Of a stretch of 64,000 nucleotides of DNA, positions 1-64,000 are shown piece after piece (the first letter of the stretch is position 1; each line of letters begins with the position of its first letter). The notes under the pieces were generated by a model that did no database searches, was not told the DNA's origin, and saw only the letters and a program-made list of their open reading frames with translations. The DNA comes from Halorubrum salipaludis (GTDB taxonomy: Archaea > Halobacteriota > Halobacteria > Halobacteriales > Haloferacaceae). The translations under genes and the position numbers were made by a program. Where the stretch lies: positions 62,001 through 126,000 of the forward strand of contig NZ_NSKC01000005.1 of assembly GCF_002286985.1 (NCBI RefSeq), given 5' to 3'.

Positions 1-674
1 TCGACGAGCTCGAAGCGGCCGGGATCGCCGACGAGACCGCGATCGTCGTCGCCGGCGACCACGGCGAGGAGTTCCAGGAGCACGGCCACCTCGCGCACTA
101 CCCGAAGCTGTACGACGAGCTGATTCAGGTGCCCCTCATCGTGAACGTCCCCGGTGAGGACGGCGGCCGGCGCGTCTCCGAGCACGTCGGGCTCGACGCG
201 ATCCCGCCGACGGTCGCCGACCTGCTCGGCGTCGAGGCGCCCCCGGAGTGGCGCGGCGAGTCGCTCGCGCCGGCGGTCACCGGCGACGAGTCGCCCGATC
301 AGGACCCGGTCGTCTCCGTCACCGTCCGCGGTGAAGAGGTGACCGAACAGCCGATTCCGCGGTCGCTGTCCGACGGCGACCTGCTCGTGAGCGTCCGCGA
401 CCACGAGTGGACGTACATCGAGAACGCGGACACGGGGGAGACGGAGCTGTACCACCGGCCCTCGGACCCGACCCAGCAGGAGGATCTGTCGGCGGACCCG
501 TCCGACGAGGCGCTCGCGGTCGTCGAGCGGTTCGCGCCCATCGCCGCCGAGCACGTCGCGGAGCTCCGCGACGTACAGGCGGACGCGGAGGAGGGCGGCG
601 AGAACGGGAGCGACGAGGACGAGGCGGTCGACGAGGACCTCGAAGCCCGCCTCGAAGCGCTCGGTTACCGGTGA
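1..674 (+). CDS. Sulfatase / alkaline phosphatase superfamily protein, C-terminal part
   Basis: The 5' end lies outside the window; the frame is open from base 3. The first residues contain GDHGEEF (bases 54-74), the metal-binding Asp-His motif of the sulfatase/phosphomutase superfamily, followed by the usual substrate-domain pattern (LYDELIQVPLIV). The active-site formylglycine Cys/Ser would lie upstream and cannot be checked. The C-terminus is a run of acidic residues ending in LEARLEALGY, an ending I associate with haloarchaeal sulfatases. Its TGA overlaps the ATG of the GtrA gene by one base, so the two are probably co-transcribed, which suggests a role in cell-surface glycan modification. 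The substrate is unknown. Confidence 0.85.
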   Translation, partial: DELEAAGIADETAIVVAGDHGEEFQEHGHLAHYPKLYDELIQVPLIVNVPGEDGGRRVSEHVGLDAIPPTVADLLGVEAPPEWRGESLAPAVTGDESPDQDPVVSVTVRGEEVTEQPIPRSLSDGDLLVSVRDHEWTYIENADTGETELYHRPSDPTQQEDLSADPSDEALAVVERFAPIAAEHVAELRDVQADAEEGGENGSDEDEAVDEDLEARLEALGYR

Positions 675-1096
675 TGCTCCGCGCCGTTCTCAGGGACCTC
701 GCGTCCGGGCCGATCGCGGTCCAGATGCGCCGGTTCGTCGTCGTCGGGGCCACCACCGCCGCGATCCAGATGGGCCTGCTGTGGCTGTTCGTCGACACGG
801 CCGGGCTGAACTACCTGATCGGCGCCACCATCGCGATCGAGATCACAATCGTCCTCTCGTACGTGCTCAACAACGCGTGGACCTTCCGCGCGAGACAGAA
901 CACAGGGACTTCAGCGTATCTCAGAGGGCTGCTCAAGACGAACCTCGTCCGCGGCACCGCCATCCCGATCCAGCTCGGGGTGCTGGCCGCGCTCGTCGAG
1001 TGGGCGGGGGTCATGTACCTCGTCGCCAACGCGGTCGCCATCTTCCTCAGCGGGCTCTACCGGTTCGTGCTCGACCACCAGTGGACGTGGGGGTGA
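674..1096 (+). CDS. GtrA-family membrane protein
   Basis: 140 residues with four hydrophobic segments (about residues 20-40, 47-67, 87-107 and 113-133). It has the two family landmarks: YVLNNAWTF after the second segment and YRFVLDHQWTW at the C-terminus. GtrA proteins are small four-helix membrane proteins linked to movement of lipid-linked sugars for surface polysaccharide synthesis. The ATG at 674 is chosen because it overlaps the stop of the preceding sulfatase (TGATG) and the family N-terminus begins just there. The neighbour supports a cell-envelope glycan role. Confidence 0.88.
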   Translation: MLRAVLRDLASGPIAVQMRRFVVVGATTAAIQMGLLWLFVDTAGLNYLIGATIAIEITIVLSYVLNNAWTFRARQNTGTSAYLRGLLKTNLVRGTAIPIQLGVLAALVEWAGVMYLVANAVAIFLSGLYRFVLDHQWTWG

Positions 1097-1144
1097 CCGG
1101 TCGGGGCCGCCGGCCGCCGCGGCCCGCGGCGCTTCGACGACCGT

Positions 1145-1846
1145 TCAGAACGGAAGCCGCGGCTCCACGCGGGCGACGAGGTCCCTGACCGCCTCCCGTT
1201 TGTAGTAGCCGACCGCGGACGCGACGACGACGACGAGGATGAGCGCGACCCCCGAGAGAACCCGCCCGCTCGCCAGCTCGCCGCCGGCGTAGACGGTGAA
1301 CACGTACGCGGGCAGCCGACCGACGGCGATCACCGCGATGAAGGTCGGGAGCGACCACTTCGTGAGCCCGCTTAGAAAGCACACCGCGTCGTCGGGCAGC
1401 CCGGGGATGATCACGAACGCGAACAGCCCGGGGACCCCGACCGTCTCGACGAAGCCGTCGAACCGCGTTATCACGTCCTCGTGGAGCACGTCCTCGACGA
1501 ACGAGCGACCGTACCGCTTCGCGAGCGAGAAGGCGACCGCGCTGCCGATGAGCACGCCCGTGAGGCTGTAGACGGTGCCCGCGACCGGCCCGAAGAGGTA
1601 GCCCGCGACGAGCGCGACGACCTGCCCGGGGATCGGTGCGACGACGACTTGGAGGGCCTGCACGGCGACGAACACAAGCGGGGCGAGGACGCCGAACTGC
1701 CGGAGCCACGCGCGCAGCGCCTCGGCGTCCGTGATGAAGCCCGCGTACTCACGAACGAAGAGGTAGAGGCCGACGAACGCGGCCGCAACGACGACGATCG
1801 CGAGAATTCCCCGCCGCCGGTCCGACGCCGAAGCGAAGAGTTGCAT
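1145..1846 (-). CDS. TVP38/TMEM64 (SNARE-associated/DedA-like) membrane protein
   Basis: 233 residues from the ATG at 1846. The protein has an N-terminal membrane anchor and then the VTT-domain signature, including GPVAGTVYSLTGVLIGSAVA and the re-entrant-loop region FVIIPGLPDDAVCFLSGLTK. Family members are polytopic inner-membrane proteins, some of them lipid scramblases; the substrate here is unknown. The same frame stays open upstream to 2080, but those extra residues look like the tail of a broken nuclease gene, so I start at MQLFASASDRRRG. Confidence 0.85.
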   Translation of the reverse strand: MQLFASASDRRRGILAIVVVAAAFVGLYLFVREYAGFITDAEALRAWLRQFGVLAPLVFVAVQALQVVVAPIPGQVVALVAGYLFGPVAGTVYSLTGVLIGSAVAFSLAKRYGRSFVEDVLHEDVITRFDGFVETVGVPGLFAFVIIPGLPDDAVCFLSGLTKWSLPTFIAVIAVGRLPAYVFTVYAGGELASGRVLSGVALILVVVVASAVGYYKREAVRDLVARVEPRLPF

Positions 1847-2785
1847 CCGTGTCACACGCGGCCAGCGTCGGACTTGAAAGTTGGCAACGTCGCAGTTCGG
1901 GTGGCGGTGGGTGAGGCGATCGACGAGCGAGTTCGTCTTCGTCGCTGTCTCCCGGAAGTTCGCGAAGCCGCCCGCCTCGTCGATGGCGACCGTAACGAAG
2001 TGCTCGATCAGGTCCGCCCCAGTCTCTGTGGGCTCCGGGATCCGGAACACCGGCAAGTAGTCGTCTCTGTGTACCCCCACTGGTCCGTTTCGTAGGCGTC
2101 CCCGTTAGTGAGCAGCTCGATGAAATCGATGCTATCTCCCTGATTGGATCTTCCACGTAATCGCCGCCCCTTGCGCCTGCACGGGATGCTGCAGGCCGTC
2201 GAACTCCGCAACCCCACACACGTCGACGTCGATATCAAACCAGTACTCGATATCGCGAGCCGTCTTGTCGGCGAGCCGCTCTGCCGTATACTGTCCAGGG
2301 AGACAATCGACCGTTTCCGGATCGTCGTCCGACCGCTCGTAGAACAGCCCGAGTAATCCCCCGTCGCGATCGAACTCCGACTCGCTCAGCTTCTGTGCGT
2401 CACTCAGCAGGGTGTGCTCGTGAAACGGGCTGAAAACGCGTTTCGGCATCGAGTCTTCCGGATCGCCGTTTGCGCGCCAGTATCGGAGCAGCTTGCACTC
2501 GACCGGAGTTCCGTCCGGGAGGACGAGATCGCAGCTCTCGGAGCCATCGGGATAGGGGACCTCCAGCTGCGTCTCTCGATACGTCGAACTGTGTCGTTGT
2601 AGCTCCTCGACGAGTAGTTCCACCTGCCGCGGCTCGTCTTCGGAGCCGATCCCGGCTCCGTACTGCCCCTCGGTGTCTCGGTCGACAGTCGGGATGACGG
2701 TCGCGATATCGTCCGCCAACCGTGCCAGCGCGTTCTCGCTACTCATGTGATCGAGTGGTTCACCGGGCTGTAGAACAGTTGCCAT
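1847..2785 (-). pseudogene. Broken PD-(D/EXK) nuclease-like gene
   Basis: The intact first part (2132-2785, 217 residues; an alternative ATG lies at 2746) has CDLVLPDGTPVECKLL, a D-x11-E-x-K arrangement typical of restriction-endonuclease-fold nucleases. The frame then stops with TAG at 2132. Protein-like sequence continues in a second frame (SIDFIELLTNGDAYETDQW, about 2075-2140) and returns to the first frame (DDYLPVFRIPEPTETGADLI, from about 2075 down to 1860). One inserted A near 2135 and one lost G in the G-run near 2078 would explain both shifts. No stop separates it from the TVP38 gene in this frame, so the true 3' end is unclear. It could be a truncated but active 217-residue protein; decay seems likelier. 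Confidence 0.6.
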
Positions 2786-2899
2786 TGTCCGGTCGACAGT
2801 TCAAAACGGGAGCGAGCGCACACCGCACAGGTCGTTTACAAGCTGGACCGGCTGTATCCGGCCGACATCCGGGGTCGGCGCGCTTTTTCACGGCGACGT

Positions 2900-2996
2900 T
2901 CAGCTCCACTCGTTCAGGTTCACGACCGGCGGCAGATCGGTCGGTGTCGTCGGTGACGATCGCGATGAAGACGTTCGAGTCGACAAAAAACGTCAT
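2900..2996 (-). pseudogene. Deletion remnant of a VapC-like PIN toxin
   Basis: The ATG at 2996 overlaps the antitoxin stop (ATGA). The first 14 codons give MTFFVDSNVFIAIV, with the first catalytic Asp of PIN domains. They run directly into TDDTD, which resembles the last acidic motif of PIN domains, and after a one-base shift into DLPPVVNLNEWS and a stop at 2900-2902. The middle of the usual roughly 130-residue domain is missing. I infer an internal deletion plus a frameshift, so the toxin should be inactive. Confidence 0.5.
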
Positions 2997-3139
2997 ACGT
3001 CTTCGCGCGATTCGCGAACGGCATCGACGGGGTCGATCTCCGGCGAATCCTCGACGGCGAGTTCAGCGAGCGCTTCACCGAACTTCAGATCTTCAGAGGG
3101 CCGATTGTCGTCGTCGGGACGCCATTCCGAACGTGACAT
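2993..3139 (-). CDS. Small antitoxin-like protein (VapB position)
   Basis: 48 residues starting MSRSEWRPDDDNRPSEDLKF, acidic and apparently without a complete DNA-binding fold. It directly precedes and overlaps by four bases (ATGA) the start of a PIN-domain remnant, the classic antitoxin-toxin order. The ATG at 3139 is chosen because a TATA-like box (3163-3170 on the opposite strand) lies 23 bases upstream, which fits a leaderless transcript. The partner toxin is broken, so this is probably an orphan. I assign the role from position, not from a recognised fold. Confidence 0.55.
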   Translation of the reverse strand: MSRSEWRPDDDNRPSEDLKFGEALAELAVEDSPEIDPVDAVRESREDV

Positions 3140-3162
3140 ATCCTCTGATAGATGTGGCGACA

Positions 3163-3170
3163 TTATAAAT
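3163..3170 (-). promoter_or_regulatory. TATA-like box of the antitoxin gene
   Basis: Read on the minus strand as ATTTATAA, 23 bases before the antitoxin ATG. This spacing is repeated before several genes in the window and fits archaeal leaderless transcription. Confidence 0.5.
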
Positions 3171-3190
3171 TTCCGCCGAGTACCAGAGTC

Positions 3191-3212
3191 GGTTACGGCC
3201 ACCCGAAGGCCG
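3191..3212 (-). repeat. 22-bp partial copy of the tRNA-Pro anticodon region
   Basis: Identical over 22 bases to 3266-3287, which covers the anticodon arm of the tRNA-Pro gene 54 bases away. The rest of the tRNA is not duplicated. Many haloarchaeal integrases use tRNA segments as attachment sites, and the adjoining region holds broken nuclease and toxin genes, so this may be a relic attachment site. That interpretation is inference. Confidence 0.6.
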
Positions 3213-3241
3213 TCGCTCGTCGATCAAAAGTGCGGGAGAAG

Positions 3242-3314
3242 TGGGCCGGCACGAATTTGAATCGTGGTTACGGCCACCCGAAGGCCGAAGGATACCAAGC
3301 TACCCCACCGGCCC
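3242..3314 (-). tRNA. tRNA-Pro(CGG)
   Basis: On the minus strand the 73 bases fold as a complete cloverleaf. The acceptor GGGCCGG pairs with CCGGCCC and is followed by an A discriminator. The D-arm contains GGTAGCTTGGTA. The anticodon stem CGGCC/GGCCG closes the loop TTCGGGT (anticodon CGG, proline). The T-stem CACGA/TCGTG closes TTCAAAT. No intron is seen and CCA is not encoded. Confidence 0.93.
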
Positions 3315-3407
3315 GCACTCGACAGAAGGCCGTTCGTTCTTTTAACCTTTCCGAAAGCCGGGGCGATCGGGGAACGCTCCCGGCCGGAGCCGCCCGCCCC
3401 GCCCGCA

Positions 3408-3923
3408 TCACGCCTCGAAGTATCGGTCCCGATGCGCCCGGCAGCCGGGGTTGAACGCGGCGTCACACCGGGGGCAGGCGTCGTCGTCGGGCGAAGCCCG
3501 ACTGCCAGAGGCGCTCCGCGGCTCGCTGTCGTCGGACTGCGTCCGACTGCTAGAGGGACTCCGTCCCTCGCTGTCGCCGGACACAGTCCGGCTGCCAGAG
3601 GCGCGTTGCGCCTCACTGTCCCGGTCGAGATACTCACGGGCGGTGAGCGTCGCGCCGCAGGCCCCGCACAGCACCGCGGGCTCGTCGAACCGGTCGCGGG
3701 GCCACGGCTCGGCCTCGTGATCGGTCGCGGCGTCGTGGCAGGCGTCGCAGGGGTAGTACGTCTCACAGCAGCCGAACCGGAGCGCGACCACGTCGACGGC
3801 GCTGTCCCAGTGGGCGCAGCGCGTCTCGGGGTCGACGGCGACGCCCCGGAGCGGGACCGCGAACCGGTCGTCGGTCGCGGGCGCGGTCGTCGTGCGCCGG
3901 TCGTCAGTAGGAGGCGTACCCAT
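3408..3923 (-). CDS. CHY-type zinc-finger protein with a 45-residue repeat insert
   Basis: 171 residues from the ATG at 3923. It contains the CHY zinc-finger ligand series: CAHW, then [25 protein letters not shown] and a final C-x-x-H pair. Such proteins bind zinc; their cellular role is poorly known. Between the LCGACG and CPRC pairs lies a Ser/Arg/Asp-rich insert made of three 15-residue repeats ([15 protein letters not shown] and variants), encoded by a 45-bp DNA repeat described separately. The start lies 20 bases inside trmY, so the two genes are probably translated from one message. Confidence 0.75.
3486..3614. repeat. Tandem 45-bp repeat made of six 7-3-7 hairpins
   Basis: Stem-loops with 7-bp arms and 3-base loops start at 3486, 3508, 3531, 3553, 3576 and 3598. 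Alternate hairpins are spaced exactly 45 bp, giving three 45-bp units. Five of the six are perfect; the one at 3508 has one mismatch. The arms differ between units, yet pairing is kept by matched changes (GTCGGGC/GCCCGAC, GTCGGAC/GTCCGAC, GCCGGAC/GTCCGGC). The array stays in frame inside the CHY protein gene. Confidence 0.9.
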
Positions 3924-4542
3924 CGGTGTCGAGCCAGTTGTGGACGACGGAGACGGTGTGGTCGGCGTGGAGCCGCTTCGGCCCGACGCGCACGCGGCGG
4001 TCCGCGCGGTCCGCGAGCAGGTCGCGCTCGGCGGCGGCGAAGTCGTTGTGGTCGGAGAGCACGAACACGGGGTCGGTCGGCGGCGCGGCCTCGACGAGGG
4101 GGTCGCCCTCCTCGTGGAGCTGGACGAGGGTCGGGTCGTCGCCGGCAGATCCGCCGGACCCGCCCGAAGCGCCGGACCCGTCGAGCAGCCGGTCGAGCGT
4201 CGCGTCGAGCCCCATCCGGCGGAGCTCGACACCGGGCGACACGTCGGCGGGCATGTGCCCGATGGCGTCGTCTTGCGCGTCGAGCGCGTCGCGGATCCGG
4301 GCGGCGACGTTGCGCTCGTCGGGGTGGAGGTGCCGGAGGCTGTCCGCGTCGAAGGTGACCGTGAACTCGTCGGCAGCGACGAGGTGGACCCGGACCGCCT
4401 CGCGGATCCCGTGCGAGAGGAAGACGCCGGCGCTCACACACCGACAGAGGAGGTCGAGCCGGCCCGCCCCGGGGATGTCCGACAGCGAGATCGCGTCCGG
4501 ATCGGTGGGCACGTCGTGGCCGATGACGACGAACTGGCGCAT
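3904..4542 (-). CDS. trmY: tRNA (pseudouridine(54)-N(1))-methyltransferase
   Basis: 212 residues starting [20 protein letters not shown], the recognisable N-terminus of archaeal TrmY (a SPOUT methyltransferase). The enzyme converts pseudouridine 54 in the tRNA T-loop to N1-methylpseudouridine. Matching landmarks include [29 protein letters not shown] and the C-terminal [15 protein letters not shown] short Gly/Ser/Ala-rich insert ([15 protein letters not shown]) may lengthen a loop. The gene leads an apparent operon with the CHY zinc-finger gene and is divergent from a small zinc-finger gene at 4594. A tRNA gene lies nearby. Confidence 0.9.
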
Positions 4543-4593
4543 ACGCGGGGGTCGACCCCGAGGCTCATAAGCGACCCGACCGGAGGGGACCCC

Positions 4594-4737
4594 ATGAGCG
4601 TCACCGGGATCTGCCAGGTGTGCGAGGCGGCGCCGGCGCGGCACGCGTGCCCGCGGTGCGGCCGCGCGGTCTGCGAGGACCACTGGAACGACGCCGCCGG
4701 GGCCTGTACGGCGTGCACCCAGGGACGCCAGCAGTGA
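4594..4737 (+). CDS. Small HIT-type zinc-finger protein
   Basis: 47 residues, too small to judge by length alone. It has an ordered ligand series CQVC, HACPRC, CEDHW and CTAC, which matches the cross-brace HIT zinc finger seen in small haloarchaeal proteins. It starts at the ATG at 4594 and is divergent from trmY with a 51-base gap holding a TATA-like TCATAAGC. The function is unknown; protein or RNA binding is plausible. Confidence 0.7.
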
Positions 4738-4776
4738 GACGGCCCCGCGCCCGCGGTTCGACCAGCCGTCGACGCC

Positions 4777-5619
4777 CTACCGATGCCGGTTCAGCCGCTT
4801 TTTGAGGCGCTTGGCGGCGTCGCCCGCGGCGCCGAAGTAGGTCGCCTCGTCGCCTGGTCGGCTCGACTCCTCGCCGGCGAAGATGATCCCGCGCGAGGAG
4901 TTGACGAGCCCTACGTCGACGGCGGCGTCCGGGCGCTCCGCGAGCCCGTGCTCGACCGCGGCCTCCGCGTCGCCGCCCTGCGCGCCGACGCCGGGGACGA
5001 GGAAGGGGATCTCGGGGACGATCTCGCGGACCTCGGCCAGCTCCTCGGGCGCGGTCGCGCCCACGACGAGCCCGACGTTGTCGTTCCCGTTCCACACGTC
5101 CGCGAGCGCCGCGACCCGCTCGTAGAGCGGCTCGCCGGAGGCGAGTTCGAGGTCCTGCAGGTCGCTCCCGCCCGGGTTGGAGGTGCGACAGAGGACGAAC
5201 ACGCCACTCTCTTCGCGGTCGAGGAACGGCTGGAGGGAGTCGCGGCCGAGGTACGGGTTCACCGTGATCGCGTCGGCGCCGAGCCCGCCGTCGTCGAGCG
5301 CCCCGGCGTAGCGTCGGGTCGTGTTGCCGATGTCGGCGCGCTTGGCGTCCAAGAGGACCGGAACGCCCTTGCCGTGGGCGTATGCGATCGTCTCCTCGAG
5401 CGCGCGCCAGCCGTCGGCGTCCTCGTAGAACGCCGCGTTCGGCTTGTAGCAGGCGGCGTGCTCGTGGGTCGCGTCGATGATCCGGCGGTTGAACGCCCAC
5501 CGCGGAAGGTCGGCGTCGGCGACGAACTCGGGGAGCCGGCTCGGATCCGGGTCGAGCCCGACCGAGACGAGGCTGTCGGTCGACTCGATCCGGGCCGCGA
5601 GCGTCTCGAAGAAGCTCAT
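4777..5619 (-). CDS. pyrF: Orotidine 5'-phosphate decarboxylase
   Basis: 280 residues from MSFFETLAARIEST. This TIM-barrel enzyme makes UMP from OMP in the last step of de novo pyrimidine synthesis. The N-terminus VSVGLDPDPSRLP and the catalytic Lys-Asp region LLDAKRADIGNTTRRYA (D-x-K-x-x-D) are clear. The later motifs TVNPYLGRDSLQPFL and FLVPGVGAQGGD match the longer subfamily of about 270-280 residues rather than the short archaeal form. The start is the first ATG that gives the family N-terminus; the open frame upstream reads as linker. Confidence 0.93.
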   Translation of the reverse strand: MSFFETLAARIESTDSLVSVGLDPDPSRLPEFVADADLPRWAFNRRIIDATHEHAACYKPNAAFYEDADGWRALEETIAYAHGKGVPVLLDAKRADIGNTTRRYAGALDDGGLGADAITVNPYLGRDSLQPFLDREESGVFVLCRTSNPGGSDLQDLELASGEPLYERVAALADVWNGNDNVGLVVGATAPEELAEVREIVPEIPFLVPGVGAQGGDAEAAVEHGLAERPDAAVDVGLVNSSRGIIFAGEESSRPGDEATYFGAAGDAAKRLKKRLNRHR

Positions 5620-5669
5620 GTGAGGGGGTGCGTCCGGGGGCGCGCTAAACGTTGCTGTTTCGCCCCACC

Positions 5670-6425
5670 TCACCGCCCTCGCTCGTCCGCGCGTCCGCGG
5701 CCGGCGTACGTCGCGATCGTCCCGAACAGGTACCGCTCCTCCGTCAGCGTCGCCGCGTTCTCCGCGAGCGCCCGCCGCGCGGCCGCCGTCCGCCGGTCGA
5801 GTCGGTCGAGGGGATCGCCCGCGTCCGCGTCGAACAGCCGTCCGTTCAGGCGGACGAACGCCGAGAGGGCGGCGTTCGCGGGGCGGCTCCCCCGCGGCGC
5901 GAAGGCGGCGACGACGACGCTGTCGGCCAGGTCACACCAGCCGCTCACGACCGCGTGCGGGTCCGAGAACAGCGACGTGACGAACGTCGCGAGGACGGCG
6001 TCGACCGCTCCCCCGTGGATCGGCGGGTCGGTGGCGTCGCCCCGCACGAACGCGACGTTCTCCCACCCCCGCCGGTCGGCCAGTCGCCGCGCCCGGTCGA
6101 CCATCGCGCCGGTGACGTCGACGCCGACGACGCGTCCGGTCGGGCCCACGGCCTCGCGCAGCGCCGGGACGTTGACCCCTGGCCCGCAGCCGAACTCGAC
6201 GACGGTGTCGCCCGGAGCGAGGTCGAGCGCCCGCACGCAGCCCGCCCGAACCCCGCCGACCGAGGCGGTCGCCCGCGCGAACCAGTCGTAGACCCGCGCC
6301 CACGCGGCGTAGCCGCGCTGGATCCGGCGTATCGGGTGCGCGTCCTCGTCCTCGGCGGTCGACGACGGCGTGCGGCCCCCCGATCCCCCCGGCGTCGACC
6401 GCGGCCGGCTCCGGTCCCGAGTCAC
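5670..6425 (-). CDS. Class I SAM-dependent methyltransferase
   Basis: 251 residues from a GTG at 6425 that overlaps the upstream stop by four bases (GTGA). Motif I is VVEFGCGPGVNVPALREA, followed by GRVVGVDVTGAMVDRARRLA (the acidic residue binding the ribose), FVRGDA, and a loop before the hydrophobic strand AVLATFVTSLF. The arrangement resembles UbiE/COQ5-type small-molecule methyltransferases. The substrate is not readable from sequence. The first 25 residues are Ser/Gly/Arg-rich and perhaps disordered. Confidence 0.8.
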   Translation of the reverse strand: MTRDRSRPRSTPGGSGGRTPSSTAEDEDAHPIRRIQRGYAAWARVYDWFARATASVGGVRAGCVRALDLAPGDTVVEFGCGPGVNVPALREAVGPTGRVVGVDVTGAMVDRARRLADRRGWENVAFVRGDATDPPIHGGAVDAVLATFVTSLFSDPHAVVSGWCDLADSVVVAAFAPRGSRPANAALSAFVRLNGRLFDADAGDPLDRLDRRTAAARRALAENAATLTEERYLFGTIATYAGRGRADERGR

Positions 6426-7186
6426 GAGAGCGCCCCGAGCTCCGCGGGGGCGGTCTTCGGCCACCACAGCTCCGGGCCGTCGCGCGCGACCGTCGAGTAG
6501 CACCGCTCGCCGCTGTCGCAGTCCCGCGGGCGCTGGTAGTCGATCCCCCGTTCCGCGAGGTACGTCACGTACCCGTCGTCGACGCGGTCGAGCTTCTCGT
6601 GGCAGACCCACTTCTCGCCGTAGATCCGCGCCCCCACGTTTCGGTACGGACAGGTGAACGTCGTTCGCTCCGCGCCGGCCTCGCTGTCCGTGTCGTCGAT
6701 GTCGACGCCGACCGACCGGTACGCCAGCCGGAGCCGTCGGACGATTCGCTCGGGAGAGGACGCGCCGAGGAAGAGCCCGTGCGCGAGGACGTAGCCGAAG
6801 CCGTGGAGCAGGCGCTCGACGCGGGTCAGGTCCTCGGGGTCGTCGGCGAGCATCGACCGGAGCGTCGCGTACCAGCCGGCGATCTCGGTCACGTCGTTGG
6901 CCGCCTCGTCGGCCCTCGCGAGCGCCCGTCGCTTCTCCGGGAGCGGCGCCGCGCCGTCTGAGAGCCGGAACGACGGCACCGCCTCGACGTGTTCGAGCAC
7001 GTCCTCGCGGAGGATCTCGCGGTCGCCGTACGCTTCTGTCAGCTCCGCGAGCTCCGGGTACCACTCGCGCGTCAGCCTGCCGTACGTCCCGTCGAGGAGG
7101 TCGTCGACGCGGTCGGCGTCGTCGTCAAGCGTCGCAGGGAACGCGTCGACGACCCGCCGGAGTTCGGCGGGGTCCGGTCCTGCCAT
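6422..7186 (-). CDS. Hypothetical four-cysteine protein
   Basis: 254 residues, which I do not recognise. The first 165 residues look helical and acidic. The C-terminal third holds four cysteines (about residues 179, 195, 223 and 229) in CPYR, WVCHEK and DCDSGERCYST, a spacing that could hold a metal or iron-sulfur cluster. It overlaps the methyltransferase gene downstream by four bases, so the two are translationally coupled and may act together. Confidence 0.7.
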   Translation of the reverse strand: MAGPDPAELRRVVDAFPATLDDDADRVDDLLDGTYGRLTREWYPELAELTEAYGDREILREDVLEHVEAVPSFRLSDGAAPLPEKRRALARADEAANDVTEIAGWYATLRSMLADDPEDLTRVERLLHGFGYVLAHGLFLGASSPERIVRRLRLAYRSVGVDIDDTDSEAGAERTTFTCPYRNVGARIYGEKWVCHEKLDRVDDGYVTYLAERGIDYQRPRDCDSGERCYSTVARDGPELWWPKTAPAELGALS

Positions 7187-7258
7187 GGGTCGACGTGGCA
7201 GGCCACGGGCTTGAATCCGGAGGTCCCCCGGCGACTTCCGCCTTCACGACGACCAGCG

Positions 7259-8911
7259 CTACCGCAGCCCGACCCGCTCTTTCAGCCGGCGCGCGCCGCG
7301 GCGCGCCCGCCGCCCGACCGAGAGCGCCGCGAACGCGCCGCGGACGAACCAGTCGGTCGGGAGTCGGTCCGGAAACCCGAGGGGCCCGACCCGCGAGACG
7401 CCGATCGTCCGCGACTCGACGTACCGCCGGATCCCCTCGGGGCCGTGACGGCGGCCCAGCCCGGAGTCGCCGAAGCCCCCCATCGGCGCGTCCGCGGCGC
7501 CCCACGTCGCGAGGAAGGCGTCGTTGACGTTGACGGTGCCGCAGTCGATCTCGCGGGCGAGGGCGGCGCCCCGGTCGCGGTCCCGCGTCCACACGCTCGC
7601 GTTGAGCCCGTACGGCGAGTCGTTCGCGGCCGCGACCGCGGCGTCGGCGTCGGGCACGGGCGCCACGGCGACCACCGGCCCGAACGTCTCCTCGCACGCG
7701 ACGGTCGCGTCGGGGTCCACGCCGGTCAGAATCGTCGGCTCGTAGCAGTAGGGCCCCGCGTCGGGGCGGGCCCGGCCCCCCGTCAGCACGGTCGCGCCGC
7801 GCTCGCGGGCGTCGGCGACGTGACTCTCAACCCGATCGAGCTGGGCGGCGTCGACGAGCGAGCCCACCTCGGCGTCGTAGTCGTACCCGGTCCCGAGGGT
7901 GAGCCGTTCCGTCTCGCGGACGAACGCGTCGAGGAACGCGTCGTACGTCGGCTCCGCGACGTAGATCCGCTCCGCCGACAGGCAGAGCTGTCCCGCGTTC
8001 GAGAAGCAGGCCTGGACCGCGCCCCGCGCCGCCTCGTCGACGTCGGCGTCGTCGAGGACGACGAGCGGGTTGTTGCCGCCGAGCTCCAGCGAGCAGTCGA
8101 CGAGGTTCCGCCCCGCGCGCTCGGCCACGGCGCGGCCGGTCTCGGTGCTCCCGGTGAACGCGACGTGGTCGACCGCGTCGATCAGGGCGGGACCGACCGT
8201 CGGCCCCTCGCCCGTGACGACCTGAAACAGCCCGTCGGGGAGCCCGGCGACCTCCAGCAGTTCGCCGAGCGCGAGCGCGCCGTACGGCGTCTTCTCGTCG
8301 GGCTTGAGGACCACCGCGTTGCCCGCGGCGAGCGCGGGGAGCGCGTCCGCCATCGACAGCGTCAGCGGGTAGTTCCACGGCGAGATTACGCCGACGACGC
8401 CGACCGGCTCGTAGGTGACGGTCGCCGTCGAGATCCCGGGCGCGACGGCGGCCCGCCGCTCGTCCGCGAGGGCGCCGGGCGCGCGCTCGGCGAGGTAGCC
8501 GCACCCCGTCGGCACGTCGAACAGCTCCTCGACCGCGGTCCGGCGCGACTTCCCGGTCTCGACTTGGAGGAGATCGAGCAGCTCCCCGCGGCGGTCGAGC
8601 ACGAGGTCGCCGAACCGGTCGAGCACGGCCGCGCGCTCCGACGCGGGCGTCGCCGCCCACTCGTCCTGTGCCGCCCGGGCGCGCTCGACCGCGGCGTCGA
8701 CGTCGTCCGCGTCGCAGGCCGGCACCGAGCCGATCCGCTCGGCGGTCGCCGGAGCGAACACCTCGAGGGCGCCGCCGTCGGCCGAGCCGGTCCGGTCACC
8801 GCCGCCGTCAGCGGGACTCGCGCATGCCACGCGACCGGCGAGGTCGTCGAGCCGTCGGGCCGCGAGGGTCGGGGCGTCGGCGAGCGCCGCGGGGGGATCG
8901 GGCGAAGACAT
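7259..8911 (-). CDS. NAD(P)-dependent aldehyde dehydrogenase
   Basis: 550 residues from MSSPDPPAALADAPTLAARR. Family motifs appear in order: ISPWNYPLTLSMADALPALA (cofactor-binding Asn), KPDEKTP, FTGSTETGRAVAERA, the catalytic Glu in LELGGNNPLVV, the catalytic Cys in NAGQLCLSAERIY, and EETFGPVVAV. It is closest in feel to succinate-semialdehyde dehydrogenases, but substrate specificity cannot be read reliably. It has an unusual extension of about 40 residues at the N-terminus and a basic tail (RRARRGARRLKERVGLR) that might contact membrane or nucleic acid. A 37-bp tandem repeat lies just upstream. Confidence 0.88.
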   Translation of the reverse strand: MSSPDPPAALADAPTLAARRLDDLAGRVACASPADGGGDRTGSADGGALEVFAPATAERIGSVPACDADDVDAAVERARAAQDEWAATPASERAAVLDRFGDLVLDRRGELLDLLQVETGKSRRTAVEELFDVPTGCGYLAERAPGALADERRAAVAPGISTATVTYEPVGVVGVISPWNYPLTLSMADALPALAAGNAVVLKPDEKTPYGALALGELLEVAGLPDGLFQVVTGEGPTVGPALIDAVDHVAFTGSTETGRAVAERAGRNLVDCSLELGGNNPLVVLDDADVDEAARGAVQACFSNAGQLCLSAERIYVAEPTYDAFLDAFVRETERLTLGTGYDYDAEVGSLVDAAQLDRVESHVADARERGATVLTGGRARPDAGPYCYEPTILTGVDPDATVACEETFGPVVAVAPVPDADAAVAAANDSPYGLNASVWTRDRDRGAALAREIDCGTVNVNDAFLATWGAADAPMGGFGDSGLGRRHGPEGIRRYVESRTIGVSRVGPLGFPDRLPTDWFVRGAFAALSVGRRARRGARRLKERVGLR

Positions 8912-8939
8912 CTGACACCGATCGAACGGTCGGGCGAGG

Positions 8940-9043
8940 GAAAGCTGTGCCGGCGGATCGGGCGGGTCGAACGAGTGAAAGCTGTGCCGGCGGATCGGGC
9001 GGGTCGAACGAGTGAAAGCCGTGCCGGCGGATCGGGCGGGTCG
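8940..9043. repeat. Tandem 37-bp repeat, nearly three copies
   Basis: Units start at 8940, 8977 and 9014, each beginning GAAAGC(T/C)GTGCCGGCGGAT; the third copy stops after about 30 bases. Copies differ by only one or two bases. It fills most of the 155-base gap between the aldehyde dehydrogenase start and the end of the AI-2E-family gene. Confidence 0.9.
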
Positions 9044-9066
9044 GGGAGCCAGCCGGGAAGGGTCAG

Positions 9067-10086
9067 TCACTCCTCCGCGTTCCCTGCGCCCCCGAGGGAG
9101 TCCGCCGGTGCGCCGCGCTCGGTGAGCATGTCGATCACCTCGAGCAGCAGCGACACGACGAGGGGGCCGACGATGAGCCCGACCGCGCCGAGCGTGAGGA
9201 CGCCGCCGACGAACCCGACGAAGTAGAGCCCCGGAGAGATCCGGCCGGCCCAGTCGGCGAGCTGCGTCCGGATCACCGCGTCGGGAACGAAGGAGACGAC
9301 GACGATCCCGAGCACGAACACGGCGATCGCCCGTCCGGTCTCCTGGGCCAAGAGGTCGCCCGCGGTCAGCGCGACGACGAGCACGCTCGGACCGACGACG
9401 GGTATGAACTGGAGGACCCCGGCGATGACCGCCAGCAGAGCCGGCGAGTCGTACCCGAGGAGCGCGAACAGCGCGAACGCGAGGCCGAACGTCCCCGCCG
9501 CCGTCGCCGCCTGCAGGACGTAGATCGAGTACAGCGTCTCCCGCGTCCGCTCGTGGAGCCGCGTCGGGATGTCTTGGTACTCGGCGGGCACCACGCCGAA
9601 GACGGCGGTTTCGACCGCCCTCGGTCGGTAGAGGATTCCGTACACGAGGAACGTGAAGACGACGAGCTCCAAGACGAGCCGCGGCGCCGCGGCCGCGACC
9701 CCGATCGCGACCTGGCGGATCCACACCTCGGCGGCCGCGACGTACGGCACCGTCTCGAGGGCGAATTCGAACTCGCCCACGCTGATCGGGACGACGTCGG
9801 GGATCTGTCCGAGTATCTCGATCAGCGCCGCTCGCCGCCGATACAGCACGTAAAACAGCGGAACCACGAGGAGCACGGCGGCGACGAAGGCGACGACGGT
9901 GGCGGCGACGCACGCGATCCGGCGGGACACCCCCCGTCCGACGAGCCGCTGACGAACCGGGTACAGGACGTACGCGACGGTGACCGCGAAGACGACGGTC
10001 CGCAACACCTCCGCCAGCACGACCGCCGCGAGCGCGGCCAGCGCGACGAGCAACGCGCCCAGCAGCCGTCCCCGGTTGAGGATCAT
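9067..10086 (-). CDS. AI-2E family (PerM/YdiK-like) transporter
   Basis: 339 residues with seven or eight membrane segments. The profile matches the family: two N-terminal helices with VLYPVRQRLVGRG between them, a soluble middle part, then hydrophobic blocks with GVLQFIPVVGPSVLVV, the most conserved stretch, and a C-terminal GLIVGPLVVSLLLEVIDML. Members export autoinducer-2 or act in ion transport; the substrate here is unknown. It reads away from the aminotransferase at 10239, with a 152-base divergent gap. Confidence 0.88.
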   Translation of the reverse strand: MILNRGRLLGALLVALAALAAVVLAEVLRTVVFAVTVAYVLYPVRQRLVGRGVSRRIACVAATVVAFVAAVLLVVPLFYVLYRRRAALIEILGQIPDVVPISVGEFEFALETVPYVAAAEVWIRQVAIGVAAAAPRLVLELVVFTFLVYGILYRPRAVETAVFGVVPAEYQDIPTRLHERTRETLYSIYVLQAATAAGTFGLAFALFALLGYDSPALLAVIAGVLQFIPVVGPSVLVVALTAGDLLAQETGRAIAVFVLGIVVVSFVPDAVIRTQLADWAGRISPGLYFVGFVGGVLTLGAVGLIVGPLVVSLLLEVIDMLTERGAPADSLGGAGNAEE

Positions 10087-10238
10087 GGTCGGGCCTCACG
10101 TCCGCCGGTAAAAGTCGTTGCGGGTGCGGTGGGCGCCTCCGGGTCTCCGTACGCCCCTACCCCCGCGAGGGCGCAGCGCCGGCGTCGGCCGCCGCTGGGG
10201 ACCGTAGCACCTAACCTCGCGCCCGCCCGAGCAGGGGT

Positions 10239-11420
10239 ATGCGCATCGACCCGTTCGGCCTCGAACGCTGGTTCGCGGAGTACGAGCACGAGGCCGACAT
10301 CATGCTGGCCGAGAGCGGGATCCGGTCGCTGGGCGCGGACCGGTTCGACCTCGATCCGGGGAAGCTCGGCTACGTCATCCCGACGAACGGCGACCCCGAG
10401 TTCCGCGCGTCGGTCGGCGACCGGTACGGCCGGAGCGCCGACGAGGTGCTGTTCACCTGCGGGACGCAGGAGGCGAACTTCCTCGCGTTCCTCTCGCTTC
10501 TGGGCGACGAGGGCGCCGTTGACGGCGGATCGGAAGCCGGGGGCGACGGGGTCGACGGGGAGGACCCCGACGGCGAGGGAGTCGGCTCCGGCACCCACGC
10601 CGTCGTCGTCACGCCGACGTATCAGGCCCTGCACGCCGTCCCCGAGGCCTTCGGCGAGGTGACTCGCGTCGAGCTGGAACCCCCCGAGTGGGAGTTGGAC
10701 CCGGACGCGGTCGCCGACGCCGCCCGCGACGACACCGCCGTGATCGTCGTGAACAACCCGAACAACCCCACCGGCCGGTACCACGACGAGGCGGCGATGC
10801 GGGCGGTCTACGACGTGGCGGTCGACCGCGACGCGTACCTCCTCGCGGACGAGGTGTACCGCCTGCTGGCCGAGGCGCCCCAGCCGCCGGTCGCCAGCTT
10901 CGGCTCGCACGGGATCTCGACGACGAGCCTCACCAAGGCGTACGGGCTCGCCGGGCTCCGGTTCGGCTGGATCGCCGGCCCCGAGGCGGTCGTCGAGCGC
11001 GCGTGGCGCTGGAAGGACTACACCACCATCTCGCCGAGCCTGTTCGGCCAGCACGTCGCGAAGCAGGCGCTCGGCCGGCGCGAGCCGAGGATCTTGGAGG
11101 AGAACCGCGAGCTCGCGGAGACGAACCGCGCGATCGTGGCCGACTGGCTCGACCGCCACGGCCTCGACTGGTACGACCCGGTCGGCGTCAACGGGTTCGT
11201 CACGGTCCCCGACGGGTTCGACGACGCCGAATCGTTCTGTCGGACCGTCGTCGAGGCGGAGAGCGTCGTGCTCGCGCCCGGCGGGCTGTTCGGCTTCCCG
11301 AACCGGTTCCGGATCGGGTTCGGGCTCCCGACCGAGGAGCTGGAGGAGGGACTCGACCGCGTGAGCCGCATCATCGAGGGCGAGCGTGCGGACGAGATCG
11401 GCGCGGAGGGGGGTGCCTGA
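10239..11420 (+). CDS. PLP-dependent aminotransferase, class I/II
   Basis: 393 residues with the fold-type I set: [30 protein letters not shown] (the Asp that pairs with the PLP pyridine), [17 protein letters not shown] with the Schiff-base Lys, and the carboxylate-binding Arg in [10 protein letters not shown] Gly/Asp-rich insert of about 30 residues (around 89-118) sits in a surface loop and looks like haloarchaeal padding. The amino-acid substrate cannot be assigned. The stop is one base before the next ATG, implying co-transcription with the small membrane protein. Confidence 0.88.
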
Positions 11421-11421
11421 G

Positions 11422-11694
11422 ATGGGCTTTTTCAGCGAGATCAAAGAGGACGTGGTCGGGTTCGTCCGCGACCCGACCGACGAGCAGAAGGCGCTGTTCG
11501 TCGCGGTCGTCGTCATGGCGATCGCCGACCGCGCGCTCTGGTGGATCGACTTCCCGTTCGTCGTCCGGACCACCGCCGCGGTCGGGATCGGCTTCCTCGG
11601 CCTGTTCGTCGCCAGCTACCTCCTCACCGGTCAGTTCGTCCCGCCGGACGGCGACGCCGACGAGGAGGAGTACGTCGACGAGATGGACCCGTAG
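11422..11694 (+). CDS. Small two-helix membrane protein
   Basis: 90 residues with two hydrophobic segments (about 27-45 and 49-70), a charged N-terminus [20 protein letters not shown] and an acidic tail. No family is recognised. It begins one base after the aminotransferase stop. Confidence 0.75.
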
Positions 11695-11749
11695 GGGGCC
11701 GCCGCCCGAGTCGGTCATCGTCCGCCCCGCACAACGCCGTTCCAAACCG

Positions 11750-11757
11750 TTTATACC
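11750..11757 (+). promoter_or_regulatory. TATA-like box of the eIF-5A gene
   Basis: TTTATACC ends 22 bases before the eIF-5A ATG, with no ribosome-binding site between, as expected for a leaderless transcript. Confidence 0.6.
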
Positions 11758-11779
11758 CGCGCCGGGGAAAGTAGCGCCC

Positions 11780-12157
11780 ATGCCGCGAGAGCAGAAGCAG
11801 GTTCGCGAACTGCAGGAGGGAAGCTACGTCATGATGGACGACACTCCCTGTAAGATCAACCACTACAGCACAGCGAAGCCGGGGAAACACGGGAGCGCGA
11901 AGGCGCGCGTCGAGGGCAAGGGCGTCTTCGACGACAGGAAGCGCTCGCTCTCGCAGCCGGTCGACGCCAAGGTCTGGGTCCCGATAATCGAGCGCAAGCA
12001 GGGACAGGTCGTCAACGTCAACGACGACGAGGTCCAGGTGATGGACCTGGACACCTACGACACGTTCACGATGCGCATCCCCGAGGGCGAGGACTTCACC
12101 TCGGACGACAACATCGAGTACCTCGATTACGAGGGTCAACGGAAGATCGTCGGGTAA
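11780..12157 (+). CDS. eif5A: Translation initiation factor 5A
   Basis: 125 residues starting [20 protein letters not shown]. The modification loop [17 protein letters not shown] carries the lysine (in PGKHG) that becomes deoxyhypusine or hypusine; the factor helps ribosomes through stalling sequences. The C-terminal half is the expected OB-fold. It sits six bases upstream of an agmatinase gene, a meaningful pairing because agmatine/polyamine metabolism supplies the modifying group. Length and motifs are normal. Confidence 0.97.
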
Positions 12158-12163
12158 TCGGCG

Positions 12164-12988
12164 ATGTTCCCCGGGGCGACGACCGACCGCGAAGCTGCTT
12201 CCTACGTGGTCGTCGGCGCCCCGCTCGATGCCACGACCACTTTTCGGCCGGGGACTCGGTTCGGACCGGACCGAGTCCGCCGGTTCGCCGAGACGTACGA
12301 CGACTACGACCGCAGGACCGATAGCCGCTTCTCAGCGCTCGGCGTCGGCGACGCCGGGGACGTACGCCCGTGGGACGACGCGGAAGCGTACCTCGACCAC
12401 CTCGCCGCCGAACTGCGGAGCGTCACCTACGACGACGCGGTCCCCCTGCTCCTCGGCGGCGAACACACGGTCACGTACGCGGGCGTCGACGCGGTCGACC
12501 CCGACCTCCTCGTCGTCTGCGACGCGCATCTCGACTTACGCGAGGCGTACGACGGGACCCCGTGGAACCACGCCTGCGTCACGCGCCGGTGTCTCGACGA
12601 CCTCGGCGTCGACCGCGCCGTGATCGTCGGCGCGCGCACCGGCTCCGAGGCGGAGTGGGACCGGGCCGACGGCCCCGACGTGACGGTCGTCCCGCCGGCG
12701 GACGCCCGAGCGTGGATCGACGCGCTCGCCGACGACGGCGTCTCCGAGGAGTCCGTCTACTGCTCGGTCGATATCGACGCCCTCGATCCCGCGTACGCCC
12801 CCGGAACGGGCACGCCGGAGCCGTTCGGACTCGACCCCCGAGAGGTCCGAGACCTCGTCCGGGCCGTCGCGCCGAGCGCCGACGGGTTCGACGTCGTCGA
12901 GGTGAACGACCGCGACGACGGACAGGCGGCCGCGCTGGCCGGAAAGCTGCTGCGGGAGTTCGTCTTCGCCCACGGCGACGGGCGGTAG
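12164..12988 (+). CDS. speB: Agmatinase / ureohydrolase family
   Basis: 274 residues. The binuclear manganese site is visible: GGEHT, CDAHLDLREAYDG, and SVDIDALDPAYAPGTGTPEP. The enzyme would hydrolyse agmatine to putrescine and urea; some family members act on related guanidino compounds. It lies six bases after eIF-5A. In haloarchaea the eIF-5A lysine is modified by a pathway that uses agmatine (known from Haloferax work), so this gene probably serves that route. The start is the first ATG after the eIF-5A stop. Confidence 0.9.
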   Translation: MFPGATTDREAASYVVVGAPLDATTTFRPGTRFGPDRVRRFAETYDDYDRRTDSRFSALGVGDAGDVRPWDDAEAYLDHLAAELRSVTYDDAVPLLLGGEHTVTYAGVDAVDPDLLVVCDAHLDLREAYDGTPWNHACVTRRCLDDLGVDRAVIVGARTGSEAEWDRADGPDVTVVPPADARAWIDALADDGVSEESVYCSVDIDALDPAYAPGTGTPEPFGLDPREVRDLVRAVAPSADGFDVVEVNDRDDGQAAALAGKLLREFVFAHGDGR

Positions 12989-13033
12989 CCCGGCCGCCGA
13001 AATCGGCGCGGCGCGACCGCGGCGGACTCCGCC

Positions 13034-15274
13034 TCAGCGGTCGACCGACCGCGTCAGGGCGAACACGAACAGCGCCACGAGGAACGCGCCGAGGAAGCCC
13101 TGCACGGAGCTGAGCAGGCGGACGGCGAACGTCTCCGCGGGCGCCGGCCCGACGACGAACGTGATGAAGCTCTGGAAGCTGAACAGCAGCAGTTCGCTCG
13201 CAGAGTCCGCCGGGTCCCCGAGCGCGGCGTAGCCGCCAGCGAAGGCGACGACGACGGCGAGCGACGACAGCAGGGTCCAGCCCGGTCGCTCCCCGTATCC
13301 CGCCGTCGCGTCGAGAACGGCGTTCGCAATCCAGTCGTACGCGGCGACCGCCCGGTCGGTCCCGCGCGTCGACCGGAGGTCTGCGGCGTGGCCCGCACGG
13401 CGGTGGCGCATTTCGCGCCTGAAGAACTCCGCCGCCGCGGTCGCGTCCCCGACGGCGTTGGCGCCCGTCTTCGCCTGTTGGTACGTCGTCTCGAGCCGTC
13501 GGGGACCCGGGTCCGGCTCCGGGAGGTCGGCGGCCCCCTCGCAGTCGTGGAGGCGCCAGCCGGTCGCCTCGAGCGCCCCGTGGTAGGGGGCGAACCGGAA
13601 GCCGTCGAACTCGGTCCCGAGGAACCGGACCGCGGCGAGCGGACCGACCGGCCCGTCGTCCGCGTCGATCCGGATCCGACCGACTCGGGCGTCGGCGAGG
13701 TCGTACGTGACGGTCCCGTCGCCGGGATGGGCGATCGCCCCCTCGTCGATCGAGCCCCGGCGGAGGCTCACCGTCGGCCGGTCGTCCCCCGCCTCGGCGG
13801 GAGCGACGTCGCTCCGGAGACGACCGATCTCACTCTCGTCGAGTCGGATGTCGTCGCCGGCGCGAACGTCCTCGAAGCCGGCGAGGTGGTCGAAGCGAAC
13901 CGACCTCGCGTCGAGGCCGCCGTCGAACCGCGCGCCGGTCGCGTCGACGGCGTCGCCGAACGTCGTCCGGCTCTCCGTCTCCGGGTCGTGGAATGCGACC
14001 GGTCCCCCGCAGGTCACCCACCGGAGGTCGACGCCCGACCGGCACTCCGCGCCGGCCAGCGACAGTCCCGCCCCGAACCGGGTGGCTTCGCCGCGCTCGC
14101 CGCCGTTACAGTCGACTTCGCCGGCGACGACCCCGCCGTCGAGCGCCACCGGCCCGTCGAACTCGCAGGCGACGATCGAGAGCGGGCCGCCGACCCGGAC
14201 CCCGGTCGCGGAGAGGGGCGCGGTCGTCTCCGTCCGGTCGAGCGTCAGTCCCCGCGCCAGCTCGGCGCCGTCGAGACGCCCCCGACCAGACACCGTCGCG
14301 TCCGCGACGTACAGCCGCCCGTCGAAGACGGTCTCGCGGAAGTCGAACCCGGCCTCGAACGTCGCCCGCTCGAAGTCGACCGCGCCGTCGAACCGGGTCT
14401 CGGTGCTGTGCTGTTCGGGGTGGAACTGAACCGGCGCTCGGAACGTCGCGTACCGGAAGTCGGTCGGTCCCCTCACGGTGACCCCCTTGAACACGACCGG
14501 ACCGTCGACGGTCATCCCGTGGTCGGCGCTCGCGTCGTTCCCGTTGAACCCGTCACCGAAGGCGCTCCCGGTGAACGCGAGCGCCCCGCCGACCGACGCG
14601 CCCATCGCCCGGACCTCGCCCGCGAACGTCGCGTCGGCCGCGAGGACGGAGCCGCCGACCGCCGCGCTGTTCAGCTCGGTCCGCTCGTCGACGCGAACCA
14701 GGTTCGCGCTCAGCGTGCCGTCGATCTCGGCGTCGCTGACCGCTAACCGACCGAGATCCGCCCGCGTGACGCTGAACGACCCGTCGATCGTCGCGAACGC
14801 GAAGTCGGCGACGCCGTCGACGGTCGCCTTCGCGAGGTCGACGCTCGCCGCGCGGAGGTCCTGACAGCGGAGGTCGCCGTAACACGTCAGTCCGCCCGCC
14901 TCGAAGCCGCCGTCGACGGTCGCACCGTCGAGCCGGAGATCGCTGCCGACGGTCGCGCCGCCGAGCGCGAGCTCCCCGACGCTCGCGTCCGCGAGATCGA
15001 CGGCGTGAGACCGATCGGGAGCCAGAAGCGTCCCTTCGGGAAGCGCAAGCCGCTCGATCGTCGCCCCGTGGAAGCGTCGGCGGCGCGGGTCCGACTCCCC
15101 GGCCGCGACCGCCGCCTCGAACGCCGCGGCGACGCGCTCCGCGCTCGCGTCGCCCGCGGGCCGATGGAACACGCACCGCTCGCCGTCGTCGGTCGGGTGC
15201 GGACACTCCCAGCCGGCGGGGGCCGCGTCGGCGCTCTCGTGGACGTACGCGCACCGGCCCTCGGTCTCGCTCAT
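13034..15274 (-). CDS. Pentapeptide-repeat-like protein fused to a C-terminal channel-like membrane domain
   Basis: 746 residues from MSETEGRCAYVHESADAAPA. The N-terminus has a Cys/His cluster (CAYVH, CPHPTDDGERCVFH) that may bind zinc. Residues about 80-560 form a long array of short beta-helix-like repeats of the form (A)x(V/F)xG. The C-terminus has two hydrophobic helices flanking FSFQSFITFVVGP, placed like the pore loop of two-helix potassium channels but without the TVGYG filter. It may be a membrane-anchored sensor or channel. Neighbouring genes give no further hint. Confidence 0.7.
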   Translation of the reverse strand: MSETEGRCAYVHESADAAPAGWECPHPTDDGERCVFHRPAGDASAERVAAAFEAAVAAGESDPRRRRFHGATIERLALPEGTLLAPDRSHAVDLADASVGELALGGATVGSDLRLDGATVDGGFEAGGLTCYGDLRCQDLRAASVDLAKATVDGVADFAFATIDGSFSVTRADLGRLAVSDAEIDGTLSANLVRVDERTELNSAAVGGSVLAADATFAGEVRAMGASVGGALAFTGSAFGDGFNGNDASADHGMTVDGPVVFKGVTVRGPTDFRYATFRAPVQFHPEQHSTETRFDGAVDFERATFEAGFDFRETVFDGRLYVADATVSGRGRLDGAELARGLTLDRTETTAPLSATGVRVGGPLSIVACEFDGPVALDGGVVAGEVDCNGGERGEATRFGAGLSLAGAECRSGVDLRWVTCGGPVAFHDPETESRTTFGDAVDATGARFDGGLDARSVRFDHLAGFEDVRAGDDIRLDESEIGRLRSDVAPAEAGDDRPTVSLRRGSIDEGAIAHPGDGTVTYDLADARVGRIRIDADDGPVGPLAAVRFLGTEFDGFRFAPYHGALEATGWRLHDCEGAADLPEPDPGPRRLETTYQQAKTGANAVGDATAAAEFFRREMRHRRAGHAADLRSTRGTDRAVAAYDWIANAVLDATAGYGERPGWTLLSSLAVVVAFAGGYAALGDPADSASELLLFSFQSFITFVVGPAPAETFAVRLLSSVQGFLGAFLVALFVFALTRSVDR

Positions 15275-15366
15275 GGCGATGGCAACGCGGAAGGGCCGAA
15301 TAAGAATTCCCACCCGCGGCGGACGGGGCCGCCGTCAGCGAACGCGGTCGCCCGGGAGGCGACCGA

Positions 15367-15618
15367 TCACGACACCTCGGAGAGCCGCCGCCGTACCGCG
15401 GTCACCGCCTCGACGGCGTCGATCCACTCCCGCGGATCCGTACACCAGATGCGGTCTCCCTCGACGCTGACGCAGAACACGGACTCGCTGGATGGCGCGA
15501 GGGTGACTCGGTCGACGTCTGAGCGGTCGCCGAGGTAGGAGTCGATCAGGCGTCGAGCGGTCTCCGCCTCCGACCGGAGGCGACTGCCGGCGGCGTACTC
15601 GATGGCGATCTCGGCCAT
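15367..15618 (-). CDS. Rdx/SelW-like small thioredoxin-fold protein lacking the CxxC motif
   Basis: 83 residues. The layout (MAEIAIEYAAGSRLRSEAET, then RVTLAPSSESVFCVSVEGDR and a C-terminal helix) matches haloarchaeal Rdx (SelW/SelT/SelH-like) proteins, in which the first strand is followed by CxxC. Here those positions read AAGSRL, so redox activity by that motif is unlikely. One Cys remains in VFCVSV and another in IWCTD. A TATA-like box lies at 15642-15648. The family call rests on pattern memory only. Confidence 0.5.
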   Translation of the reverse strand: MAEIAIEYAAGSRLRSEAETARRLIDSYLGDRSDVDRVTLAPSSESVFCVSVEGDRIWCTDPREWIDAVEAVTAVRRRLSEVS

Positions 15619-15712
15619 ACCTCCTCGTTAGATTCTACACGATTAATAACTACTGTATTCTGGCAGCGCTTGCGGGGTTTCAGACTGGAACTGCGCGCGT
15701 TCTCGGACCCCC

Positions 15713-17329
15713 TCACCGCCCGTCGTACACGACCTCGCCGTCGACGACCGTCATCGCGACGCCGATCTCGCGTATCGCCGACGGCTCCTCCCACGGCGAG
15801 GCGTCGAGGACGGCGAAGTCGGCGCGCTTGCCGGGTTCGACCGTGCCGAGCCGGTGCTCGTCGAAGCCCGCGTAGGCGGCGCCGCGGGTGTACGCGCGCA
15901 GGGCCTCGGTCACGGTGAGCCGCTGCGCCTCCACGGGGGCGTTGACGGCGTGGTGGACGCCGAGTACGGGGTCCATCGGCATCCCGTCGGAGCCGAACGC
16001 GAGGCGGACGCCCGCGTCGAGCATGTCGCGGTAGCGGTTCGTCGCGGCGGTGCGTTCGGCCCCGAGACGCGCCTCGTAGAGCCCGTCCTCGGCCGCCCAC
16101 TTGAGGAAGTTTGGCTGGACGCTGGCGACGACGCCGGTCTCGGCGAGCCGCGCGATCGCCGCGTCGTCGGCGAGCTCGACGTGTTCGATCCGGTGGCGCG
16201 CCTCGCCGGGGTCGGTCTCGGCGGCCTCCTCGTAGGCGTCGAGGACGGCGTCGACCGCCTCGTCGCCGATGGCGTGGGCGGTGAACTGGTAGCCGGCCGC
16301 GGTCGCGTCCGCGACCGTCTCCGCCAGCTCGTCGGGGTCGACGACCCACTGGCCGGTCTCGTCGGGCGCGTCCGCGTACGGCTCGGAGAGCCGCGCGGTC
16401 CGCCCGCCGAGACTCCCGTCGGTGTACGACTTGATCGCGCCGGTCTCGACCCTGTCGCTCCCGGCGTTCGTCGGGAGGCCGACCTCCCGGAGCGCGTCGA
16501 GGTGGTCGCTCCAGTAGTTGATCCGGACGCGCGCGGTCAGCTCCCCGGCGGCGTCCAGATCGCGGTAGGCGCGCGGGGCGTGCGAGTTCCGGACCATGTC
16601 GTGAAAGCCCGTGATCCCCTTCGCGGCGCAGTCGTCGAGTGCGGCGGCGACCAGCTCCCGGGTCTCGACCGGACCGGGCTCGACCGCGTCGTAGATCGGG
16701 TCGATCGCGCTCTCTAAGAGGACGCCCGTGGGCTCGCCGGCGCCGTCGGTCGGCACCGTCTCGTCGGGGACGCTCGCCAGCTCGTCCGCGAACCGGTCGA
16801 GGACGACCCCGTTGACCGCGGCGACGTGCATGTCCTCGCGGAACGCCGCGACCGGGCGCTCCGTCGAGACGCGGTCGAGGTCCTCGCGGGTCAGGTAGCG
16901 GTCCTCGTCCCACGTCGACTCGTCGTAGCCGTAGCCGAGCACCCAGTCTGTCGGGGAGTCCGAACCGGTCGGGGAGCCCGAACCGGCTAGGGAGTCCAAA
17001 TCGGGGGTGGAGCCTCCGACCTCGTCGGCCCGCCGCTCCAGCAGGTCGACCGCCTCGTCGGGCGAGCCGGCGGCGGAGAGGTCGACGTGGACGAGGGAAC
17101 GCCCGACCGTCGTCAGGTGGGTGTGCGCGTCGACGAACCCGGGGAGGAGCACGCGCCCGTCGAGGTCGATAACCTCGGTGTCGACCCCTTCGAGGAACCG
17201 CACCTCGCGGCTCGGGCCGAGGCGGACGATCTCGCCGTCCCGCACGGCGACGGCCTCGTGGGTCTCGTCGGGGGTCGCGAGCGTGTGTATCTCCCCGTTC
17301 ACGAACAGGCGATCCGCGGCGTCGGTCAT
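15713..17329 (-). CDS. Amidohydrolase family 3 (YtcJ/AepA-like)
   Basis: 538 residues from MTDAADRLFVNGEIHTLATP. Metal-site motifs are in order: LLPGFVDAHTHLT, HAIGDEAVDAVLDAYEEA, HRIEHVELADDAAIARLA, and LAFGSDGMPMDPVLGVHHAV. The C-terminal composite beta-sandwich ends VVDGEVVYDGR. The family deacylates or hydrolyses N-substituted amides; the substrate is unknown. A short in-frame repeat near residues 108-125 (18-bp DNA unit, 16953-17006) adds Ser/Gly/Pro residues to a loop. Confidence 0.88.
   Translation of the reverse strand: MTDAADRLFVNGEIHTLATPDETHEAVAVRDGEIVRLGPSREVRFLEGVDTEVIDLDGRVLLPGFVDAHTHLTTVGRSLVHVDLSAAGSPDEAVDLLERRADEVGGSTPDLDSLAGSGSPTGSDSPTDWVLGYGYDESTWDEDRYLTREDLDRVSTERPVAAFREDMHVAAVNGVVLDRFADELASVPDETVPTDGAGEPTGVLLESAIDPIYDAVEPGPVETRELVAAALDDCAAKGITGFHDMVRNSHAPRAYRDLDAAGELTARVRINYWSDHLDALREVGLPTNAGSDRVETGAIKSYTDGSLGGRTARLSEPYADAPDETGQWVVDPDELAETVADATAAGYQFTAHAIGDEAVDAVLDAYEEAAETDPGEARHRIEHVELADDAAIARLAETGVVASVQPNFLKWAAEDGLYEARLGAERTAATNRYRDMLDAGVRLAFGSDGMPMDPVLGVHHAVNAPVEAQRLTVTEALRAYTRGAAYAGFDEHRLGTVEPGKRADFAVLDASPWEEPSAIREIGVAMTVVDGEVVYDGR
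16953..17006. repeat. Three 18-bp tandem repeats inside the amidohydrolase gene
   Basis: Units of the form GGGGAGTCCGAACCGGTC start at 16953, 16971 and 16989 and diverge increasingly. The unit is a multiple of three, so the reading frame is kept and six residues are added per copy. Confidence 0.8.
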
Positions 17330-17380
17330 GGGCGAGACCGGGTGTGGGAGCGTGGTAAGCGTTCGGGAAACGGCGACCGA

Positions 17381-17387
17381 TTTATTC
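17381..17387 (+). promoter_or_regulatory. TATA-like box of the universal stress protein gene
   Basis: TTTATTC ends 23 bases before the ATG at 17411. Confidence 0.5.
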
Positions 17388-17410
17388 GGTGACGGGACGT
17401 ATCCTCGGGT

Positions 17411-17860
17411 ATGTACGACCGCATACTGCTCCCCACGGACGGTAGCGAGGGCGTCGACCGCGCGATCGACCACGCGATCGACGCCGCCGAGCGCTACGGC
17501 GCGACCCTCCACGTGCTGTTCGTCGTCGATACCGACGTGGTCAACGCCTACTCCGGCGACGAGTTCGTCGACGGCTCGGAGGGCGCCGAGGAGACCCTCG
17601 AAGAGCGCGGCCGCGAGGCGCTCGACGAGGTGGCCTCGCACGCGGCCGACGCCGGCGTCGACGCGGTGACCGAGCTGGTGTACGGCGTCCCCCACGAGGA
17701 GATCCTCGGCTACATCGACGACGCGGACATCGATCTCACGGTGATGGGATCGAAGACCCGGTCGGGCGACTACCGCCGGATGCTCGGGTCGGTCACCGAG
17801 CGCGTCTCGCGGCAGTCGACCGCGCCGGTGAGCATCGTGAAGACGACCGTCTCGGAGTGA
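17411..17860 (+). CDS. Universal stress protein (UspA family)
   Basis: 149 residues, the usual size. The N-terminus MYDRILLPTDGSEGVDRAID and the C-terminal LTVMGSKTRSGDYRRMLGSV followed by TAPVSIVK match the Rossmann-like UspA fold with its nucleotide-binding G-x2-G-x(n)-G(S/T) region. It is a soluble stress-response protein whose partner is unknown. Two further UspA-type genes lie in the window (53264 and 57374). Confidence 0.93.
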   Translation: MYDRILLPTDGSEGVDRAIDHAIDAAERYGATLHVLFVVDTDVVNAYSGDEFVDGSEGAEETLEERGREALDEVASHAADAGVDAVTELVYGVPHEEILGYIDDADIDLTVMGSKTRSGDYRRMLGSVTERVSRQSTAPVSIVKTTVSE

Positions 17861-17966
17861 GGTTCCGGGAAGTTCGGCGCGAACTGACAGTTCCGGCCGG
17901 ATTCGCGTTCAATTCGGGAGACTCGAAGCACCCTTCAATCTCTCCGTATTTGTCTCATCACGACAA

Positions 17967-17973
17967 TTTATAG
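17967..17973 (+). promoter_or_regulatory. TATA-like box of the beta-propeller lipoprotein gene
   Basis: TTTATAG ends 23 bases before the ATG at 17997, so the gene still has a plausible promoter despite its frameshift. Confidence 0.5.
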
Positions 17974-17996
17974 TGGGATGACACTGTAGGGCGTCC

Positions 17997-19393
17997 ATGC
18001 AAGGCTCTTCCGGGAGGCGGGACTGGCTCAGACTGAGCGCGCTCGGTATCGCCGGGCTCGGCGGCTGTCTAGGAGAGTTACGAGAGATCGGGGTGCCGTC
18101 GGACCCGTCGCCGACGACGGGCGAGGACGCGACCGACGAGTCGGAGGGGGACGCCGACGGGTCGAACGAGACCGCCGCGGAGGACGACGGCGCGGATCCG
18201 GAGACGCGGGAGATCTCCGGTCCGTCCTCGGTCGATCACGCCTTCGTCGATTCGCGGAACAGCATGGCGCAGCGGGAGGCGACCGCCCCCGAGTCGGCGC
18301 CGATCGTCGACTGGGACGCGGACGTCTCGGACCTGAACACGCGTATTTTCACGACGCCGGTCGCGGGCGAAGAGACGGTCGTCATCTCCCCGTTGACCGA
18401 CGTGGTCGCGTACGCGCGAGAGACGGGCGAGGTTCGGTGGCGGCTCTCCGAATCGGCCGTTGACAGCTACCGGATCGTGGCGAGCGTCTTCCACCGCGAC
18501 GGGAACGTGCTGTTCGCCGGCGTGAACGACCGGACGCGCGGTTGGGAGCTCGTCGCCGTCGACGCCGCGACGGGAACGGAATCGTGGACCGTCGAACTCC
18601 CGACCGAGGAGGCGGAAGACGTGAGGGCGATGATCGTCGCGGGGGATCGCGCGATCGCGGTGACGAGCAGCGACGACTCAGAGAGCCCGCGGACCGATCT
18701 CATCGCCGTCGATCTGTCGGGGCGATCGGTCAGCTGGACGGCGCAACTCGGTCGGTCCCGACTCAACCCCGAGGACCTCGCCGTCTCGGGCGAGACGCTC
18801 GTCGTGACGACCGACGAGGCCGCTGCGGACGTGGACAACGTCGTCGCGTTCGATCTCGCCGAGCGCGAGCGGCTGTGGTCGCGGCGGCTCCAGATCGGCG
18901 AGGCGATCCCCGTCGTCGGCGACGGCCGGCTGTATCTGCCGACCGACCGCCCGGCCGACGAGTCCGGGTTCGAAGGGATACGCTCGCTCTCGCTGGCCGA
19001 CGGGTCCGAATCCTGGCGGTTCGAGTCCAGAACCCGCCGCGAACCGGCGTGACCGTCGACGGTGACCGGGTGTTCGCCGTCGGTGGGGGTTCGCTGTACG
19101 CGATCGACGCGTCGAGCGGGGAGGCGCTTTGGTCGTACGCTCCGGACGGGGATCCGCGGATCGCCGGTGGATCGAGCACCCTCCCGATCGCGACGCGGAA
19201 CCACCTCCTGCTGGGGAGTAGATACGGTGACAACGGGCGTATCCGCGCCGTGGAGAAAGCGACGGGCGAACTGGCCTGGTCCGTGGAGCTGTCCGAGGAG
19301 ACCGCGTACAGTCCGTTCGTCGTCGGCGACCACCTGTACGCGTTCGCGTTCGACCGGGCCGGCGACGACGGGACGCTGTACTCGCTCCACTGA
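17997..19393 (+). pseudogene. PQQ-like beta-propeller lipoprotein, frameshifted
   Basis: The first frame (17997-19052) starts with a Tat-type lipoprotein signal: MQGSSGRRDWLRLSALGIAG then LGGC, with the lipidated Cys at residue 24. It then shows PQQ-like propeller blades such as VVAYARETGEVRWRL and DAATGTESWTVELP. After SWRFE at 19025 the frame reads nonsense and stops. In the next frame the protein continues naturally from VQNPPRTGVTVDGDRVFAV through YAIDASSGEALWSY to the stop at 19393. Restoring one lost G at 19025 rejoins it to about 465 residues. It could be a real mutation or a sequencing error. Confidence 0.8.
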
Positions 19394-19402
19394 GGGAACC
19401 GC

Positions 19403-19774
19403 TCAGATCGCGCCGAGCGACCGGACGAAGGGCACGCCGACCGCGTCGGTGACGCCCGCGAAGGGGAGCACCGCCAGCACCAGCACCGCCGACGCCCACG
19501 CGACGAACCCGATGATCGCCGCGTGGACCCACGAGGCCCCGTAGCGCGCCCGGATGACCCAGACCCACGCGAGGAGCGGGAGGAACTCGCCGATCAGCGG
19601 GACCCACGAGAGGAAGAACGCCGTGAGCCCCCAGACGATCGCGCCGACGAGCGCCGTGAACACGGCGTGGCCGTAGTCGCGCACGCCGGTGACGACCGCG
19701 GCGGCGATGAAGATCGCCAGCCCGCCCACGAGCAGGCTGACGACGAACGTGACCGCCGATCCGATGACACTCAT
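19403..19774 (-). CDS. Hypothetical four-helix membrane protein
   Basis: 123 residues with about four hydrophobic segments (6-28, 38-55, 60-74 and 83-105). The sequence AVFTALVGAIVWGLTAFFLS and a motif WVWVIRARYG recall small haloarchaeal integral membrane proteins. No function is assigned. Confidence 0.7.
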   Translation of the reverse strand: MSVIGSAVTFVVSLLVGGLAIFIAAAVVTGVRDYGHAVFTALVGAIVWGLTAFFLSWVPLIGEFLPLLAWVWVIRARYGASWVHAAIIGFVAWASAVLVLAVLPFAGVTDAVGVPFVRSLGAI

Positions 19775-19857
19775 GCTCGCCCGTTTCGCGGCGAGCCACT
19801 TGGTGGCGTCGCCGTCGCCGGCGTCGCGACGGCCTCCGGAGGGACCGCACCCGACGC

Positions 19858-20892
19858 TCAGAGCCGGTCCCGCACGTCGGTCGCGACCGCCGACAGCGCG
19901 GCCTCCGCGGCGCCGACGCGGTCGGCGAGGCTACAGAACCCGTGCGCCATCGCCGGGTAGTGGCGGTGTTCGACTGGGGTCCCCTCGCGCTCGAACCGCT
20001 CCGCGAGGGCGACCCCGTCGTCGCGGAGGGGGTCGAAGCCGGCGGTGACGACCGTCGCGGGCGGGAGGTCGCCCAGGTCGTCGGCCCGCAGCGGGACCGC
20101 GAACGGGTTGTACGCGTCGACCGGGCTCCGGAGGTAGCTGTCGAAGAACCACCGCATGTCCGCCCGGGTGAGGAGGGGGCCGTCGGCGTTCTCGCGGTAC
20201 GAGTCGGTGCCGAAGTCGCGGCCCGCGATCGGGTACAGGAGGAACTGGCCGGCGATCTCCGGGGGTTCGGCCCCGGCGGGCTCGGCCCCCGACGGCCCGG
20301 CGCCGAACTCGCGGGCGTGCAGCGCCGCCGCGAGCGCGAGCGTCCCGCCGGCGCTGGTGCCGGAGACGCCCAGCCTGCCCGGGTCGCCGCCGAGCGCCGC
20401 CGCGTTGCGCGCGACCCACGCGACGGCCGCGGCCGCCTCGTCGACCGCCGCGGGGAAGGGGTGTTCGGGGGCGAGCCGGTAGTCGACGGAGACGACCACC
20501 GCGTCCGCGCGGGTCGCCAGTTCGCGACACGGGCCGTCGATCGAGTCGAGCGTGCCGAGGGTCCAGCCGCCGCCGTGGAAGTGGACGAGGGTGCGGGCGC
20601 CGGCGTCGGTTTCGGCGTCGATGTCGCCGGCGGTGTCGCCGTCGCCGGCGCGGTCGGTCGTTCCGCCGAGGGCCGCCTCCGGTCGATACACCCGCACCGG
20701 AACCTCGCCGTGCGGCCCGTCGAACGCGAGGTCCCGCACGTCGGCGACGGGCGGCTCGGGGTCGCCCGCGAAGACCTCGTCCTCGACGCGCCTCGCGGCG
20801 TCGACCGAGAGCGCGTGCCAGTCCGGGAGCCCGAGCGCCTCGATCTCGTCGACGACGGCGGCGATCTCGGGGTCGAGTTCGTCCGCGCGCAT
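19858..20892 (-). CDS. Alpha/beta hydrolase, hormone-sensitive-lipase (HSL/family IV) type esterase
   Basis: 344 residues. The family oxyanion-hole motif appears in LVHFHGGGWTLG, the nucleophile elbow in GVSGTSAGGTLALAAALHA (Ser in GTSAG), the catalytic Asp in GFDPLRDDG and the catalytic His in AMAHGFCSL. It would hydrolyse short acyl esters. A Gly/Asp/Ala-rich insert near residues 75-95 is probably a loop. The gene is divergent from the helicase at 20942 with a 49-base gap, so both promoters must be close together. Confidence 0.92.
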   Translation of the reverse strand: MRADELDPEIAAVVDEIEALGLPDWHALSVDAARRVEDEVFAGDPEPPVADVRDLAFDGPHGEVPVRVYRPEAALGGTTDRAGDGDTAGDIDAETDAGARTLVHFHGGGWTLGTLDSIDGPCRELATRADAVVVSVDYRLAPEHPFPAAVDEAAAAVAWVARNAAALGGDPGRLGVSGTSAGGTLALAAALHAREFGAGPSGAEPAGAEPPEIAGQFLLYPIAGRDFGTDSYRENADGPLLTRADMRWFFDSYLRSPVDAYNPFAVPLRADDLGDLPPATVVTAGFDPLRDDGVALAERFEREGTPVEHRHYPAMAHGFCSLADRVGAAEAALSAVATDVRDRL

Positions 20893-20941
20893 GGCGGACG
20901 GAGGCGGTGCCCCTTTGTAAGTCGGTCGGCAACGTCCGCCG

Positions 20942-22336
20942 ATGGACGTCCGGCTGACCTACGAGGACGGGACGATCCGGGTCGCCGCCGGCGGAGGGAC
21001 CCCCGCAGGGGACGCCCTCGAGTCGCTCCCGCCCCTCCCCGGCGTCGAGAGCGATCCGCGGTCGGGGACCGGACGAGCCCCCGCCTACCGCTACGCCGCG
21101 ATCCGGCGGGCCCTGGAGGTCGCCGGGGTAAGCGTCGAGGACCGCGTGCTGGACGCGAGCGACCGCGCCGCCGAGGCGGTCGGGCTCGCCGACGGCCTCG
21201 CGACCGACTACGACCTCCGGGAGTACCAGCGCGAGGCGCTGGACGCGTGGCGCGACGCCGGCGACCGCGGCGTGCTCGAACTCCCGACCGGGGCCGGCAA
21301 GACCGTGATCGCGATCCGCGCGATGGTCGAGCTGGGCGTGCCGACGCTCGTCGTGGTCCCCACCGTCGACCTCCTCGAGCAGTGGCAGCGGGAGCTGGAG
21401 GCGGAGTTCGACGTCCCGATCGGTCGGTTCGGCGGGGGCGAGCAGCGCCGGGAAGCGATCACGGTGTCGACCTACGACTCGGCGTACCTGAAGGCGGAGG
21501 ATGTCGGCGACGCCTTCGAGCTCGTCGTCTTCGACGAGGTCCACCACCTCGGCGGCGAGGGGTACCGCGACGTGGCGCGGCTGCTCGCGGCCCCCGCGCG
21601 GCTGGGCCTGACGGCGACCTTCGAGCGCCCAGACGGCGCCCACGAGACCGTCGCGGAGCTGATCGGCGACCGCGTGTACTCCCTCGACGCCGACGACCTG
21701 GCGGGCGACCACCTCGCGCCCTACGACATCCGGCGGATCGAGGTGGAGCTGACGCCCGACGAGCGGGAGCGCTACGACGAGAAGCAGGGCACCTTCGTCG
21801 AGTACGTCCGCGACGCGGGGATCACGTTCACCAGCGGGAGCGACTACCGGGAGCTCGTCAAGCGTTCCGGCAACGATCCGGCCGCCCGCGAGGCCCTCCT
21901 CGCGAAGCAGGACGCCCGCGAGATCATGATGAACGCGCGCCGGAAGATCGACCGGCTCGAATCGATCCTCGACCGCCACCGCGACGACCGGGTGATCGTG
22001 TTCACCGCCCACACCGACCTCGTCTACCGGCTCTCCGAGCGGTTCCTGCTCCCCGCGATCACCGCGGAGACGGGCGCGAGGGAGCGCCGCGAGATCCTGG
22101 AGCGCTTCCGCGAGGGGACGTACGGTCGGGTTGTCGCCGCCAACGTCCTCGACGAGGGCGTCGACGTGCCCGACGCGAACGTCGCGGTCGTGCTCTCGGG
22201 CTCGGGCAGCGAGCGCGAGTTCACTCAGCGGCTCGGCCGCGTGCTCCGTCCGAAGGAGGACGGCGGCCGAGCGATCCTCTACGAGGTCGTCAGCGCGGAG
22301 ACCGCCGAGGAACGGGTGGCGAGCCGGCGGCGGTGA
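20942..22336 (+). CDS. XPB/Ssl2-like DNA helicase, superfamily 2
   Basis: 464 residues. Helicase motifs: LPTGAGKTVIAIRAM (Walker A), VVFDEVHHLGGEGY (motif II, DEVH), LGLTATFERPDG (III), VIVFTAHTDLVYRLS (IV), NVLDEGVDVPDANVAVVLSG (V) and QRLGRVLRPKEDGG (VI). The N-terminal 75 residues resemble the damage-recognition region of archaeal XPB. It likely acts in nucleotide excision repair or transcription-linked DNA opening. The length fits archaeal XPB. Confidence 0.88.
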   Translation: MDVRLTYEDGTIRVAAGGGTPAGDALESLPPLPGVESDPRSGTGRAPAYRYAAIRRALEVAGVSVEDRVLDASDRAAEAVGLADGLATDYDLREYQREALDAWRDAGDRGVLELPTGAGKTVIAIRAMVELGVPTLVVVPTVDLLEQWQRELEAEFDVPIGRFGGGEQRREAITVSTYDSAYLKAEDVGDAFELVVFDEVHHLGGEGYRDVARLLAAPARLGLTATFERPDGAHETVAELIGDRVYSLDADDLAGDHLAPYDIRRIEVELTPDERERYDEKQGTFVEYVRDAGITFTSGSDYRELVKRSGNDPAAREALLAKQDAREIMMNARRKIDRLESILDRHRDDRVIVFTAHTDLVYRLSERFLLPAITAETGARERREILERFREGTYGRVVAANVLDEGVDVPDANVAVVLSGSGSEREFTQRLGRVLRPKEDGGRAILYEVVSAETAEERVASRRR

Positions 22337-22563
22337 GCGCGATCAGCCGAGTTCGGACGTACACCCTCGGTGCGTCGAAACCCTTCAGAAGTGATAGTTC
22401 GTGATCTAGCGACGGTCGATGTGGGTCCCTCATGTGGTACCTGTTCAATTCATTCGGTTCGAAATTATCGAACCTACATCTCATCGGGTATTCATTTTCA
22501 GCCGTTGGGAATAATCGCGGTGTTTTGAACGGTACAACACGTACGCTCCACTGGAGGCAAACT
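22337..22563. other. AT-richer intergenic region with an operator-like palindrome
   Basis: 227 bases between the helicase and a small membrane-protein gene. It contains an inverted repeat GGTTCGA-AATTA-TCGAACC at 22456-22474, about 90 bases before the next start codon, which might bind a regulator. No convincing gene is seen in it. Confidence 0.4.
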
Positions 22564-22725
22564 ATGTCCGTCTCAACCGTCGAGCGCGACATCTTCGGCG
22601 ACTCGCTGGCGCCGATCGAACGACTCGTGTGCGGACTGATCGTTGCCGTCGGGGCGATCGGACACGCTGCGTTGGGGGCCGCGGCCGTGTTGCTCTTCTA
22701 CGCAGTCGTCACGACCGCCCTGTGA
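22564..22725 (+). CDS. Small single-pass membrane protein
   Basis: 53 residues, MSVSTVERDIFGDSLAPIER followed by one long hydrophobic segment (about 24-50). The ATG at 22564 is preceded by GGAGG at a six-base spacing, a rare clear ribosome-binding site here, which decides the start over the in-frame ATG at 22432. No family is recognised. Confidence 0.6.
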   Translation: MSVSTVERDIFGDSLAPIERLVCGLIVAVGAIGHAALGAAAVLLFYAVVTTAL

Positions 22726-22882
22726 CGGCCGTGAACGGGCGACGAAACCTCAATGCGTCCGGTTTTACTTCCGGACGTATCACCGAGACGGGAAGAAACG
22801 GAGCCGCCGGCTGAGAAATGCGGCTCGGAGACGCGTCGGGTCCCGGCGGGTTCGTATCCAGGCGGGGCCGTGTCCGGACGGC

Positions 22883-23581
22883 TCAGTCGTCGCCGTCCAT
22901 GTCGAGCGAGCGCTTCTCGCCGAGTTCCTCTTCGAGGCTCCCGCGCTCCCAGCTCCGGACCGCGTCGCCCTCGACCTCGGCGCGGAGCTTCTCTTCGAGG
23001 AGGTTCACGGCGACGCTGTTGGCCCCCTCCGGGATGATCACGTCGGCGTGTTTCTTCGAGGGCTCGATGAACTGCTCGTGCATCGGCTTCACGGTCGAGA
23101 GGTACTGATCGATGACGCCCTCCAGATCGCGGCCGCGGTCGATCACGTCCCGGCGGATCCGGCGCAGGATGCGCACGTCGGCGTCGGTCTCGACGAACAG
23201 CCGGAGGTCCATCATGTCGTTTATCTCCTCGTCGTACAGGGCCAGGATCCCTTCGAGCACGATCACATCCGTCGGTTCGACCTCGATGCGTTCCTCCTTC
23301 CGGTTGTGGATCTCGAAGTCGTACTGCGGCATCTGCACGGACTGCCCCTCTAACAGGGACTCGAGGTGCTCTCTGAGCAGCTCCCACTCGAACGCGGAGG
23401 GGTGGTCGTAGTTGACGGACTCGCGCTCCTCGAAGTCGAGGTGCGAGAGGTCCTCGTAGTAGTTGTCCAGCGGGATGCGGGTGACGCTGTCGCCGAGGTC
23501 GCGGGTGACGAGCCGGGAGACCGTCGTCTTCCCCGCGCCGGTCCCCCCCGCGATCCCGATCACGAACGAGGGAATGGTCAT
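22883..23581 (-). CDS. udk: Uridine kinase
   Basis: 232 residues. The P-loop GIAGGTGAGKTTVSRLV is followed by the nucleoside-binding PLDNYYEDLSHLDFEERESV and YDHPSAFEWELL, then DVIVLEGILALYDE and the lid region RRIRRDVIDRGRDLEGVI. The enzyme phosphorylates uridine and cytidine for pyrimidine salvage. Length is normal. It complements the de novo enzyme PyrF at 4777. Confidence 0.93.
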   Translation of the reverse strand: MTIPSFVIGIAGGTGAGKTTVSRLVTRDLGDSVTRIPLDNYYEDLSHLDFEERESVNYDHPSAFEWELLREHLESLLEGQSVQMPQYDFEIHNRKEERIEVEPTDVIVLEGILALYDEEINDMMDLRLFVETDADVRILRRIRRDVIDRGRDLEGVIDQYLSTVKPMHEQFIEPSKKHADVIIPEGANSVAVNLLEEKLRAEVEGDAVRSWERGSLEEELGEKRSLDMDGDD

Positions 23582-23728
23582 GCTCGCGACTCGGGCGCCG
23601 GAGGGTTTGAAGCCTCCTTTTCGTCGCCGTCGTCAGCGCGGATCGAGCGCTGATCGGTGGACTACGCGAGGAATACGTAAAACGATACCGGGGGCACCTT
23701 TTAGCCGTTCGCCGCGAAATCCCGTGCC

Positions 23729-24361
23729 ATGCGAACAGACACCACGGTTCGCGACGTGATGCATCGCGAGTTCCTCGGCGTGAGCGAGTCGGACCCGCTG
23801 CGCGACGCGGCGGCGCTGTTGGTCGACGAGGGGACGAACTGCCTCGTCGTCCTCCGGGGCGGCGAGGCGGTCGGCCGGTTGGGGTGTCGCGACGCGCTCG
23901 GCGCGCTCCTCGACGCGGGGACCGAAGCCGGCGACGGCGGCGATCCCGGTCTCACGGTCGGCTCGGTCATGGGGCCGCCGCTCCCGACGGTATCGCCGGA
24001 CGACGCGCTGGCGACCGTCGAGGAGCGGCTCGTCGCGGACGGGGTCGACCGCGTCGTCGCGGTCGAGGAGGGGGAGGCGGTCGGCGTCGTCACCGCGAGC
24101 GACGTGCTCGCCGCGGGCGCGCCCCGGACCGGTGAGGGCGCCCGCGACCCGCTCGCCGACGAGGGCGCGACGGGGAACCCGCGGCGCGGCGACGAGGCGA
24201 TGATGGGATCGGACGGCGGCGTCGACCCCGCCGTGGAAGCGTCCTCGACGGACGCCTCCGGCTCTCCGACGCAGGGCGTCTGCGAGAGCTGCGGCGCGCT
24301 CGTGCCCGACCTCGTGAGCGCGAACGGACAGGCGGTGTGCCCGGAGTGCCGCGAGGTGTGA
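23729..24361 (+). CDS. CBS-domain pair protein with a C-terminal zinc ribbon
   Basis: 210 residues. Two CBS domains occupy about residues 5-57 (VRDVMHREFLGVSESDPL) and 75-130 (GSVMGPPLPTVSPDDALATV). CBS pairs usually bind adenine nucleotides. After an acidic linker the C-terminus has CESCGALVPD and VCPECREV, a four-Cys zinc ribbon. It is probably a ligand-responsive regulator; its partner is unknown. Confidence 0.85.
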   Translation: MRTDTTVRDVMHREFLGVSESDPLRDAAALLVDEGTNCLVVLRGGEAVGRLGCRDALGALLDAGTEAGDGGDPGLTVGSVMGPPLPTVSPDDALATVEERLVADGVDRVVAVEEGEAVGVVTASDVLAAGAPRTGEGARDPLADEGATGNPRRGDEAMMGSDGGVDPAVEASSTDASGSPTQGVCESCGALVPDLVSANGQAVCPECREV

Positions 24362-24423
24362 CGCGATCCCGACCGATTTCTCGCCGGTAGGCTCAAACGC
24401 CCGGCGCGCTGAGGACCGAACGA

Positions 24424-24975
24424 ATGGTCGACAGCGACAGCCCGCGCGTCACGCCCGCCACCGTCGACGACGTCGACCCGATAACCGACCTGTGGATCGC
24501 GCTCGCGGAGGGCCAGCGGGCGCACGGGTCGACGCTGCTCGCCGAGGGGAACCGAGCCGCGGTCCGCGAGTGGGTCGCGCGCTCGGTGGTCACCGGCGAG
24601 CTCTTCGTCGCGCGGGACGGCGGTGCCGACGGAGAACGCGGCGGGGCGGGCGACGACGACCCGATCGGCTTCGTCGGGTTCGCACTCGACCACGGCGGCT
24701 ACGAGCGCGACCGGACCCGCGGAACGGTGAGCAACCTGTTCGTCGTCCCCGAGCGCCGCGGCGAGGGGATCGGGACCGACCTCTTGGACGCCGCCGAGCG
24801 GGCGCTCCGCGAGGCTGGCGCCGAGACCGTCGCGTTAGAGGCGCTCGCCGCGAACGACCGGGCCCGCGAGTTCTACGCGGACCGGGGGTACGAGACGCAC
24901 CGCGTGGAGCTGACGAAGTCGCTCGCGGCTGGGGACGGGGCGGACGATGACGACGGCGACGACGCCAGCGACTGA
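24424..24975 (+). CDS. GNAT-family N-acetyltransferase
   Basis: 183 residues. The acetyl-CoA motif is VSNLFVVPERRGEGIGTDLL (R-R-G-x-G-x-G), followed by AERALREAGAETVALEALAA and NDRAREFYADRGYETHRVE, the standard GNAT C-terminal strands. An acidic insert lies near residue 70 and an Asp-rich tail at the end. The substrate could be a protein N-terminus, lysine or a small molecule; it cannot be told here. It lies just upstream of tRNA-Thr. Confidence 0.88.
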   Translation: MVDSDSPRVTPATVDDVDPITDLWIALAEGQRAHGSTLLAEGNRAAVREWVARSVVTGELFVARDGGADGERGGAGDDDPIGFVGFALDHGGYERDRTRGTVSNLFVVPERRGEGIGTDLLDAAERALREAGAETVALEALAANDRAREFYADRGYETHRVELTKSLAAGDGADDDDGDDASD

Positions 24976-25058
24976 TCGCGACACGGCGCCGCCGCCGACA
25001 CGGTCACCTTCGCGGAAAGCGACACGCACTCATAGGTGGGCCGAGTACGCCCGCCTGC

Positions 25059-25132
25059 GCCAGGGGAGCATGGGCGGTTCATGCACTCGACTTGTAATCG
25101 AGACTTCCGGGGTTCAAATCCCTGCCCTGGCT
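25059..25132 (+). tRNA. tRNA-Thr(UGU)
   Basis: A 74-base cloverleaf. The acceptor GCCAGGG pairs with CCCTGGC, with a T discriminator. The D-stem is GCAT/ATGC. The anticodon stem CTCGA/TCGAG closes the loop CTTGTAA (anticodon TGT, threonine). The T-stem CGGGG/CCCTG closes TTCAAAT. No intron is seen and CCA is not encoded. Its 3' end serves as the left attachment site of the integrated element. Confidence 0.94.
25119..25132 (+). repeat. Left attachment site (attL) at the tRNA-Thr 3' end
   Basis: The last 14 bases of the tRNA match 45771-45784 at 13 of 14 positions, including 11 perfect bases CTGCCCTGGCT. The intact tRNA stays on this side. Confidence 0.7.
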
Positions 25133-25267
25133 TCGGACGATACGTTCAATTTCCCCCCGTAAAGGGGTACTCGCACCTGATACTAGCAGTCTCAACCACC
25201 ATAAAATGGGGTGTCGCGCGAGCCGTCTCCCGGCTGCGCGCGAGCAAGTTTACGGAGGTCGGTCGCT

Positions 25268-27400
25268 GTGACCGACTCGGACGACCTCTTCGGACAGCTC
25301 GACGAAGCCGAGGCGGTCACTGACGACCAGACCGACTCAATCCAATCGTCGGTCGAGCAAACGGAGACCGACGACCGTCGGGAGTGCGTCGACATCTCCA
25401 CGGAGTCGACCGTATCCAAGGAGTCACGTCGACGAACCGGTATGTCCCGCTATGTAGCCCGGTGTCGCTTCTGTCGCTGTAAGTTCCAACAACATCGAAT
25501 CGCGGCGAGACACGAAGGCAGGTGCGACGTAGAACCAGTCGCACAGTGTCGATATTGCGGCGAGACGCATACGCGGGCTGACGACCTGGAACTTCATCTC
25601 AAGACTTGTGAGGCTTACGAGCGCGCCGAGAAACGTCTTGACGAGGAGAGTGAGGCGGAAACGGGCGATGGTGACAGGACTACCGAGACAGCTAGCTTTG
25701 GCGACGATGATGACCACTTCTCACGGCGCTTCATCGACCCGCAGCCCCACGAGTTCCACGGGTACCTCAAATGGGACTGCGAGGATCTAGATAATCCCCT
25801 TCGGTCGTACTTCGGGCTCCGGTCCCTCCAGGGGGAACACGACTTTGAGCAGCACGGACGACTCCGTACGACGGCCGAGATCGACGGGAGCGAGTGGAAT
25901 GTCGAGTTCGGGTTCAAGTCCTGCGGGCTCGCGCCGCGGGACGCTGCAAACTTCCAGCTCGAAGAGGTAAGAGAATATCTCGTCTACGTCTACCCGAAAG
26001 GCTACGAGTCGTGGGGAGACGCAAAATCAGAGGCGCGAAAACGGGCGTATTTCCGCATCTCTCCTCGATGGCCGGATATCGAGACCAAAGACGGTGTCCC
26101 GTCGATGTCCAACCCGTGCGACTTGGAGGGGTACGACGTGGAGGTCGAAGGGTCATACTGGGACTTCGAGCAGTATCCTTCGGTCTTACAGCAGTCGCTT
26201 AATGCCCTCAAAACGCGCCAGGGGTTCCGGTTCAACAGTCCGACACCCATCTATCCGGAGGACTTCACGACAGATCGGATCCACACTTCGTCGAACATCG
26301 TCGACGCAGAGCTATATGTTCGAGTGCTCCGCGGAGAGACCGGTGAGGCGATCGCTCACGACGGAACACTCCAACAGATCTCTATGCTACTCGCCGGTGA
26401 CCGAGAGGGGTACGCGAAGTCGGTCCGTGACGATCGGGAGTGTCCGGGCCACTACCATACTGCCACCGTCGGCCCTCGCCGTGCTGGTGAGATGATCGGT
26501 AGTCACGAGCTGGCGAAAGAGTTCAAGCACTACCACATGCGGAACCCCGACGCCGTCGAGGGTACGCCACTCGAAAATCCAAAAATTGGCGTCTCTTTCC
26601 AGAACTCGATCCACGACGAGACGTTGTACTGGGACGACCTCGACACCCTTGTCACAGAACTCGATGAGGCGCTGTTAAACGTCCTCAACTGGTCGAACAT
26701 TCCGACCCGGCCGGACGGGCAGATGTACGTCGAAGACGACTACTTTGAGGTATCGGGATCCCGTCGGTGGCGGAAGATTCTCCCTGACCGGCTACCTCGG
26801 ATTGAGGTTAAGCAGGACGATCAGATATTCGCGACGGCGGCGCAGATGAACGATACGGACACGGAACTCGTTGAGACGCTGCTCACGGACGGTGGAGAGA
26901 CGTCGCCGAAGGAGTTGGCTCATTCCATCGGCGTTCATTTGGACACTGTCTATCGCGCTCTCAAGCGCCTCTCGCCGCTCGTGGATCATACCTACGGCGA
27001 GGTTCAATTGGGGTCGAAGTACATCGCTCAGGAGCTCACGGGCTACATCGATTCGGTGTCGGACAGCATCAAGTCCGGACTGGAAAACGCCCTCGACGGG
27101 CTCACCCGAGCAGAAGCTCACGGCGGGGACGATGACCCCTGGAATCGCTGGCTCGACCGGTACGGTGGGGAGATCAGTCGAACAGAGGGCGCTGAGCCCG
27201 ACGAACTCGACATCGGGTTCCAGCCCGCGAGCCTCGAAGAGGCCCGTCGGCTGCTTCGAAGCGGTGCGACCCAGTGGTCGAAGGTGACAGAGGAAGAGCT
27301 CCGACAGTTCGCGTTCGAGTTCGATCCGAAGATCACTCTCACCGACGGCCAAGTGTATGCGCCTCGCCGCTTTGCTGACGCGTTAGGAACTCCCGGCTAG
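25268..27400 (+). CDS. Large zinc-finger / winged-helix protein of the integrated element
   Basis: 710 residues from a GTG at 25268, chosen because GGAGGT lies at 25254-25259, eight bases upstream. The first 65 residues are acidic and disordered. Two zinc-finger-like segments follow: CRFCRCKFQQHRIAARHEGR-C and CRYCGETHTRADDLELHLKT-C. A long central domain is unrecognised. Near residues 540-600 is a winged-helix (LLTDGGETSPKELAHSIGVH with LDTVYRALKRLS). I recall similar large HTH proteins next to tRNA genes in haloarchaeal integrative elements (unverified). Replication or transcription control of the element is plausible. Confidence 0.75.
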   Translation: MTDSDDLFGQLDEAEAVTDDQTDSIQSSVEQTETDDRRECVDISTESTVSKESRRRTGMSRYVARCRFCRCKFQQHRIAARHEGRCDVEPVAQCRYCGETHTRADDLELHLKTCEAYERAEKRLDEESEAETGDGDRTTETASFGDDDDHFSRRFIDPQPHEFHGYLKWDCEDLDNPLRSYFGLRSLQGEHDFEQHGRLRTTAEIDGSEWNVEFGFKSCGLAPRDAANFQLEEVREYLVYVYPKGYESWGDAKSEARKRAYFRISPRWPDIETKDGVPSMSNPCDLEGYDVEVEGSYWDFEQYPSVLQQSLNALKTRQGFRFNSPTPIYPEDFTTDRIHTSSNIVDAELYVRVLRGETGEAIAHDGTLQQISMLLAGDREGYAKSVRDDRECPGHYHTATVGPRRAGEMIGSHELAKEFKHYHMRNPDAVEGTPLENPKIGVSFQNSIHDETLYWDDLDTLVTELDEALLNVLNWSNIPTRPDGQMYVEDDYFEVSGSRRWRKILPDRLPRIEVKQDDQIFATAAQMNDTDTELVETLLTDGGETSPKELAHSIGVHLDTVYRALKRLSPLVDHTYGEVQLGSKYIAQELTGYIDSVSDSIKSGLENALDGLTRAEAHGGDDDPWNRWLDRYGGEISRTEGAEPDELDIGFQPASLEEARRLLRSGATQWSKVTEEELRQFAFEFDPKITLTDGQVYAPRRFADALGTPG

Positions 27401-27785
27401 CGCGGCGACTCGTGAGAGGCATCACTATCGATCGAAGCTTTTAGCGGCTGTTTTTGCTTGTTATTTGCCCCGATCTCCCGGACTTTCGAGTGTGTCGAGT
27501 ATCGCAGGCACTAGATGGACTTAATCCGAAGTCGCAACTTCGAGGTGGGGTACCCAACTCTCAGTTACGTGTGTGGCTAAGGAGCCACACTGGGAAACCA
27601 CTGCCTCGCTTCGCTCGGCAGATTCCAGCAGAAATACAGGGGGTCGGCGCGCCTGACTCGGCGCGCCTCGACGTTGACCCACCAACGGTGAATCGAGCTC
27701 CGATTAGGTGCCGGATACGAACTTGGCCGCATCGGTGATGGCCTCCTGCCTTCAGAACGTATGCTCTGAAGTGGCCAGATTAGAA
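27401..27785. other. Hairpin-rich gap between convergent genes
   Basis: 385 bases between the ends of the HTH gene and hsdR. Three perfect inverted repeats stand out: GTGTGGCT-AAGG-AGCCACAC (27571-27590), GGCGCGCC-6 bases-GGCGCGCC (27646-27667) and CTTCAGA-8 bases-TCTGAAG (27750-27771). They may terminate or insulate the two convergent transcripts, or form part of a replication or maintenance site of the element. No gene is supported. Confidence 0.5.
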
Positions 27786-30749
27786 TTACCCTTCGGCTTG
27801 CTGGCTTTCTTGATAGACTTGGTGGCGAAGATGCTCTGTGATCACTTCCTGTACCTCGTCGTTGTCCATGAACTCAGCGAACAACTCTTCGTTCTGGTCC
27901 ATTCGGTCGATGAACATCTCGGTGAGCACACTGTCGAATTCTAGAGCGAAATTCTCGCGACTATTCACCTTTGCAGACCTTCGTAGGTGATCATCTTCGA
28001 GTGCGTCCTCTTTCAGCTGTTCGAGGAACAACTGGTCAGCCTCGGTAAAGTCGGTCCCCAGCTTCTCGTTGATCTTCTCAACGATGGTCGAAAGTTCAAC
28101 TTCGTCATCCTCGCTTCCCCCACCAGTCCCCGCGTTTGTTGGTCCTTGCACTTCCCCGTCGGTCTTGTCTAGTTTGATATCTCCTTCCTCCGATTTTTCG
28201 AGCCGGTAGTACTGGAGCGCGAGCTCGTCGTCGAATTCGACATCAGGCTGGCCCGAACCCTTCGGGAGATCCTTGTAGAGGAACCGACCGAACGTGTACA
28301 GCTTTTCCAGGTGCGTATCAGCGTAGCTGACGATCTGGGACTGGAACTTGTAGAGACGAAGGAACGATCGGAGCGTCGACCGGAACTCTTCCTGTGTTTC
28401 TTCGTTCGAGACCATGAATTCGTCACGGGCAGGCTGTACCAAGCTACTTAATTTTGCGTGTGAGCCCTCTGTCCCCGTATTTTCAGGGTCAAAAAAGACC
28501 TCCGCGAATCGGTCCACGTCACTCTGGTCGTAGATACGGAACGCTTTCAGTTCGCTCGCGAGCTGCTGGAGGTGTTGCGGGTCAGTCTCCTCGGTGACAG
28601 TGGTCTTCCCGTAGAACGGCTCGAACGCCTCTTTAATCTCCGACTGCTCGTTTTCGAAATCAAGGACGAACGTGTCCTCCTTTCCTGGGTGTGTCCGGTT
28701 CAGACGGGAAAGCGTCTGGACCGCCTGTATCCCGGAGAGCTTCTTGTCCACGTACATCGTGTGAAGAAGCGGCTGGTCGAAGCCAGTCTGGTACTTGTCG
28801 GCGACGACGAGGACTTGGTAGGCTTGGCTGTCGAAGACATTCGGAAGTTCAGACTCCTTGATCCCGTCGTTCATCCCCTGCTCGGTGTAGCTCCCGCCGT
28901 CGTCTTCGACAGTCCCTGAGAAGGCCACGAGCGCGCTCAGATTGTAGCCGTTCTCCTCGATGTACTCGTCGAGGGACTTCTTGTAGCGGACGGCGTGAGC
29001 ACGCGAGGAGGTAACGATCATAGCCTTCGCCTTGCCGCCGATCTTGTGCTGCGTGTTGTTCCGGAAGTGCTCGACGATGATCTCGACCTTCTGTGAGACG
29101 TTGTGCGGGTGGAGCTTCAGGAACCGGGAGATGGCCTTCACGGCTTTCTTTTCGGGAACCTGCGGGTCCTCTTCGACGACCTTCGCGACGTTGTAGAACG
29201 TCTCGTAGGTCGTGTAGTTCCGGAGCACGTCGAGGATGAACCCCTCGTCGATGGCCTGCTGCATCGAGTAAAGGTGGAAGGGTTCGTACCCTCCCTCGCC
29301 GTCAGGCTCGCCGAACATCTGGAGCGTCTTCGCCTTCGGCGTCGCCGTGAATGCGAAGAAGCTGAGGTTCGGCTGCTTGCTCCGGGCTTCCGCGCTGGCA
29401 ACGATAGCGTCTTCCGCGTCGTCGATATCGTCTTCGTCGACTCCGGAGAGGATATCCTTCATCTCCGCGGACATCTCCCCGGTCTGGCTGCTGTGTGCCT
29501 CGTCGACAACGACTGCGTAGTCCCGCTCCGGGAGCGACTGCGTGTGTTCGATAACGTACGGGAACGTCTGGAGCGTAGTGATGATTACCGGCTTCCCGGC
29601 TTCGAGCGCCTCCGCGAGCTCCTCCGACTTCGGCCCGTGCTCGCCGGTGATCCCGTGAACGACGCCCGTCTTGTGGTCCAGTTCGTAGATCGTGTTACGG
29701 AGCTGTTCGTCCAGTATTGTCCGGTCAGTGACGACGACGACGCCGTCGAAGACCGCCTCGTCGTCGACGTCATGAAGCGAAACGAGTCGGTGGACGAGCC
29801 ACGCGATGGACTTGCTCTTCCCGCTTCCCGTGGAGTGTTGGACGAGGTAGTCCTCGCCCGATCCCTCGCGTTTCGCGCTGTCGACAAGCTGGCGGACGCA
29901 TTCGAGCTGATGATACCGCGGGAAGATCAGCGTCTCCTCCTCCTCGACGGTGATGCCGTCCTTCTTGATCTCCTCGGTGTCGATGTGGATGAAGCGTTGG
30001 ATGATGTCCATCCAGCTGTCCTTCTCCCAGACCTCCTTCCAGAGGTAGGCAGTCCGGTGGTCGTTCTCCCGCGGGGGGTTTCCGCCACCCTTCTCGTGGC
30101 CCTTGTTGAACGGGAGGAAGTTGGTATCCTCGCCGTCGAGTTCGGTCGTGTAGTAGACCTCGTTCTGGTCGATCGCAAAGTGGACGAGCGCGCCGCGCTT
30201 GAACCGGAGGACGGGGACGCTCGGGTCGCGGTCCTCGCGGTACTGCTCCCGGGCGTTACGAGCGGTCTGGTCGGTGAAGGTATTCTTGAGTTCGGCGGTC
30301 GCGACGGGGATCCCGTTGAGACTCAACGCGAGATCGATGCTCCGGTCTGGGTTCGTCGCGGAGTGGTGGAGCTGTTGGGTCACGCCGAGAACATTGGCGT
30401 CGTACTTCCGCTGTAACTCGGGGTTGATACCGGTGTTCGGCTGGAACGTCGCGAGGTCGATCTTCGTGCCGGTCGTTCGGAGCCCGTGTCGTAGGAGTTC
30501 GAGCGTCCCCTGGCGTTCGAGCGCGCTGGTGAGTTCTTGGAGGAAGCGCTGGCGGGTGTTGCCCTTGTGGGCGGTCTCCAGTTTCTCCCACGCCTCCGGC
30601 TGCGTCTCCTTCACGAACGAGACGATCTGCTGGGGAAAGATGCCACGTTCGGCGTCGAAGCGATCGCTCGGCACCTCGACGTAGCCGCGATCGAGGAGGG
30701 CGGACGCGATTTCGTTCTCGAAGGCCTTCTCGTCGTAGGGTTTGCTCAT
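27786..30749 (-). CDS. hsdR: Type I restriction endonuclease, motor/nuclease subunit
   Basis: 987 residues. The N-terminal nuclease core has SIDLALSLNGIPVATAELKN (Asp139, then E-x-K at 153-155). The translocase has QHSTGSGKSKSIAW (Walker A, about 306-312), VVVDEAHSSQTG (DEAH), FTATPKAKTL and VADKYQTGFDQPLLHTMYVD. This is the full set expected of an active HsdR that cuts DNA after translocation. Its ATG overlaps the hsdS stop (TAATG), so it is the last gene of an hsdM-hsdS-hsdR operon. No truncation is seen. Confidence 0.95.
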   Translation of the reverse strand: MSKPYDEKAFENEIASALLDRGYVEVPSDRFDAERGIFPQQIVSFVKETQPEAWEKLETAHKGNTRQRFLQELTSALERQGTLELLRHGLRTTGTKIDLATFQPNTGINPELQRKYDANVLGVTQQLHHSATNPDRSIDLALSLNGIPVATAELKNTFTDQTARNAREQYREDRDPSVPVLRFKRGALVHFAIDQNEVYYTTELDGEDTNFLPFNKGHEKGGGNPPRENDHRTAYLWKEVWEKDSWMDIIQRFIHIDTEEIKKDGITVEEEETLIFPRYHQLECVRQLVDSAKREGSGEDYLVQHSTGSGKSKSIAWLVHRLVSLHDVDDEAVFDGVVVVTDRTILDEQLRNTIYELDHKTGVVHGITGEHGPKSEELAEALEAGKPVIITTLQTFPYVIEHTQSLPERDYAVVVDEAHSSQTGEMSAEMKDILSGVDEDDIDDAEDAIVASAEARSKQPNLSFFAFTATPKAKTLQMFGEPDGEGGYEPFHLYSMQQAIDEGFILDVLRNYTTYETFYNVAKVVEEDPQVPEKKAVKAISRFLKLHPHNVSQKVEIIVEHFRNNTQHKIGGKAKAMIVTSSRAHAVRYKKSLDEYIEENGYNLSALVAFSGTVEDDGGSYTEQGMNDGIKESELPNVFDSQAYQVLVVADKYQTGFDQPLLHTMYVDKKLSGIQAVQTLSRLNRTHPGKEDTFVLDFENEQSEIKEAFEPFYGKTTVTEETDPQHLQQLASELKAFRIYDQSDVDRFAEVFFDPENTGTEGSHAKLSSLVQPARDEFMVSNEETQEEFRSTLRSFLRLYKFQSQIVSYADTHLEKLYTFGRFLYKDLPKGSGQPDVEFDDELALQYYRLEKSEEGDIKLDKTDGEVQGPTNAGTGGGSEDDEVELSTIVEKINEKLGTDFTEADQLFLEQLKEDALEDDHLRRSAKVNSRENFALEFDSVLTEMFIDRMDQNEELFAEFMDNDEVQEVITEHLRHQVYQESQQAEG

Positions 30750-32104
30750 TAATCGTCGCCTTGAATGACACCTTTCTCTTCAGACACATCAATCTGACCC
30801 GTGACTGCGGCAGTGATGAGGGCTTGGCGCTTCTCTTCGAGGAGGTCGATCGTCTCGTCGACGCGATCGATCAGTTCCCAGAGTCGTTCCGTCTCGGTCT
30901 CAACATGCTCGACGATCTCGCGCTGCTCCTCAACCGGCGGGAGCGGAGTTTTGAACGACTTGATATCCGGCATATAAATCGTCTGGTGCGTGGAGCCTTG
31001 CATCAGGCGTTCGAACTCCTGCTCCATCGAGCGGAACACGTAAAGCAGATATTCCGGGATGATTTCGTCGCCACAGACCCAGTTCGCGAAGTCCTGAGAC
31101 GTTGCCATCGGTTTCCCCATGATTCCCGAAAACCCCACAGAAGCAGTACGAGAGAGGAACACCGTTCCCTCGGGAAGCAGGTGCGCACCGGAATTCTCCA
31201 TCCCGAGTTCGCTGATCTGGTTTTCCGTTTCGTGGAGGTATCTCTTTTTATTACCCCGAAATTTCTTGATGTCAGATGTTGTTAGCCAAGGGATATTTGT
31301 ATTTTCCCAATACTCGTCTTTGGATCGGTCCGGTGTATGACCGGATTCCAATTGTGCAACAAATTTGGTGCTGATCACATCCCAGTCTGAATTGACTTGA
31401 CCAATCCAGCCGACCCCGGAATCAGTCGTGTTTGAGTTGCCAAGACCGTGAGTGACAGCACCTGATACAATTGAATTCTTTTTTCTCTCTGCTGCTTCTC
31501 GGATTTTATCGAATTTATTCAATAGAGTCGAAATTATATCAAGTTGATTATTGAGAAATTTGACTATTTTTGATTGTTCTTCTACCGGTGGTAGTGGTAT
31601 CTTAATTGACCTTACGTCCGGCATATATATTGATTTGTGAGTTGATCCTTCTGCTAGCCGGTCAAATTCTTCCCCCATAGATTCAAAAACATAATACAGA
31701 AACTCTGGTATTAGCTCATCCCCACAAACCCAGTTGACCATGCTTTGGTCAGTGGCGGCTTCTACCTTCAGAATACAAGTAAAACCAATCGTAGCTGTTC
31801 GACTGAGAATGACTGTTCCGGAAGGTACTAGACGGGTAGAGGCATTATTTAGGCCTTTTTTTGTGATATATTCATTTGTTTCTGAGACGTATCTGCTCCC
31901 GCTTTCTCTTACTCGTGACATGTCGGACAAAGAGAACCAGGGGATGTCTCCATCCCAGTATGATGATTCGTCTCTATCGGGAGTGTGTCCCGTCTCAAGA
32001 CGGGCAACGAATCTAGCTCTAACGTCCTCCCAATGTGCTGGGATAGTCGCAATCCATGGAATGCTTGATTCTCGATAATCCCGATACGCGCTAAGGTCAC
32101 TCAT
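30749..32104 (-). CDS. hsdS: Type I restriction-modification specificity subunit with two similar recognition domains
   Basis: 451 residues with two target-recognition domains (TRDs) separated by helical spacers. The two TRDs are clearly alike: GHTPDR in both, IPWFSLSDM/IPWLTTSDI, GTVILSRTATIGF/GTVFLSRTASVGF, NWVCGDELIPEF/NWVCGDEIIPEY and IYMPDVRSIKIPLPPVEEQ/IYMPDIKSFKTPLPPVEEQ. Similar TRDs suggest similar half-sites in inverse orientation. The N-terminal half (31,400-32,104) is much more AT-rich than the C-terminal half, so one TRD may have been acquired separately. It overlaps hsdM by eight bases. Confidence 0.94.
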   Translation of the reverse strand: MSDLSAYRDYRESSIPWIATIPAHWEDVRARFVARLETGHTPDRDESSYWDGDIPWFSLSDMSRVRESGSRYVSETNEYITKKGLNNASTRLVPSGTVILSRTATIGFTCILKVEAATDQSMVNWVCGDELIPEFLYYVFESMGEEFDRLAEGSTHKSIYMPDVRSIKIPLPPVEEQSKIVKFLNNQLDIISTLLNKFDKIREAAERKKNSIVSGAVTHGLGNSNTTDSGVGWIGQVNSDWDVISTKFVAQLESGHTPDRSKDEYWENTNIPWLTTSDIKKFRGNKKRYLHETENQISELGMENSGAHLLPEGTVFLSRTASVGFSGIMGKPMATSQDFANWVCGDEIIPEYLLYVFRSMEQEFERLMQGSTHQTIYMPDIKSFKTPLPPVEEQREIVEHVETETERLWELIDRVDETIDLLEEKRQALITAAVTGQIDVSEEKGVIQGDD

Positions 32105-34091
32105 AGATTATTTCCTCCACTAAGTCCGATATTTCGCCATGAAGACGCTGTATCTCTGAATCTATCTTACTTGGGCTATCATGTGTTGTGTATTCGTAAA
32201 AATATCTATCAAAGTTAATTTCATACCCAACGACGCCAAGCTCTCCATCCTGATCGTCGTGATATTTTTTGCTCTCGTTGATCCACGCATTTTCTAAATA
32301 GGGGGTAACCTCTTCCTCGAAGTACTCCCGTGGGTCCGTCCCCAGCGGCACGCGTTCGCGCTCTCGCAGATCGCCGTCGTGATTGGGGTTCCCGTTTCCG
32401 TCGGTCACGATCTCCGCGTCGTCGTTCTGCTCTCCGAGGGCACGCTCGATCGCATCATAAACGCTGTCACGCACGTCGACGCCCTGCATGTTGAACGTCA
32501 ACTCCACTTCATTTATAAACTCGTCTCGGTCCATCCACTGCTTGTCGCCGTCGAGCGTCCGCAGCGACTCCTTCACCGCTTCCTGCGTCTCCTCGTCGCG
32601 GTTCGTGAACGCGCGCTCGTCGTCGAGGCTCTCGATGCGGTCGTCCGTGGCCCTGAAACTCATCCGTAGCGGGCGGTCGATGACGATCCGGCGGTAGCCG
32701 AACTCCTCGGTGGGGACGACCTTCGAGCGACCGTTCGCCTCTAGGTCGCCGAAGATACGGGAGATTTCATCGATGTGCTCCTGTCGGAGTTCATGACGCT
32801 TCTCGCCGAGGCTCTCGTCCATCTCGGCATACTGGTTCTGCGCGTCGATCAACTGGACATTGTCCTCGCGCTTTGCGGGCTTGTCGTTCGAGAGCACCCA
32901 GATGTACGTGCGGATGCCCGTGTTGTAAAAGAGATTCTCCGGCAGACCGACGATCGCCTCCAGCCAGTCGTTTTCGAGGATCCACCGCCGGATCGCCGAC
33001 TCCCCGCTGTTGGGGCCGCCGTTGAACAGCGGCGAGCCGTTGAACACGATCGCGATCCGAGAGCCGCCCTCCTCGGGCGGCTTCATCTTGCTGATCATGT
33101 GCTGGAGGAACAGGAACGCGCCGTCGTTGGTGCGCGGCGTTCCGGCGCCGAACCGACCGGCGTAGCCCTCTTCGTCGTGTTCGCGCTCGATCTCCTCTTT
33201 CACCTTCTTCCATGAGACACCGAACGGCGGGTTCGAGAGCATGTAGTCGAACTGCCGTCCCTTGAACCCGTCCTGCGTGAAGGAGTTCCCGTAGACGATG
33301 TTGTCAGGCTCTTGCCCCTTGATGAGCATGTCCGAGTTACAGACGGCGTAGGACTCGGGGTTCAGCTCCTGCCCGAAGACGTGGAGCCTCGCGTCGGTGT
33401 TGAGCTGCCGGACGTACTCCTCGGCGACGCTAAGCATCCCGCCGGTTCCACACGCCGGGTCGTAGACGGTTCGGACCGCCCCCTGCTCGGACAGCGCCTC
33501 GTCGTCCTCCTGAAAGATGAGGTTCACCATCAGCTCGATGACCTCGCGGGGCGTGAAATGCTCCCCGGCGGTCTCGTTGCTGAGCTCGTTGAACTTCCGG
33601 ATGAGCTCCTCGTAGATGTACCCCATCTCTTCGTTCGCGACCTCGTCGGGGTGGAGGTCGATCTCGGCAAACTGCCGAACGACCTTGTAGAGGAGGTCGG
33701 CGTCGTCGAGGCGCTGAATCTGGTGATCGAAGTCGAACTTCTCGAAGATCTCCGTCGTTTCCTCGTCGTACTGGTTGATGTAGTACTGGAGGTTCTCCGC
33801 GATGTTGTCGGGATCGTTACACAGCGTTTCGAACGTGTACTCGCTCGTGTTGTACACCTCGGCGTCGGCCGCCTTCTTGAGCGACGGGGCGACGTTTTCG
33901 ATGCCCTGCTCTTGGAGCTGCTCGTAGCGTTCGAGGACCTCGTCTTTGTTCCGCGCGGTCACGCAGTCGAGCCGGCGGAGAACCGTCAACGGGAGAACGA
34001 CCTTCTGATACTCCGACTGCTTGTAATCTCCTCTGAGGAGGTCGGCAATGGACCAAATGAAGTCCGCCTTCTCGTTGAAGTTCTCGACCAT
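32097..34091 (-). CDS. hsdM: Type I restriction-modification DNA methyltransferase subunit
   Basis: About 664 residues from the ATG at 34091 (a GTG two codons upstream is also possible). The N-terminal HsdM domain begins MVENFNEKADFIWSIADLLR. The SAM motif is VYDPACGTGGMLSVAEEYV and the adenine-methylase catalytic motif is DYMLSNPPFGVSWKKV (NPPF). The N6-adenine methylase protects host sites and joins HsdS and HsdR. A TATA-like box at 34117-34123 fits a leaderless operon promoter. Confidence 0.95.
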   Translation of the reverse strand: MVENFNEKADFIWSIADLLRGDYKQSEYQKVVLPLTVLRRLDCVTARNKDEVLERYEQLQEQGIENVAPSLKKAADAEVYNTSEYTFETLCNDPDNIAENLQYYINQYDEETTEIFEKFDFDHQIQRLDDADLLYKVVRQFAEIDLHPDEVANEEMGYIYEELIRKFNELSNETAGEHFTPREVIELMVNLIFQEDDEALSEQGAVRTVYDPACGTGGMLSVAEEYVRQLNTDARLHVFGQELNPESYAVCNSDMLIKGQEPDNIVYGNSFTQDGFKGRQFDYMLSNPPFGVSWKKVKEEIEREHDEEGYAGRFGAGTPRTNDGAFLFLQHMISKMKPPEEGGSRIAIVFNGSPLFNGGPNSGESAIRRWILENDWLEAIVGLPENLFYNTGIRTYIWVLSNDKPAKREDNVQLIDAQNQYAEMDESLGEKRHELRQEHIDEISRIFGDLEANGRSKVVPTEEFGYRRIVIDRPLRMSFRATDDRIESLDDERAFTNRDEETQEAVKESLRTLDGDKQWMDRDEFINEVELTFNMQGVDVRDSVYDAIERALGEQNDDAEIVTDGNGNPNHDGDLRERERVPLGTDPREYFEEEVTPYLENAWINESKKYHDDQDGELGVVGYEINFDRYFYEYTTHDSPSKIDSEIQRLHGEISDLVEEIIYE

Positions 34092-34116
34092 TAACACGCT
34101 GAATGCGAGGCTGTCA

Positions 34117-34123
34117 GATAAAC
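34117..34123 (-). promoter_or_regulatory. TATA-like box of the hsdMSR operon
   Basis: Reads GTTTATC on the minus strand and ends 25 bases before the hsdM ATG, in the 85-base gap after the CARF gene. It suggests hsdMSR has its own promoter, possibly controlled by the CARF-HTH protein encoded just upstream. Confidence 0.45.
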
Positions 34124-34176
34124 GCGACGGAGCGTCGACCTCAGCTCGAAACTCGTTTCTGACGTGTTAATACCGA

Positions 34177-34836
34177 TCATCCTGTAACACCCCCGGTCCA
34201 ACGAAGGTAGAGTCGGCCAACGTCTGTGAGCTCAATCTCTTTTCGTCGCCCATCGCGGTGAGTCTTGACGAGGCCCTTCTCCTCGAGTTTCCCGATGTGG
34301 TAGCTTACTCGTTGAGCGGATATATCCAGCTCGTCACCGATTTCACGGCCAATAACCCCCGTTCGTCCAACAACGTCCCATTCGCCAAGTTGTTCGAGAA
34401 CCGCCCGCTGTGAGTCGCTAAGGTCGAATGTGAGGGGCTGCGTGGGCGCTGGGAGTGAGACTACCAGCTCCTCTACAGACTCATCGGCCTGTGGTTCAAG
34501 GACGTAGTACGGACTTGCGCCGATGAAAAACGCCGAGGAAGTCGCCGCACCGGCCATGAGATTCGTTCCACCAGTAATATTCACGTAGAGTTCTTCTTCT
34601 GGATGATCCTTCGCGATGGAAACGATGGTATCGACGACGCTCCGCATTTTGAACGCATCGACCTCCTGGATTCGCACGTCGAAGCCGAATTGCTCGAGTT
34701 CCTCCGCGAGATCGCGTCCAGTTTCGGCAAACTTCACACTCGGGAGGAGATAGACGCGGTCAACAGCATCGTATCCACGTAGGCCTCGCTTGACGTGCTC
34801 TGTAACCCGCCCATGAGGGATTATGTGTATGCTCAT
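34177..34836 (-). CDS. CARF-domain winged-helix regulator
   Basis: 219 residues. Residues 1-115 form a Rossmann-like CARF domain: MSIHIIPHGRVTEHVKRGLR at the start and VNITGGTNLMAGAATSSAFF near 85-104, the typical ligand-contact loop. Residues 135-215 are a winged-helix with ISAQRVSYHIGKLEEKGLVK. CARF domains bind cyclic or linear oligonucleotides in CRISPR and other defence systems, and CARF-HTH proteins such as Csa3 are regulators. No cas genes are nearby. Its ATG overlaps the upstream stop by four bases, making it the third gene of a coupled operon beside hsdMSR. Confidence 0.8.
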   Translation of the reverse strand: MSIHIIPHGRVTEHVKRGLRGYDAVDRVYLLPSVKFAETGRDLAEELEQFGFDVRIQEVDAFKMRSVVDTIVSIAKDHPEEELYVNITGGTNLMAGAATSSAFFIGASPYYVLEPQADESVEELVVSLPAPTQPLTFDLSDSQRAVLEQLGEWDVVGRTGVIGREIGDELDISAQRVSYHIGKLEEKGLVKTHRDGRRKEIELTDVGRLYLRWTGGVTG

Positions 34837-35711
34837 TCCAGACGTGTGATTTCGGTAACAGAGAGGGTACTGAATGGCTCTCCGTCGTCCTTTGTCTCTT
34901 GTTCTGCGTTAAACCGAACAATATCACCGACAGATGGGAAGAAGTCCGCCTCACCAGCAACAAATCGACTATTCTTCCCGCCCTCCCCGTTCTGGTAGTC
35001 GGTGATATAGCCCTCATCCGGACGGCCTGTTCGATGGTTGAAATTCTGGATGAATCCATACCGATAGGTCGCAAGCCCTCCATCAGGGCTAATATCACCT
35101 TTGAGTACCTGCTCACGTTCGTCACGCGCCTCAGAGTCCATGTCAAGTATTTTTCGCCATAAGCGAAGGATATCCTCTAAAACGTACCAAAGCGGGACGA
35201 TCGAGCTAACGTACATCGCGTCAGGTCCAGAACCTGGCGCTTGAATGGTCTCAGGATGAGAAACCCGCATATCCCGGTGTTCCTTGAAGTGAGAAACAGC
35301 CCACTCGTAGGTGATGTCGGGTTGCGTTTCGAGAAGCACCCCAGCATAGAGTTTGAACCAATAGACACCACGGTCGATTCCATCAGAGACCTGTTGCTTA
35401 CCGTACTTGCTCTCGTAATGCATGTGGTGCTCATAACCACACTCCTCACCGATGCTTCGGAGGAGCAACTTTAGTGCATCATACACCGCAGAGGCTTTGA
35501 AGCGGTCATCGAAGGCGTCGAGAGAGTTTCGCCGAACGCTATTGTACAGCCCATAGATATCCTCAAACGGGTCCTCCTCCCGAGGAACACCCGGGTCTTG
35601 GTGAGCATCCAGAATGCTTTCGATGACTTCGTCACATCCCTCCATTGGGTCCTGCAAAATCGTCCCATCGATAGCATCGACAGGCCGCTCGGCTTCACTC
35701 ATCGTCATCAC
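34833..35711 (-). CDS. Unknown protein with a HEPN-like R-x5-H motif, middle gene of the methylase/CARF operon
   Basis: 292 residues (an alternative ATG lies at 35702). I do not recognise the family. Residues 65-155 look helical and contain HFKEHRDMRVSHPE; R146-D-M-R-V-S-H152 fits the R-x(4-6)-H signature of HEPN ribonucleases, where a polar residue usually follows the Arg. The C-terminus (ADFFPSVGDIVRFNAEQE and on) looks like a small beta domain. It overlaps the methylase gene by 17 bases and the CARF gene by four. A CARF-linked HEPN RNase is an attractive idea but unproven. Confidence 0.7.
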   Translation of the reverse strand: MMTMSEAERPVDAIDGTILQDPMEGCDEVIESILDAHQDPGVPREEDPFEDIYGLYNSVRRNSLDAFDDRFKASAVYDALKLLLRSIGEECGYEHHMHYESKYGKQQVSDGIDRGVYWFKLYAGVLLETQPDITYEWAVSHFKEHRDMRVSHPETIQAPGSGPDAMYVSSIVPLWYVLEDILRLWRKILDMDSEARDEREQVLKGDISPDGGLATYRYGFIQNFNHRTGRPDEGYITDYQNGEGGKNSRFVAGEADFFPSVGDIVRFNAEQETKDDGEPFSTLSVTEITRLE

Positions 35712-37761
35712 CCCCGCTTAGGAAGTCGCTGACCTCCCTGTCGAGAGACTCTTTTTCCTGTTCTAACTCCTTCTGCCTTTTCTCGAGTTCTTTAGTTCGC
35801 TGTCGGTGGCTTCGAATGTCATCGGCAGTAGATTGAATATTCTCAGTGGGAAAGTTCGGAACCAGCATCTCCCGAAGGTCGCTGATATTCACCCTCGAAA
35901 TCCGAGAGCCCGATTTATACGAGTCAATTTGGCGCTGCCCAAGTTTAGACTCGAAGAACGCTTCGTAGACGAGCGCCTCCTCAGACGTCTCGAACTGAAC
36001 AACAGCGAGGTCCTGTGCGGGCGCGACCGGGTCGGACGGAATGTGCGTATAGGTATAATCGCCAATCGTCGCGATCAATACACAGGTTTCGTCAGCAATG
36101 GTTTTGGTATTCTCGCGAGGGATGTAGCGGTCACCGTGACGGTCCCGCCCTTTTCCGATATTGCTAATCGAAAGATATCGGAGTGTATCCTCGTGTTCCT
36201 TCTCAAGGAGGTTCTCAGGTCGATTTCCCATTGAGACGTCTGCGAGATCTTCGAGGTGGGTCAGGTTAGCATACTCTGCTTCTAGATCCGCTCGAACCGA
36301 CCGTTGGGCCACAACCTTTCGAATATCCCACGAGCTTTCAAGCTGATTTTGAGGAATCGACTTCGCGGTGCCCTCATCGATATTAGAAGCCGCGTGTCTG
36401 AGAGCCACCTCCGGGTCCTCTGGGGAATCGATAATCGCATACTGGACTTCGTGATCTGGTGCTGCAGATTGGTTCGAGAGGGTAACGATCGCGGTGTCGA
36501 TAGACGTGTGTCGGTAGAGCGGTCCATCAACGAACTGAACGATCGACCGTAGTTCGAACGTCTCTAGCACCAGCTCTCTGAACCAAGTTCGCCGCTGATT
36601 ATCCAAGAAACCGGACGGTACAGAGATTGTTACAGTCCCACCGTCCTCAAGCAGAGAAAGACCCTTTGCGATAAACGCTTCCTCGGAGATGAGAGTATCG
36701 CGTCCCTCTGTATACGGAATCTCGACGTCCTCAAGTCGCATATTGAACGGCGGGTCAACGATAACACGGTCGAATGGATCCTGAAAACGGTCCTTCTCAA
36801 AGAAGTTCCCGACCGTGAAGTGAACATCTCGGTCGAAGAGGTCGACATAGAATGTCGCAATGCGAAGCACTGCGGAATTAATTTCGACACCTTCTCCGTG
36901 AGCACCTTGACCAGCTGCCAGGGAAAGGACAGTTCCGCGCCCTGCTGCAGGATCCAAAACGAGGTCACCGGGTTCGGTGCCCGCAAGACGCACCATTTGC
37001 CTCGCAACCTCAAGCGGGGTCGAATAGGCCCCTCCGCGTTTCTCATTATGAGTCACCTCAAACAACGATTCCAGTACCGAGTCCTCAGTCCTCCCAAGGT
37101 CAAACCCGTTGAAAACCGCCGCAGTTGAAGAGACTAATCGCGAATCAAGTGCTTCACCAGACTCATACCACTCATGACGCTGTTCAATTTCGACGTAGAC
37201 GTCATCAATCACGCTCGGATCGACCTCGCCGTCGGCAGGCAGCTCCTGTCTCCGGAGCTCGATTAGGAGGTGGAGCGATTCCAAGAATTCACCCGCGACT
37301 TCCTGGTCGTGTTCGTAACTAGAGTGCTTTCGACGAATCTCATCGTGTGCATTCATACATCGAGAGATGAGGAAGTCGAGCTCAGCTTCTGATTCAACAG
37401 GCCGTCGCTGTGTGGTGACTTCACCTTCGAGTGGAGGAAAATCGGCATACGACCGGAATGCTGGCGAAGAGCCGGAAAAGATGAATCGAACATTAGGACC
37501 GAGGAGAGCACCATATTCGGCATCCGTTGACGAGACCGCTTCAGAGACTTCACGAAGATCCTTTTCAGTACGATGGCCTGTGCGGAGGCTACTCCATTCA
37601 ACGAGGAGAAACGGCACCGTTAGCTCCTCGTCTTCGAATACCGCAGCGTCAGGGTAGACCCCCTGGTCGGCATCAAGAGAAGGCTCCAGAACCACTCGTT
37701 CCGGACCGTACTTGCATTCAAGAAGAGACACGACCTCGTCCAGTGCGTCGGCTTCATCCAT
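35695..37761 (-). CDS. DNA N6-adenine methylase fused to a nuclease-like N-terminus and an S-like C-terminus
   Basis: 688 residues. Residues 1-115 resemble the N-terminal nuclease fold of type I or IIG enzymes (YPDAAVF then PFLLVEWSSLR), with D38 and E55 placed correctly, but the usual E-x-K reads E-W-S. A helical region leads to the methylase: LVLDPAAGRGTVLSL (motif I, 270-276) and RVIVDPPFNMRLED (motif IV, 336-340). Residues about 480-660 resemble an HsdS recognition domain (DLADVSMGNRPENLL; SRISRVNISDLREMLVP), ending in a coiled coil. This is a single-chain methylase/specificity protein of type IIG-like design. It heads a three-gene overlapping operon. Confidence 0.82.
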   Translation of the reverse strand: MDEADALDEVVSLLECKYGPERVVLEPSLDADQGVYPDAAVFEDEELTVPFLLVEWSSLRTGHRTEKDLREVSEAVSSTDAEYGALLGPNVRFIFSGSSPAFRSYADFPPLEGEVTTQRRPVESEAELDFLISRCMNAHDEIRRKHSSYEHDQEVAGEFLESLHLLIELRRQELPADGEVDPSVIDDVYVEIEQRHEWYESGEALDSRLVSSTAAVFNGFDLGRTEDSVLESLFEVTHNEKRGGAYSTPLEVARQMVRLAGTEPGDLVLDPAAGRGTVLSLAAGQGAHGEGVEINSAVLRIATFYVDLFDRDVHFTVGNFFEKDRFQDPFDRVIVDPPFNMRLEDVEIPYTEGRDTLISEEAFIAKGLSLLEDGGTVTISVPSGFLDNQRRTWFRELVLETFELRSIVQFVDGPLYRHTSIDTAIVTLSNQSAAPDHEVQYAIIDSPEDPEVALRHAASNIDEGTAKSIPQNQLESSWDIRKVVAQRSVRADLEAEYANLTHLEDLADVSMGNRPENLLEKEHEDTLRYLSISNIGKGRDRHGDRYIPRENTKTIADETCVLIATIGDYTYTHIPSDPVAPAQDLAVVQFETSEEALVYEAFFESKLGQRQIDSYKSGSRISRVNISDLREMLVPNFPTENIQSTADDIRSHRQRTKELEKRQKELEQEKESLDREVSDFLSGGDDDE

Positions 37762-37819
37762 GACTGTACTGGCATGGATGAGGTACTTAATCGTTGTCTT
37801 GGATTATCAAAAACCGATT

Positions 37820-38552
37820 TTGAATATTCAACTCGAATACATAGCCGAATACGAGCAATTCGTCACGAGAGCCCTCTCCCGGCTTGGGTATACAGCCAAC
37901 TAGATCGAAGGCGGTGGGTACACCGACGTGGAGATGCGCTCACCGGAACACATCGTCATCGAGGTAAAAGCTCGGAGTAATGGTCGGGTCAACTCTCTCG
38001 AAGTCACTAACGTTGAGGAGCATCGTCGCGAGCGCGGAGCCGACCACGCCATCGTCGTCTCCCATGGTTTGCCTCGCAAGTCATCGAAAACGCCGAGACG
38101 ACTTACCTGACCACCATTGCCGTTGACGAACTTGTCCAGCTTCTCGACCGCCGTGACCAATCCGCCGTCGTCTCCGAGGAAATTATGGACCTTCTGAATC
38201 GCTCGGGGGCCTTCCAAGACGACCGGCTCGATAACCTGGACGAATCCATCCAAGGCCGAGTTGACGCCGGGGAAATCCTCTTGCGGTCATCCAGGCACTC
38301 GAACGCGCCGACGGTCCCGTCGAGACGGCGGAAGTTGTCCGGTGGATCGTCGTCGGGATGGAGGACTCCGACGAGATTCCGACTACCGAGGAGATCAGGT
38401 CAGCCCTCCAACTCCTCGCTCACCCGAGCATCGGGGTCGTTACGCAGAACGAAGACGGGTATCGGGTCACCTCCGACTACGAGAATGGGGTCCAGCTGGT
38501 GCGGTCCCTTGGGGACGTTGTACAATCTCCTGCCGAAGACGGGGAGAGCTAA
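37820..38552 (+). pseudogene. Decayed Mrr-like restriction endonuclease
   Basis: Protein-like sequence in three steps. First, EYEQFVTRALSRLGYTAN ends at a TAG (37901-37903), and the same frame continues with GGGYTDVEMRSPEHIVIEVK, a D-x(n)-E-x-K restriction-endonuclease core. Second, the frame breaks near 38068 and continues as ASQVIENAETTYLTTIAVDE. Third, it breaks again near 38283 and continues as VIQALERADGPVETAEVVRW to the stop at 38552. One nonsense codon and two shifts make it dead. The original start is uncertain. It is divergent from the methylase operon. Confidence 0.75.
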
Positions 38553-39446
38553 CAACCGGAGCGACCCATTTCGACGTTTCCGACCGAACAACACTGTCGA
38601 ATTCGAATCTTATGAGTACTCCTTGTCCCCGAGCTCTGCGGGTTCAACTAATCCCCAGTCCTCGCCTGGGCGCTCCCCGGAGTGGCCCCGGGAATCTCGA
38701 CCGATTCTCCGGGGGATTTCCCGGCCTCTCTTCCGAGAACCGGGTGCCGCCAACGCAGTCCACCAGAGACGCCGTATTTTTCCTCTAGCATGGTCGGTAG
38801 TAGCTGACCGTGATATCAGTTGATTCCGACATTTCAGCTCGCCAACACTGTCGAATTCGGATATTACGAGTGCTGCTCTATCTCCCGGTCTTGGAGACCC
38901 GAACAGATTCCCAGTCCTCCCGGGGCGCTCCCCCGGATCACTCCCGGGAACCCAAGCCAACTTACCGGGGATCACCGGGGGCTTTCCCCAGAGAACCGGC
39001 TGCCGCCGGCGTGGGGCCTGAGAAGCATCGTACTATCGCCCAGTACAACTGGTAGCGACTGAATAGGATATCAGCCGTTTTCGACGTTTCTGATCGAGGA
39101 ATACTGTCGAATTCGGATATTTCGAGTGTGGGATTTTCGCCTGAGTTGAACTCTCACGGAGAAGGGGGACGTCGGGACGGTCCCCGGAGCCCCGACCAAT
39201 TTTCGGTCTGTCGCCGGGGACCGTTTCCCCCGAAATTCCCCTATTGACGGTACATGCCCTCGAAGACGCCACACCGAACCCTGATCTTGCCGGCAGAAAC
39301 TAACCCCGATAACGGTTGATTTTCCCGTTTCACTTCCACCAGAACTGCGAAATTCGGATAGTCAGAAGATACCCCGTTCGTGGCTTTGATGTGGGGAGCG
39401 AATCCCCTCGGCACCTGCTAGGGCTGTTCCGGGGATACAGGGGAAA
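38553..39446. repeat. Four degenerate tandem repeats of about 250 bp
   Basis: A conserved core of about 50 bases (around ACTGTCGAATTCGGATATT) recurs with its CTG at 38594, 38848, 39104 and 39345, giving periods of 254, 256 and 241. Similarity extends over the unit: each core is followed by CAGTCCTC-like and GC-rich CCCGGGAA-like blocks, and the first two units end GATATCAG before the next core. No protein is supported. The array lies directly downstream of a solitary tyrosine recombinase gene and may hold recombination sites or a repeated RNA; neither is shown. Confidence 0.75.
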
Positions 39447-39707
39447 TTCCCGGCCAATTCTCCCGGAGCATCCCCCAAGCCTCCCAGCCAACTCTCCGCG
39501 GGGATCCTCCAAAGTTCCCGGCCAATCCCCTGGGCATCCTCCAAGCCTCCCGGCCAACTCTCCCGGGGCATCCTCCAGGTTCCCCGACCAGTTCTCCCTG
39601 AGCATCCTCCAAGGTTCCTGGACAACTCTCCCAGGGGATCGTCCGGGGCCCCCCGGCTAATTCCCTGGGACATCTCCAAGGTCCCCGGCCAATTCCCCCG
39701 GAGCATT
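39447..39707. repeat. Minisatellite, about eight degenerate 32-35 bp units
   Basis: Units of the form TCCCGGCCAACTCTCCCGGG then CATCCTCCAAGCC repeat from about 39447 to 39707 with many substitutions and small length changes. The last unit runs into the 3' end of the recombinase gene at 39706. It replaces the ordinary body of the fourth 250-bp repeat. Confidence 0.8.
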
Positions 39708-40311
39708 ACCCGTGAAGCCCGGCGGACTCGAAGGCGTCGTCGACGACGGAGGGGGTTGGGGCGTTGAGGTACGGCTCGATGGCCTGGAAGGAGTCCCACC
39801 CGCCAACTTGCATCACCACCCGGGGATTCATGTTTTCTTCCACCAGCAACCGTTGGGCGAATCGCCGGCGAAGGTCGTGGGAGCTCACGTGTCGATAGTC
39901 CGGATCCCCCGTCTCCTCAGCGGCGGCCTCGGCTGTGCGCTTGATCGCGGCCCGGACACCCCGGACAGAGAGGTCGACGAAGGGTTGGTCGGGGGCGATG
40001 TTCTCGGCGTTTTGGTACTGCCGAAGGGAACGCTCGACGTCCTTGGGGAGGTACGCGTTTCGGGGCTTCCCCCCCGAGCTGGTGGTGTCCTTCCCCCGGG
40101 GCACCCGGAGACGGTAGTGGTCGGCGTCGGTCTGCTGGACGTGGGTCGGCTTGACCTGAGGGATCTCGAAGGCCCGGAGCCCGACGAACCCGCCCAATTG
40201 AAGCATCACGTCGTCTCGATATGAGACGGCGGCTCGACGGAGTTGGTCGAGGTCGTCGTCGGTCATCCACACTTTGTACATGTCTTCCCCCTCAGTCGCC
40301 TCAAGTCGCAT
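39706..40311 (-). CDS. Solitary short tyrosine recombinase (catalytic domain only)
   Basis: 201 residues; the ATG at residue 11 (MYKVWMTDDDLDQL) may be the true start. The catalytic set is complete: R46 (GFVGLRAFEIP), a Lys-bearing strand (GKDTTSSGGKPR), H145-x-x-R148 (SSHDLRRRF), W172 in the last His/Trp position (VGGWDSFQAIE) and Y181 (EPYLNAP). There is almost no N-terminal core-binding domain, unlike full-length integrases of 300-400 residues. Small haloarchaeal recombinases of this type occur in viruses and plasmids. It is flanked by the 250-bp repeat array. Confidence 0.85.
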   Translation of the reverse strand: MRLEATEGEDMYKVWMTDDDLDQLRRAAVSYRDDVMLQLGGFVGLRAFEIPQVKPTHVQQTDADHYRLRVPRGKDTTSSGGKPRNAYLPKDVERSLRQYQNAENIAPDQPFVDLSVRGVRAAIKRTAEAAAEETGDPDYRHVSSHDLRRRFAQRLLVEENMNPRVVMQVGGWDSFQAIEPYLNAPTPSVVDDAFESAGLHG

Positions 40312-40745
40312 GTTGGTTACTATATCTTCCGTCGTGAAGTATCTTTTTTCTGATTAGAATCGACCGGGATTGGGCCGATATTCGTTGGGAGGAGCCTGTC
40401 TCAAGTCTATTCATTTCCGGGTTATCTGATAAAGCGGAAGGAGAGCTTTCGTGAAAGATAAACTATGGCACATATTTCTATCGACGATTTTCCTGTTCTC
40501 TGGCCAACTTTCCCAGCATCAGTGCCGACCCTACCCAGTCGCGGAGGGTTTTATAGAATTGTTCTCATACCCGGATCAAGAATCATTCAAGACAGAGTAT
40601 ACGCTGTTAGGACAGTGTAGCCTCTGACTCGTCCATTCTGGGGTGTCTAAATAGGGCCCACCTGATGTTATTGAAATATATTAGAGTTTGATCTATACCA
40701 CATGACTATGACAAATTATAATTAATTGAACGATAATATGAGAAT
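40312..40745. other. AT-rich intergenic region, no gene seen
   Basis: 434 bases between divergent genes (the short recombinase and the GmrSD-like gene). It must hold both promoters; TATA-like stretches occur near 40,330-40,350 and 40,665-40,735. Composition is far more AT-rich than host DNA. No RNA gene or strong repeat was found. Confidence 0.4.
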
Positions 40746-42725
40746 ATGGATGGAACTCCGGATGATAATTTCTCTCTGTCATCAGTGTTTAGCCAATCAT
40801 ATTTTGTCATTCCAGATTATCAACGAGATTATGCTTGGGAAAAGAGTAATGTGAACGATCTTCTCGATGATATCAGATTTGTCTACCGCCAGAACGACAG
40901 AAAGAACAAAAAAGTGGACCATTATTTTGGTACGCTTGTACTTGAAGAGCGAGGATCCGTTGAACCTACTGATTTTGAGGATTACGACGTATACGGAATT
41001 GTTGACGGGCAACAAAGGTTAGCGACCGTCGCTATTGTCATATCTGCAATAGTCGATGAAATGAAAAGTATCCAGACAAGCGACGAAATCAGCGCTGATA
41101 TATCTTCGACGATCAATGATAGGAAAGAAGATATTGAAAAGAAGTATATCCAATATGAGAGTATTGAGAGAATTAGATTAGGTGGACTCGCTGAAGATGC
41201 TTATGAAAATGTCATTTTGGATGGGCAATCCCCAGAGGATTACTTAGCACAAAATGATACCGTAGATGCAGAAAGGAAAATTGCGGTCGCAAAACAAGCA
41301 ACGACTGAACGGCTACAAGGTTGGAAGGCAGAAAAGTATCAAAATGGCTCGACTGACCATGCGGGTTATTACAAATTCCTAAATAGTTTGGTCAAGATAC
41401 TGACTCAGCGTTTTGAGGTCAATATCAAAGTTGTCAAAGATGTTGACGAAGCTGCGCGGATGTTCAAAGTAATAAATGACCGGGGAAGGGATCTCAGACT
41501 TCACGATAAAGTTCGTAGTCATCTTGTATACTGTGCATCTCAATCAGAACAGCTAGATTCTGAGGATATATACCACCGATTTAATCGAATAGTCCGGAAT
41601 ATTACTATTCATGATGGATTTTCTGATTCACAGGTTGATGATTTAATCAGAATCCATTGGGAAGTCTTCACAAGTGAAAGATCAGACTCCCGGGCAAAAC
41701 GCTCTGGTCCATCAGAGATACATCGAAGACTTTCTGACCTGACCGACTTCGCAAGTGTACAAAGAGATGATTTTGAGTCTTTCATACTACCCTATCTCAA
41801 TTCTCTTGAGAGATTCTCTGAGCGATATCCGTATCTAACTGACAGAGATAAATTCGCGCAAAAATACTTTGAGCCAGAGAGCGACCATGATTCTAATATA
41901 AACACAACCGTACGGAAAATTCAATTATTATTCTTGCACGCAGGCAGCCAATCTGCAACGACGCCTCTTCTTATAGCAACTGCTGAAAAGTTCGGCGTTC
42001 GTTCTGAAGAATTTGCAAATGTAGTGTCTGAACTAGAGAAGCTTATCTTCCGATTTAGTCTGGTGATGTCCCACGGCGCTCAGGGATATTCAGGTTCACT
42101 CTCTTCAACAGCTAATGATCTATATTGGTCGGATGTTCCAAAAGAAGAGATTGAGAAAATATTTAATTCCGATGCAAACAGGTATGTTGGATATCAGTCA
42201 AAAGAGCTTGGAATTAAAAAAGCTCTTGAAAGGCTATCTGAGAAGCAAGATAGAATCGCGCCAATTAATGAAGTGATTTCGGACTATTTGGCTGCACCCG
42301 ATATATTAGATGGCTCATTTACATCTGGATGGGGTGGGGTAAGAAAGAGTGAAGTTATAAAATACATTATGTACGAATACGAAAGAAGCCTCCGAGGCCC
42401 ATCTGGTCTACTCTCGTTGGCACCGTACCACGAGTTCCGGACAAATTTCCAAGTGGAACATCTTGTGCCGAAGAATGCTGAAGAAGGAAACAAATTGAAC
42501 AACCATCTTCAGAACCGAAATAGGCTGGGCAACTTAGCAGTGTTAAGTACAGAGGAAAACCAATCAAAAGGGAACTCTTCGTTTGAGGACAAGTATTCGG
42601 ATATTTACGAAAACTCCTCACTGAAAGTGCTCCGAGACCTTGATGGTCCAAGCTTCTCTGTAGACAAAATATCCGAACGTGAGAGGGAAGAATTAATCAA
42701 GTTTATCGAACAACGGTGGGGATAG
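40746..42725 (+). CDS. GmrSD-like type IV restriction enzyme (DUF262-DUF1524 fusion)
   Basis: 659 residues. The N-terminal DUF262 (GmrS/ParB-like) domain shows VIPDYQRDYAWE (about 21-32) and YGIVDGQQRLATV (83-95), the nucleotide-binding and hydrolysis motifs. The C-terminal DUF1524 (GmrD, HNH-type) domain shows VEHLVPKNAEEGNKLNNHL, GNLAVLSTEENQSKGN and the F-x-x-K that follows. Such enzymes cut foreign DNA carrying modified bases. The gene is markedly AT-rich for this genome, pointing to recent transfer from a low-GC source. It stands alone. Confidence 0.92.
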   Translation: MDGTPDDNFSLSSVFSQSYFVIPDYQRDYAWEKSNVNDLLDDIRFVYRQNDRKNKKVDHYFGTLVLEERGSVEPTDFEDYDVYGIVDGQQRLATVAIVISAIVDEMKSIQTSDEISADISSTINDRKEDIEKKYIQYESIERIRLGGLAEDAYENVILDGQSPEDYLAQNDTVDAERKIAVAKQATTERLQGWKAEKYQNGSTDHAGYYKFLNSLVKILTQRFEVNIKVVKDVDEAARMFKVINDRGRDLRLHDKVRSHLVYCASQSEQLDSEDIYHRFNRIVRNITIHDGFSDSQVDDLIRIHWEVFTSERSDSRAKRSGPSEIHRRLSDLTDFASVQRDDFESFILPYLNSLERFSERYPYLTDRDKFAQKYFEPESDHDSNINTTVRKIQLLFLHAGSQSATTPLLIATAEKFGVRSEEFANVVSELEKLIFRFSLVMSHGAQGYSGSLSSTANDLYWSDVPKEEIEKIFNSDANRYVGYQSKELGIKKALERLSEKQDRIAPINEVISDYLAAPDILDGSFTSGWGGVRKSEVIKYIMYEYERSLRGPSGLLSLAPYHEFRTNFQVEHLVPKNAEEGNKLNNHLQNRNRLGNLAVLSTEENQSKGNSSFEDKYSDIYENSSLKVLRDLDGPSFSVDKISEREREELIKFIEQRWG

Positions 42726-42901
42726 TCAGATTGACTCTTATCCAACTCAGTGAAATAGCAATATCCGCGAATTAGTAGAACACTTCGTGATGAATACAGA
42801 ATGTATGTCTTGTATGGTAATCATGGTAGTTGTGATATGAAGTATACTAATCTTTCTATGACTGGCTTGCTTGATCTAACTCAGTAACTCTCACTCACGC
42901 A

Positions 42902-43540
42902 CTAGCTATGTTTGCCATCTTCGTGTTCTGATATTACGGTCTCGACTGATGGGTAGAATAATCGACGCTTGAATCGACTACCACAACTCCGGTCGGCAAT
43001 CTCCTCATACATCTCGCTTCGACGTCGAAATTCATTCTCGCCGAGTTGGTTGAGTGCATACTGTTCCGCTCGGAGTTCCTCCTTGAATTTCACCCGACAG
43101 AACAACCATGAAAAAACGGTTAACATACACAGCGAGAGAACCAGTAATCCGGCTACTTGTGGAATTGGGTTCGTTGCCGCAAAGAAGCCAAACACAGCTA
43201 CGAACATACTACTCAGCCCAGTAATCATCAAGGTCGACGTTGTCTGGAAGAGGAACCACGCTCGATCCACCCGACTCCGAGTTGCGTGGCCCCGCTCGTG
43301 GAGAAAAATGTACTCTACAACGTCTTGTGGGAACCGCTCAGTAAGCTTCTCATTCAATCTGATGGTGTTGAACACTGTGGCTTTCGCCGGAGCACGCATG
43401 ATGTCAGCTGGTATCCAGTATACTTGTTCCGAGACACCTGCGGCTTCAATTTCCGATTCTCTACCGATGTATACAGAAGGTAGCACAGATATCTGGAGTA
43501 GACGCAATATATCTGTTCTCACTCTATTTAGATAGAACAT
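42902..43540 (-). CDS. Membrane metalloprotease, M48-like
   Basis: 212 residues. The zinc motif HERGH (81-85, HExxH) lies in YIFLHERGHATRSRVDRAW. Two hydrophobic segments follow (about 97-121 and 127-148), then EELRAEQYALNQLGE, which could give the third ligand (E155 or E159). The order HExxH, two membrane helices, then E-x(3)-(D/E) matches M48/HtpX-type proteases. It is AT-rich like the adjoining GmrSD-like gene. Its role in the island is unknown; a toxin-like or maturation function is possible. Confidence 0.75.
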   Translation of the reverse strand: MFYLNRVRTDILRLLQISVLPSVYIGRESEIEAAGVSEQVYWIPADIMRAPAKATVFNTIRLNEKLTERFPQDVVEYIFLHERGHATRSRVDRAWFLFQTTSTLMITGLSSMFVAVFGFFAATNPIPQVAGLLVLSLCMLTVFSWLFCRVKFKEELRAEQYALNQLGENEFRRRSEMYEEIADRSCGSRFKRRLFYPSVETVISEHEDGKHS

Positions 43541-44222
43541 TCGTAAGACATGAAAATCCTTTGTGAAATTTGAAGCAGCCGCTCAAGATACGTGCCCTGT
43601 ATTTTGCACTACGCTCTGAACACCATCCGAAACTGGTAGGAACCTTAGCAGTCAAATCGCAGGTATCATCAACCGGCTATTTAAGGCGAAGATGTATCTG
43701 AGGGATAGGATCTCAACAGATCCTACTCCCTGAATATTCAAAATGGATCTACCTGATTCCATGCCGGAAATAGAATCTTAATGACCGGGCTTTTGAAAGA
43801 TACGCTTGTTTATGTATATTATTCACTTTTTGTTTTAATATATAATGTGCCCCTGGAATAGAAATTATAAAAGAAACAATTCAGAACTCAAAAGCCAACA
43901 TTTCTGCTAAGAACATAATTATTACATATACATTTATCAAAAATAAACAGGCTCAAAACAGAACTTATCTTTATGTTGTTACGGGGTCCTCCTACATTCA
44001 CAGCAGTCGAAACACATGCGCATATCAGCACAACACTGCGATAGATTCGTTGTGTCAGCTGATCGGTGCGCTCACCACGGCTTGCTCGGCCAGTAATTGA
44101 GCACGCTCGACACACCATGTCAACCGAACTCAACAGTGTCAACTACAGCAATCGTATCGCCGTCAAGACAGAGCCCTTCGGAGCCACGGAGGAATCTAAT
44201 GACTAGAGCCGGAGCTGATAGT
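43541..44222. other. Long AT-rich non-coding stretch, no gene seen
   Basis: 682 bases. Possible short frames exist on both strands but lack any protein-like pattern. The part from 43,800 to 43,980 is especially AT-rich. It may hold a replication or transfer site of the element, or decayed genes; nothing specific is visible. Confidence 0.4.
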
Positions 44223-44390
44223 ATGTCAGAGTATACGCGACAGAACACCGACTTTATCTCACGCGTTCTCGCTCATGGCGACGAAGAAGCGCGGGCCTAC
44301 GCACTCGCGCTGCTTGCCAATAGCGGTTCTGTCGAAGCTATAGACGAAGTTCAAGCACAATTAGACGAGATCCGTAGGGAAGTACAGTAG
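44223..44390 (+). CDS. Small acidic protein beside the integrase
   Basis: 55 residues, MSEYTRQNTDFISRVLAHGD then a helical EEARAYALALLANSGSVEAI and a charged C-terminus. It is probably two or three helices. Convergent with the integrase gene (44475). Its position suggests an excision or integration helper, but no DNA-binding motif is clear. The open frame upstream to 44097 looks non-coding, so the ATG at 44223 is preferred. Confidence 0.55.
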   Translation: MSEYTRQNTDFISRVLAHGDEEARAYALALLANSGSVEAIDEVQAQLDEIRREVQ

Positions 44391-44474
44391 ACCACGGTAT
44401 TTCTGCAGCAATACGCCAGTAAAATGAGCTATCGACCCTATTCACTCTCTAATCGTAGACGTGTCAGTAGGTTG

Positions 44475-45719
44475 CTATTCCTCCGAGAGCGCCTCCGCGA
44501 ACTCGCGAGCGTCTTCGACAAGCTCGGGATTGTCGTCAACGAGTTCAGAGAACGCCCGAGACTGTTCGAGATCATCGAGGAGGCCGTTATTGTCTTTGAC
44601 GAAGCTAAAGACGGCTTCCCGAACCTCTCGCTCTTCCTCCTCGATCGCTCCGAGGGCACCGTATTCGAGCGGCTGGTTACACCAGACACACGTCGAATGC
44701 TCCCGGGGGGTCCGTTCGTGACACCGTGGACACTCGACCGGCCCGATGGGTTCGGTTTCCTCATCATCAACTTCCAGGCCGTGTATCCGCGCGTATTCGG
44801 AATCGGCCTCTCCGCCGAAGCGAGCGATGTAGTGGGCGGTTGCGTCGCTTCCTCGTTTACGCCCCTGTCGGTCCTCGATGCGCGCTTGACTCATCCCCTG
44901 CCGGGCAAGGTAGGTCGCGTTCGACTTTCGGAAGTTGGTCGGAGTGACTGGCTTCGTGACTCCCGCCCGCTCGGCGGGAGCCTTGAAGCAATTCTTGAAC
45001 TGCCGATAGCTGATATCCTCGGGCTTCGAAAGCTTCGACCACAGAGGAGCGCCCGGGTCGTCAGGTGCGGGGTGGTCGTTCATCCACCGCTGGACGTACG
45101 GAACACTCGGTACGAGGGAGACCGACCGCTGTCCGGTCTTTCCGTCGACACGGATCATAAGCCCGTGCTCGTGGTCGCTCACATCCCCGACTCTGAGATC
45201 GTGGAGTTCGCCGCTCCGCGCTCCCGAGTCGAACGCCATCGCGATGAGAGCCGCGTCACGGGTATTCATCGTCTCCTCGATCATCGGAAGGACGTCTTCC
45301 TTCCAGTCGAGCATATTCGACGGGTCCGGAACGGGATTATAGCTGTTCGAGGTACCAGACGGAACCCATTCGATTCCTGGCGGATATCCGTCACCCTCGT
45401 AGACCCGCTTACCGAGGACACGGAGTGCGGTCCGGTAGTCGCTGTTCGTATTTTCGTTGTCGTAGGTTCGGTTGATCCAACGGACGATATCCTCCGCAGC
45501 GGATCGGTCCTCGAACGCGTCAGCGAGACCGCCGACCTCCTCCGCCATGATGGTACAGTGGCGCAGGAGTTTGTTGTGTCGGTGGTCAGTATATTCCGAT
45601 TTCAGGAGGTCGATCCGGTCACTGAACGCGAGCAAGATCTCTTTATCTTCTTTTTTGATGTCACTAGACTTCTCGATTCTGTCTTGCAGATTTCTGATTT
45701 GCTTTCTGATATCTGGCAT
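44475..45719 (-). CDS. Tyrosine integrase of the element, with C-terminal zinc ribbon
   Basis: 414 residues. After an N-terminal helical and core-binding region the catalytic domain has R168 (DSGARSGELHDLRVGD), K194 (RVDGKTGQRSV), TPTNFRKSNATYLARQG (R264, with N262 where His is usual), a following RQGRKRGSDATAHY and the nucleophile Y297. Residues 330-347 form a zinc ribbon (CPRC and CVWC). The gene starts 52 bases from the right attachment site, as expected for the integrase that inserted the element into tRNA-Thr. Short attachment sites fit haloarchaeal SNJ2-like integrases (from memory). Confidence 0.9.
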   Translation of the reverse strand: MPDIRKQIRNLQDRIEKSSDIKKEDKEILLAFSDRIDLLKSEYTDHRHNKLLRHCTIMAEEVGGLADAFEDRSAAEDIVRWINRTYDNENTNSDYRTALRVLGKRVYEGDGYPPGIEWVPSGTSNSYNPVPDPSNMLDWKEDVLPMIEETMNTRDAALIAMAFDSGARSGELHDLRVGDVSDHEHGLMIRVDGKTGQRSVSLVPSVPYVQRWMNDHPAPDDPGAPLWSKLSKPEDISYRQFKNCFKAPAERAGVTKPVTPTNFRKSNATYLARQGMSQARIEDRQGRKRGSDATAHYIARFGGEADSEYARIHGLEVDDEETEPIGPVECPRCHERTPREHSTCVWCNQPLEYGALGAIEEEEREVREAVFSFVKDNNGLLDDLEQSRAFSELVDDNPELVEDAREFAEALSEE

Positions 45720-45770
45720 ATTCGGGATGCCCTATCTTTAATAAGTTGGACTTTGAACCTTGCGATTGTG

Positions 45771-45784
45771 TCTCTGCCCTGGCT
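45771..45784 (+). repeat. Right attachment site (attR)
   Basis: Matches the last 14 bases of tRNA-Thr (25119-25132) with one mismatch and restores the boundary between AT-rich element DNA and GC-rich host DNA. It is 52 bases beyond the integrase start. Confidence 0.7.
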
Positions 45785-45827
45785 CTTCTGCCGGACCGAC
45801 GCGAACCCGATGCGCCGCGGAGATCCG

Positions 45828-45835
45828 TTTATATT
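45828..45835 (+). promoter_or_regulatory. TATA-like box of the small membrane-protein gene
   Basis: TTTATATT ends 21 bases before the ATG at 45857. Confidence 0.5.
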
Positions 45836-45856
45836 CGTCCCCCGCGGATCCGGGGT

Positions 45857-46060
45857 ATGGATCGGATCGACGCCCTGCTTCTCGGCGTTTCCGGCGTCGT
45901 CGCCGCGCTCGTGTTCGCGGGCGCGCTGTCGGCCGGGGCGCTGTTCGGCTTCGACGAGTCCGCGGCCCGCCCGATCCGGCTGCTCGCCGCCGAGCCGCTG
46001 GCGTGGATCGTCGTCGCCGCGCTGCTCGTCGCCGTCGTCGGCCACGCGTACATCGAGTGA
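45857..46060 (+). CDS. Small two-helix membrane protein
   Basis: 67 residues, MDRIDALLLGVSGVVAALVF and a second hydrophobic segment LAWIVVAALLVAVVGHAYIE at the C-terminus. It is the first host gene after the integrated element. No family is recognised. Confidence 0.65.
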   Translation: MDRIDALLLGVSGVVAALVFAGALSAGALFGFDESAARPIRLLAAEPLAWIVVAALLVAVVGHAYIE

Positions 46061-46101
46061 CGGGTCTGCGCCGACCGGCAGCCGGATCGACTGCCGCTGC
46101 C

Positions 46102-46623
46102 TCACGCCTCGCTCGCTCCCTCGTCCGCGATCGCCCGGACGAGCGCGTCGAGCGCGGTCTCGACCGCCCCGCGCTTCACCGCGTCGCGGTCCCCGTCGAG
46201 GACGGCCCGCTCCGTCCGGACGAACGACTCCTGGGTCCCCCACGGCGCGGCGTGGGCCACGCCGACGTACACGAGCCCGACCGGCTTCTCGTCGGTGCCG
46301 CCGGTCGGCCCGGCGATGCCGGTCGTCGCGACCGCCCAGTCCGTGTTCGCCCGGTCGCGCGCGCCGGCGGCCATCTCGCGGACGACCGGGTCGCTGACCG
46401 CGCCGTGGGCGTCGAGCGACTCCCGGGACACCCCGAGCAGCTCGCGTTTGGCGTCGTAGGTGTACGTGACGAACCCCCGGTCGAAGTACGCGCTCGCGCC
46501 CGGCACGTCGGTCACGCGCGACCCCACGAGCCCGCCGGTCAGCGACTCCGCGGTCGCGAGCGTCTCCTCGCGGTCGGTCAGCAGGGCGTTGAGGCGCGCG
46601 GCGGCGTCGGTCGAATCGGCCAT
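46102..46623 (-). CDS. CinA C-terminal domain protein (nicotinamide-nucleotide amidase type)
   Basis: 173 residues. CinA C-terminal motifs are clear: LATAESLTGGLVGSRVTDVP, GASAYFDRGFVTYTYDAKRE, and TTGIAGPTGGTDEKPVGLVY. The domain deamidates nicotinamide mononucleotide in NAD recycling. The N-terminal molybdopterin-binding domain is absent here; a separate gene for it starts at 63533. The ATG at 46623 gives the usual domain start. Confidence 0.92.
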   Translation of the reverse strand: MADSTDAAARLNALLTDREETLATAESLTGGLVGSRVTDVPGASAYFDRGFVTYTYDAKRELLGVSRESLDAHGAVSDPVVREMAAGARDRANTDWAVATTGIAGPTGGTDEKPVGLVYVGVAHAAPWGTQESFVRTERAVLDGDRDAVKRGAVETALDALVRAIADEGASEA

Positions 46624-46682
46624 GGACCCCCTGCGGTCGACACGCCCCTGAGGTTTACGCCGCGGGGCGCCGAAGGACGACC

Positions 46683-47333
46683 GTGACCGACACCGACTGG
46701 GACGACCGGTTCGCGTCCGGGGAGTACCCGCGCGCCCCGGAGCCGTCACCCGTGCTGCGCTCGTACGAGCCCGCGATCCCCGACGGCCGCGCGCTCGACG
46801 TGGCCACGGGCACCGGCCGCAACGCGATCTACCTCGCGGACGCGGGGTACGCGGTCGACGCCCTCGACGCCTCCCGCGAGGGGCTCTCCATCGTCCGCGA
46901 GCGCGCCGCGGAGCGCGGCGTCGCGGACCGGGTCGAGACGATCCAGGCCGACGCCGGGACCTACGGCTTCCCGGCGGAGGCGTACGAGCTGATCGCGATG
47001 AGCTTCTTCCACGCGCTCGACCGGTTCGCGGACCTGACCGAGTCGCTCGCGCCCGGCGGCTACCTGTTCGTCGAGGGGCACCTGCGGTCGGCCGACGCGA
47101 CGCCCTCGGGACCGAGCAGCGACCGCTACCGGTTCGCGGCCAACGATCTCCTGCGCGCCGGACTCGGGCTGACCGTGCTGTACTACGACGAGACGACCGA
47201 GGAACGCCCCGGCGACCGCCGCCGCGCGACCGCCCGGCTGCTCGCGCGGCGGTCGCACGGCGGGCGGCAGACGTATCCGCCCCGTCCTGACGAGAGGGAC
47301 GATGACGGGTTCGCGGCGCGAACGGATGGCTGA
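46683..47333 (+). CDS. Class I SAM-dependent methyltransferase (TehB-like)
   Basis: 216 residues from a GTG at 46683. It starts DTDWDDRFASGEYPRAPEPS (the DxR..G.Y opening of tellurite-resistance-type methyltransferases). Motif I is ALDVATGTGRNAIYLADAGY, then VDALDASREGLSIV, and a strand ELIAMSFFHALDR. The substrate is unknown. A disordered Arg/Gly/Asp-rich tail follows and overlaps the next gene by eight bases. Confidence 0.85.
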   Translation: MTDTDWDDRFASGEYPRAPEPSPVLRSYEPAIPDGRALDVATGTGRNAIYLADAGYAVDALDASREGLSIVRERAAERGVADRVETIQADAGTYGFPAEAYELIAMSFFHALDRFADLTESLAPGGYLFVEGHLRSADATPSGPSSDRYRFAANDLLRAGLGLTVLYYDETTEERPGDRRRATARLLARRSHGGRQTYPPRPDERDDDGFAARTDG

Positions 47334-47928
47334 CGGCGACGCGCCCGGCGCGGCCCTCCGGAAACTGGTCGCGGAGGCGGTGGGCGTCGAGCGGATCGGC
47401 GTCGAGGAGGTCGGAGTCGAGGAATTCGACGCCGAGACGAGCGACGCCGAGACGAGCGATTCGGAAGCGATCGCCGCCGGCCTCGCCGAGCGCGGCGAGG
47501 ACCCGGGGCCGGCGGCTCGACTCCCCGAACTCGTCGCCTCGGGCGACAGCGTCGTCGGGGTCGTGCCTCGCGCCGACACCGCCCTCGCGCGGCGGGTGTT
47601 GGGGAACGGCGACGGCGACGGCGAGGGGCGGGGCGTTGCCCGCGAGGAGGGCCGGACCGTCCGCCTCGTCTTCACCGGGCGGGCCGCCGACCGACTGGCC
47701 GGCCCCTCGGGAGCCGTGATCCGGTCGGTCCTCGCCGAGCACGGGGTCGACGCGCACCGCCACGACGGCGACTCCCCGATCGGCGTGCTCCTCGTCGGCG
47801 ACCGGGCCGTCGTCGGGCTGTTCGACGACCGCGGGCTCGCCGCGCTGCTGTGGTCGGACGCGCCGGCGGTCCGGGAGTGGGCGGCCGCGACCTGCCGGCG
47901 CTACCTCGCCGCGGCCGAGCCGGCGTGA
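47326..47928 (+). CDS. Hypothetical two-part protein
   Basis: 200 residues from the ATG at 47326 (an in-frame ATG at 47302 is also possible). An acidic, repetitive segment (VEEVGVEEFDAETSDAETSD) precedes a compact domain with VVGVVPRADTALARRVLG and a C-terminal block VLLVGDRAVVGLFDDRGLAA followed by LLWSDAPAVREWA. I do not recognise it. The C-terminal block resembles ligand-sensing ends of some haloarchaeal regulators, but no HTH is evident. Co-transcribed with the methyltransferase. Confidence 0.65.
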   Translation: MADGDAPGAALRKLVAEAVGVERIGVEEVGVEEFDAETSDAETSDSEAIAAGLAERGEDPGPAARLPELVASGDSVVGVVPRADTALARRVLGNGDGDGEGRGVAREEGRTVRLVFTGRAADRLAGPSGAVIRSVLAEHGVDAHRHDGDSPIGVLLVGDRAVVGLFDDRGLAALLWSDAPAVREWAAATCRRYLAAAEPA

Positions 47929-48003
47929 GCGCGCACCGCGAGGACGCGCCGCGCCGTGAGAGCGCGCCGCATCGTTTTTGCACCCGTCCCGCGAAGGGAG
48001 GGT

Positions 48004-48270
48004 ATGAAGGCCCTGCTGCTGTTGGTCGCCGGAATCGGCGGACTGGTCCAAACGCTCGTCCCGCGGCGGGTCGTCCGCCTGTGGACGAAGGCGCTGTATC
48101 GAAACGCCGGAGAGGCCGAGCCCCGCGAGTGGGTCCACGTCGCCGCGCGCGCCGAGGGCGCCGTGCTCGTGCTCGCGGCGCTCGTCGGGCTGTACGGCGT
48201 CGCGACCGCCGAGGACGACGAGGGGGCTGCCGGCGACGCCGTCGAAGACACCGACGCCCTCGGGGAATAA
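48004..48270 (+). CDS. Small membrane protein
   Basis: 88 residues starting MKALLLLVAGIGGLVQTLVP. Two hydrophobic segments (2-19 and 54-70) flank a basic, Trp-containing middle, with an acidic tail. No family name is assigned. A T-rich box lies about 30 bases upstream. Confidence 0.7.
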   Translation: MKALLLLVAGIGGLVQTLVPRRVVRLWTKALYRNAGEAEPREWVHVAARAEGAVLVLAALVGLYGVATAEDDEGAAGDAVEDTDALGE

Positions 48271-48364
48271 GCGCGGAGAAGAGCCTTCTCGGACCGGCGT
48301 CTCGTGGAGGACCGTTTCGCGACCACCCGAACGTATTTGCACGGGGTCGTGGTATGGTATCGCA

Positions 48365-49546
48365 ATGTCGGACCCGCCCCTTCGTCCGCACGGGGAGCAC
48401 GACTCGGTCGTCCGGGTGTTACACGTCGACGACGAGCCGGCCTTCCTCGACCTCGTCGCCACCTACTTAGAGCGAATGGACGACGGGTTCGAGATCCGGT
48501 CGGAGACGGACGTTGACGCCGCGCTCGACGCGATCGAGTCCGGGGAGATCGACTGCGTAGTCAGCGACTACGAGATGCCCGGGACGGACGGATTGGCCTT
48601 CCTCGAACGCGTCCGCGAGCGCGATTCGGCGGTTCCGTTCGTCCTGTTCACCGGAAAGGGGAGCGAGGAGATCGCGAGCGAGGCGATCTCCGCCGGGGTC
48701 ACGGACTACATCCAGAAGCGCTCGGGGACCGACCAGTACACGGTGCTGGCGAACCGGGTCCGGAACGCGGTCGATCAGTCCCGCTCGCGAGCGGCGCTGG
48801 CGGCGAGCCAGGAGCGACTCTCGCGGTTCATCGAGCAGTCGCCGCTTGGGACGATCGAGTACGACGAGGCGTTCCGTATCGTTCGGGTGAACCCGGCGGC
48901 CGAGGAGATCCTCGGCTACTCGGAGTCGGAGCTGATCGGCGGGACGTGGACGCGCTTCGTCCCCGAAGAGCTCCACCGCCACGTCGCGGCGGTCGAACGG
49001 GAGCTCCTCTCGGACAAGGGGGGGTACCGGAGCGTCAACGAGAACGTGCGCGCCGACGGCGAGCGGATCCGCTGCGCGTGGCACAACCAGGTGGTGACCG
49101 ACCGGGACGGCGAGGTGATCCGCGTCTTCTCGCAGTTCGAGGACGTCACGGAGCAGGCGACCCGCAAGCGGGAGCTCGAGCGCACGAACGCCGTCCTGTC
49201 GACGGTGCTCGACACGCTCCCGGTCGGCGTGCTCGCCGAGGACGCCGACAGGCGGGTCATCCGCGTCAACCGCCGCCTGTACGACCTCCTCGGTCTCGAC
49301 GGGGACCCGTCGGCGGCGACCGGTCGCGACTGCGCGCGGCTCGCCGTCGAGATGAGCGAGCTGTTCGACGACCCCGAGTCGTTCGTCGAGGGGATCGAGG
49401 CGATCGTCGACGCGCGCCGACCCGTCGACGACGAGCGGATCGCGCTCGCCGACGGCCGCGTCCTCCTGCGGACGTACCGCCCGATCGACCTGCCTGACGG
49501 GCGCGGCCACCTGTGGGCCTACCGCGACGCGACCGACCGGGGGTAG
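48365..49546 (+). CDS. Response regulator with receiver and two PAS domains, no kinase
   Basis: 393 residues. Residues about 17-130 are a receiver: VLHVDDEPAFLDLV (acidic pocket), CVVSDYEMPGTDGLAFLERV with the phospho-accepting Asp, FVLFTGKGSEEIA and the Lys in YIQKRSGTDQY. Two PAS domains follow (about 145-270, ERLSRFIEQSPLGTIEYDEA; and 285-390, VLSTVLDTLPVGVLAEDADR). There is no His-kinase or ATPase domain, unlike most haloarchaeal PAS proteins. It probably passes a signal by protein contact. Confidence 0.9.
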   Translation: MSDPPLRPHGEHDSVVRVLHVDDEPAFLDLVATYLERMDDGFEIRSETDVDAALDAIESGEIDCVVSDYEMPGTDGLAFLERVRERDSAVPFVLFTGKGSEEIASEAISAGVTDYIQKRSGTDQYTVLANRVRNAVDQSRSRAALAASQERLSRFIEQSPLGTIEYDEAFRIVRVNPAAEEILGYSESELIGGTWTRFVPEELHRHVAAVERELLSDKGGYRSVNENVRADGERIRCAWHNQVVTDRDGEVIRVFSQFEDVTEQATRKRELERTNAVLSTVLDTLPVGVLAEDADRRVIRVNRRLYDLLGLDGDPSAATGRDCARLAVEMSELFDDPESFVEGIEAIVDARRPVDDERIALADGRVLLRTYRPIDLPDGRGHLWAYRDATDRG

Positions 49547-49567
49547 GAGCCGCTCACCGTCGCCCCA

Positions 49568-50194
49568 TCAGTCGTCGGTCAGGTACGCCCGGTCCGCCTC
49601 GGAGCGCTCGCCGGTCCGCAGCACGTGGCAGTCGCGGCACCGCGCCTCGTAGGACTCCTCGGCGCCGACGAGGATCGTCGGGTCGTCGACGTGGGCGGGC
49701 TCGCCCTCGATGAGCCGCTGGTTCCGGGAGGCGGGCTCGCCGCACTGCGAGCAGATCGCCTGCAGCTTGTCGACGTACTCGGCGGTCGCCATCAGCTCCG
49801 GGAGGGGCTCGAACGGCTCGCCGCGGAACGTCTGGTCGGTGCCGGAAACGATCACGCGGGTCCCGTTGTCCGCGAGAGCGTTGCACACCTCCACGAGCGC
49901 GTCGGAGAAGAAGTTCGCCTCGTCGATCGCGACGACCTCGGGGTACGGGTCGTCGTCGAGGATGTCGAGGGGACCGTCCCCCTCGTTGTCGACGACCGTC
50001 GCGTCCCACTGCCGGCCGTTGTGGGTCCCGATCGTCGTCTCGCCGTAGCGGTCGTCGACGGCGGGCTTGTACACCGCGACGGACTGACCAGCGATCTCCG
50101 AGCGCCGGAGCCGGCGGAGCAGCTCCTCCGTCTTCCCCGAGAACATCGATCCCGAAATGACCTCGATCCAGCCGGATCGAGTGATCGCGTGCAT
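49568..50194 (-). CDS. tdk: Thymidine kinase
   Basis: 208 residues. The P-loop WIEVISGSMFSGKTEELLRR, the acidic catalytic region VVAIDEANFFSD, the lasso/substrate region and the zinc pairs CSQC and CRDC are all present. It phosphorylates thymidine for salvage (type II, tetrameric class). Length is normal. Confidence 0.95.
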   Translation of the reverse strand: MHAITRSGWIEVISGSMFSGKTEELLRRLRRSEIAGQSVAVYKPAVDDRYGETTIGTHNGRQWDATVVDNEGDGPLDILDDDPYPEVVAIDEANFFSDALVEVCNALADNGTRVIVSGTDQTFRGEPFEPLPELMATAEYVDKLQAICSQCGEPASRNQRLIEGEPAHVDDPTILVGAEESYEARCRDCHVLRTGERSEADRAYLTDD

Positions 50195-50252
50195 GCCCTG
50201 ACGGGCACGAGCCAGCGACTAAACCGTTTCTCTCCCGGCCGGGCGCGGGGTC

Positions 50253-50708
50253 TCAGGCCCCGACCGCGAGCGCGACGAGCAACGCGGCGGTGACCACGTA
50301 GACCGCGGCGCAGAGCGCCCAGTCGCGCCGAATCCGCGAGAGCCGCTGGCGGGCGAGCCCCCGTGCTCGGGGCAGCGGAACGAGCGCGAAGAAGCCGACC
50401 ATCAACGCGAACATCGCGTGGCCCGCCACCGCCAGCGCGACGGCGGTGCCGACGCCGAGCGCGGTCTGAACCGCCGCGACGAGGCCGACGAACAGGAGCC
50501 CGGAGCCCACGCCGGCGACGTAGTGGACCCACGTCGCCAGCCGCTCCGGCGCCCGGTCGACCGGCGTGTCGGTGAGCACGCCCGCGGCGACCCGGGGCGC
50601 GGTCGTCCCCTCGGGGAGCCGAGGCATCACGCGGTCCATCGCGAGGGTCGCGAGCAGTCCGACGACCGGTCCGAGCGCGAGTCCGGACAGCAGCGAGAAC
50701 GCGGTCAT
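50253..50708 (-). CDS. Hypothetical four-helix membrane protein
   Basis: 151 residues with hydrophobic segments near 5-25, 62-84, 88-112 and 128-150. A basic loop (RARGLARQRLSRIRRD) lies before the last helix. The function is unknown. Confidence 0.72.
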   Translation of the reverse strand: MTAFSLLSGLALGPVVGLLATLAMDRVMPRLPEGTTAPRVAAGVLTDTPVDRAPERLATWVHYVAGVGSGLLFVGLVAAVQTALGVGTAVALAVAGHAMFALMVGFFALVPLPRARGLARQRLSRIRRDWALCAAVYVVTAALLVALAVGA

Positions 50709-50755
50709 CGATCGAACGTACGGTCCCGAGCGGTTTCAGTCCCCCGCCGGGTCTC

Positions 50756-51811
50756 CTACCCGTCTACCGGGTCACCGCCGATCACGACCCGCGAAACGTC
50801 GGCGGCGCCCGCCCGCCTGACGATCGCGCGGACGAGGTCGTGCGCACCAGCGAGGTTGTCGGAGTCGCCGTCGAGGACCAGCAGGTCGGCGTCGGCGCCC
50901 TCCGCCACCACGCCGCGGTTCAGCCCCGCGATCGCCGCGCCGTTCACCGTCGCCATCCGCAGGATCTCGCGGGCCGGGAGGTCGGAGAGCTTCGCGGCGA
51001 ACTCCATCTCGCGGAACATCGACGGCGAGTCGAGCATGACGTTGTCGGTGCCGAGCGCGACCGTCGTCCGCTCGGCGAGGTCGCGGATCGGCGGCACGCC
51101 GACGTTCGTCACGAGGTTCGAGCGCGGGCAGACCGCCACGGGCGTCCCGCGGTCCGCGAGCCGTTCGAGGTGGATCCCCTCGGCGTGGACCATGTGGACG
51201 AGGAAGTCGGGGTCGAGATCCATCGCGGCGTTGATGTCGTCCGCGTCGCGCTCGCCGGCGTGGATCCCGAACAGCTTGCCGGCCTCGCGGGTCTCCGAGC
51301 GCACCGCGTCGAAGTCGGCGTCGCGGGCGCCGGAGGCGCCGTACCCGTCCGCGACCGAGAGCACGTCCGGGTCGTCTCGGCCGAGGACGACGGGGTCGAT
51401 CGCGCGCTCGCCGAAGTCGACGCCCTCGCCCGCGACCGCGTCGCGGAGCGCGGCGACCCCCTCGACACCGCCCTCGCGGAACTCGAGGAAGGTTCCGGTC
51501 CCGGTCGACTCCATGTACCGGAGGCTCCGCGCCATCGCGGCGACCTTCTCCTCGCGGCTGGCCTCGCGCAGGAGCCGGTGTTTGAGCCCGTCCGGCGGCG
51601 CGACCAGCTCGTCGAGCGAGAGCCCCTCGCCGGCCTCCTTGGCGATCGAGTCGCCGATGTGCGTGTGGGCGTTGACGAACGCCGGGAGGATCACGTCGTC
51701 GCTCTCGACGGACTCCTCTTCGATCCGAACGATCTCGCCGTCGGCGACCACGACCCGTCCCTCGATCGGTTCGAACTCCGGACCGACGAGAACGGTCCCT
51801 TCCAAGTGCAT
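50756..51811 (-). CDS. Amidohydrolase (adenosine/chlorohydrolase-like)
   Basis: 351 residues. Metal motifs: ILPAFVNAHTHIGDS, LFGIHAGERDADDI, FLVHMVHAEGIHLERLADRG and VALGTDNVMLDSPSMFREME. The C-terminus (GADADLLVLDGDSDNLAGAH) completes the composite domain. The arrangement fits the cytosine deaminase/TRZ-ATZ branch acting on cyclic amidines. The substrate is unknown. It differs clearly from the family 3 amidohydrolase at 15713. Confidence 0.9.
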   Translation of the reverse strand: MHLEGTVLVGPEFEPIEGRVVVADGEIVRIEEESVESDDVILPAFVNAHTHIGDSIAKEAGEGLSLDELVAPPDGLKHRLLREASREEKVAAMARSLRYMESTGTGTFLEFREGGVEGVAALRDAVAGEGVDFGERAIDPVVLGRDDPDVLSVADGYGASGARDADFDAVRSETREAGKLFGIHAGERDADDINAAMDLDPDFLVHMVHAEGIHLERLADRGTPVAVCPRSNLVTNVGVPPIRDLAERTTVALGTDNVMLDSPSMFREMEFAAKLSDLPAREILRMATVNGAAIAGLNRGVVAEGADADLLVLDGDSDNLAGAHDLVRAIVRRAGAADVSRVVIGGDPVDG

Positions 51812-51901
51812 ACCCGAGGGTCTCCGTCGCGGGAGTAAAAGGTCACGACAGGGGCACGAACGGTCAGGTCGCGCCTCCTCGTCCGTCGCCTCACTCCCCG
51901 A

Positions 51902-53146
51902 TCACGCCCCGTCGCGGAACTCGTCGAGCGTCGTCGGCATCGCGCCGCGCACTTCCGCGACGAGTCCGTCGGGGTCGAGCCCGAGCACGTCGGCGGCGGC
52001 CCGCCCGACCCGATCGGTCGCGGGCCGGGGGGCGTACACGCCGAGGCGCCACTGGTTGCGCTGGGCGGTCCGGAGCGCCGAGACCAGCGGCGACTGCCGC
52101 TCCAGCCGGCGCACCTCGCCGTTGACGGTGACCCGCGCGGTCGACTCGCGCATCGACGGCTCCGGGGGCACGTCGAGGATCACGTGCTGGCGGGCGACGC
52201 CGGCCTCCGCCGCTATCTCGCGTTCCAGCGCGACCTCGGCGTCGCGGTCGGCCTCGTGGACGCGCTCGGGCGCGTCGTCGTACTCGGCCCACACCGCGAG
52301 CTTGTAGAGGTCGCGCTCGTCGTAGCGTCGGGAGATCTCGGCCGTCTCCGGGCAGCTCCGGATCGCGGCGAGGAAGTCGTGGTCGTCCATCCGGCGAAGC
52401 TCGGCCGCGGTCGTCGGGGTCGCGTCGAGCAGGTCGCTCGCGGCGCGGCGCAACATTGCCTTCGAGATGCGCGCGACGTGATGGGTGTACACGACCGGGT
52501 TCATCAGCGCGCGTGCCAACAGCAGGCTCTCGGCCGTCTGGACGTTCCCCTCGTCCAAGACCAGCTCCTCCTCGCCGGTGCCCACGTCGACGAACGTCAG
52601 CTCGCGGACGAACCGCTCGGTGTCGATGGTGCCGTACGGGACCCCGGTGTGGTAGGCGTCGCGCACGAGGTAGTCCATCCGGTCCACGTCGAGCTCGCCC
52701 GAGACGAGCCCGCCGTAGGGCCCCTCGCCCGCGACCAGCCCGGCGATCCGGTCGGGGTCGAGGTCGTGGTCGCGGAGCACCTCCCCGACCGCGCCGGTCG
52801 CGAGCAGCTCGTCCACGTCGTCGTGGTACTTCCCCGTGCGGCGGTGCGTGAGCGACTCGAGGTTGTGGCTGAAGGGGCCGTGCCCCACGTCGTGGAGCAT
52901 GGCCGCGGCCTCGATCCGGTCCGCGCGCTTGCCCTCGATCCCGAGGTGATCGAGGGCGCGGCTGGCGAGGTGGTAGACGCCGAGCGAGTGCTCGAACCGG
53001 GTGTGGTTCGCGGAGGGGTAGACGAGCTGGACCGTCCCGAGCTGTTTGACGTGTCGCAGCCGCTGGACGGCGGGGGTGTCGAGGAGGTCGGCGGCGACAC
53101 CGTCGATCTCGATGTGGTCGTGGACGGTGTCCTTGACCGTGATCAT
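51902..53146 (-). CDS. HD-domain phosphohydrolase, copy 1
   Basis: 414 residues from MITVKDTVHDHIEIDGVAAD. Metal-binding motifs: H in ANHTRFEHSLGVYHLA, HDVGHGPFSHNLE (the HD pair) and the later LVSGELDVDRMDYLVRDAYH. The order is typical of SAMHD1/YpgQ-like HD proteins, many of which hydrolyse (d)NTPs. A C-terminal domain of about 120 residues follows. It is about half identical by eye to the protein at 53721-54941, with a universal stress gene between them. Confidence 0.92.
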   Translation of the reverse strand: MITVKDTVHDHIEIDGVAADLLDTPAVQRLRHVKQLGTVQLVYPSANHTRFEHSLGVYHLASRALDHLGIEGKRADRIEAAAMLHDVGHGPFSHNLESLTHRRTGKYHDDVDELLATGAVGEVLRDHDLDPDRIAGLVAGEGPYGGLVSGELDVDRMDYLVRDAYHTGVPYGTIDTERFVRELTFVDVGTGEEELVLDEGNVQTAESLLLARALMNPVVYTHHVARISKAMLRRAASDLLDATPTTAAELRRMDDHDFLAAIRSCPETAEISRRYDERDLYKLAVWAEYDDAPERVHEADRDAEVALEREIAAEAGVARQHVILDVPPEPSMRESTARVTVNGEVRRLERQSPLVSALRTAQRNQWRLGVYAPRPATDRVGRAAADVLGLDPDGLVAEVRGAMPTTLDEFRDGA

Positions 53147-53233
53147 GCGTCGGGGTTCGGCGGCATCGGATAAAAACGGCGTGCGTCGGCGGGGGAGGCG
53201 GTCTGCATCCGAGACCGGAAACGGCCGGCACGA

Positions 53234-53240
53234 TTTATAG
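53234..53240 (+). promoter_or_regulatory. TATA-like box of the universal stress gene
   Basis: TTTATAG ends 23 bases before the ATG at 53264. Confidence 0.5.
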
Positions 53241-53263
53241 GTCCGGTGTCCGAACGGTCGACC

Positions 53264-53668
53264 ATGTACGACGTACTCGTCGGCATCGACAACGCGGAGG
53301 ACAGCCGGGCGGTCGCGCAGGCGGAGGCGATCGCGGACATTCCGACGGAGGAGGGGGCGGTGACCGCGCACCTGTGTCACGTGTTCCAGGAGAACCCGGA
53401 AGGGGCCTCAGTCCACCAGATCTCGGCGGTGCGGCGCGCCCGCGAGGCGCTCGAAGACGCCGGGATCGACTGCGTCCACTACGAGGCGAGCGGCGAGCCC
53501 GCGGACGAGCTGCTCGCGGCCGCAGCCGATGTCGACGCGGACGCGATCTGCGTCTCCGGCCGGAAGCGACGCCCGACCGGCAAGGCCGTCTTCGGGAGCG
53601 TGACCCAAGACGTGATCTTGGGGACCGACCGGCCGGTGTTCGCGGTGCCGGCGCCGCGAAGCGACTGA
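53264..53668 (+). CDS. Universal stress protein (UspA family)
   Basis: 134 residues from MYDVLVGIDNAEDSRAVAQA, chosen because a TATA-like box lies 23 bases upstream. The C-terminal ADAICVSGRKRRPTGKAVFG followed by SVTQDVILGTDRPVFAVP matches the UspA nucleotide-binding end. It is placed on the opposite strand between the two HD-domain genes. Confidence 0.9.
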   Translation: MYDVLVGIDNAEDSRAVAQAEAIADIPTEEGAVTAHLCHVFQENPEGASVHQISAVRRAREALEDAGIDCVHYEASGEPADELLAAAADVDADAICVSGRKRRPTGKAVFGSVTQDVILGTDRPVFAVPAPRSD

Positions 53669-53720
53669 CGTCCCGGCCGCGCGCCGCCGAACGACTCGCG
53701 GCCGCGCGCCGGTCGAGCCG

Positions 53721-54941
53721 CTACGTCCGCGCGCCGATCCCGCGGAGCCCGAGCACGTCGCGCGCCGCCTCGCCGACCGCGTCGACGTGTTCGGCCGGGC
53801 AGTAGACCCCGAGCGTCCAGCGGCGGCGCTCGGCGCTGCGCAGGCCCGCCACCAGCTCGGAGGCGTCCTCCAGCCGCTGGGGGACGCCGTCGACGACGAC
53901 GGTTGACCCGGACTCCTTTAAGCCGGGGCGAGAGGGCACGTCGACGACGACCTCCTCGCGGTCGAGCCCGACCGCCTCGGCGATCTCGCGTTCCGCCGCG
54001 CGCTCCTCCGCGTGTCCGGCGTCGACGGTGCCCGCCGGCACGTCCTCCAACCCGACCCACACCGCCCGCTTGTAGAGGTCGCGCCGCTCGATCCGCTTGC
54101 CGAGCGCGGGGACCTCGTCCCGAAGCGCGACGAGGAGGTCGTGGTCGGCCATCCGGCGGAAGTCGGCCGCGTCGGTGTCGGTCTCGTCGAGGTAGCGCTC
54201 GGAGGCGCGTTCGAGCATCGCGCCGGCGACCCGCGAGACGTGGTGGCGATAGACGACGGCGTTCATCAGCGACCGGGCGACGAGCAGGCTTTCGGCGGTG
54301 GGGACGTTGCCCTCCGCAAGCACCAGCTCGGCGTCCCCGGGATCCGAGGAGCCGACACCGCCCGATTCTCCGTCCCCGGCGAGCCGGAGCTCGTTGACGA
54401 GTCTGCCGGTGTCGACCGTGCCGTACGGAACCCCGGTGTGGTGGGCGTCGCGCACGAGGTAGTCCATCCGGTCCACGTCGAGCTCGCCCGAGACGAGCGC
54501 GCCCAGCCCCCCCTCGCCCGCGATCAGGGAGGCGACGCGCTCCGGGTCCAGTCCGTTGCGTTCGAGGACCTGACAGACCTCGCGGTCCGCGTCGGTCAGG
54601 AGCCACGCGATGTCGTCGTGGTCGCGCCCGGTCGCGCGCCGGATGATCCCCTCGGTCTGGTGGCCGTAGGGGCCGTGGCCAACGTCGTGGAGGAGCGCCG
54701 CCGCGCGGACGTGGGCGGCGGTGTCGTCGTCGAGCCCGAGCCCGTCGATCGCGCCGCGCGCGAGGTGGTAGACGCCGAGCGAGTGCTCGAACCGGGTGTG
54801 GTTCGCGGAGGGATACACCAGCCGGACGGTGGACAGCTGTTTGATGTGGCGCAGCCGCTGGAAGGCGGGCGTGTCGACCAGCTCGGTCGCGAGGTCGCCG
54901 AGCCGGACGTGGCCGTGGACGCTGTCCTTGATCGCCTTCAT
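53721..54941 (-). CDS. HD-domain phosphohydrolase, copy 2
   Basis: 406 residues starting MKAIKDSVHGHVRLGDLATE. The same motif series as copy 1 is present: SANHTRFEHSLGVYHLARGA, LHDVGHGPYGHQTEG and VSGELDVDRMDYLVRDAHH. All HD metal ligands are kept, so both copies should be active. A Gly/Ser insert near residue 190 is unique to this copy. The pair arose by duplication and may have diverged in nucleotide preference. Confidence 0.92.
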   Translation of the reverse strand: MKAIKDSVHGHVRLGDLATELVDTPAFQRLRHIKQLSTVRLVYPSANHTRFEHSLGVYHLARGAIDGLGLDDDTAAHVRAAALLHDVGHGPYGHQTEGIIRRATGRDHDDIAWLLTDADREVCQVLERNGLDPERVASLIAGEGGLGALVSGELDVDRMDYLVRDAHHTGVPYGTVDTGRLVNELRLAGDGESGGVGSSDPGDAELVLAEGNVPTAESLLVARSLMNAVVYRHHVSRVAGAMLERASERYLDETDTDAADFRRMADHDLLVALRDEVPALGKRIERRDLYKRAVWVGLEDVPAGTVDAGHAEERAAEREIAEAVGLDREEVVVDVPSRPGLKESGSTVVVDGVPQRLEDASELVAGLRSAERRRWTLGVYCPAEHVDAVGEAARDVLGLRGIGART

Positions 54942-55037
54942 TACCCGGTGGTGGGCCGCCCGGGAATTGGTCGTTTCGGCTCGGGGTCCGGAGGGGTGCC
55001 TGGGCGGCGATACTCGCCGATCGGGCCGTCGTCCGCG

Positions 55038-55589
55038 CTACTCGTCGACGATCTCGACGCCGAGCCGCTCTTCGAGGGCGCGGACGACGGAGCCGCCGAC
55101 GCCCGCGGTCGCGGCCCGGCCGTCCTCGACCGCGAACAGGTCGTCCTCGTCGACGTCGAGCTCCTCGGCGAGCTCCTCGACCGTGACCCCGGCGTCCTGC
55201 CGCGCCGCCGCCACGTCGTCGCCGTAGCCGGAGACGAGGTACGGGAGCCGGTCGGACTCGTAGTTGGTCCCGCCCTCCTCCCAGTGCTTCGAGTCGCCGG
55301 TCGCGGAGTCGTACATCTTCGCCTGCTTGCGGGCGAGCTCCTTCTTCCGGCTCTCGGAACCGCTCGACCCCGCGCTGGCGCCGCCGGAGCTCCCGCCACC
55401 GCCCGATCCGCCGCGGGAGCCGCCGCTCGGTGCGTTGCCAGCGTCGTCGTGGGGGCGGCAGTCGGAACAGACGAGGAGCTTCGCCCCGGCGACCGTCGCC
55501 CGCTTGAGGTCCGTGGTCTCGCGCCCGCAGAGCTCGCAGGCGTCGCCGTCGTCGCCGCCGCCGCCACCGCCCGTCGAATACTTCGCCAT
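55038..55589 (-). CDS. mbf1: Multiprotein bridging factor 1-like transcription factor
   Basis: 183 residues. The N-terminal zinc ribbon (CELCGRE and LVCSDCRPH) precedes a Gly/Ser-rich linker, a basic segment (RKKELARKQAKMYDS) and a C-terminal Cro-type HTH (DDVAAARQDAGVTVEELAEE). This is the domain order of archaeal MBF1, a coactivator that bridges TBP and regulators and binds ribosomes in some species. The length is typical. Confidence 0.92.
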   Translation of the reverse strand: MAKYSTGGGGGGDDGDACELCGRETTDLKRATVAGAKLLVCSDCRPHDDAGNAPSGGSRGGSGGGGSSGGASAGSSGSESRKKELARKQAKMYDSATGDSKHWEEGGTNYESDRLPYLVSGYGDDVAAARQDAGVTVEELAEELDVDEDDLFAVEDGRAATAGVGGSVVRALEERLGVEIVDE

Positions 55590-55695
55590 ACCGCGAGTAG
55601 TGGACCCCGACCGTTAAAAGGTCGTGGAGGGGCGTCGGTCAATCCGGCGGGTCGGTCGGCGTCGTTCGCTCTCCGGCTCTCTGACCCGATGACGC

Positions 55696-56147
55696 GATTG
55701 ACACCGGGAGTGGGTATCGCAAATTGGCTGTTCGGTTGTTTATAAGTTGGATTTGGGTGTTGCTGACAGGTGTTTATAAGTGATCGATGTGCCCGCGGTG
55801 AAGGCCTCCAAAGCCCCAGCCGCGAGGCCAGCTTACGCTCGCTGCGCTCCTCGGTCGCTCGTTTCACTCGCTCTCTGCGGTGCTTAGCGTCGCCTAAGCT
55901 GGCCTCGCGGCTGCCCCTTTGAGTCCCACCCACACCGCAACCGCAGCCTCACGCCTCCCCAGCCTCGTCGCTGGCGCCTTATAAGGCGCCAGCGACTCCC
56001 TCGCACGCGCTCCTCACGGCCACCGGTGGCGGCCGTTCGGAGGCGCGCGCCACCGCGTCGTCATTTATAAGCGATCGTCGTCGCTCTTGGCTGTTTAAAT
56101 ACCGTCTCGCCGCTACCGATCTGCAATACCCACTCCCGACATCAATC
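55696..56147. mobile_element. MITE-like foldback element, 452 bp
   Basis: Terminal inverted repeats of 26 bp (55696-55721 and 56122-56147) match at 22 of 26 positions around GGGAGTGGGTAT. Inside is a perfect 18-bp inverted repeat (55818-55835 and 55895-55912, AGCCGCGAGGCCAGCTTA and its complement) and a 30-bp palindrome. TTTATAAG(T/C)GATCG occurs as a direct repeat near 55771 and 56065. No protein is encoded. I recall similar blocks scattered in Halorubrum genomes (unverified). No obvious target-site duplication was found. Confidence 0.7.
55967..55996. repeat. Perfect 30-bp palindrome with TATAA centre
   Basis: GTCGCTGGCGCCTTA is followed directly by its exact complement, so the centre reads CTTATAAG. 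It could cruciform or bind a dimeric protein, and it looks like a TATA box facing both ways. Confidence 0.85.
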
Positions 56148-56239
56148 ACCGCTGTTCCTGTACTGATCGCGATCGGACCGTCACAGATCGTCGGCCGGGG
56201 AGGTCACCGGTCTCGGGTTCCGACGCCCTCGGCCGCGAG

Positions 56240-57277
56240 TCAGATCCCGTAGGCGACCCGCTCTCCCACGTCGAGGCCGTTCGCGAGCGCGGCGTGGAGC
56301 CGCCCCTCGCCGGCGACCCAGTCGCCGAGGAGGTACAGTCCCTCCCGGCGGGCGGAGTCGATCGGCCCGTGAGCGACCCCTCCTTCTGGCTGCGCGTAGC
56401 GCCAGCCTTGGTGATCGGTCCACGCCGGGTCCGCGAGCCGGTCGTCGCCGACGATCTCGGCGGCGTGGTCCGCCAGCGCCGCGACGTTCGCGGCCGGGTC
56501 CGCGTCGTAGCGCTCGACCGACCACTCGTGGTTCGCCTGCACGACGAGCAGGCTCTCGCCCGCCGGGACGTGGCCGGGCTTGCACTCCTCCCGGGAGATC
56601 CACCCGACGGCGTGCTCCTTGTCGGCGTTGACGAGCCCGTAGTAGGGCACGTCCAGCGCGAATGGGTAGCGGAGCACCGCGGTCCAGACCGTGCGGAACG
56701 CCACGTCGCCGACCGCGTCGACGAGCGCCTCCCTGACGGGCGAGTCCCACTCCGCGTCCCGGAGGAGTTCGGCGGTCTGGGGCGCCGGGGGGTTCAACAG
56801 GAGGGCGTCGAACGGCCCCCGCGTCTCGCCGTCCGCGTCGTCGACCTCCCAGCGGTCGCCGACCCGGCGGACCGTCTCGATCCGCGTCCGGCGGTGGACC
56901 GTCGCGTCGGTCCGCCCGAACAGCCGCTTCGCGACCTGGGTGAGCCCCCGTCGGTAGCTCCACTTGTGCTCATCCGCGTCGCGCCCGGGCGAAACCGCGC
57001 CGTCGGCGTCGAAGACGTGGATCGGCTCGGTCACGTCGACGAGCCCCTCGTCGTCGAGCGTCTCCGTGATCAGCTCGACGACGCGCTCGTCGTCCGCCTT
57101 CAGGTAGTTCGCGCCGTAGTCGTACGTCAGCTCCTCGTGGCGGCGGGTCGCCGCGCGGCCGCACAGCCCGCCGGACTTCTCGAAGACCGTCACGTCCGCG
57201 TCCGGGACCGCGCCGTCGACGGTGAACGCCGCGGCCGCCGCACCCGCGCCCGCGCCGACGATACCGATGTGTGTCAC
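56240..57277 (-). CDS. FAD-dependent amine oxidoreductase-like protein (renalase-like)
   Basis: 345 residues. The N-terminal FAD-binding Rossmann motif is IGIVGAGAGAAAAAFTV, then VTVFEKSGGLCGRAATRR (the conserved GGxxGR) and DYGANYLKADD. The C-terminal FAD motif is GLYLLGDWVAGEGRLHAALA. It is most like the small NAD(P)/FAD-dependent oxidoreductases related to renalase. The substrate is unknown. Confidence 0.88.
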   Translation of the reverse strand: MTHIGIVGAGAGAAAAAFTVDGAVPDADVTVFEKSGGLCGRAATRRHEELTYDYGANYLKADDERVVELITETLDDEGLVDVTEPIHVFDADGAVSPGRDADEHKWSYRRGLTQVAKRLFGRTDATVHRRTRIETVRRVGDRWEVDDADGETRGPFDALLLNPPAPQTAELLRDAEWDSPVREALVDAVGDVAFRTVWTAVLRYPFALDVPYYGLVNADKEHAVGWISREECKPGHVPAGESLLVVQANHEWSVERYDADPAANVAALADHAAEIVGDDRLADPAWTDHQGWRYAQPEGGVAHGPIDSARREGLYLLGDWVAGEGRLHAALANGLDVGERVAYGI

Positions 57278-57373
57278 GATCGCGAGAAGGGGTCGCAGTC
57301 ACTTAATCCGTCGCTCGGCTCGGGGCGGGTCGTCGGTGCCGAGCGCCTCAGCCGTCGGCGGCGCCGACCCGGC

Positions 57374-57874
57374 TCAGTCGTCGTCGGGACCGACGACCAG
57401 CACGGGCGCCGAGGCGCCGCGCTGGACCCGGGTCGGGAGCCGCTCGGGGTGGACGAACCGGTCCAGCCCCGTGCGGCGCGCGGAGCCGACGACGATCAGG
57501 TCGGCGCCGTGCGCCGCGGCGAAGTCGAGCACCTCCTCGTGGGCGGTGCCGTAGCGGAACCACTTCTCGACGTCGACCCCGGCGTCCGCCCCGCGCTCCG
57601 CGGCGTCCTCGACCAGGCGCTCACCGGTCCGTTCGCGCCGCTCGACGACCACGTCCCACTCCTCGGCGACGTCGACGACGTACAGCGCGTCGACCGCCGC
57701 GCCGTGGGCCGCCGCGAGGTCGATCCCCGTCTCGACCGCGGCCCGCCCGGCGTCGTCGTCGCGAGTGACGACGAGGACGCGCTCGAAGCGGCCGGCGGCG
57801 GGTGACGCGTCAGCGTGCTGCTCGGAGGAGTGCGGCTCTGTGGCGTGCGGTTCGGTGGTCGTGTCGGCGGACAT
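57374..57874 (-). CDS. Universal stress protein (UspA family) with disordered N-terminus
   Basis: 166 residues. The first 28 are Thr/His/Ser-rich and probably disordered. The fold then starts FERVLVVTRDDDAGRAAVET and ends LIVVGSARRTGLDRFVHPER with APVLVVGPDDD. This is the third UspA-type gene in the window and the most diverged. An internal start near the fold is possible. Confidence 0.85.
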   Translation of the reverse strand: MSADTTTEPHATEPHSSEQHADASPAAGRFERVLVVTRDDDAGRAAVETGIDLAAAHGAAVDALYVVDVAEEWDVVVERRERTGERLVEDAAERGADAGVDVEKWFRYGTAHEEVLDFAAAHGADLIVVGSARRTGLDRFVHPERLPTRVQRGASAPVLVVGPDDD

Positions 57875-58251
57875 GGATGCGTGCTCCCGGCGACCCGGTA
57901 CCGGATCGCCGCGTTCTCGATACCACGTTGTGCGGGCCGCCTCTTAACGATTTTCGACAGTATAGACGATTATCATTATTCATCCGCAAACAAGGGATCT
58001 CTGTCAAGGGAACATCGGTTTAGATCGACAAACGATTTCCGCGACGCCGATATCGTGATCTATCGTGATCGAAAATTCCGGCCGGCCGAGACCGGTTCGG
58101 CCCCGCGCGTGGAGGCAAGAACCTCCCCGACGGCGCGTTTTATTCCCGCGTGCCGACAGCGTCGGAACACGAACCGCCGGTCCGGCGGCCGGGCCGGTCC
58201 CCGAGGCTCACATGACCCACGACACGACCGGACCCGCGATCGACGGTGACG
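57875..58251. other. Divergent intergenic region with a 10-bp direct repeat
   Basis: 377 bases between the divergent UspA and transporter genes. TATCGTGATC occurs twice in tandem at 58051-58070, possibly an operator. AT-rich TATA-like sequence lies at 57,960-57,985. No gene is supported. Confidence 0.45.
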
Positions 58252-59631
58252 ATGGCTGACGACGGCGACGGCCCGACGAGGGGCTCCGGCGAGGGCGAGG
58301 GCGAGGGATCGCCGGGGAGCTCCGATAGCGAGGACGGGGGCGTCGACTACGCTGGACGGGCCGCAGAGGTCCTCGGCTTCTCCCGCTGGTGGCAGATCGT
58401 CGCCGCGGCGGGGATGATGGCGGCGGTGAGCCCCTACCAGTACGTCTGGTCGTCGATCGAACAGCCGCTGGCCGAGAGCCTCGACATCGCCCTGCCGGCG
58501 CTCGGCGCGGTGTTCTCCTTCTACGTGGTCTTCCAGTCGCTCTCGCAGTTCCCCGCCGGGAAGTGGCGCGACAGCCGCGGGCCGGGCGCGCTCACGTTCC
58601 TCGCGGCCCTGCTCGCCGGGGGCGGGTACGTCGGGCTCGCGTACGCGACGGCGCTCTGGCAGCTGTACCTGCTGTACTCGCTCGGAGCGATCGGCGTGGG
58701 GATCGTGTACACGGTCGCGGTCAACACCGCCGTCAAGTGGTTCCCCGACCGGACCGGCCTCACCACCGGAATCGGGACGATGGCGTTCGCCGGCGGGAGC
58801 GCGCTCGTGGTCCCGTACGTCCGCGCGAACGCGACCGTCGCCGCCTACAGCGACGTGCTCCGGAACGTGGGGCTCGCCATCCTCGTCGTGACGCTCGTCG
58901 GAGCGTACCTCCTGCGGGACCCGCCGGACGACTGGCTCGGGCTGGAGGACCGAGAGGAGGAGGGAGCGAACGGAGGGGGAGACGACGACCTCGCGGCGTC
59001 GCTCCGCGGCCGCGCGTACACGACCCGCGAGATGCTCTCGACGTGGCAGTTCTGGCTGCTGTACGCGATGTTCATCGCGACGGCCGGCGCCGACCTCGTC
59101 GTCATCGCGAACGTGGTCCGGTTCGCGGAGCAGTTCGGGCTGGCGGCGGTCGTCGCGACCGCGTCGGCGACCTTGCTTCCGGTCGCCGCCGGCGTCTCGC
59201 GGATGGTCCTCGGCGAGGCCTCGGACCGGTTCGCTCGCAAGCGGGTGATGGCCGTCTCGTTCGTGCTCGCCGGAGCCTTCCGGCTGGCGCTCATCGGGGC
59301 CGGGTCCTCGGGCTCCGGGATCGCGTTCGTCGGGCTGGTGATGGCCGCGATGTTCTTCTCCTCGCCGCTGTACGTCTACTTCCCCGCGCTGCTGGCCGAC
59401 TACTACGGCGCCGCCAACTCCTCCGGCAACTACGCGGTCCTCTACACCGCCAAGGTCGGCGGCGGCGTGTTCGCCGGCACCGTGACCGGCTACCTCGTCG
59501 CGACCGCCGGCTGGGTCCCGACGTTCGCGCTCGGCGGGGGGCTCGCGATCGCGGCGGGGCTGGCCGCGCTCCTGCTCCGACCGCCGAGCGGCTCCGGGCT
59601 GGAGACGGAAGGGGCGACCGCGGCGGAGTAG
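58252..59631 (+). CDS. MFS transporter, OFA (oxalate/formate antiporter) type
   Basis: 459 residues from the ATG at 58252; a GTG two codons upstream is also possible. An acidic Gly/Ser/Glu-rich tail of about 35 residues precedes 12 membrane helices. The family loop motif is QFPAGKWRDSRGPG after helix 2, and AVKWFPDRTGLTTGIGTMAF is the OFA signature between helices 4 and 5. FSSPLYVYFPALLADYYGAAN fits helix 10. It likely exchanges a small carboxylate; the exact substrate is unknown. Confidence 0.9.
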   Translation: MADDGDGPTRGSGEGEGEGSPGSSDSEDGGVDYAGRAAEVLGFSRWWQIVAAAGMMAAVSPYQYVWSSIEQPLAESLDIALPALGAVFSFYVVFQSLSQFPAGKWRDSRGPGALTFLAALLAGGGYVGLAYATALWQLYLLYSLGAIGVGIVYTVAVNTAVKWFPDRTGLTTGIGTMAFAGGSALVVPYVRANATVAAYSDVLRNVGLAILVVTLVGAYLLRDPPDDWLGLEDREEEGANGGGDDDLAASLRGRAYTTREMLSTWQFWLLYAMFIATAGADLVVIANVVRFAEQFGLAAVVATASATLLPVAAGVSRMVLGEASDRFARKRVMAVSFVLAGAFRLALIGAGSSGSGIAFVGLVMAAMFFSSPLYVYFPALLADYYGAANSSGNYAVLYTAKVGGGVFAGTVTGYLVATAGWVPTFALGGGLAIAAGLAALLLRPPSGSGLETEGATAAE

Positions 59632-59659
59632 GCGGCGGACCGCCGGCTCGGGCGGCCTC

Positions 59660-60511
59660 TTACGCCTCAGCCATCGCGCGTTCGACCCGGCGCTTCAGGT
59701 CGTCGAGCCGGTCGCCGACGGCGCCGACCGTCGCCAGCACGGGATACGTCGCGGAGAGGTCCTGATAGAGGTACGTCGGGACGTCGAGGTCGTCCCCGAT
59801 CGCGAGCTCGCGATCGCGGGAGGCGAGCTCCCGCTGCCGGCGCGCGGCGATCCGGTCGCAGTCGTCGAGGAGGGCCTCGGTCCGTGCCCGGTAGGCGTCG
59901 AGGGTCCCGAACCCGTCCCGAGAGAAGTCCGTCCGCGCGGTCGACGCGACCTCGCTCCGGATCGGGGCGAGCCGGGAGGCGGCCCGCTCGACCGACTCCG
60001 CCTCCGCCTCGACGGTGTCGCCGAACCGCTCGCGCTCCTCGACCGCGGTCTCGGCCGCGTCGATCAGGGACCGCTTGCACTCGGCGTGGAACCGCGACCC
60101 GCGGGTGAGCGCGTATGCGATCTCCGGGCCGAACTCCTCGGCGACGCTGCGCTCGTAGGTGTCGTCGTACTCGGCCTCGTAGTGCGGGACGGACATCACC
60201 GTCTCACGGTAGGCGTCCCTGACCGCGACGAGCCCCGATCCCGCGGGCGGCCCCGAGCCGCGGGACCCGGCGGCCGCGGCGGCTCCGACCGCCCCGAACT
60301 CACCGGCGATCCCGGCTCGGCCGGCGTCGGCGACCGGTCCCGCCCCGCCGTCGGTCCGGATCGGCTCCGACGGGACGGACGCGACGCGCCCCCGAAAGGC
60401 GCGGAACGCCTCGCGCTCGTCGGCGATGCGCCGGCGCTCGACCCGGAGCGCCTCCCGCGCGTCGTCCAGTAGCCCGCCGTCCCGGTCCGCCGGCTCGGTC
60501 GTCGTTCCCAT
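59660..60511 (-). CDS. Haloarchaeal hypothetical helical protein
   Basis: 283 residues, mostly helical. Glu/Arg-rich segments such as REALRVERRRIADEREAFRA and LDDCDRIAARRQRELASRDR suggest coiled coils. A Gly/Ala linker lies near residues 55-95. The C-terminus ends LDDLKRRVERAMAEA. No enzyme motif is visible. I recall similar proteins only as haloarchaeal hypotheticals. Confidence 0.7.
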   Translation of the reverse strand: MGTTTEPADRDGGLLDDAREALRVERRRIADEREAFRAFRGRVASVPSEPIRTDGGAGPVADAGRAGIAGEFGAVGAAAAAGSRGSGPPAGSGLVAVRDAYRETVMSVPHYEAEYDDTYERSVAEEFGPEIAYALTRGSRFHAECKRSLIDAAETAVEERERFGDTVEAEAESVERAASRLAPIRSEVASTARTDFSRDGFGTLDAYRARTEALLDDCDRIAARRQRELASRDRELAIGDDLDVPTYLYQDLSATYPVLATVGAVGDRLDDLKRRVERAMAEA

Positions 60512-60619
60512 ACCGTATCGGTCGCGGGTGGCGCTCGTAAACGCTTATAATAGGGGTACCGGACGCGTGGGACCGGTATAGTGGGATCAATAGGGCTCCG
60601 GAGACGCCGCCGACTGGGG

Positions 60620-60955
60620 CTAGGCGACCCCTCTCGCGAGCGACCCGAGCAGCGGGAGCCCGAGGGCGCCCGCGGCGGTGACGTAGACGGCGGGGCGCAT
60701 CCCGGCGACGAGCGGGGCCGCGGACCCAAGCGCGACGGTGAAGGTGACGAGCGCGAGGGCGCTCGCCGCGAGCGCGTACGCGACGCCGCGGCGGAACGAC
60801 GGGGCCACGAGCGCCGCCGCCGCGCCGGCCGCGACGAGCCCGAGCCAGTGGACCGACGCGAGGGCGACGCCGCCGATCAGCGCGACCGCGAGGGCGACGG
60901 CGTGGGGCCGGGATTCCGTCCGGATCCGGGCGAGCGCGGCGCCGGGCTCGCTCAC
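60620..60955 (-). CDS. Small membrane protein coupled to the penicillin acylase gene
   Basis: 111 residues with three or four hydrophobic segments (19-34, 36-50, 58-80 and 86-106). The ATG at 60955 overlaps the acylase stop by four bases (ATGA), so the two are translated together. No family is recognised; it may act beside the exported acylase. Confidence 0.72.
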   Translation of the reverse strand: MSEPGAALARIRTESRPHAVALAVALIGGVALASVHWLGLVAAGAAAALVAPSFRRGVAYALAASALALVTFTVALGSAAPLVAGMRPAVYVTAAGALGLPLLGSLARGVA

Positions 60956-63468
60956 GACGAGTCACCCCTGAACGCGACCGTCTCGCCGGTCCCGTCGCCC
61001 CCGTCGCCGGCGGTCCTGTCGCCACCCTCGCCGGCGCTCGGCCCCTCGCCGAGAGACATCGGCTTCTGGTCGTTCTCCAGCCACGCCCGGAGCTGGTCGT
61101 CGTAGTGCTCGGAGAAGTAGTCGCCGGAGTTTCCGCCGGGGATCACCGCCGTGGCGTCGGTCCCCGGGCGGACGACCATCCGCCAGCTCGACCCCACCGC
61201 GGAGTCGACTCGGTAGTTCATCACCGTGGCTCGGGAGCCGTCGGCCGGGAGCGCCTCGTAGTTTAAGAAGGGCGCCTCGCCGCCCAGCGGGTGAGTCACC
61301 GACCGCGTCGTGTTCCAGTCGCCGTACGTCTCCCAGCCGGCCTCGCGGATCTCGGCGGCCGCCTCCTCCAGCGCCGCGACCATGGTCTCCGCCCGCGAGC
61401 GCTCGGCGAACACCGGATCGTCGCCGGAGAGCGTCGCGAGCACCCAGTCGTTCGGGTGGTACGTCTCGTCGAGGTCGACCCCGTCGAACGCCGGCCCGAA
61501 GGCGAGCCGGCGGAACCGGTCGAGCCACCGGGCGAACACGAGCGCGGCGCGGGACTCTCGGTCCATCCGGTACTCCCAGCCGTCGAGGGCCTCGGCCGCC
61601 GAGACGGCCGGGCCCGACACGCCGCCGTCGGCGTCTGATTCCGCCTCGCCGCCTCCCGCCGCCTCGACCGCCGCGAGCAGGTCGGGGACGAGCTGGGCCG
61701 CGCGCCCGTCGCGAACGTCCCGCTGGAGGTCGCGGTGGAAGGCCGGGTCGGTCGGCCCCTCGGACTCGACCGCGTCGCCGAGGCGGTCGGCGATCCGCAC
61801 GCCGCGGTAGGGGGTCGCGTACGCGACGCCGACGTAGTGGCGCGGGTCGTCGGTCACGCGCTGGTTCGCGGTCGAGAGCACGTCCGGATCGATCGCGTGC
61901 GGCTTCTCCTCGAAGGGGACGAACCCGTCCCACGAGGACCGGCCGAACGGCTCGAACCCCGACCACTCCCCCTCGCCGGCGGAGCCGTCGAAGATCCGGT
62001 CGCCGGCGACCGCCTCCCCGTCGATCTCGCGGATCGGGAGCTTCCCGGTCGCGTAGTACATCGTCCGCCCGTCGGCGTCGGCGTACACCAGGTTCTGGGT
62101 CGGCAGGTCGAACGAGCGGGCGGCCGCGAGCGCGTCGTCGAACCCCTCGCTGCGCCCCAGCTCGTCGATGGCGACCGTGGTCCGGGTCGCGGTGTGGCCG
62201 GTCCAGGCGACGCCGACCTGCCGCCCCTCGCGCTCGATCAGCGGGCCGTGGACGGTCCGTTTGACCTCGATCTCGCGGTCCTCGCCCCCGGAGACGGGGA
62301 TCGCCCGGGTCTCGGTCTCGAACTCGCGCCACTCGCCGTCGTAGCGGTAGCGCTCGCCCGCCTCGTCGATGTCGTAGCGGTAGCAGTCGAGCACGTCGGC
62401 GCCGACGTTGGTGAACGACCACGTCCCGCGGTCGTTGGCGCCCGCGATGACGAACGGGACGCCCGGGAACGTCGCCCCGCGGACGGACCGCTCCGGGGTC
62501 TCGACGTGCTGTTCGTACCACAGCGGCGGGGCCGAAAGCGACAGGTGCGGATCGTACGCGAGGATCGGTGTCCCGCTCGCGGTGTGGTCGCCCGAGACGA
62601 CCCAGCTGTTCGAGCCGACCCCGGTCGGGGACTCGAAGCCGGAGAGCCACGTCGTTAGGTCGGCGTCGACGGGGTCGGCAGCGACCTGCTCCTGACGGGG
62701 AGCGGCGTCCCGCTCCGCGTCGTCGTCGCCGAGCTGCCGCTCGTCGCCGTCGAGGATCGTCGCGTCGTGGTCGAGGCGCCGCGGGAACAGGTCGGCCGCG
62801 CGGCCCTCGCCGAGCCGGTCGGCGACGATCGCCCGGCGAAGTTCGGAGAAGTCCCCGGTGAGCGTCCACGAGATCTGCTTTTCCATCAGCATCGAGTCGA
62901 CCGGGGTCCACGGCCGCGGCTCGTGGCCGACCAGCGCGAACTCGACGGGGAGCGGTTCGGCCTCGATCGCGGCGTTGACGCCGTCGGCGAACGCTTCGAT
63001 CGGCGGCCCGGCGGGGGTCTCGCTCACGAGGTCCCACGTGGCCTCGGCGGCCTCGGCGAACCCCATGGCGAGGTGGAACTCGTCGCTCTCGACGGTCGAC
63101 GCGCCGACCGCCTCCGAGAGCCGCCCGCGCATGACCCGCCGCTGGAGGTCCATCGCGAAGAGCCGGTCGAACGCCTGCAGGTAGCCGACGGCGAAGTACG
63201 CCGCGCGCTCGTCGTCGGCCGCGACGTGCGGGACGCCGTACCCGTCCACCCGCACGTCCGCGTCGCCGTGCGGGCTCTCGACGGTCTCGGGGAGGGATCG
63301 GTCGGCCGCCGCCCACGCGTCGCCCGAGAGCGGCGCGAACGAGTCGAGCAGGTCGGACGCGGCGGAGACCGCGATCCCCCCGGTGCCGGCGGCCAGCGCG
63401 GCGGCGAGGACGGCCCGGCGCGTGGTGTCGTTCGTCACCTCGTGACCGAGTCGTCGATTCCTAATCAT
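60952..63468 (-). CDS. Penicillin acylase family (Ntn) hydrolase, Tat-exported
   Basis: 838 residues from MIRNRRLGHEVTNDTTRRAV; a GTG ten codons in is an alternative start. A twin-arginine signal (TTRRAVLAAALAAG) suggests export. The alpha-chain region has DGYGVPHVAADDERAAYFAVG and QAFDRLFAMDLQRRVMRGRL. The self-cleavage site is near VGSNSWVVSGDHTASG, where the Ser after Gly becomes the N-terminal nucleophile. PHLSLSAPPLWYEQHVE and NDRGTWSFTNVGAD follow, as in the family. Substrates may be acyl-homoserine lactones or other N-acyl amides. Confidence 0.92.
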   Translation of the reverse strand: MIRNRRLGHEVTNDTTRRAVLAAALAAGTGGIAVSAASDLLDSFAPLSGDAWAAADRSLPETVESPHGDADVRVDGYGVPHVAADDERAAYFAVGYLQAFDRLFAMDLQRRVMRGRLSEAVGASTVESDEFHLAMGFAEAAEATWDLVSETPAGPPIEAFADGVNAAIEAEPLPVEFALVGHEPRPWTPVDSMLMEKQISWTLTGDFSELRRAIVADRLGEGRAADLFPRRLDHDATILDGDERQLGDDDAERDAAPRQEQVAADPVDADLTTWLSGFESPTGVGSNSWVVSGDHTASGTPILAYDPHLSLSAPPLWYEQHVETPERSVRGATFPGVPFVIAGANDRGTWSFTNVGADVLDCYRYDIDEAGERYRYDGEWREFETETRAIPVSGGEDREIEVKRTVHGPLIEREGRQVGVAWTGHTATRTTVAIDELGRSEGFDDALAAARSFDLPTQNLVYADADGRTMYYATGKLPIREIDGEAVAGDRIFDGSAGEGEWSGFEPFGRSSWDGFVPFEEKPHAIDPDVLSTANQRVTDDPRHYVGVAYATPYRGVRIADRLGDAVESEGPTDPAFHRDLQRDVRDGRAAQLVPDLLAAVEAAGGGEAESDADGGVSGPAVSAAEALDGWEYRMDRESRAALVFARWLDRFRRLAFGPAFDGVDLDETYHPNDWVLATLSGDDPVFAERSRAETMVAALEEAAAEIREAGWETYGDWNTTRSVTHPLGGEAPFLNYEALPADGSRATVMNYRVDSAVGSSWRMVVRPGTDATAVIPGGNSGDYFSEHYDDQLRAWLENDQKPMSLGEGPSAGEGGDRTAGDGGDGTGETVAFRGDSS

Positions 63469-63532
63469 TATTCCGGTGGATTCCGCGGCCGACGGGAAAC
63501 GCACATCCGTGCGCCGCCCCTGCGATCCGGTA

Positions 63533-64000
63533 ATGGAGGTCGCGCTGATCACGGTCGGCGACGAACTGCTCGCGGGCGACACGGTGAACACGAACGCCAA
63601 CTGGCTCGCCGCCGAGCTGAGCGACCGCGGCGTCGCCGTGACGCGGATTCTCTCCGTGCCCGACGACCGCGCCGTCGTCGCGGAGCACGTCGGAGCGTAC
63701 GCCGACGCGTTCGACGCCGTGATCGTCACGGGCGGGATCGGCGGGACGCCCGACGACGTGACGATGGAGGCGGTCGCCGACGCGTTCGACCGCGATCTGG
63801 CCCCGACCGACCTGACCCGCGAGGCGGTCGAGCGGCGGCTGGCCGAGATCCGCGAGCGGATCCCCGACAGCGACGTCGACGTTGACGTCGAGGCGGAGGC
63901 CGCGATCCCGACCGGGAGCCGCCCGCTGCTGAACGACCCCGGGCTCGCGCCGGGCTGCGTGATCGAGGGCGTGTACGTCATGCCGGGGATCCCCGAGGAG
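63533..64000 (+). CDS. Molybdopterin-binding (CinA N-terminal / MoaB-like) protein, 5' part
   Basis: 156 residues in the window; the 3' end lies beyond it. MEVALITVGDELLAGDTVNT and NANWLAAELSDRGVAVTRIL are the standard opening, and VIVTGGIGGTPDDVTMEAVA is the GGxGxTxDD motif of the MoCF-binding fold, here with Ile for Leu and Pro after Thr. The stand-alone archaeal form usually runs to about 230-250 residues. The separate CinA C-terminal domain gene lies at 46102-46623. Confidence 0.92.
   Translation, partial: MEVALITVGDELLAGDTVNTNANWLAAELSDRGVAVTRILSVPDDRAVVAEHVGAYADAFDAVIVTGGIGGTPDDVTMEAVADAFDRDLAPTDLTREAVERRLAEIRERIPDSDVDVDVEAEAAIPTGSRPLLNDPGLAPGCVIEGVYVMPGIPEE

Follow-up and report, generated by a model that had tools for sequence, protein, structure and literature searches.

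PrrC, a HEPN anticodon nuclease, is encoded within a type I restriction-modification (R-M) locus, an arrangement known as PrrC-EcoprrI. Anantharaman 2013 (PMC3710099), which covers PrrC with its R-M system, describes R-M-linked HEPN domains as fused to restriction or helicase subunits and not to methylases. Csa3, a regulator with a CARF domain and a winged helix (CARF-wHTH), is encoded outside CRISPR-Cas loci in most Halobacteria, where its ligand is unclear when Cas10 is missing; Csa3a binds cA4, and the Csa3 palindrome lies 12 bp upstream of BRE/TATA (PMC8699464). Both CARF-wHTH regulators and HEPN effectors in R-M loci are established kinds, and the CARF family treated here is catalogued as PDLC01866. 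Here, we describe a three-gene operon from the window, by which we mean the whole 64,000-nucleotide stretch of Halorubrum salipaludis DNA that was analysed. From its sequence, it looks like an undescribed antiviral module.

Layout and conservation of the three-gene operon

The operon encodes a methylase/specificity fusion (MS), a 292-aa protein and a CARF-wHTH protein; its minus-strand genes share 17 bases at the first junction and 4 at the second (Table 1). The open reading frames are present where a first-pass annotation of the window had placed them. A full type I set, hsdM-hsdS-hsdR, follows directly downstream on the same strand (27786-34097). This set, the cold-shock domain of the 292-aa protein and the operator described below were absent from that first reading. 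The G+C content is 41-62% in a block from ~25 to 46 kb of the window, versus 65-76% on its flanks. An integrase gene lies near this low-GC island, which carries the module. We also sought an att site, as a duplicated end of the tRNA-Thr gene, and found none in the window.

Table 1. Features of the module and its surroundings, in window coordinates
Feature	Position	Strand	Basis or remarks
MS, 688-aa fusion	35695..37761	(-)	Pfam matches, family alignment, PDB matches
292-aa protein: helical HEPN-like domain and C-terminal cold-shock/OB domain	34833..35711	(-)	AF2, Foldseek, motif
CARF-winged-helix regulator (HFX_2341_N / Csa3-like / PADLOC CARF3--CARF), 219 aa	34177..34836	(-)	HMM matches
Predicted CARF-HTH operator TCAAAATCGGTTTTTGA	37807..37823	(-)	First base 62 bp ahead of MS start codon, just upstream of putative BRE/TATA
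Putative TATA box TTAAGTA of the MS promoter	37784..37790	(-)	By eye; spacing fits leaderless transcript
Type I HsdM	32097..34097	(-)	Associated R-M system, 79 bp past the CARF gene; exchanged among module lineages
Type I HsdS (associated system)	30749..32104	(-)	HMM matches
Type I HsdR (associated system)	27786..30749	(-)	HMM matches

The 292-aa protein was found in 11 of 391 genomes of the class; two more carriers, Halovenus salina (62% identical) and Natrinema zhouii, came from a scan of a genome collection. This gives 13 loci including the window (12 more found), all of them haloarchaeal; searches of IMG/VR, PLSDB plasmids and a phylum-wide sample likewise placed the protein in haloarchaeal genomes only, and MS was absent from PLSDB plasmids. 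The MS gene lies immediately upstream of the 292-aa gene in 13/13 loci, with junctions that are either overlaps or gaps of 2-9 bp, and the CARF gene lies immediately downstream in 11/13, overlapping by 1-4 bases. The CARF subfamily (E<1e-30) occurs in 9/391 class genomes, and 9/9 copies are inside the module. Protein distances are correlated between MS and the 292-aa protein (r=0.99) and with CARF (0.96). CARF is the slow member, 57-76% identical to the window copy; MS and the 292-aa protein drop to about 22-32% identity between lineages. The 13 loci group into about four to six sequence lineages and so cannot be counted as that many independent observations. The first-pass annotation had proposed a check of whether the three genes stay together in homologous loci: they co-occur in order in 11/13, so the set is not a chance one, and the three-gene unit is real and conserved.

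The methylase/specificity fusion and its 292-aa partner

MS runs from a PD-(D/E)XK/HSDR_N-like domain through a helical linker and an N6-adenine methyltransferase (MTase) to a single Methylase_S target-recognition domain (TRD) and a coiled coil. The window copy matches N6_Mtase (1.6e-14) and Methylase_S (2e-4) in Pfam and has intact methylase motifs (LDPAAGRG...VDPPF); the PDB matches of MS include RM.BsaXI. N6_Mtase is matched by all 13 family members and, at a threshold of E<=0.1, Methylase_S by four. At that threshold the HSDR_N_2-like N-terminal domain is matched in 5/13, and the window copy itself gives no direct match. In this N-terminal domain the P-D is retained and the E mostly so, and the PD-(D/E)XK catalytic Lys is replaced by Ser in 10/13 copies, including that of the window (VEWSS). 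Thus, of the nuclease-like/N6-methylase/S-like fusion originally suggested, the methylase and S-like parts hold and ‘nuclease-like’ needs qualifying. Motif IV of the methylase is DPPF/Y in 10/13 and NPPI/DPPI in 3/13, and the NPPI/DPPI copies, which have no aromatic residue in this motif, come from L021, L022 and L023, precisely the loci that retain the full E-x-K. Each MS copy therefore seems to retain one of its two active sites, a pattern that is only suggestive because two or three lineages lie behind it. We also looked for TRD hypervariability among close relatives and saw none.

The 292-aa protein belongs to no family in Pfam, NCBIfam or PADLOC; HEPN family HMMs do not match it, and PDB sequence searches with it returned nothing. 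Its R-x5-H motif, noted at first reading, is R146-DMRVS-H152 in the window copy. R-x4/5-H is preserved in 13/13 homologues even though identity to the window copy drops to about 26%, with R146 invariant and the x4 form in L021-L023. An AF2 model built on 11 sequences (pLDDT 83.5, pTM 0.83) shows a helical domain (residues ~13-205) followed by a five-strand barrel, the cold-shock/OB domain (~216-290), which Foldseek matches to cold-shock protein 5jx4 (prob 1.00, TMt 0.75). Refolded alone (AF2 pLDDT 82.6), the helical part has the Csm6 ribonuclease 5yjc as its top PDB match and several HEPN toxins among its top 50, all of them weak matches (best E 0.2 for the top match, E>=0.2 for the toxins). 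The motif agrees with the earlier proposal of a HEPN-like second protein, for which the fold matches are weak. Based on the motif and these weak matches, the evidence that the helical domain is HEPN-like is good but not final. No ATPase domain was found in the protein by Pfam or in the AF2 model.

The CARF protein, its predicted operator and the restriction neighbourhood

The 219-aa protein contains both a CARF domain and a winged helix, as first annotated. It matches PF19810 HFX_2341_N (7e-16), wHTH models and, across nearly its full length, PADLOC CARF3--CARF PDLC01866 (7e-81); its CARF profile matches the DUF1887 protein 8bao (6e-5), and NCBIfam Csa3 scores 47.6 bits, under the 60.2-bit cut-off. 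Ahead of MS in 11/11 CARF-bearing loci, a palindrome TCAAA-N7-TTTGA with 0-2 mismatches starts 62 or 63 bp before the start codon and is followed by a BRE/TATA-like stretch; in L041 it is the perfect palindrome GTCAAAAC-N3-GTTTTGAC. The two CARF-less loci have nothing comparable ahead of MS. When we scored about 26,000-128,000 positions per locus with a leave-one-lineage-out PWM, the MS-promoter site had the top score in 10/11 loci; in L041 the only higher score went to the same palindrome read on the opposite strand. A pattern search with the extended palindrome gave two occurrences in the window’s genome, one of them at the module. Because the palindrome is found ahead of MS wherever CARF is present (11/11) and is absent there from the two loci without CARF, the CARF-wHTH protein is best read as a probable local autoregulator of the module operon, acting through a dedicated predicted operator.

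What might feed such a regulator is less apparent. The operon encodes no nucleotide cyclase, and the loci examined, in which a Pfam scan covered part of the flanking genes, contain no CRISPR arrays. Cas10 is missing from the 12 host genomes tested for it, mCpol is missing from 13, and a SMODS CD-NTase occurs sporadically, in 3/12. The hosts therefore have no general known source of cyclic-oligonucleotide input. Accordingly, a CRISPR link was rejected on the lack of Cas10 in hosts and of arrays in loci, and mCpol was rejected as the ligand source on its absence from the hosts tested. The first-pass annotation had set the operon outside any CRISPR locus, which agrees with this result and with the restriction or BREX-like surroundings. 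It had also suggested that the operon could link DNA modification status to a nucleotide signal; these searches leave the signal part of that idea weak.

A type I hsdM is present within the examined flanks in 8/13 loci. It is the next gene after CARF in five loci, and L018 has a truncated hsdM after CARF. The linked HsdMs fall into at least five lineages, 24-40% identical, with pairings that cut across those of the module: in the Halovenus locus, a module of the window type is paired with an HsdM that shares 83-86% identity with the L014 and L017 proteins, and the HsdM of L015 is 69-70% identical to that of L040. As HsdM_N is found in 57/194 class genomes, or about 0.4 copies per genome, the repeated adjacency of hsdM is far above background. 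In L020, the MS/292-aa pair is flanked by a PglX-like methylase on one side and a PglZ gene on the other, and a helicase lies downstream; this is a BREX-like setting without CARF. No type I R-M gene was found in the flanks examined of L021, L022 and L041, and thus the dependence of the module on R-M is not strict. Across the loci, type I R-M systems that are unrelated to one another recur as partners of the module.

Candidate functions and comparison with known systems

We favor, at roughly even odds (about 0.5), a model in which the module is a haloarchaeal defence system: an RNase guard of the PrrC kind that is linked to methylation and controlled by CARF. In this model, the type IIG-like MS would mark and read host DNA, its DNA-cutting half being usually degenerate, and the partner, a HEPN-like ribonuclease with an RNA/ssDNA-binding cold-shock domain, would supply a toxic RNA-cutting output. 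By analogy to PrrC-EcoprrI, MS and/or the adjacent type I R-M or BREX complex would hold the RNase in check until foreign unmodified DNA is met or the R-M system is put out of action. Expression of the whole operon would be set by the CARF-wHTH protein, bound to the palindrome ahead of the MS promoter, according to its ligand. The model builds on the observed conservation, gene order, motifs, operator sequence and recurrent R-M pairing; from these we infer the RNase activity, its trigger, the partner contacts, the ligand, DNA binding and the direction of regulation. Three observations speak against this model. The HEPN-like protein is always accompanied by a methylase fusion, unlike the R-M-linked HEPN domains of PMC3710099; the HEPN assignment has weak fold matches (best E 0.2) and no HMM match; and L021, L022 and L041 have no type I R-M gene in the flanks examined. 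More tentatively, and at somewhat less than even odds, the module may represent a restriction-like system in which methylation status gates an RNA-cutting rather than a DNA-cutting effector. Here, the HEPN-cold-shock RNase would functionally replace a dead type IIG nuclease, the CARF autoregulator would take a ligand that does not come from type III CRISPR, and the whole could move from type I R-M to BREX loci or back.

The tight two-gene core (13/13) and its near-perfect co-inheritance, the dedicated local operator and the low-GC island near an integrase gene would also suit a toxin-antitoxin pair, in which MS, or DNA-bound MS, neutralises the RNase, the CARF-HTH protein autoregulates, and the main effect is to stabilise the restriction island rather than to sense viruses. 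We consider this unlikely: the putative antitoxin would be a 688-aa methylase with a conserved catalytic motif and a TRD, far above the usual antitoxin size, and the repeated occurrence of the pair with several R-M lineages that are not related, and once in a BREX-like locus, points to a role in defence. We similarly doubt that MS and the 292-aa protein form one modification/restriction enzyme, a divergent type IIG/type I-like R-M system under CARF-HTH control in which the helical-OB protein is no RNase and instead an essential DNA-binding or specificity subunit. The modelled helical and OB architecture could bind ssDNA, the evidence for a HEPN fold is weak, three loci retain the PD-(D/E)XK Lys, and non-catalytic HEPN domains exist (PMC3710099). 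However, R-x4/5-H is retained in 13/13 with an invariant R, as in catalytic HEPN families, and the sole recognisable DNA-nuclease site is degenerate in 10/13 loci, which would leave those modules with no cutter. Finally, CARF might sense a cyclic oligonucleotide made by another defence system and activate the operon of MS and its HEPN-like partner as a backup, in the manner proposed for Csa3 where the host has type III CRISPR. Membership in the CARF family, the binding of cA4 by Csa3a (PMC8699464) and an operator upstream of BRE/TATA, where an archaeal activator would bind, fit such a response, which is nonetheless improbable given the distribution of Cas10 (0/12), mCpol (0/13) and SMODS CD-NTase (just 3/12) in the tested hosts and the lack of CRISPR arrays within the loci examined.

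The operon and its predicted operator give one haloarchaeal CARF-HTH family outside CRISPR loci a concrete target, and the ligand of such regulators is a question posed in PMC8699464. The PrrC-like guard model further implies an RNase effector that is tied to methylation and moves together with restriction systems of several unrelated kinds, and the parts of the module are small enough for testing in laboratory haloarchaea.

As the first-pass annotation had supposed, the module matches no named system that we found. The combination, the operator and the cold-shock fusion did not appear in the literature searched; an earlier mention of the neighbourhood is possible, the 2020 CARF survey (NAR) being outside that search. 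The MTase and S parts of MS match PADLOC mad2 (1e-29, best) and mad5 (5e-9), but these are separate proteins in MADS, and we rejected membership because MS reaches 33.8 of 720 bits for MAD2 and 32.7 of 400 bits for MAD5 (NCBIfam equivalog cut-offs). Like type IIG R-M-S enzymes, MS has PD-(D/E)XK, helical, N6-MTase and target-recognition parts in one chain; it differs in the Lys to Ser change (10/13), the constant HEPN-like partner and the usual CARF regulator. With Csa3 and the haloarchaeal CARF-wHTH proteins (HFX_2341/DUF6293, PDLC01866), the module shares a CARF domain joined to a winged helix and a palindrome just upstream of a putative BRE/TATA. However, its CARF gene is linked to an R-M/HEPN operon rather than to cas genes, the tested hosts have no Cas10, and the palindromes differ (TCAAA-N7-TTTGA here, TCCC-N8-GGGA for CAPPa). 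HEPN effectors in R-M and BREX loci (Anantharaman 2013, PMC3710099; BREX survey 2026, PMC12839542) share with the guard model the principle of an auxiliary or suicide RNase beside modification systems, and in the passages searched neither paper contains the set of HEPN-cold-shock protein, MS fusion and CARF-HTH regulator. As in PrrC-EcoprrI, where a HEPN-type RNase gene lies within a type I R-M operon as a proposed backup to restriction, the gene for a predicted HEPN-like RNase here accompanies R-M genes. Unlike PrrC-EcoprrI, the module has no ABC-ATPase, carries a cold-shock domain on its predicted RNase, brings its own methylase-specificity fusion and CARF-HTH protein, and swaps between unrelated R-M systems.

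Active sites of the fusion protein

The catalytic Lys of the PD-(D/E)XK domain is intact in exactly three of the MS proteins, the fusions of a nuclease-like domain, an N6-adenine methylase and a target-recognition domain (L021, L022 and L023). Exactly this set also carries Ile in place of Phe/Tyr in methylase motif IV, and MS may trade off cutting against methylating. In another family, L042 carries a 348-aa ORF that shares 56% identity with the first half of MS; this ORF looks like a module copy that has been truncated or has decayed.

Surroundings of the module

A tRNA-Thr gene sits where the low-GC block begins on the left and is a possible island boundary; a search within the window found no duplicated end of it. 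In the window, DUF7845 genes are found together with the island, and in Halorubrum ezzemoulense such genes lie upstream of the module. The block further holds a type IV restriction-like gene of the GmrSD/DUF262 family, with a G+C content of 41%.

Upstream of the module, a short integrase-like gene adjoins a tandem array of imperfect 34/68-bp repeats, with the 34-bp unit present 7.7 times. L015 has a 59% identical copy of this gene near its related module, with the R-M genes lying between the two; in L041, too, an integrase adjoins the module. In the window, a perfect 12-bp palindrome, TTGAATATTCAA, overlaps the upstream edge of the predicted operator; it was not seen in the other loci.

Coordinates of features
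Feature	Locus	Position	Strand
tRNA-Thr	window	25059-25132	
DUF7845 genes	window	25211-27400	
12-bp palindrome	window	37820-37831	
Tandem array	window	39447-39706	
Integrase-like gene	window	39706-40311	
GmrSD/DUF262 gene	window	40746-42725	opposite to module
Integrase-like copy	L015	1043-1636	
DUF7845 genes	L019 (H. ezzemoulense)	5857-7536	
BREX-like locus	L020	3425-16795	
MS, intact Lys	L021	7615-9621	
MS, intact Lys	L022	10376-12376	
MS, intact Lys	L023	7598-9628	
Partial MS match	L042 (G225:C6)	140578-141549	

A BREX-like setting

In L020 the pair of MS and HEPN-like genes, here without the CARF gene and without the operator, has a uracil-DNA-glycosylase-family gene and a helicase downstream. 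PglX-like and PglZ genes flank this pair, an arrangement that resembles BREX.
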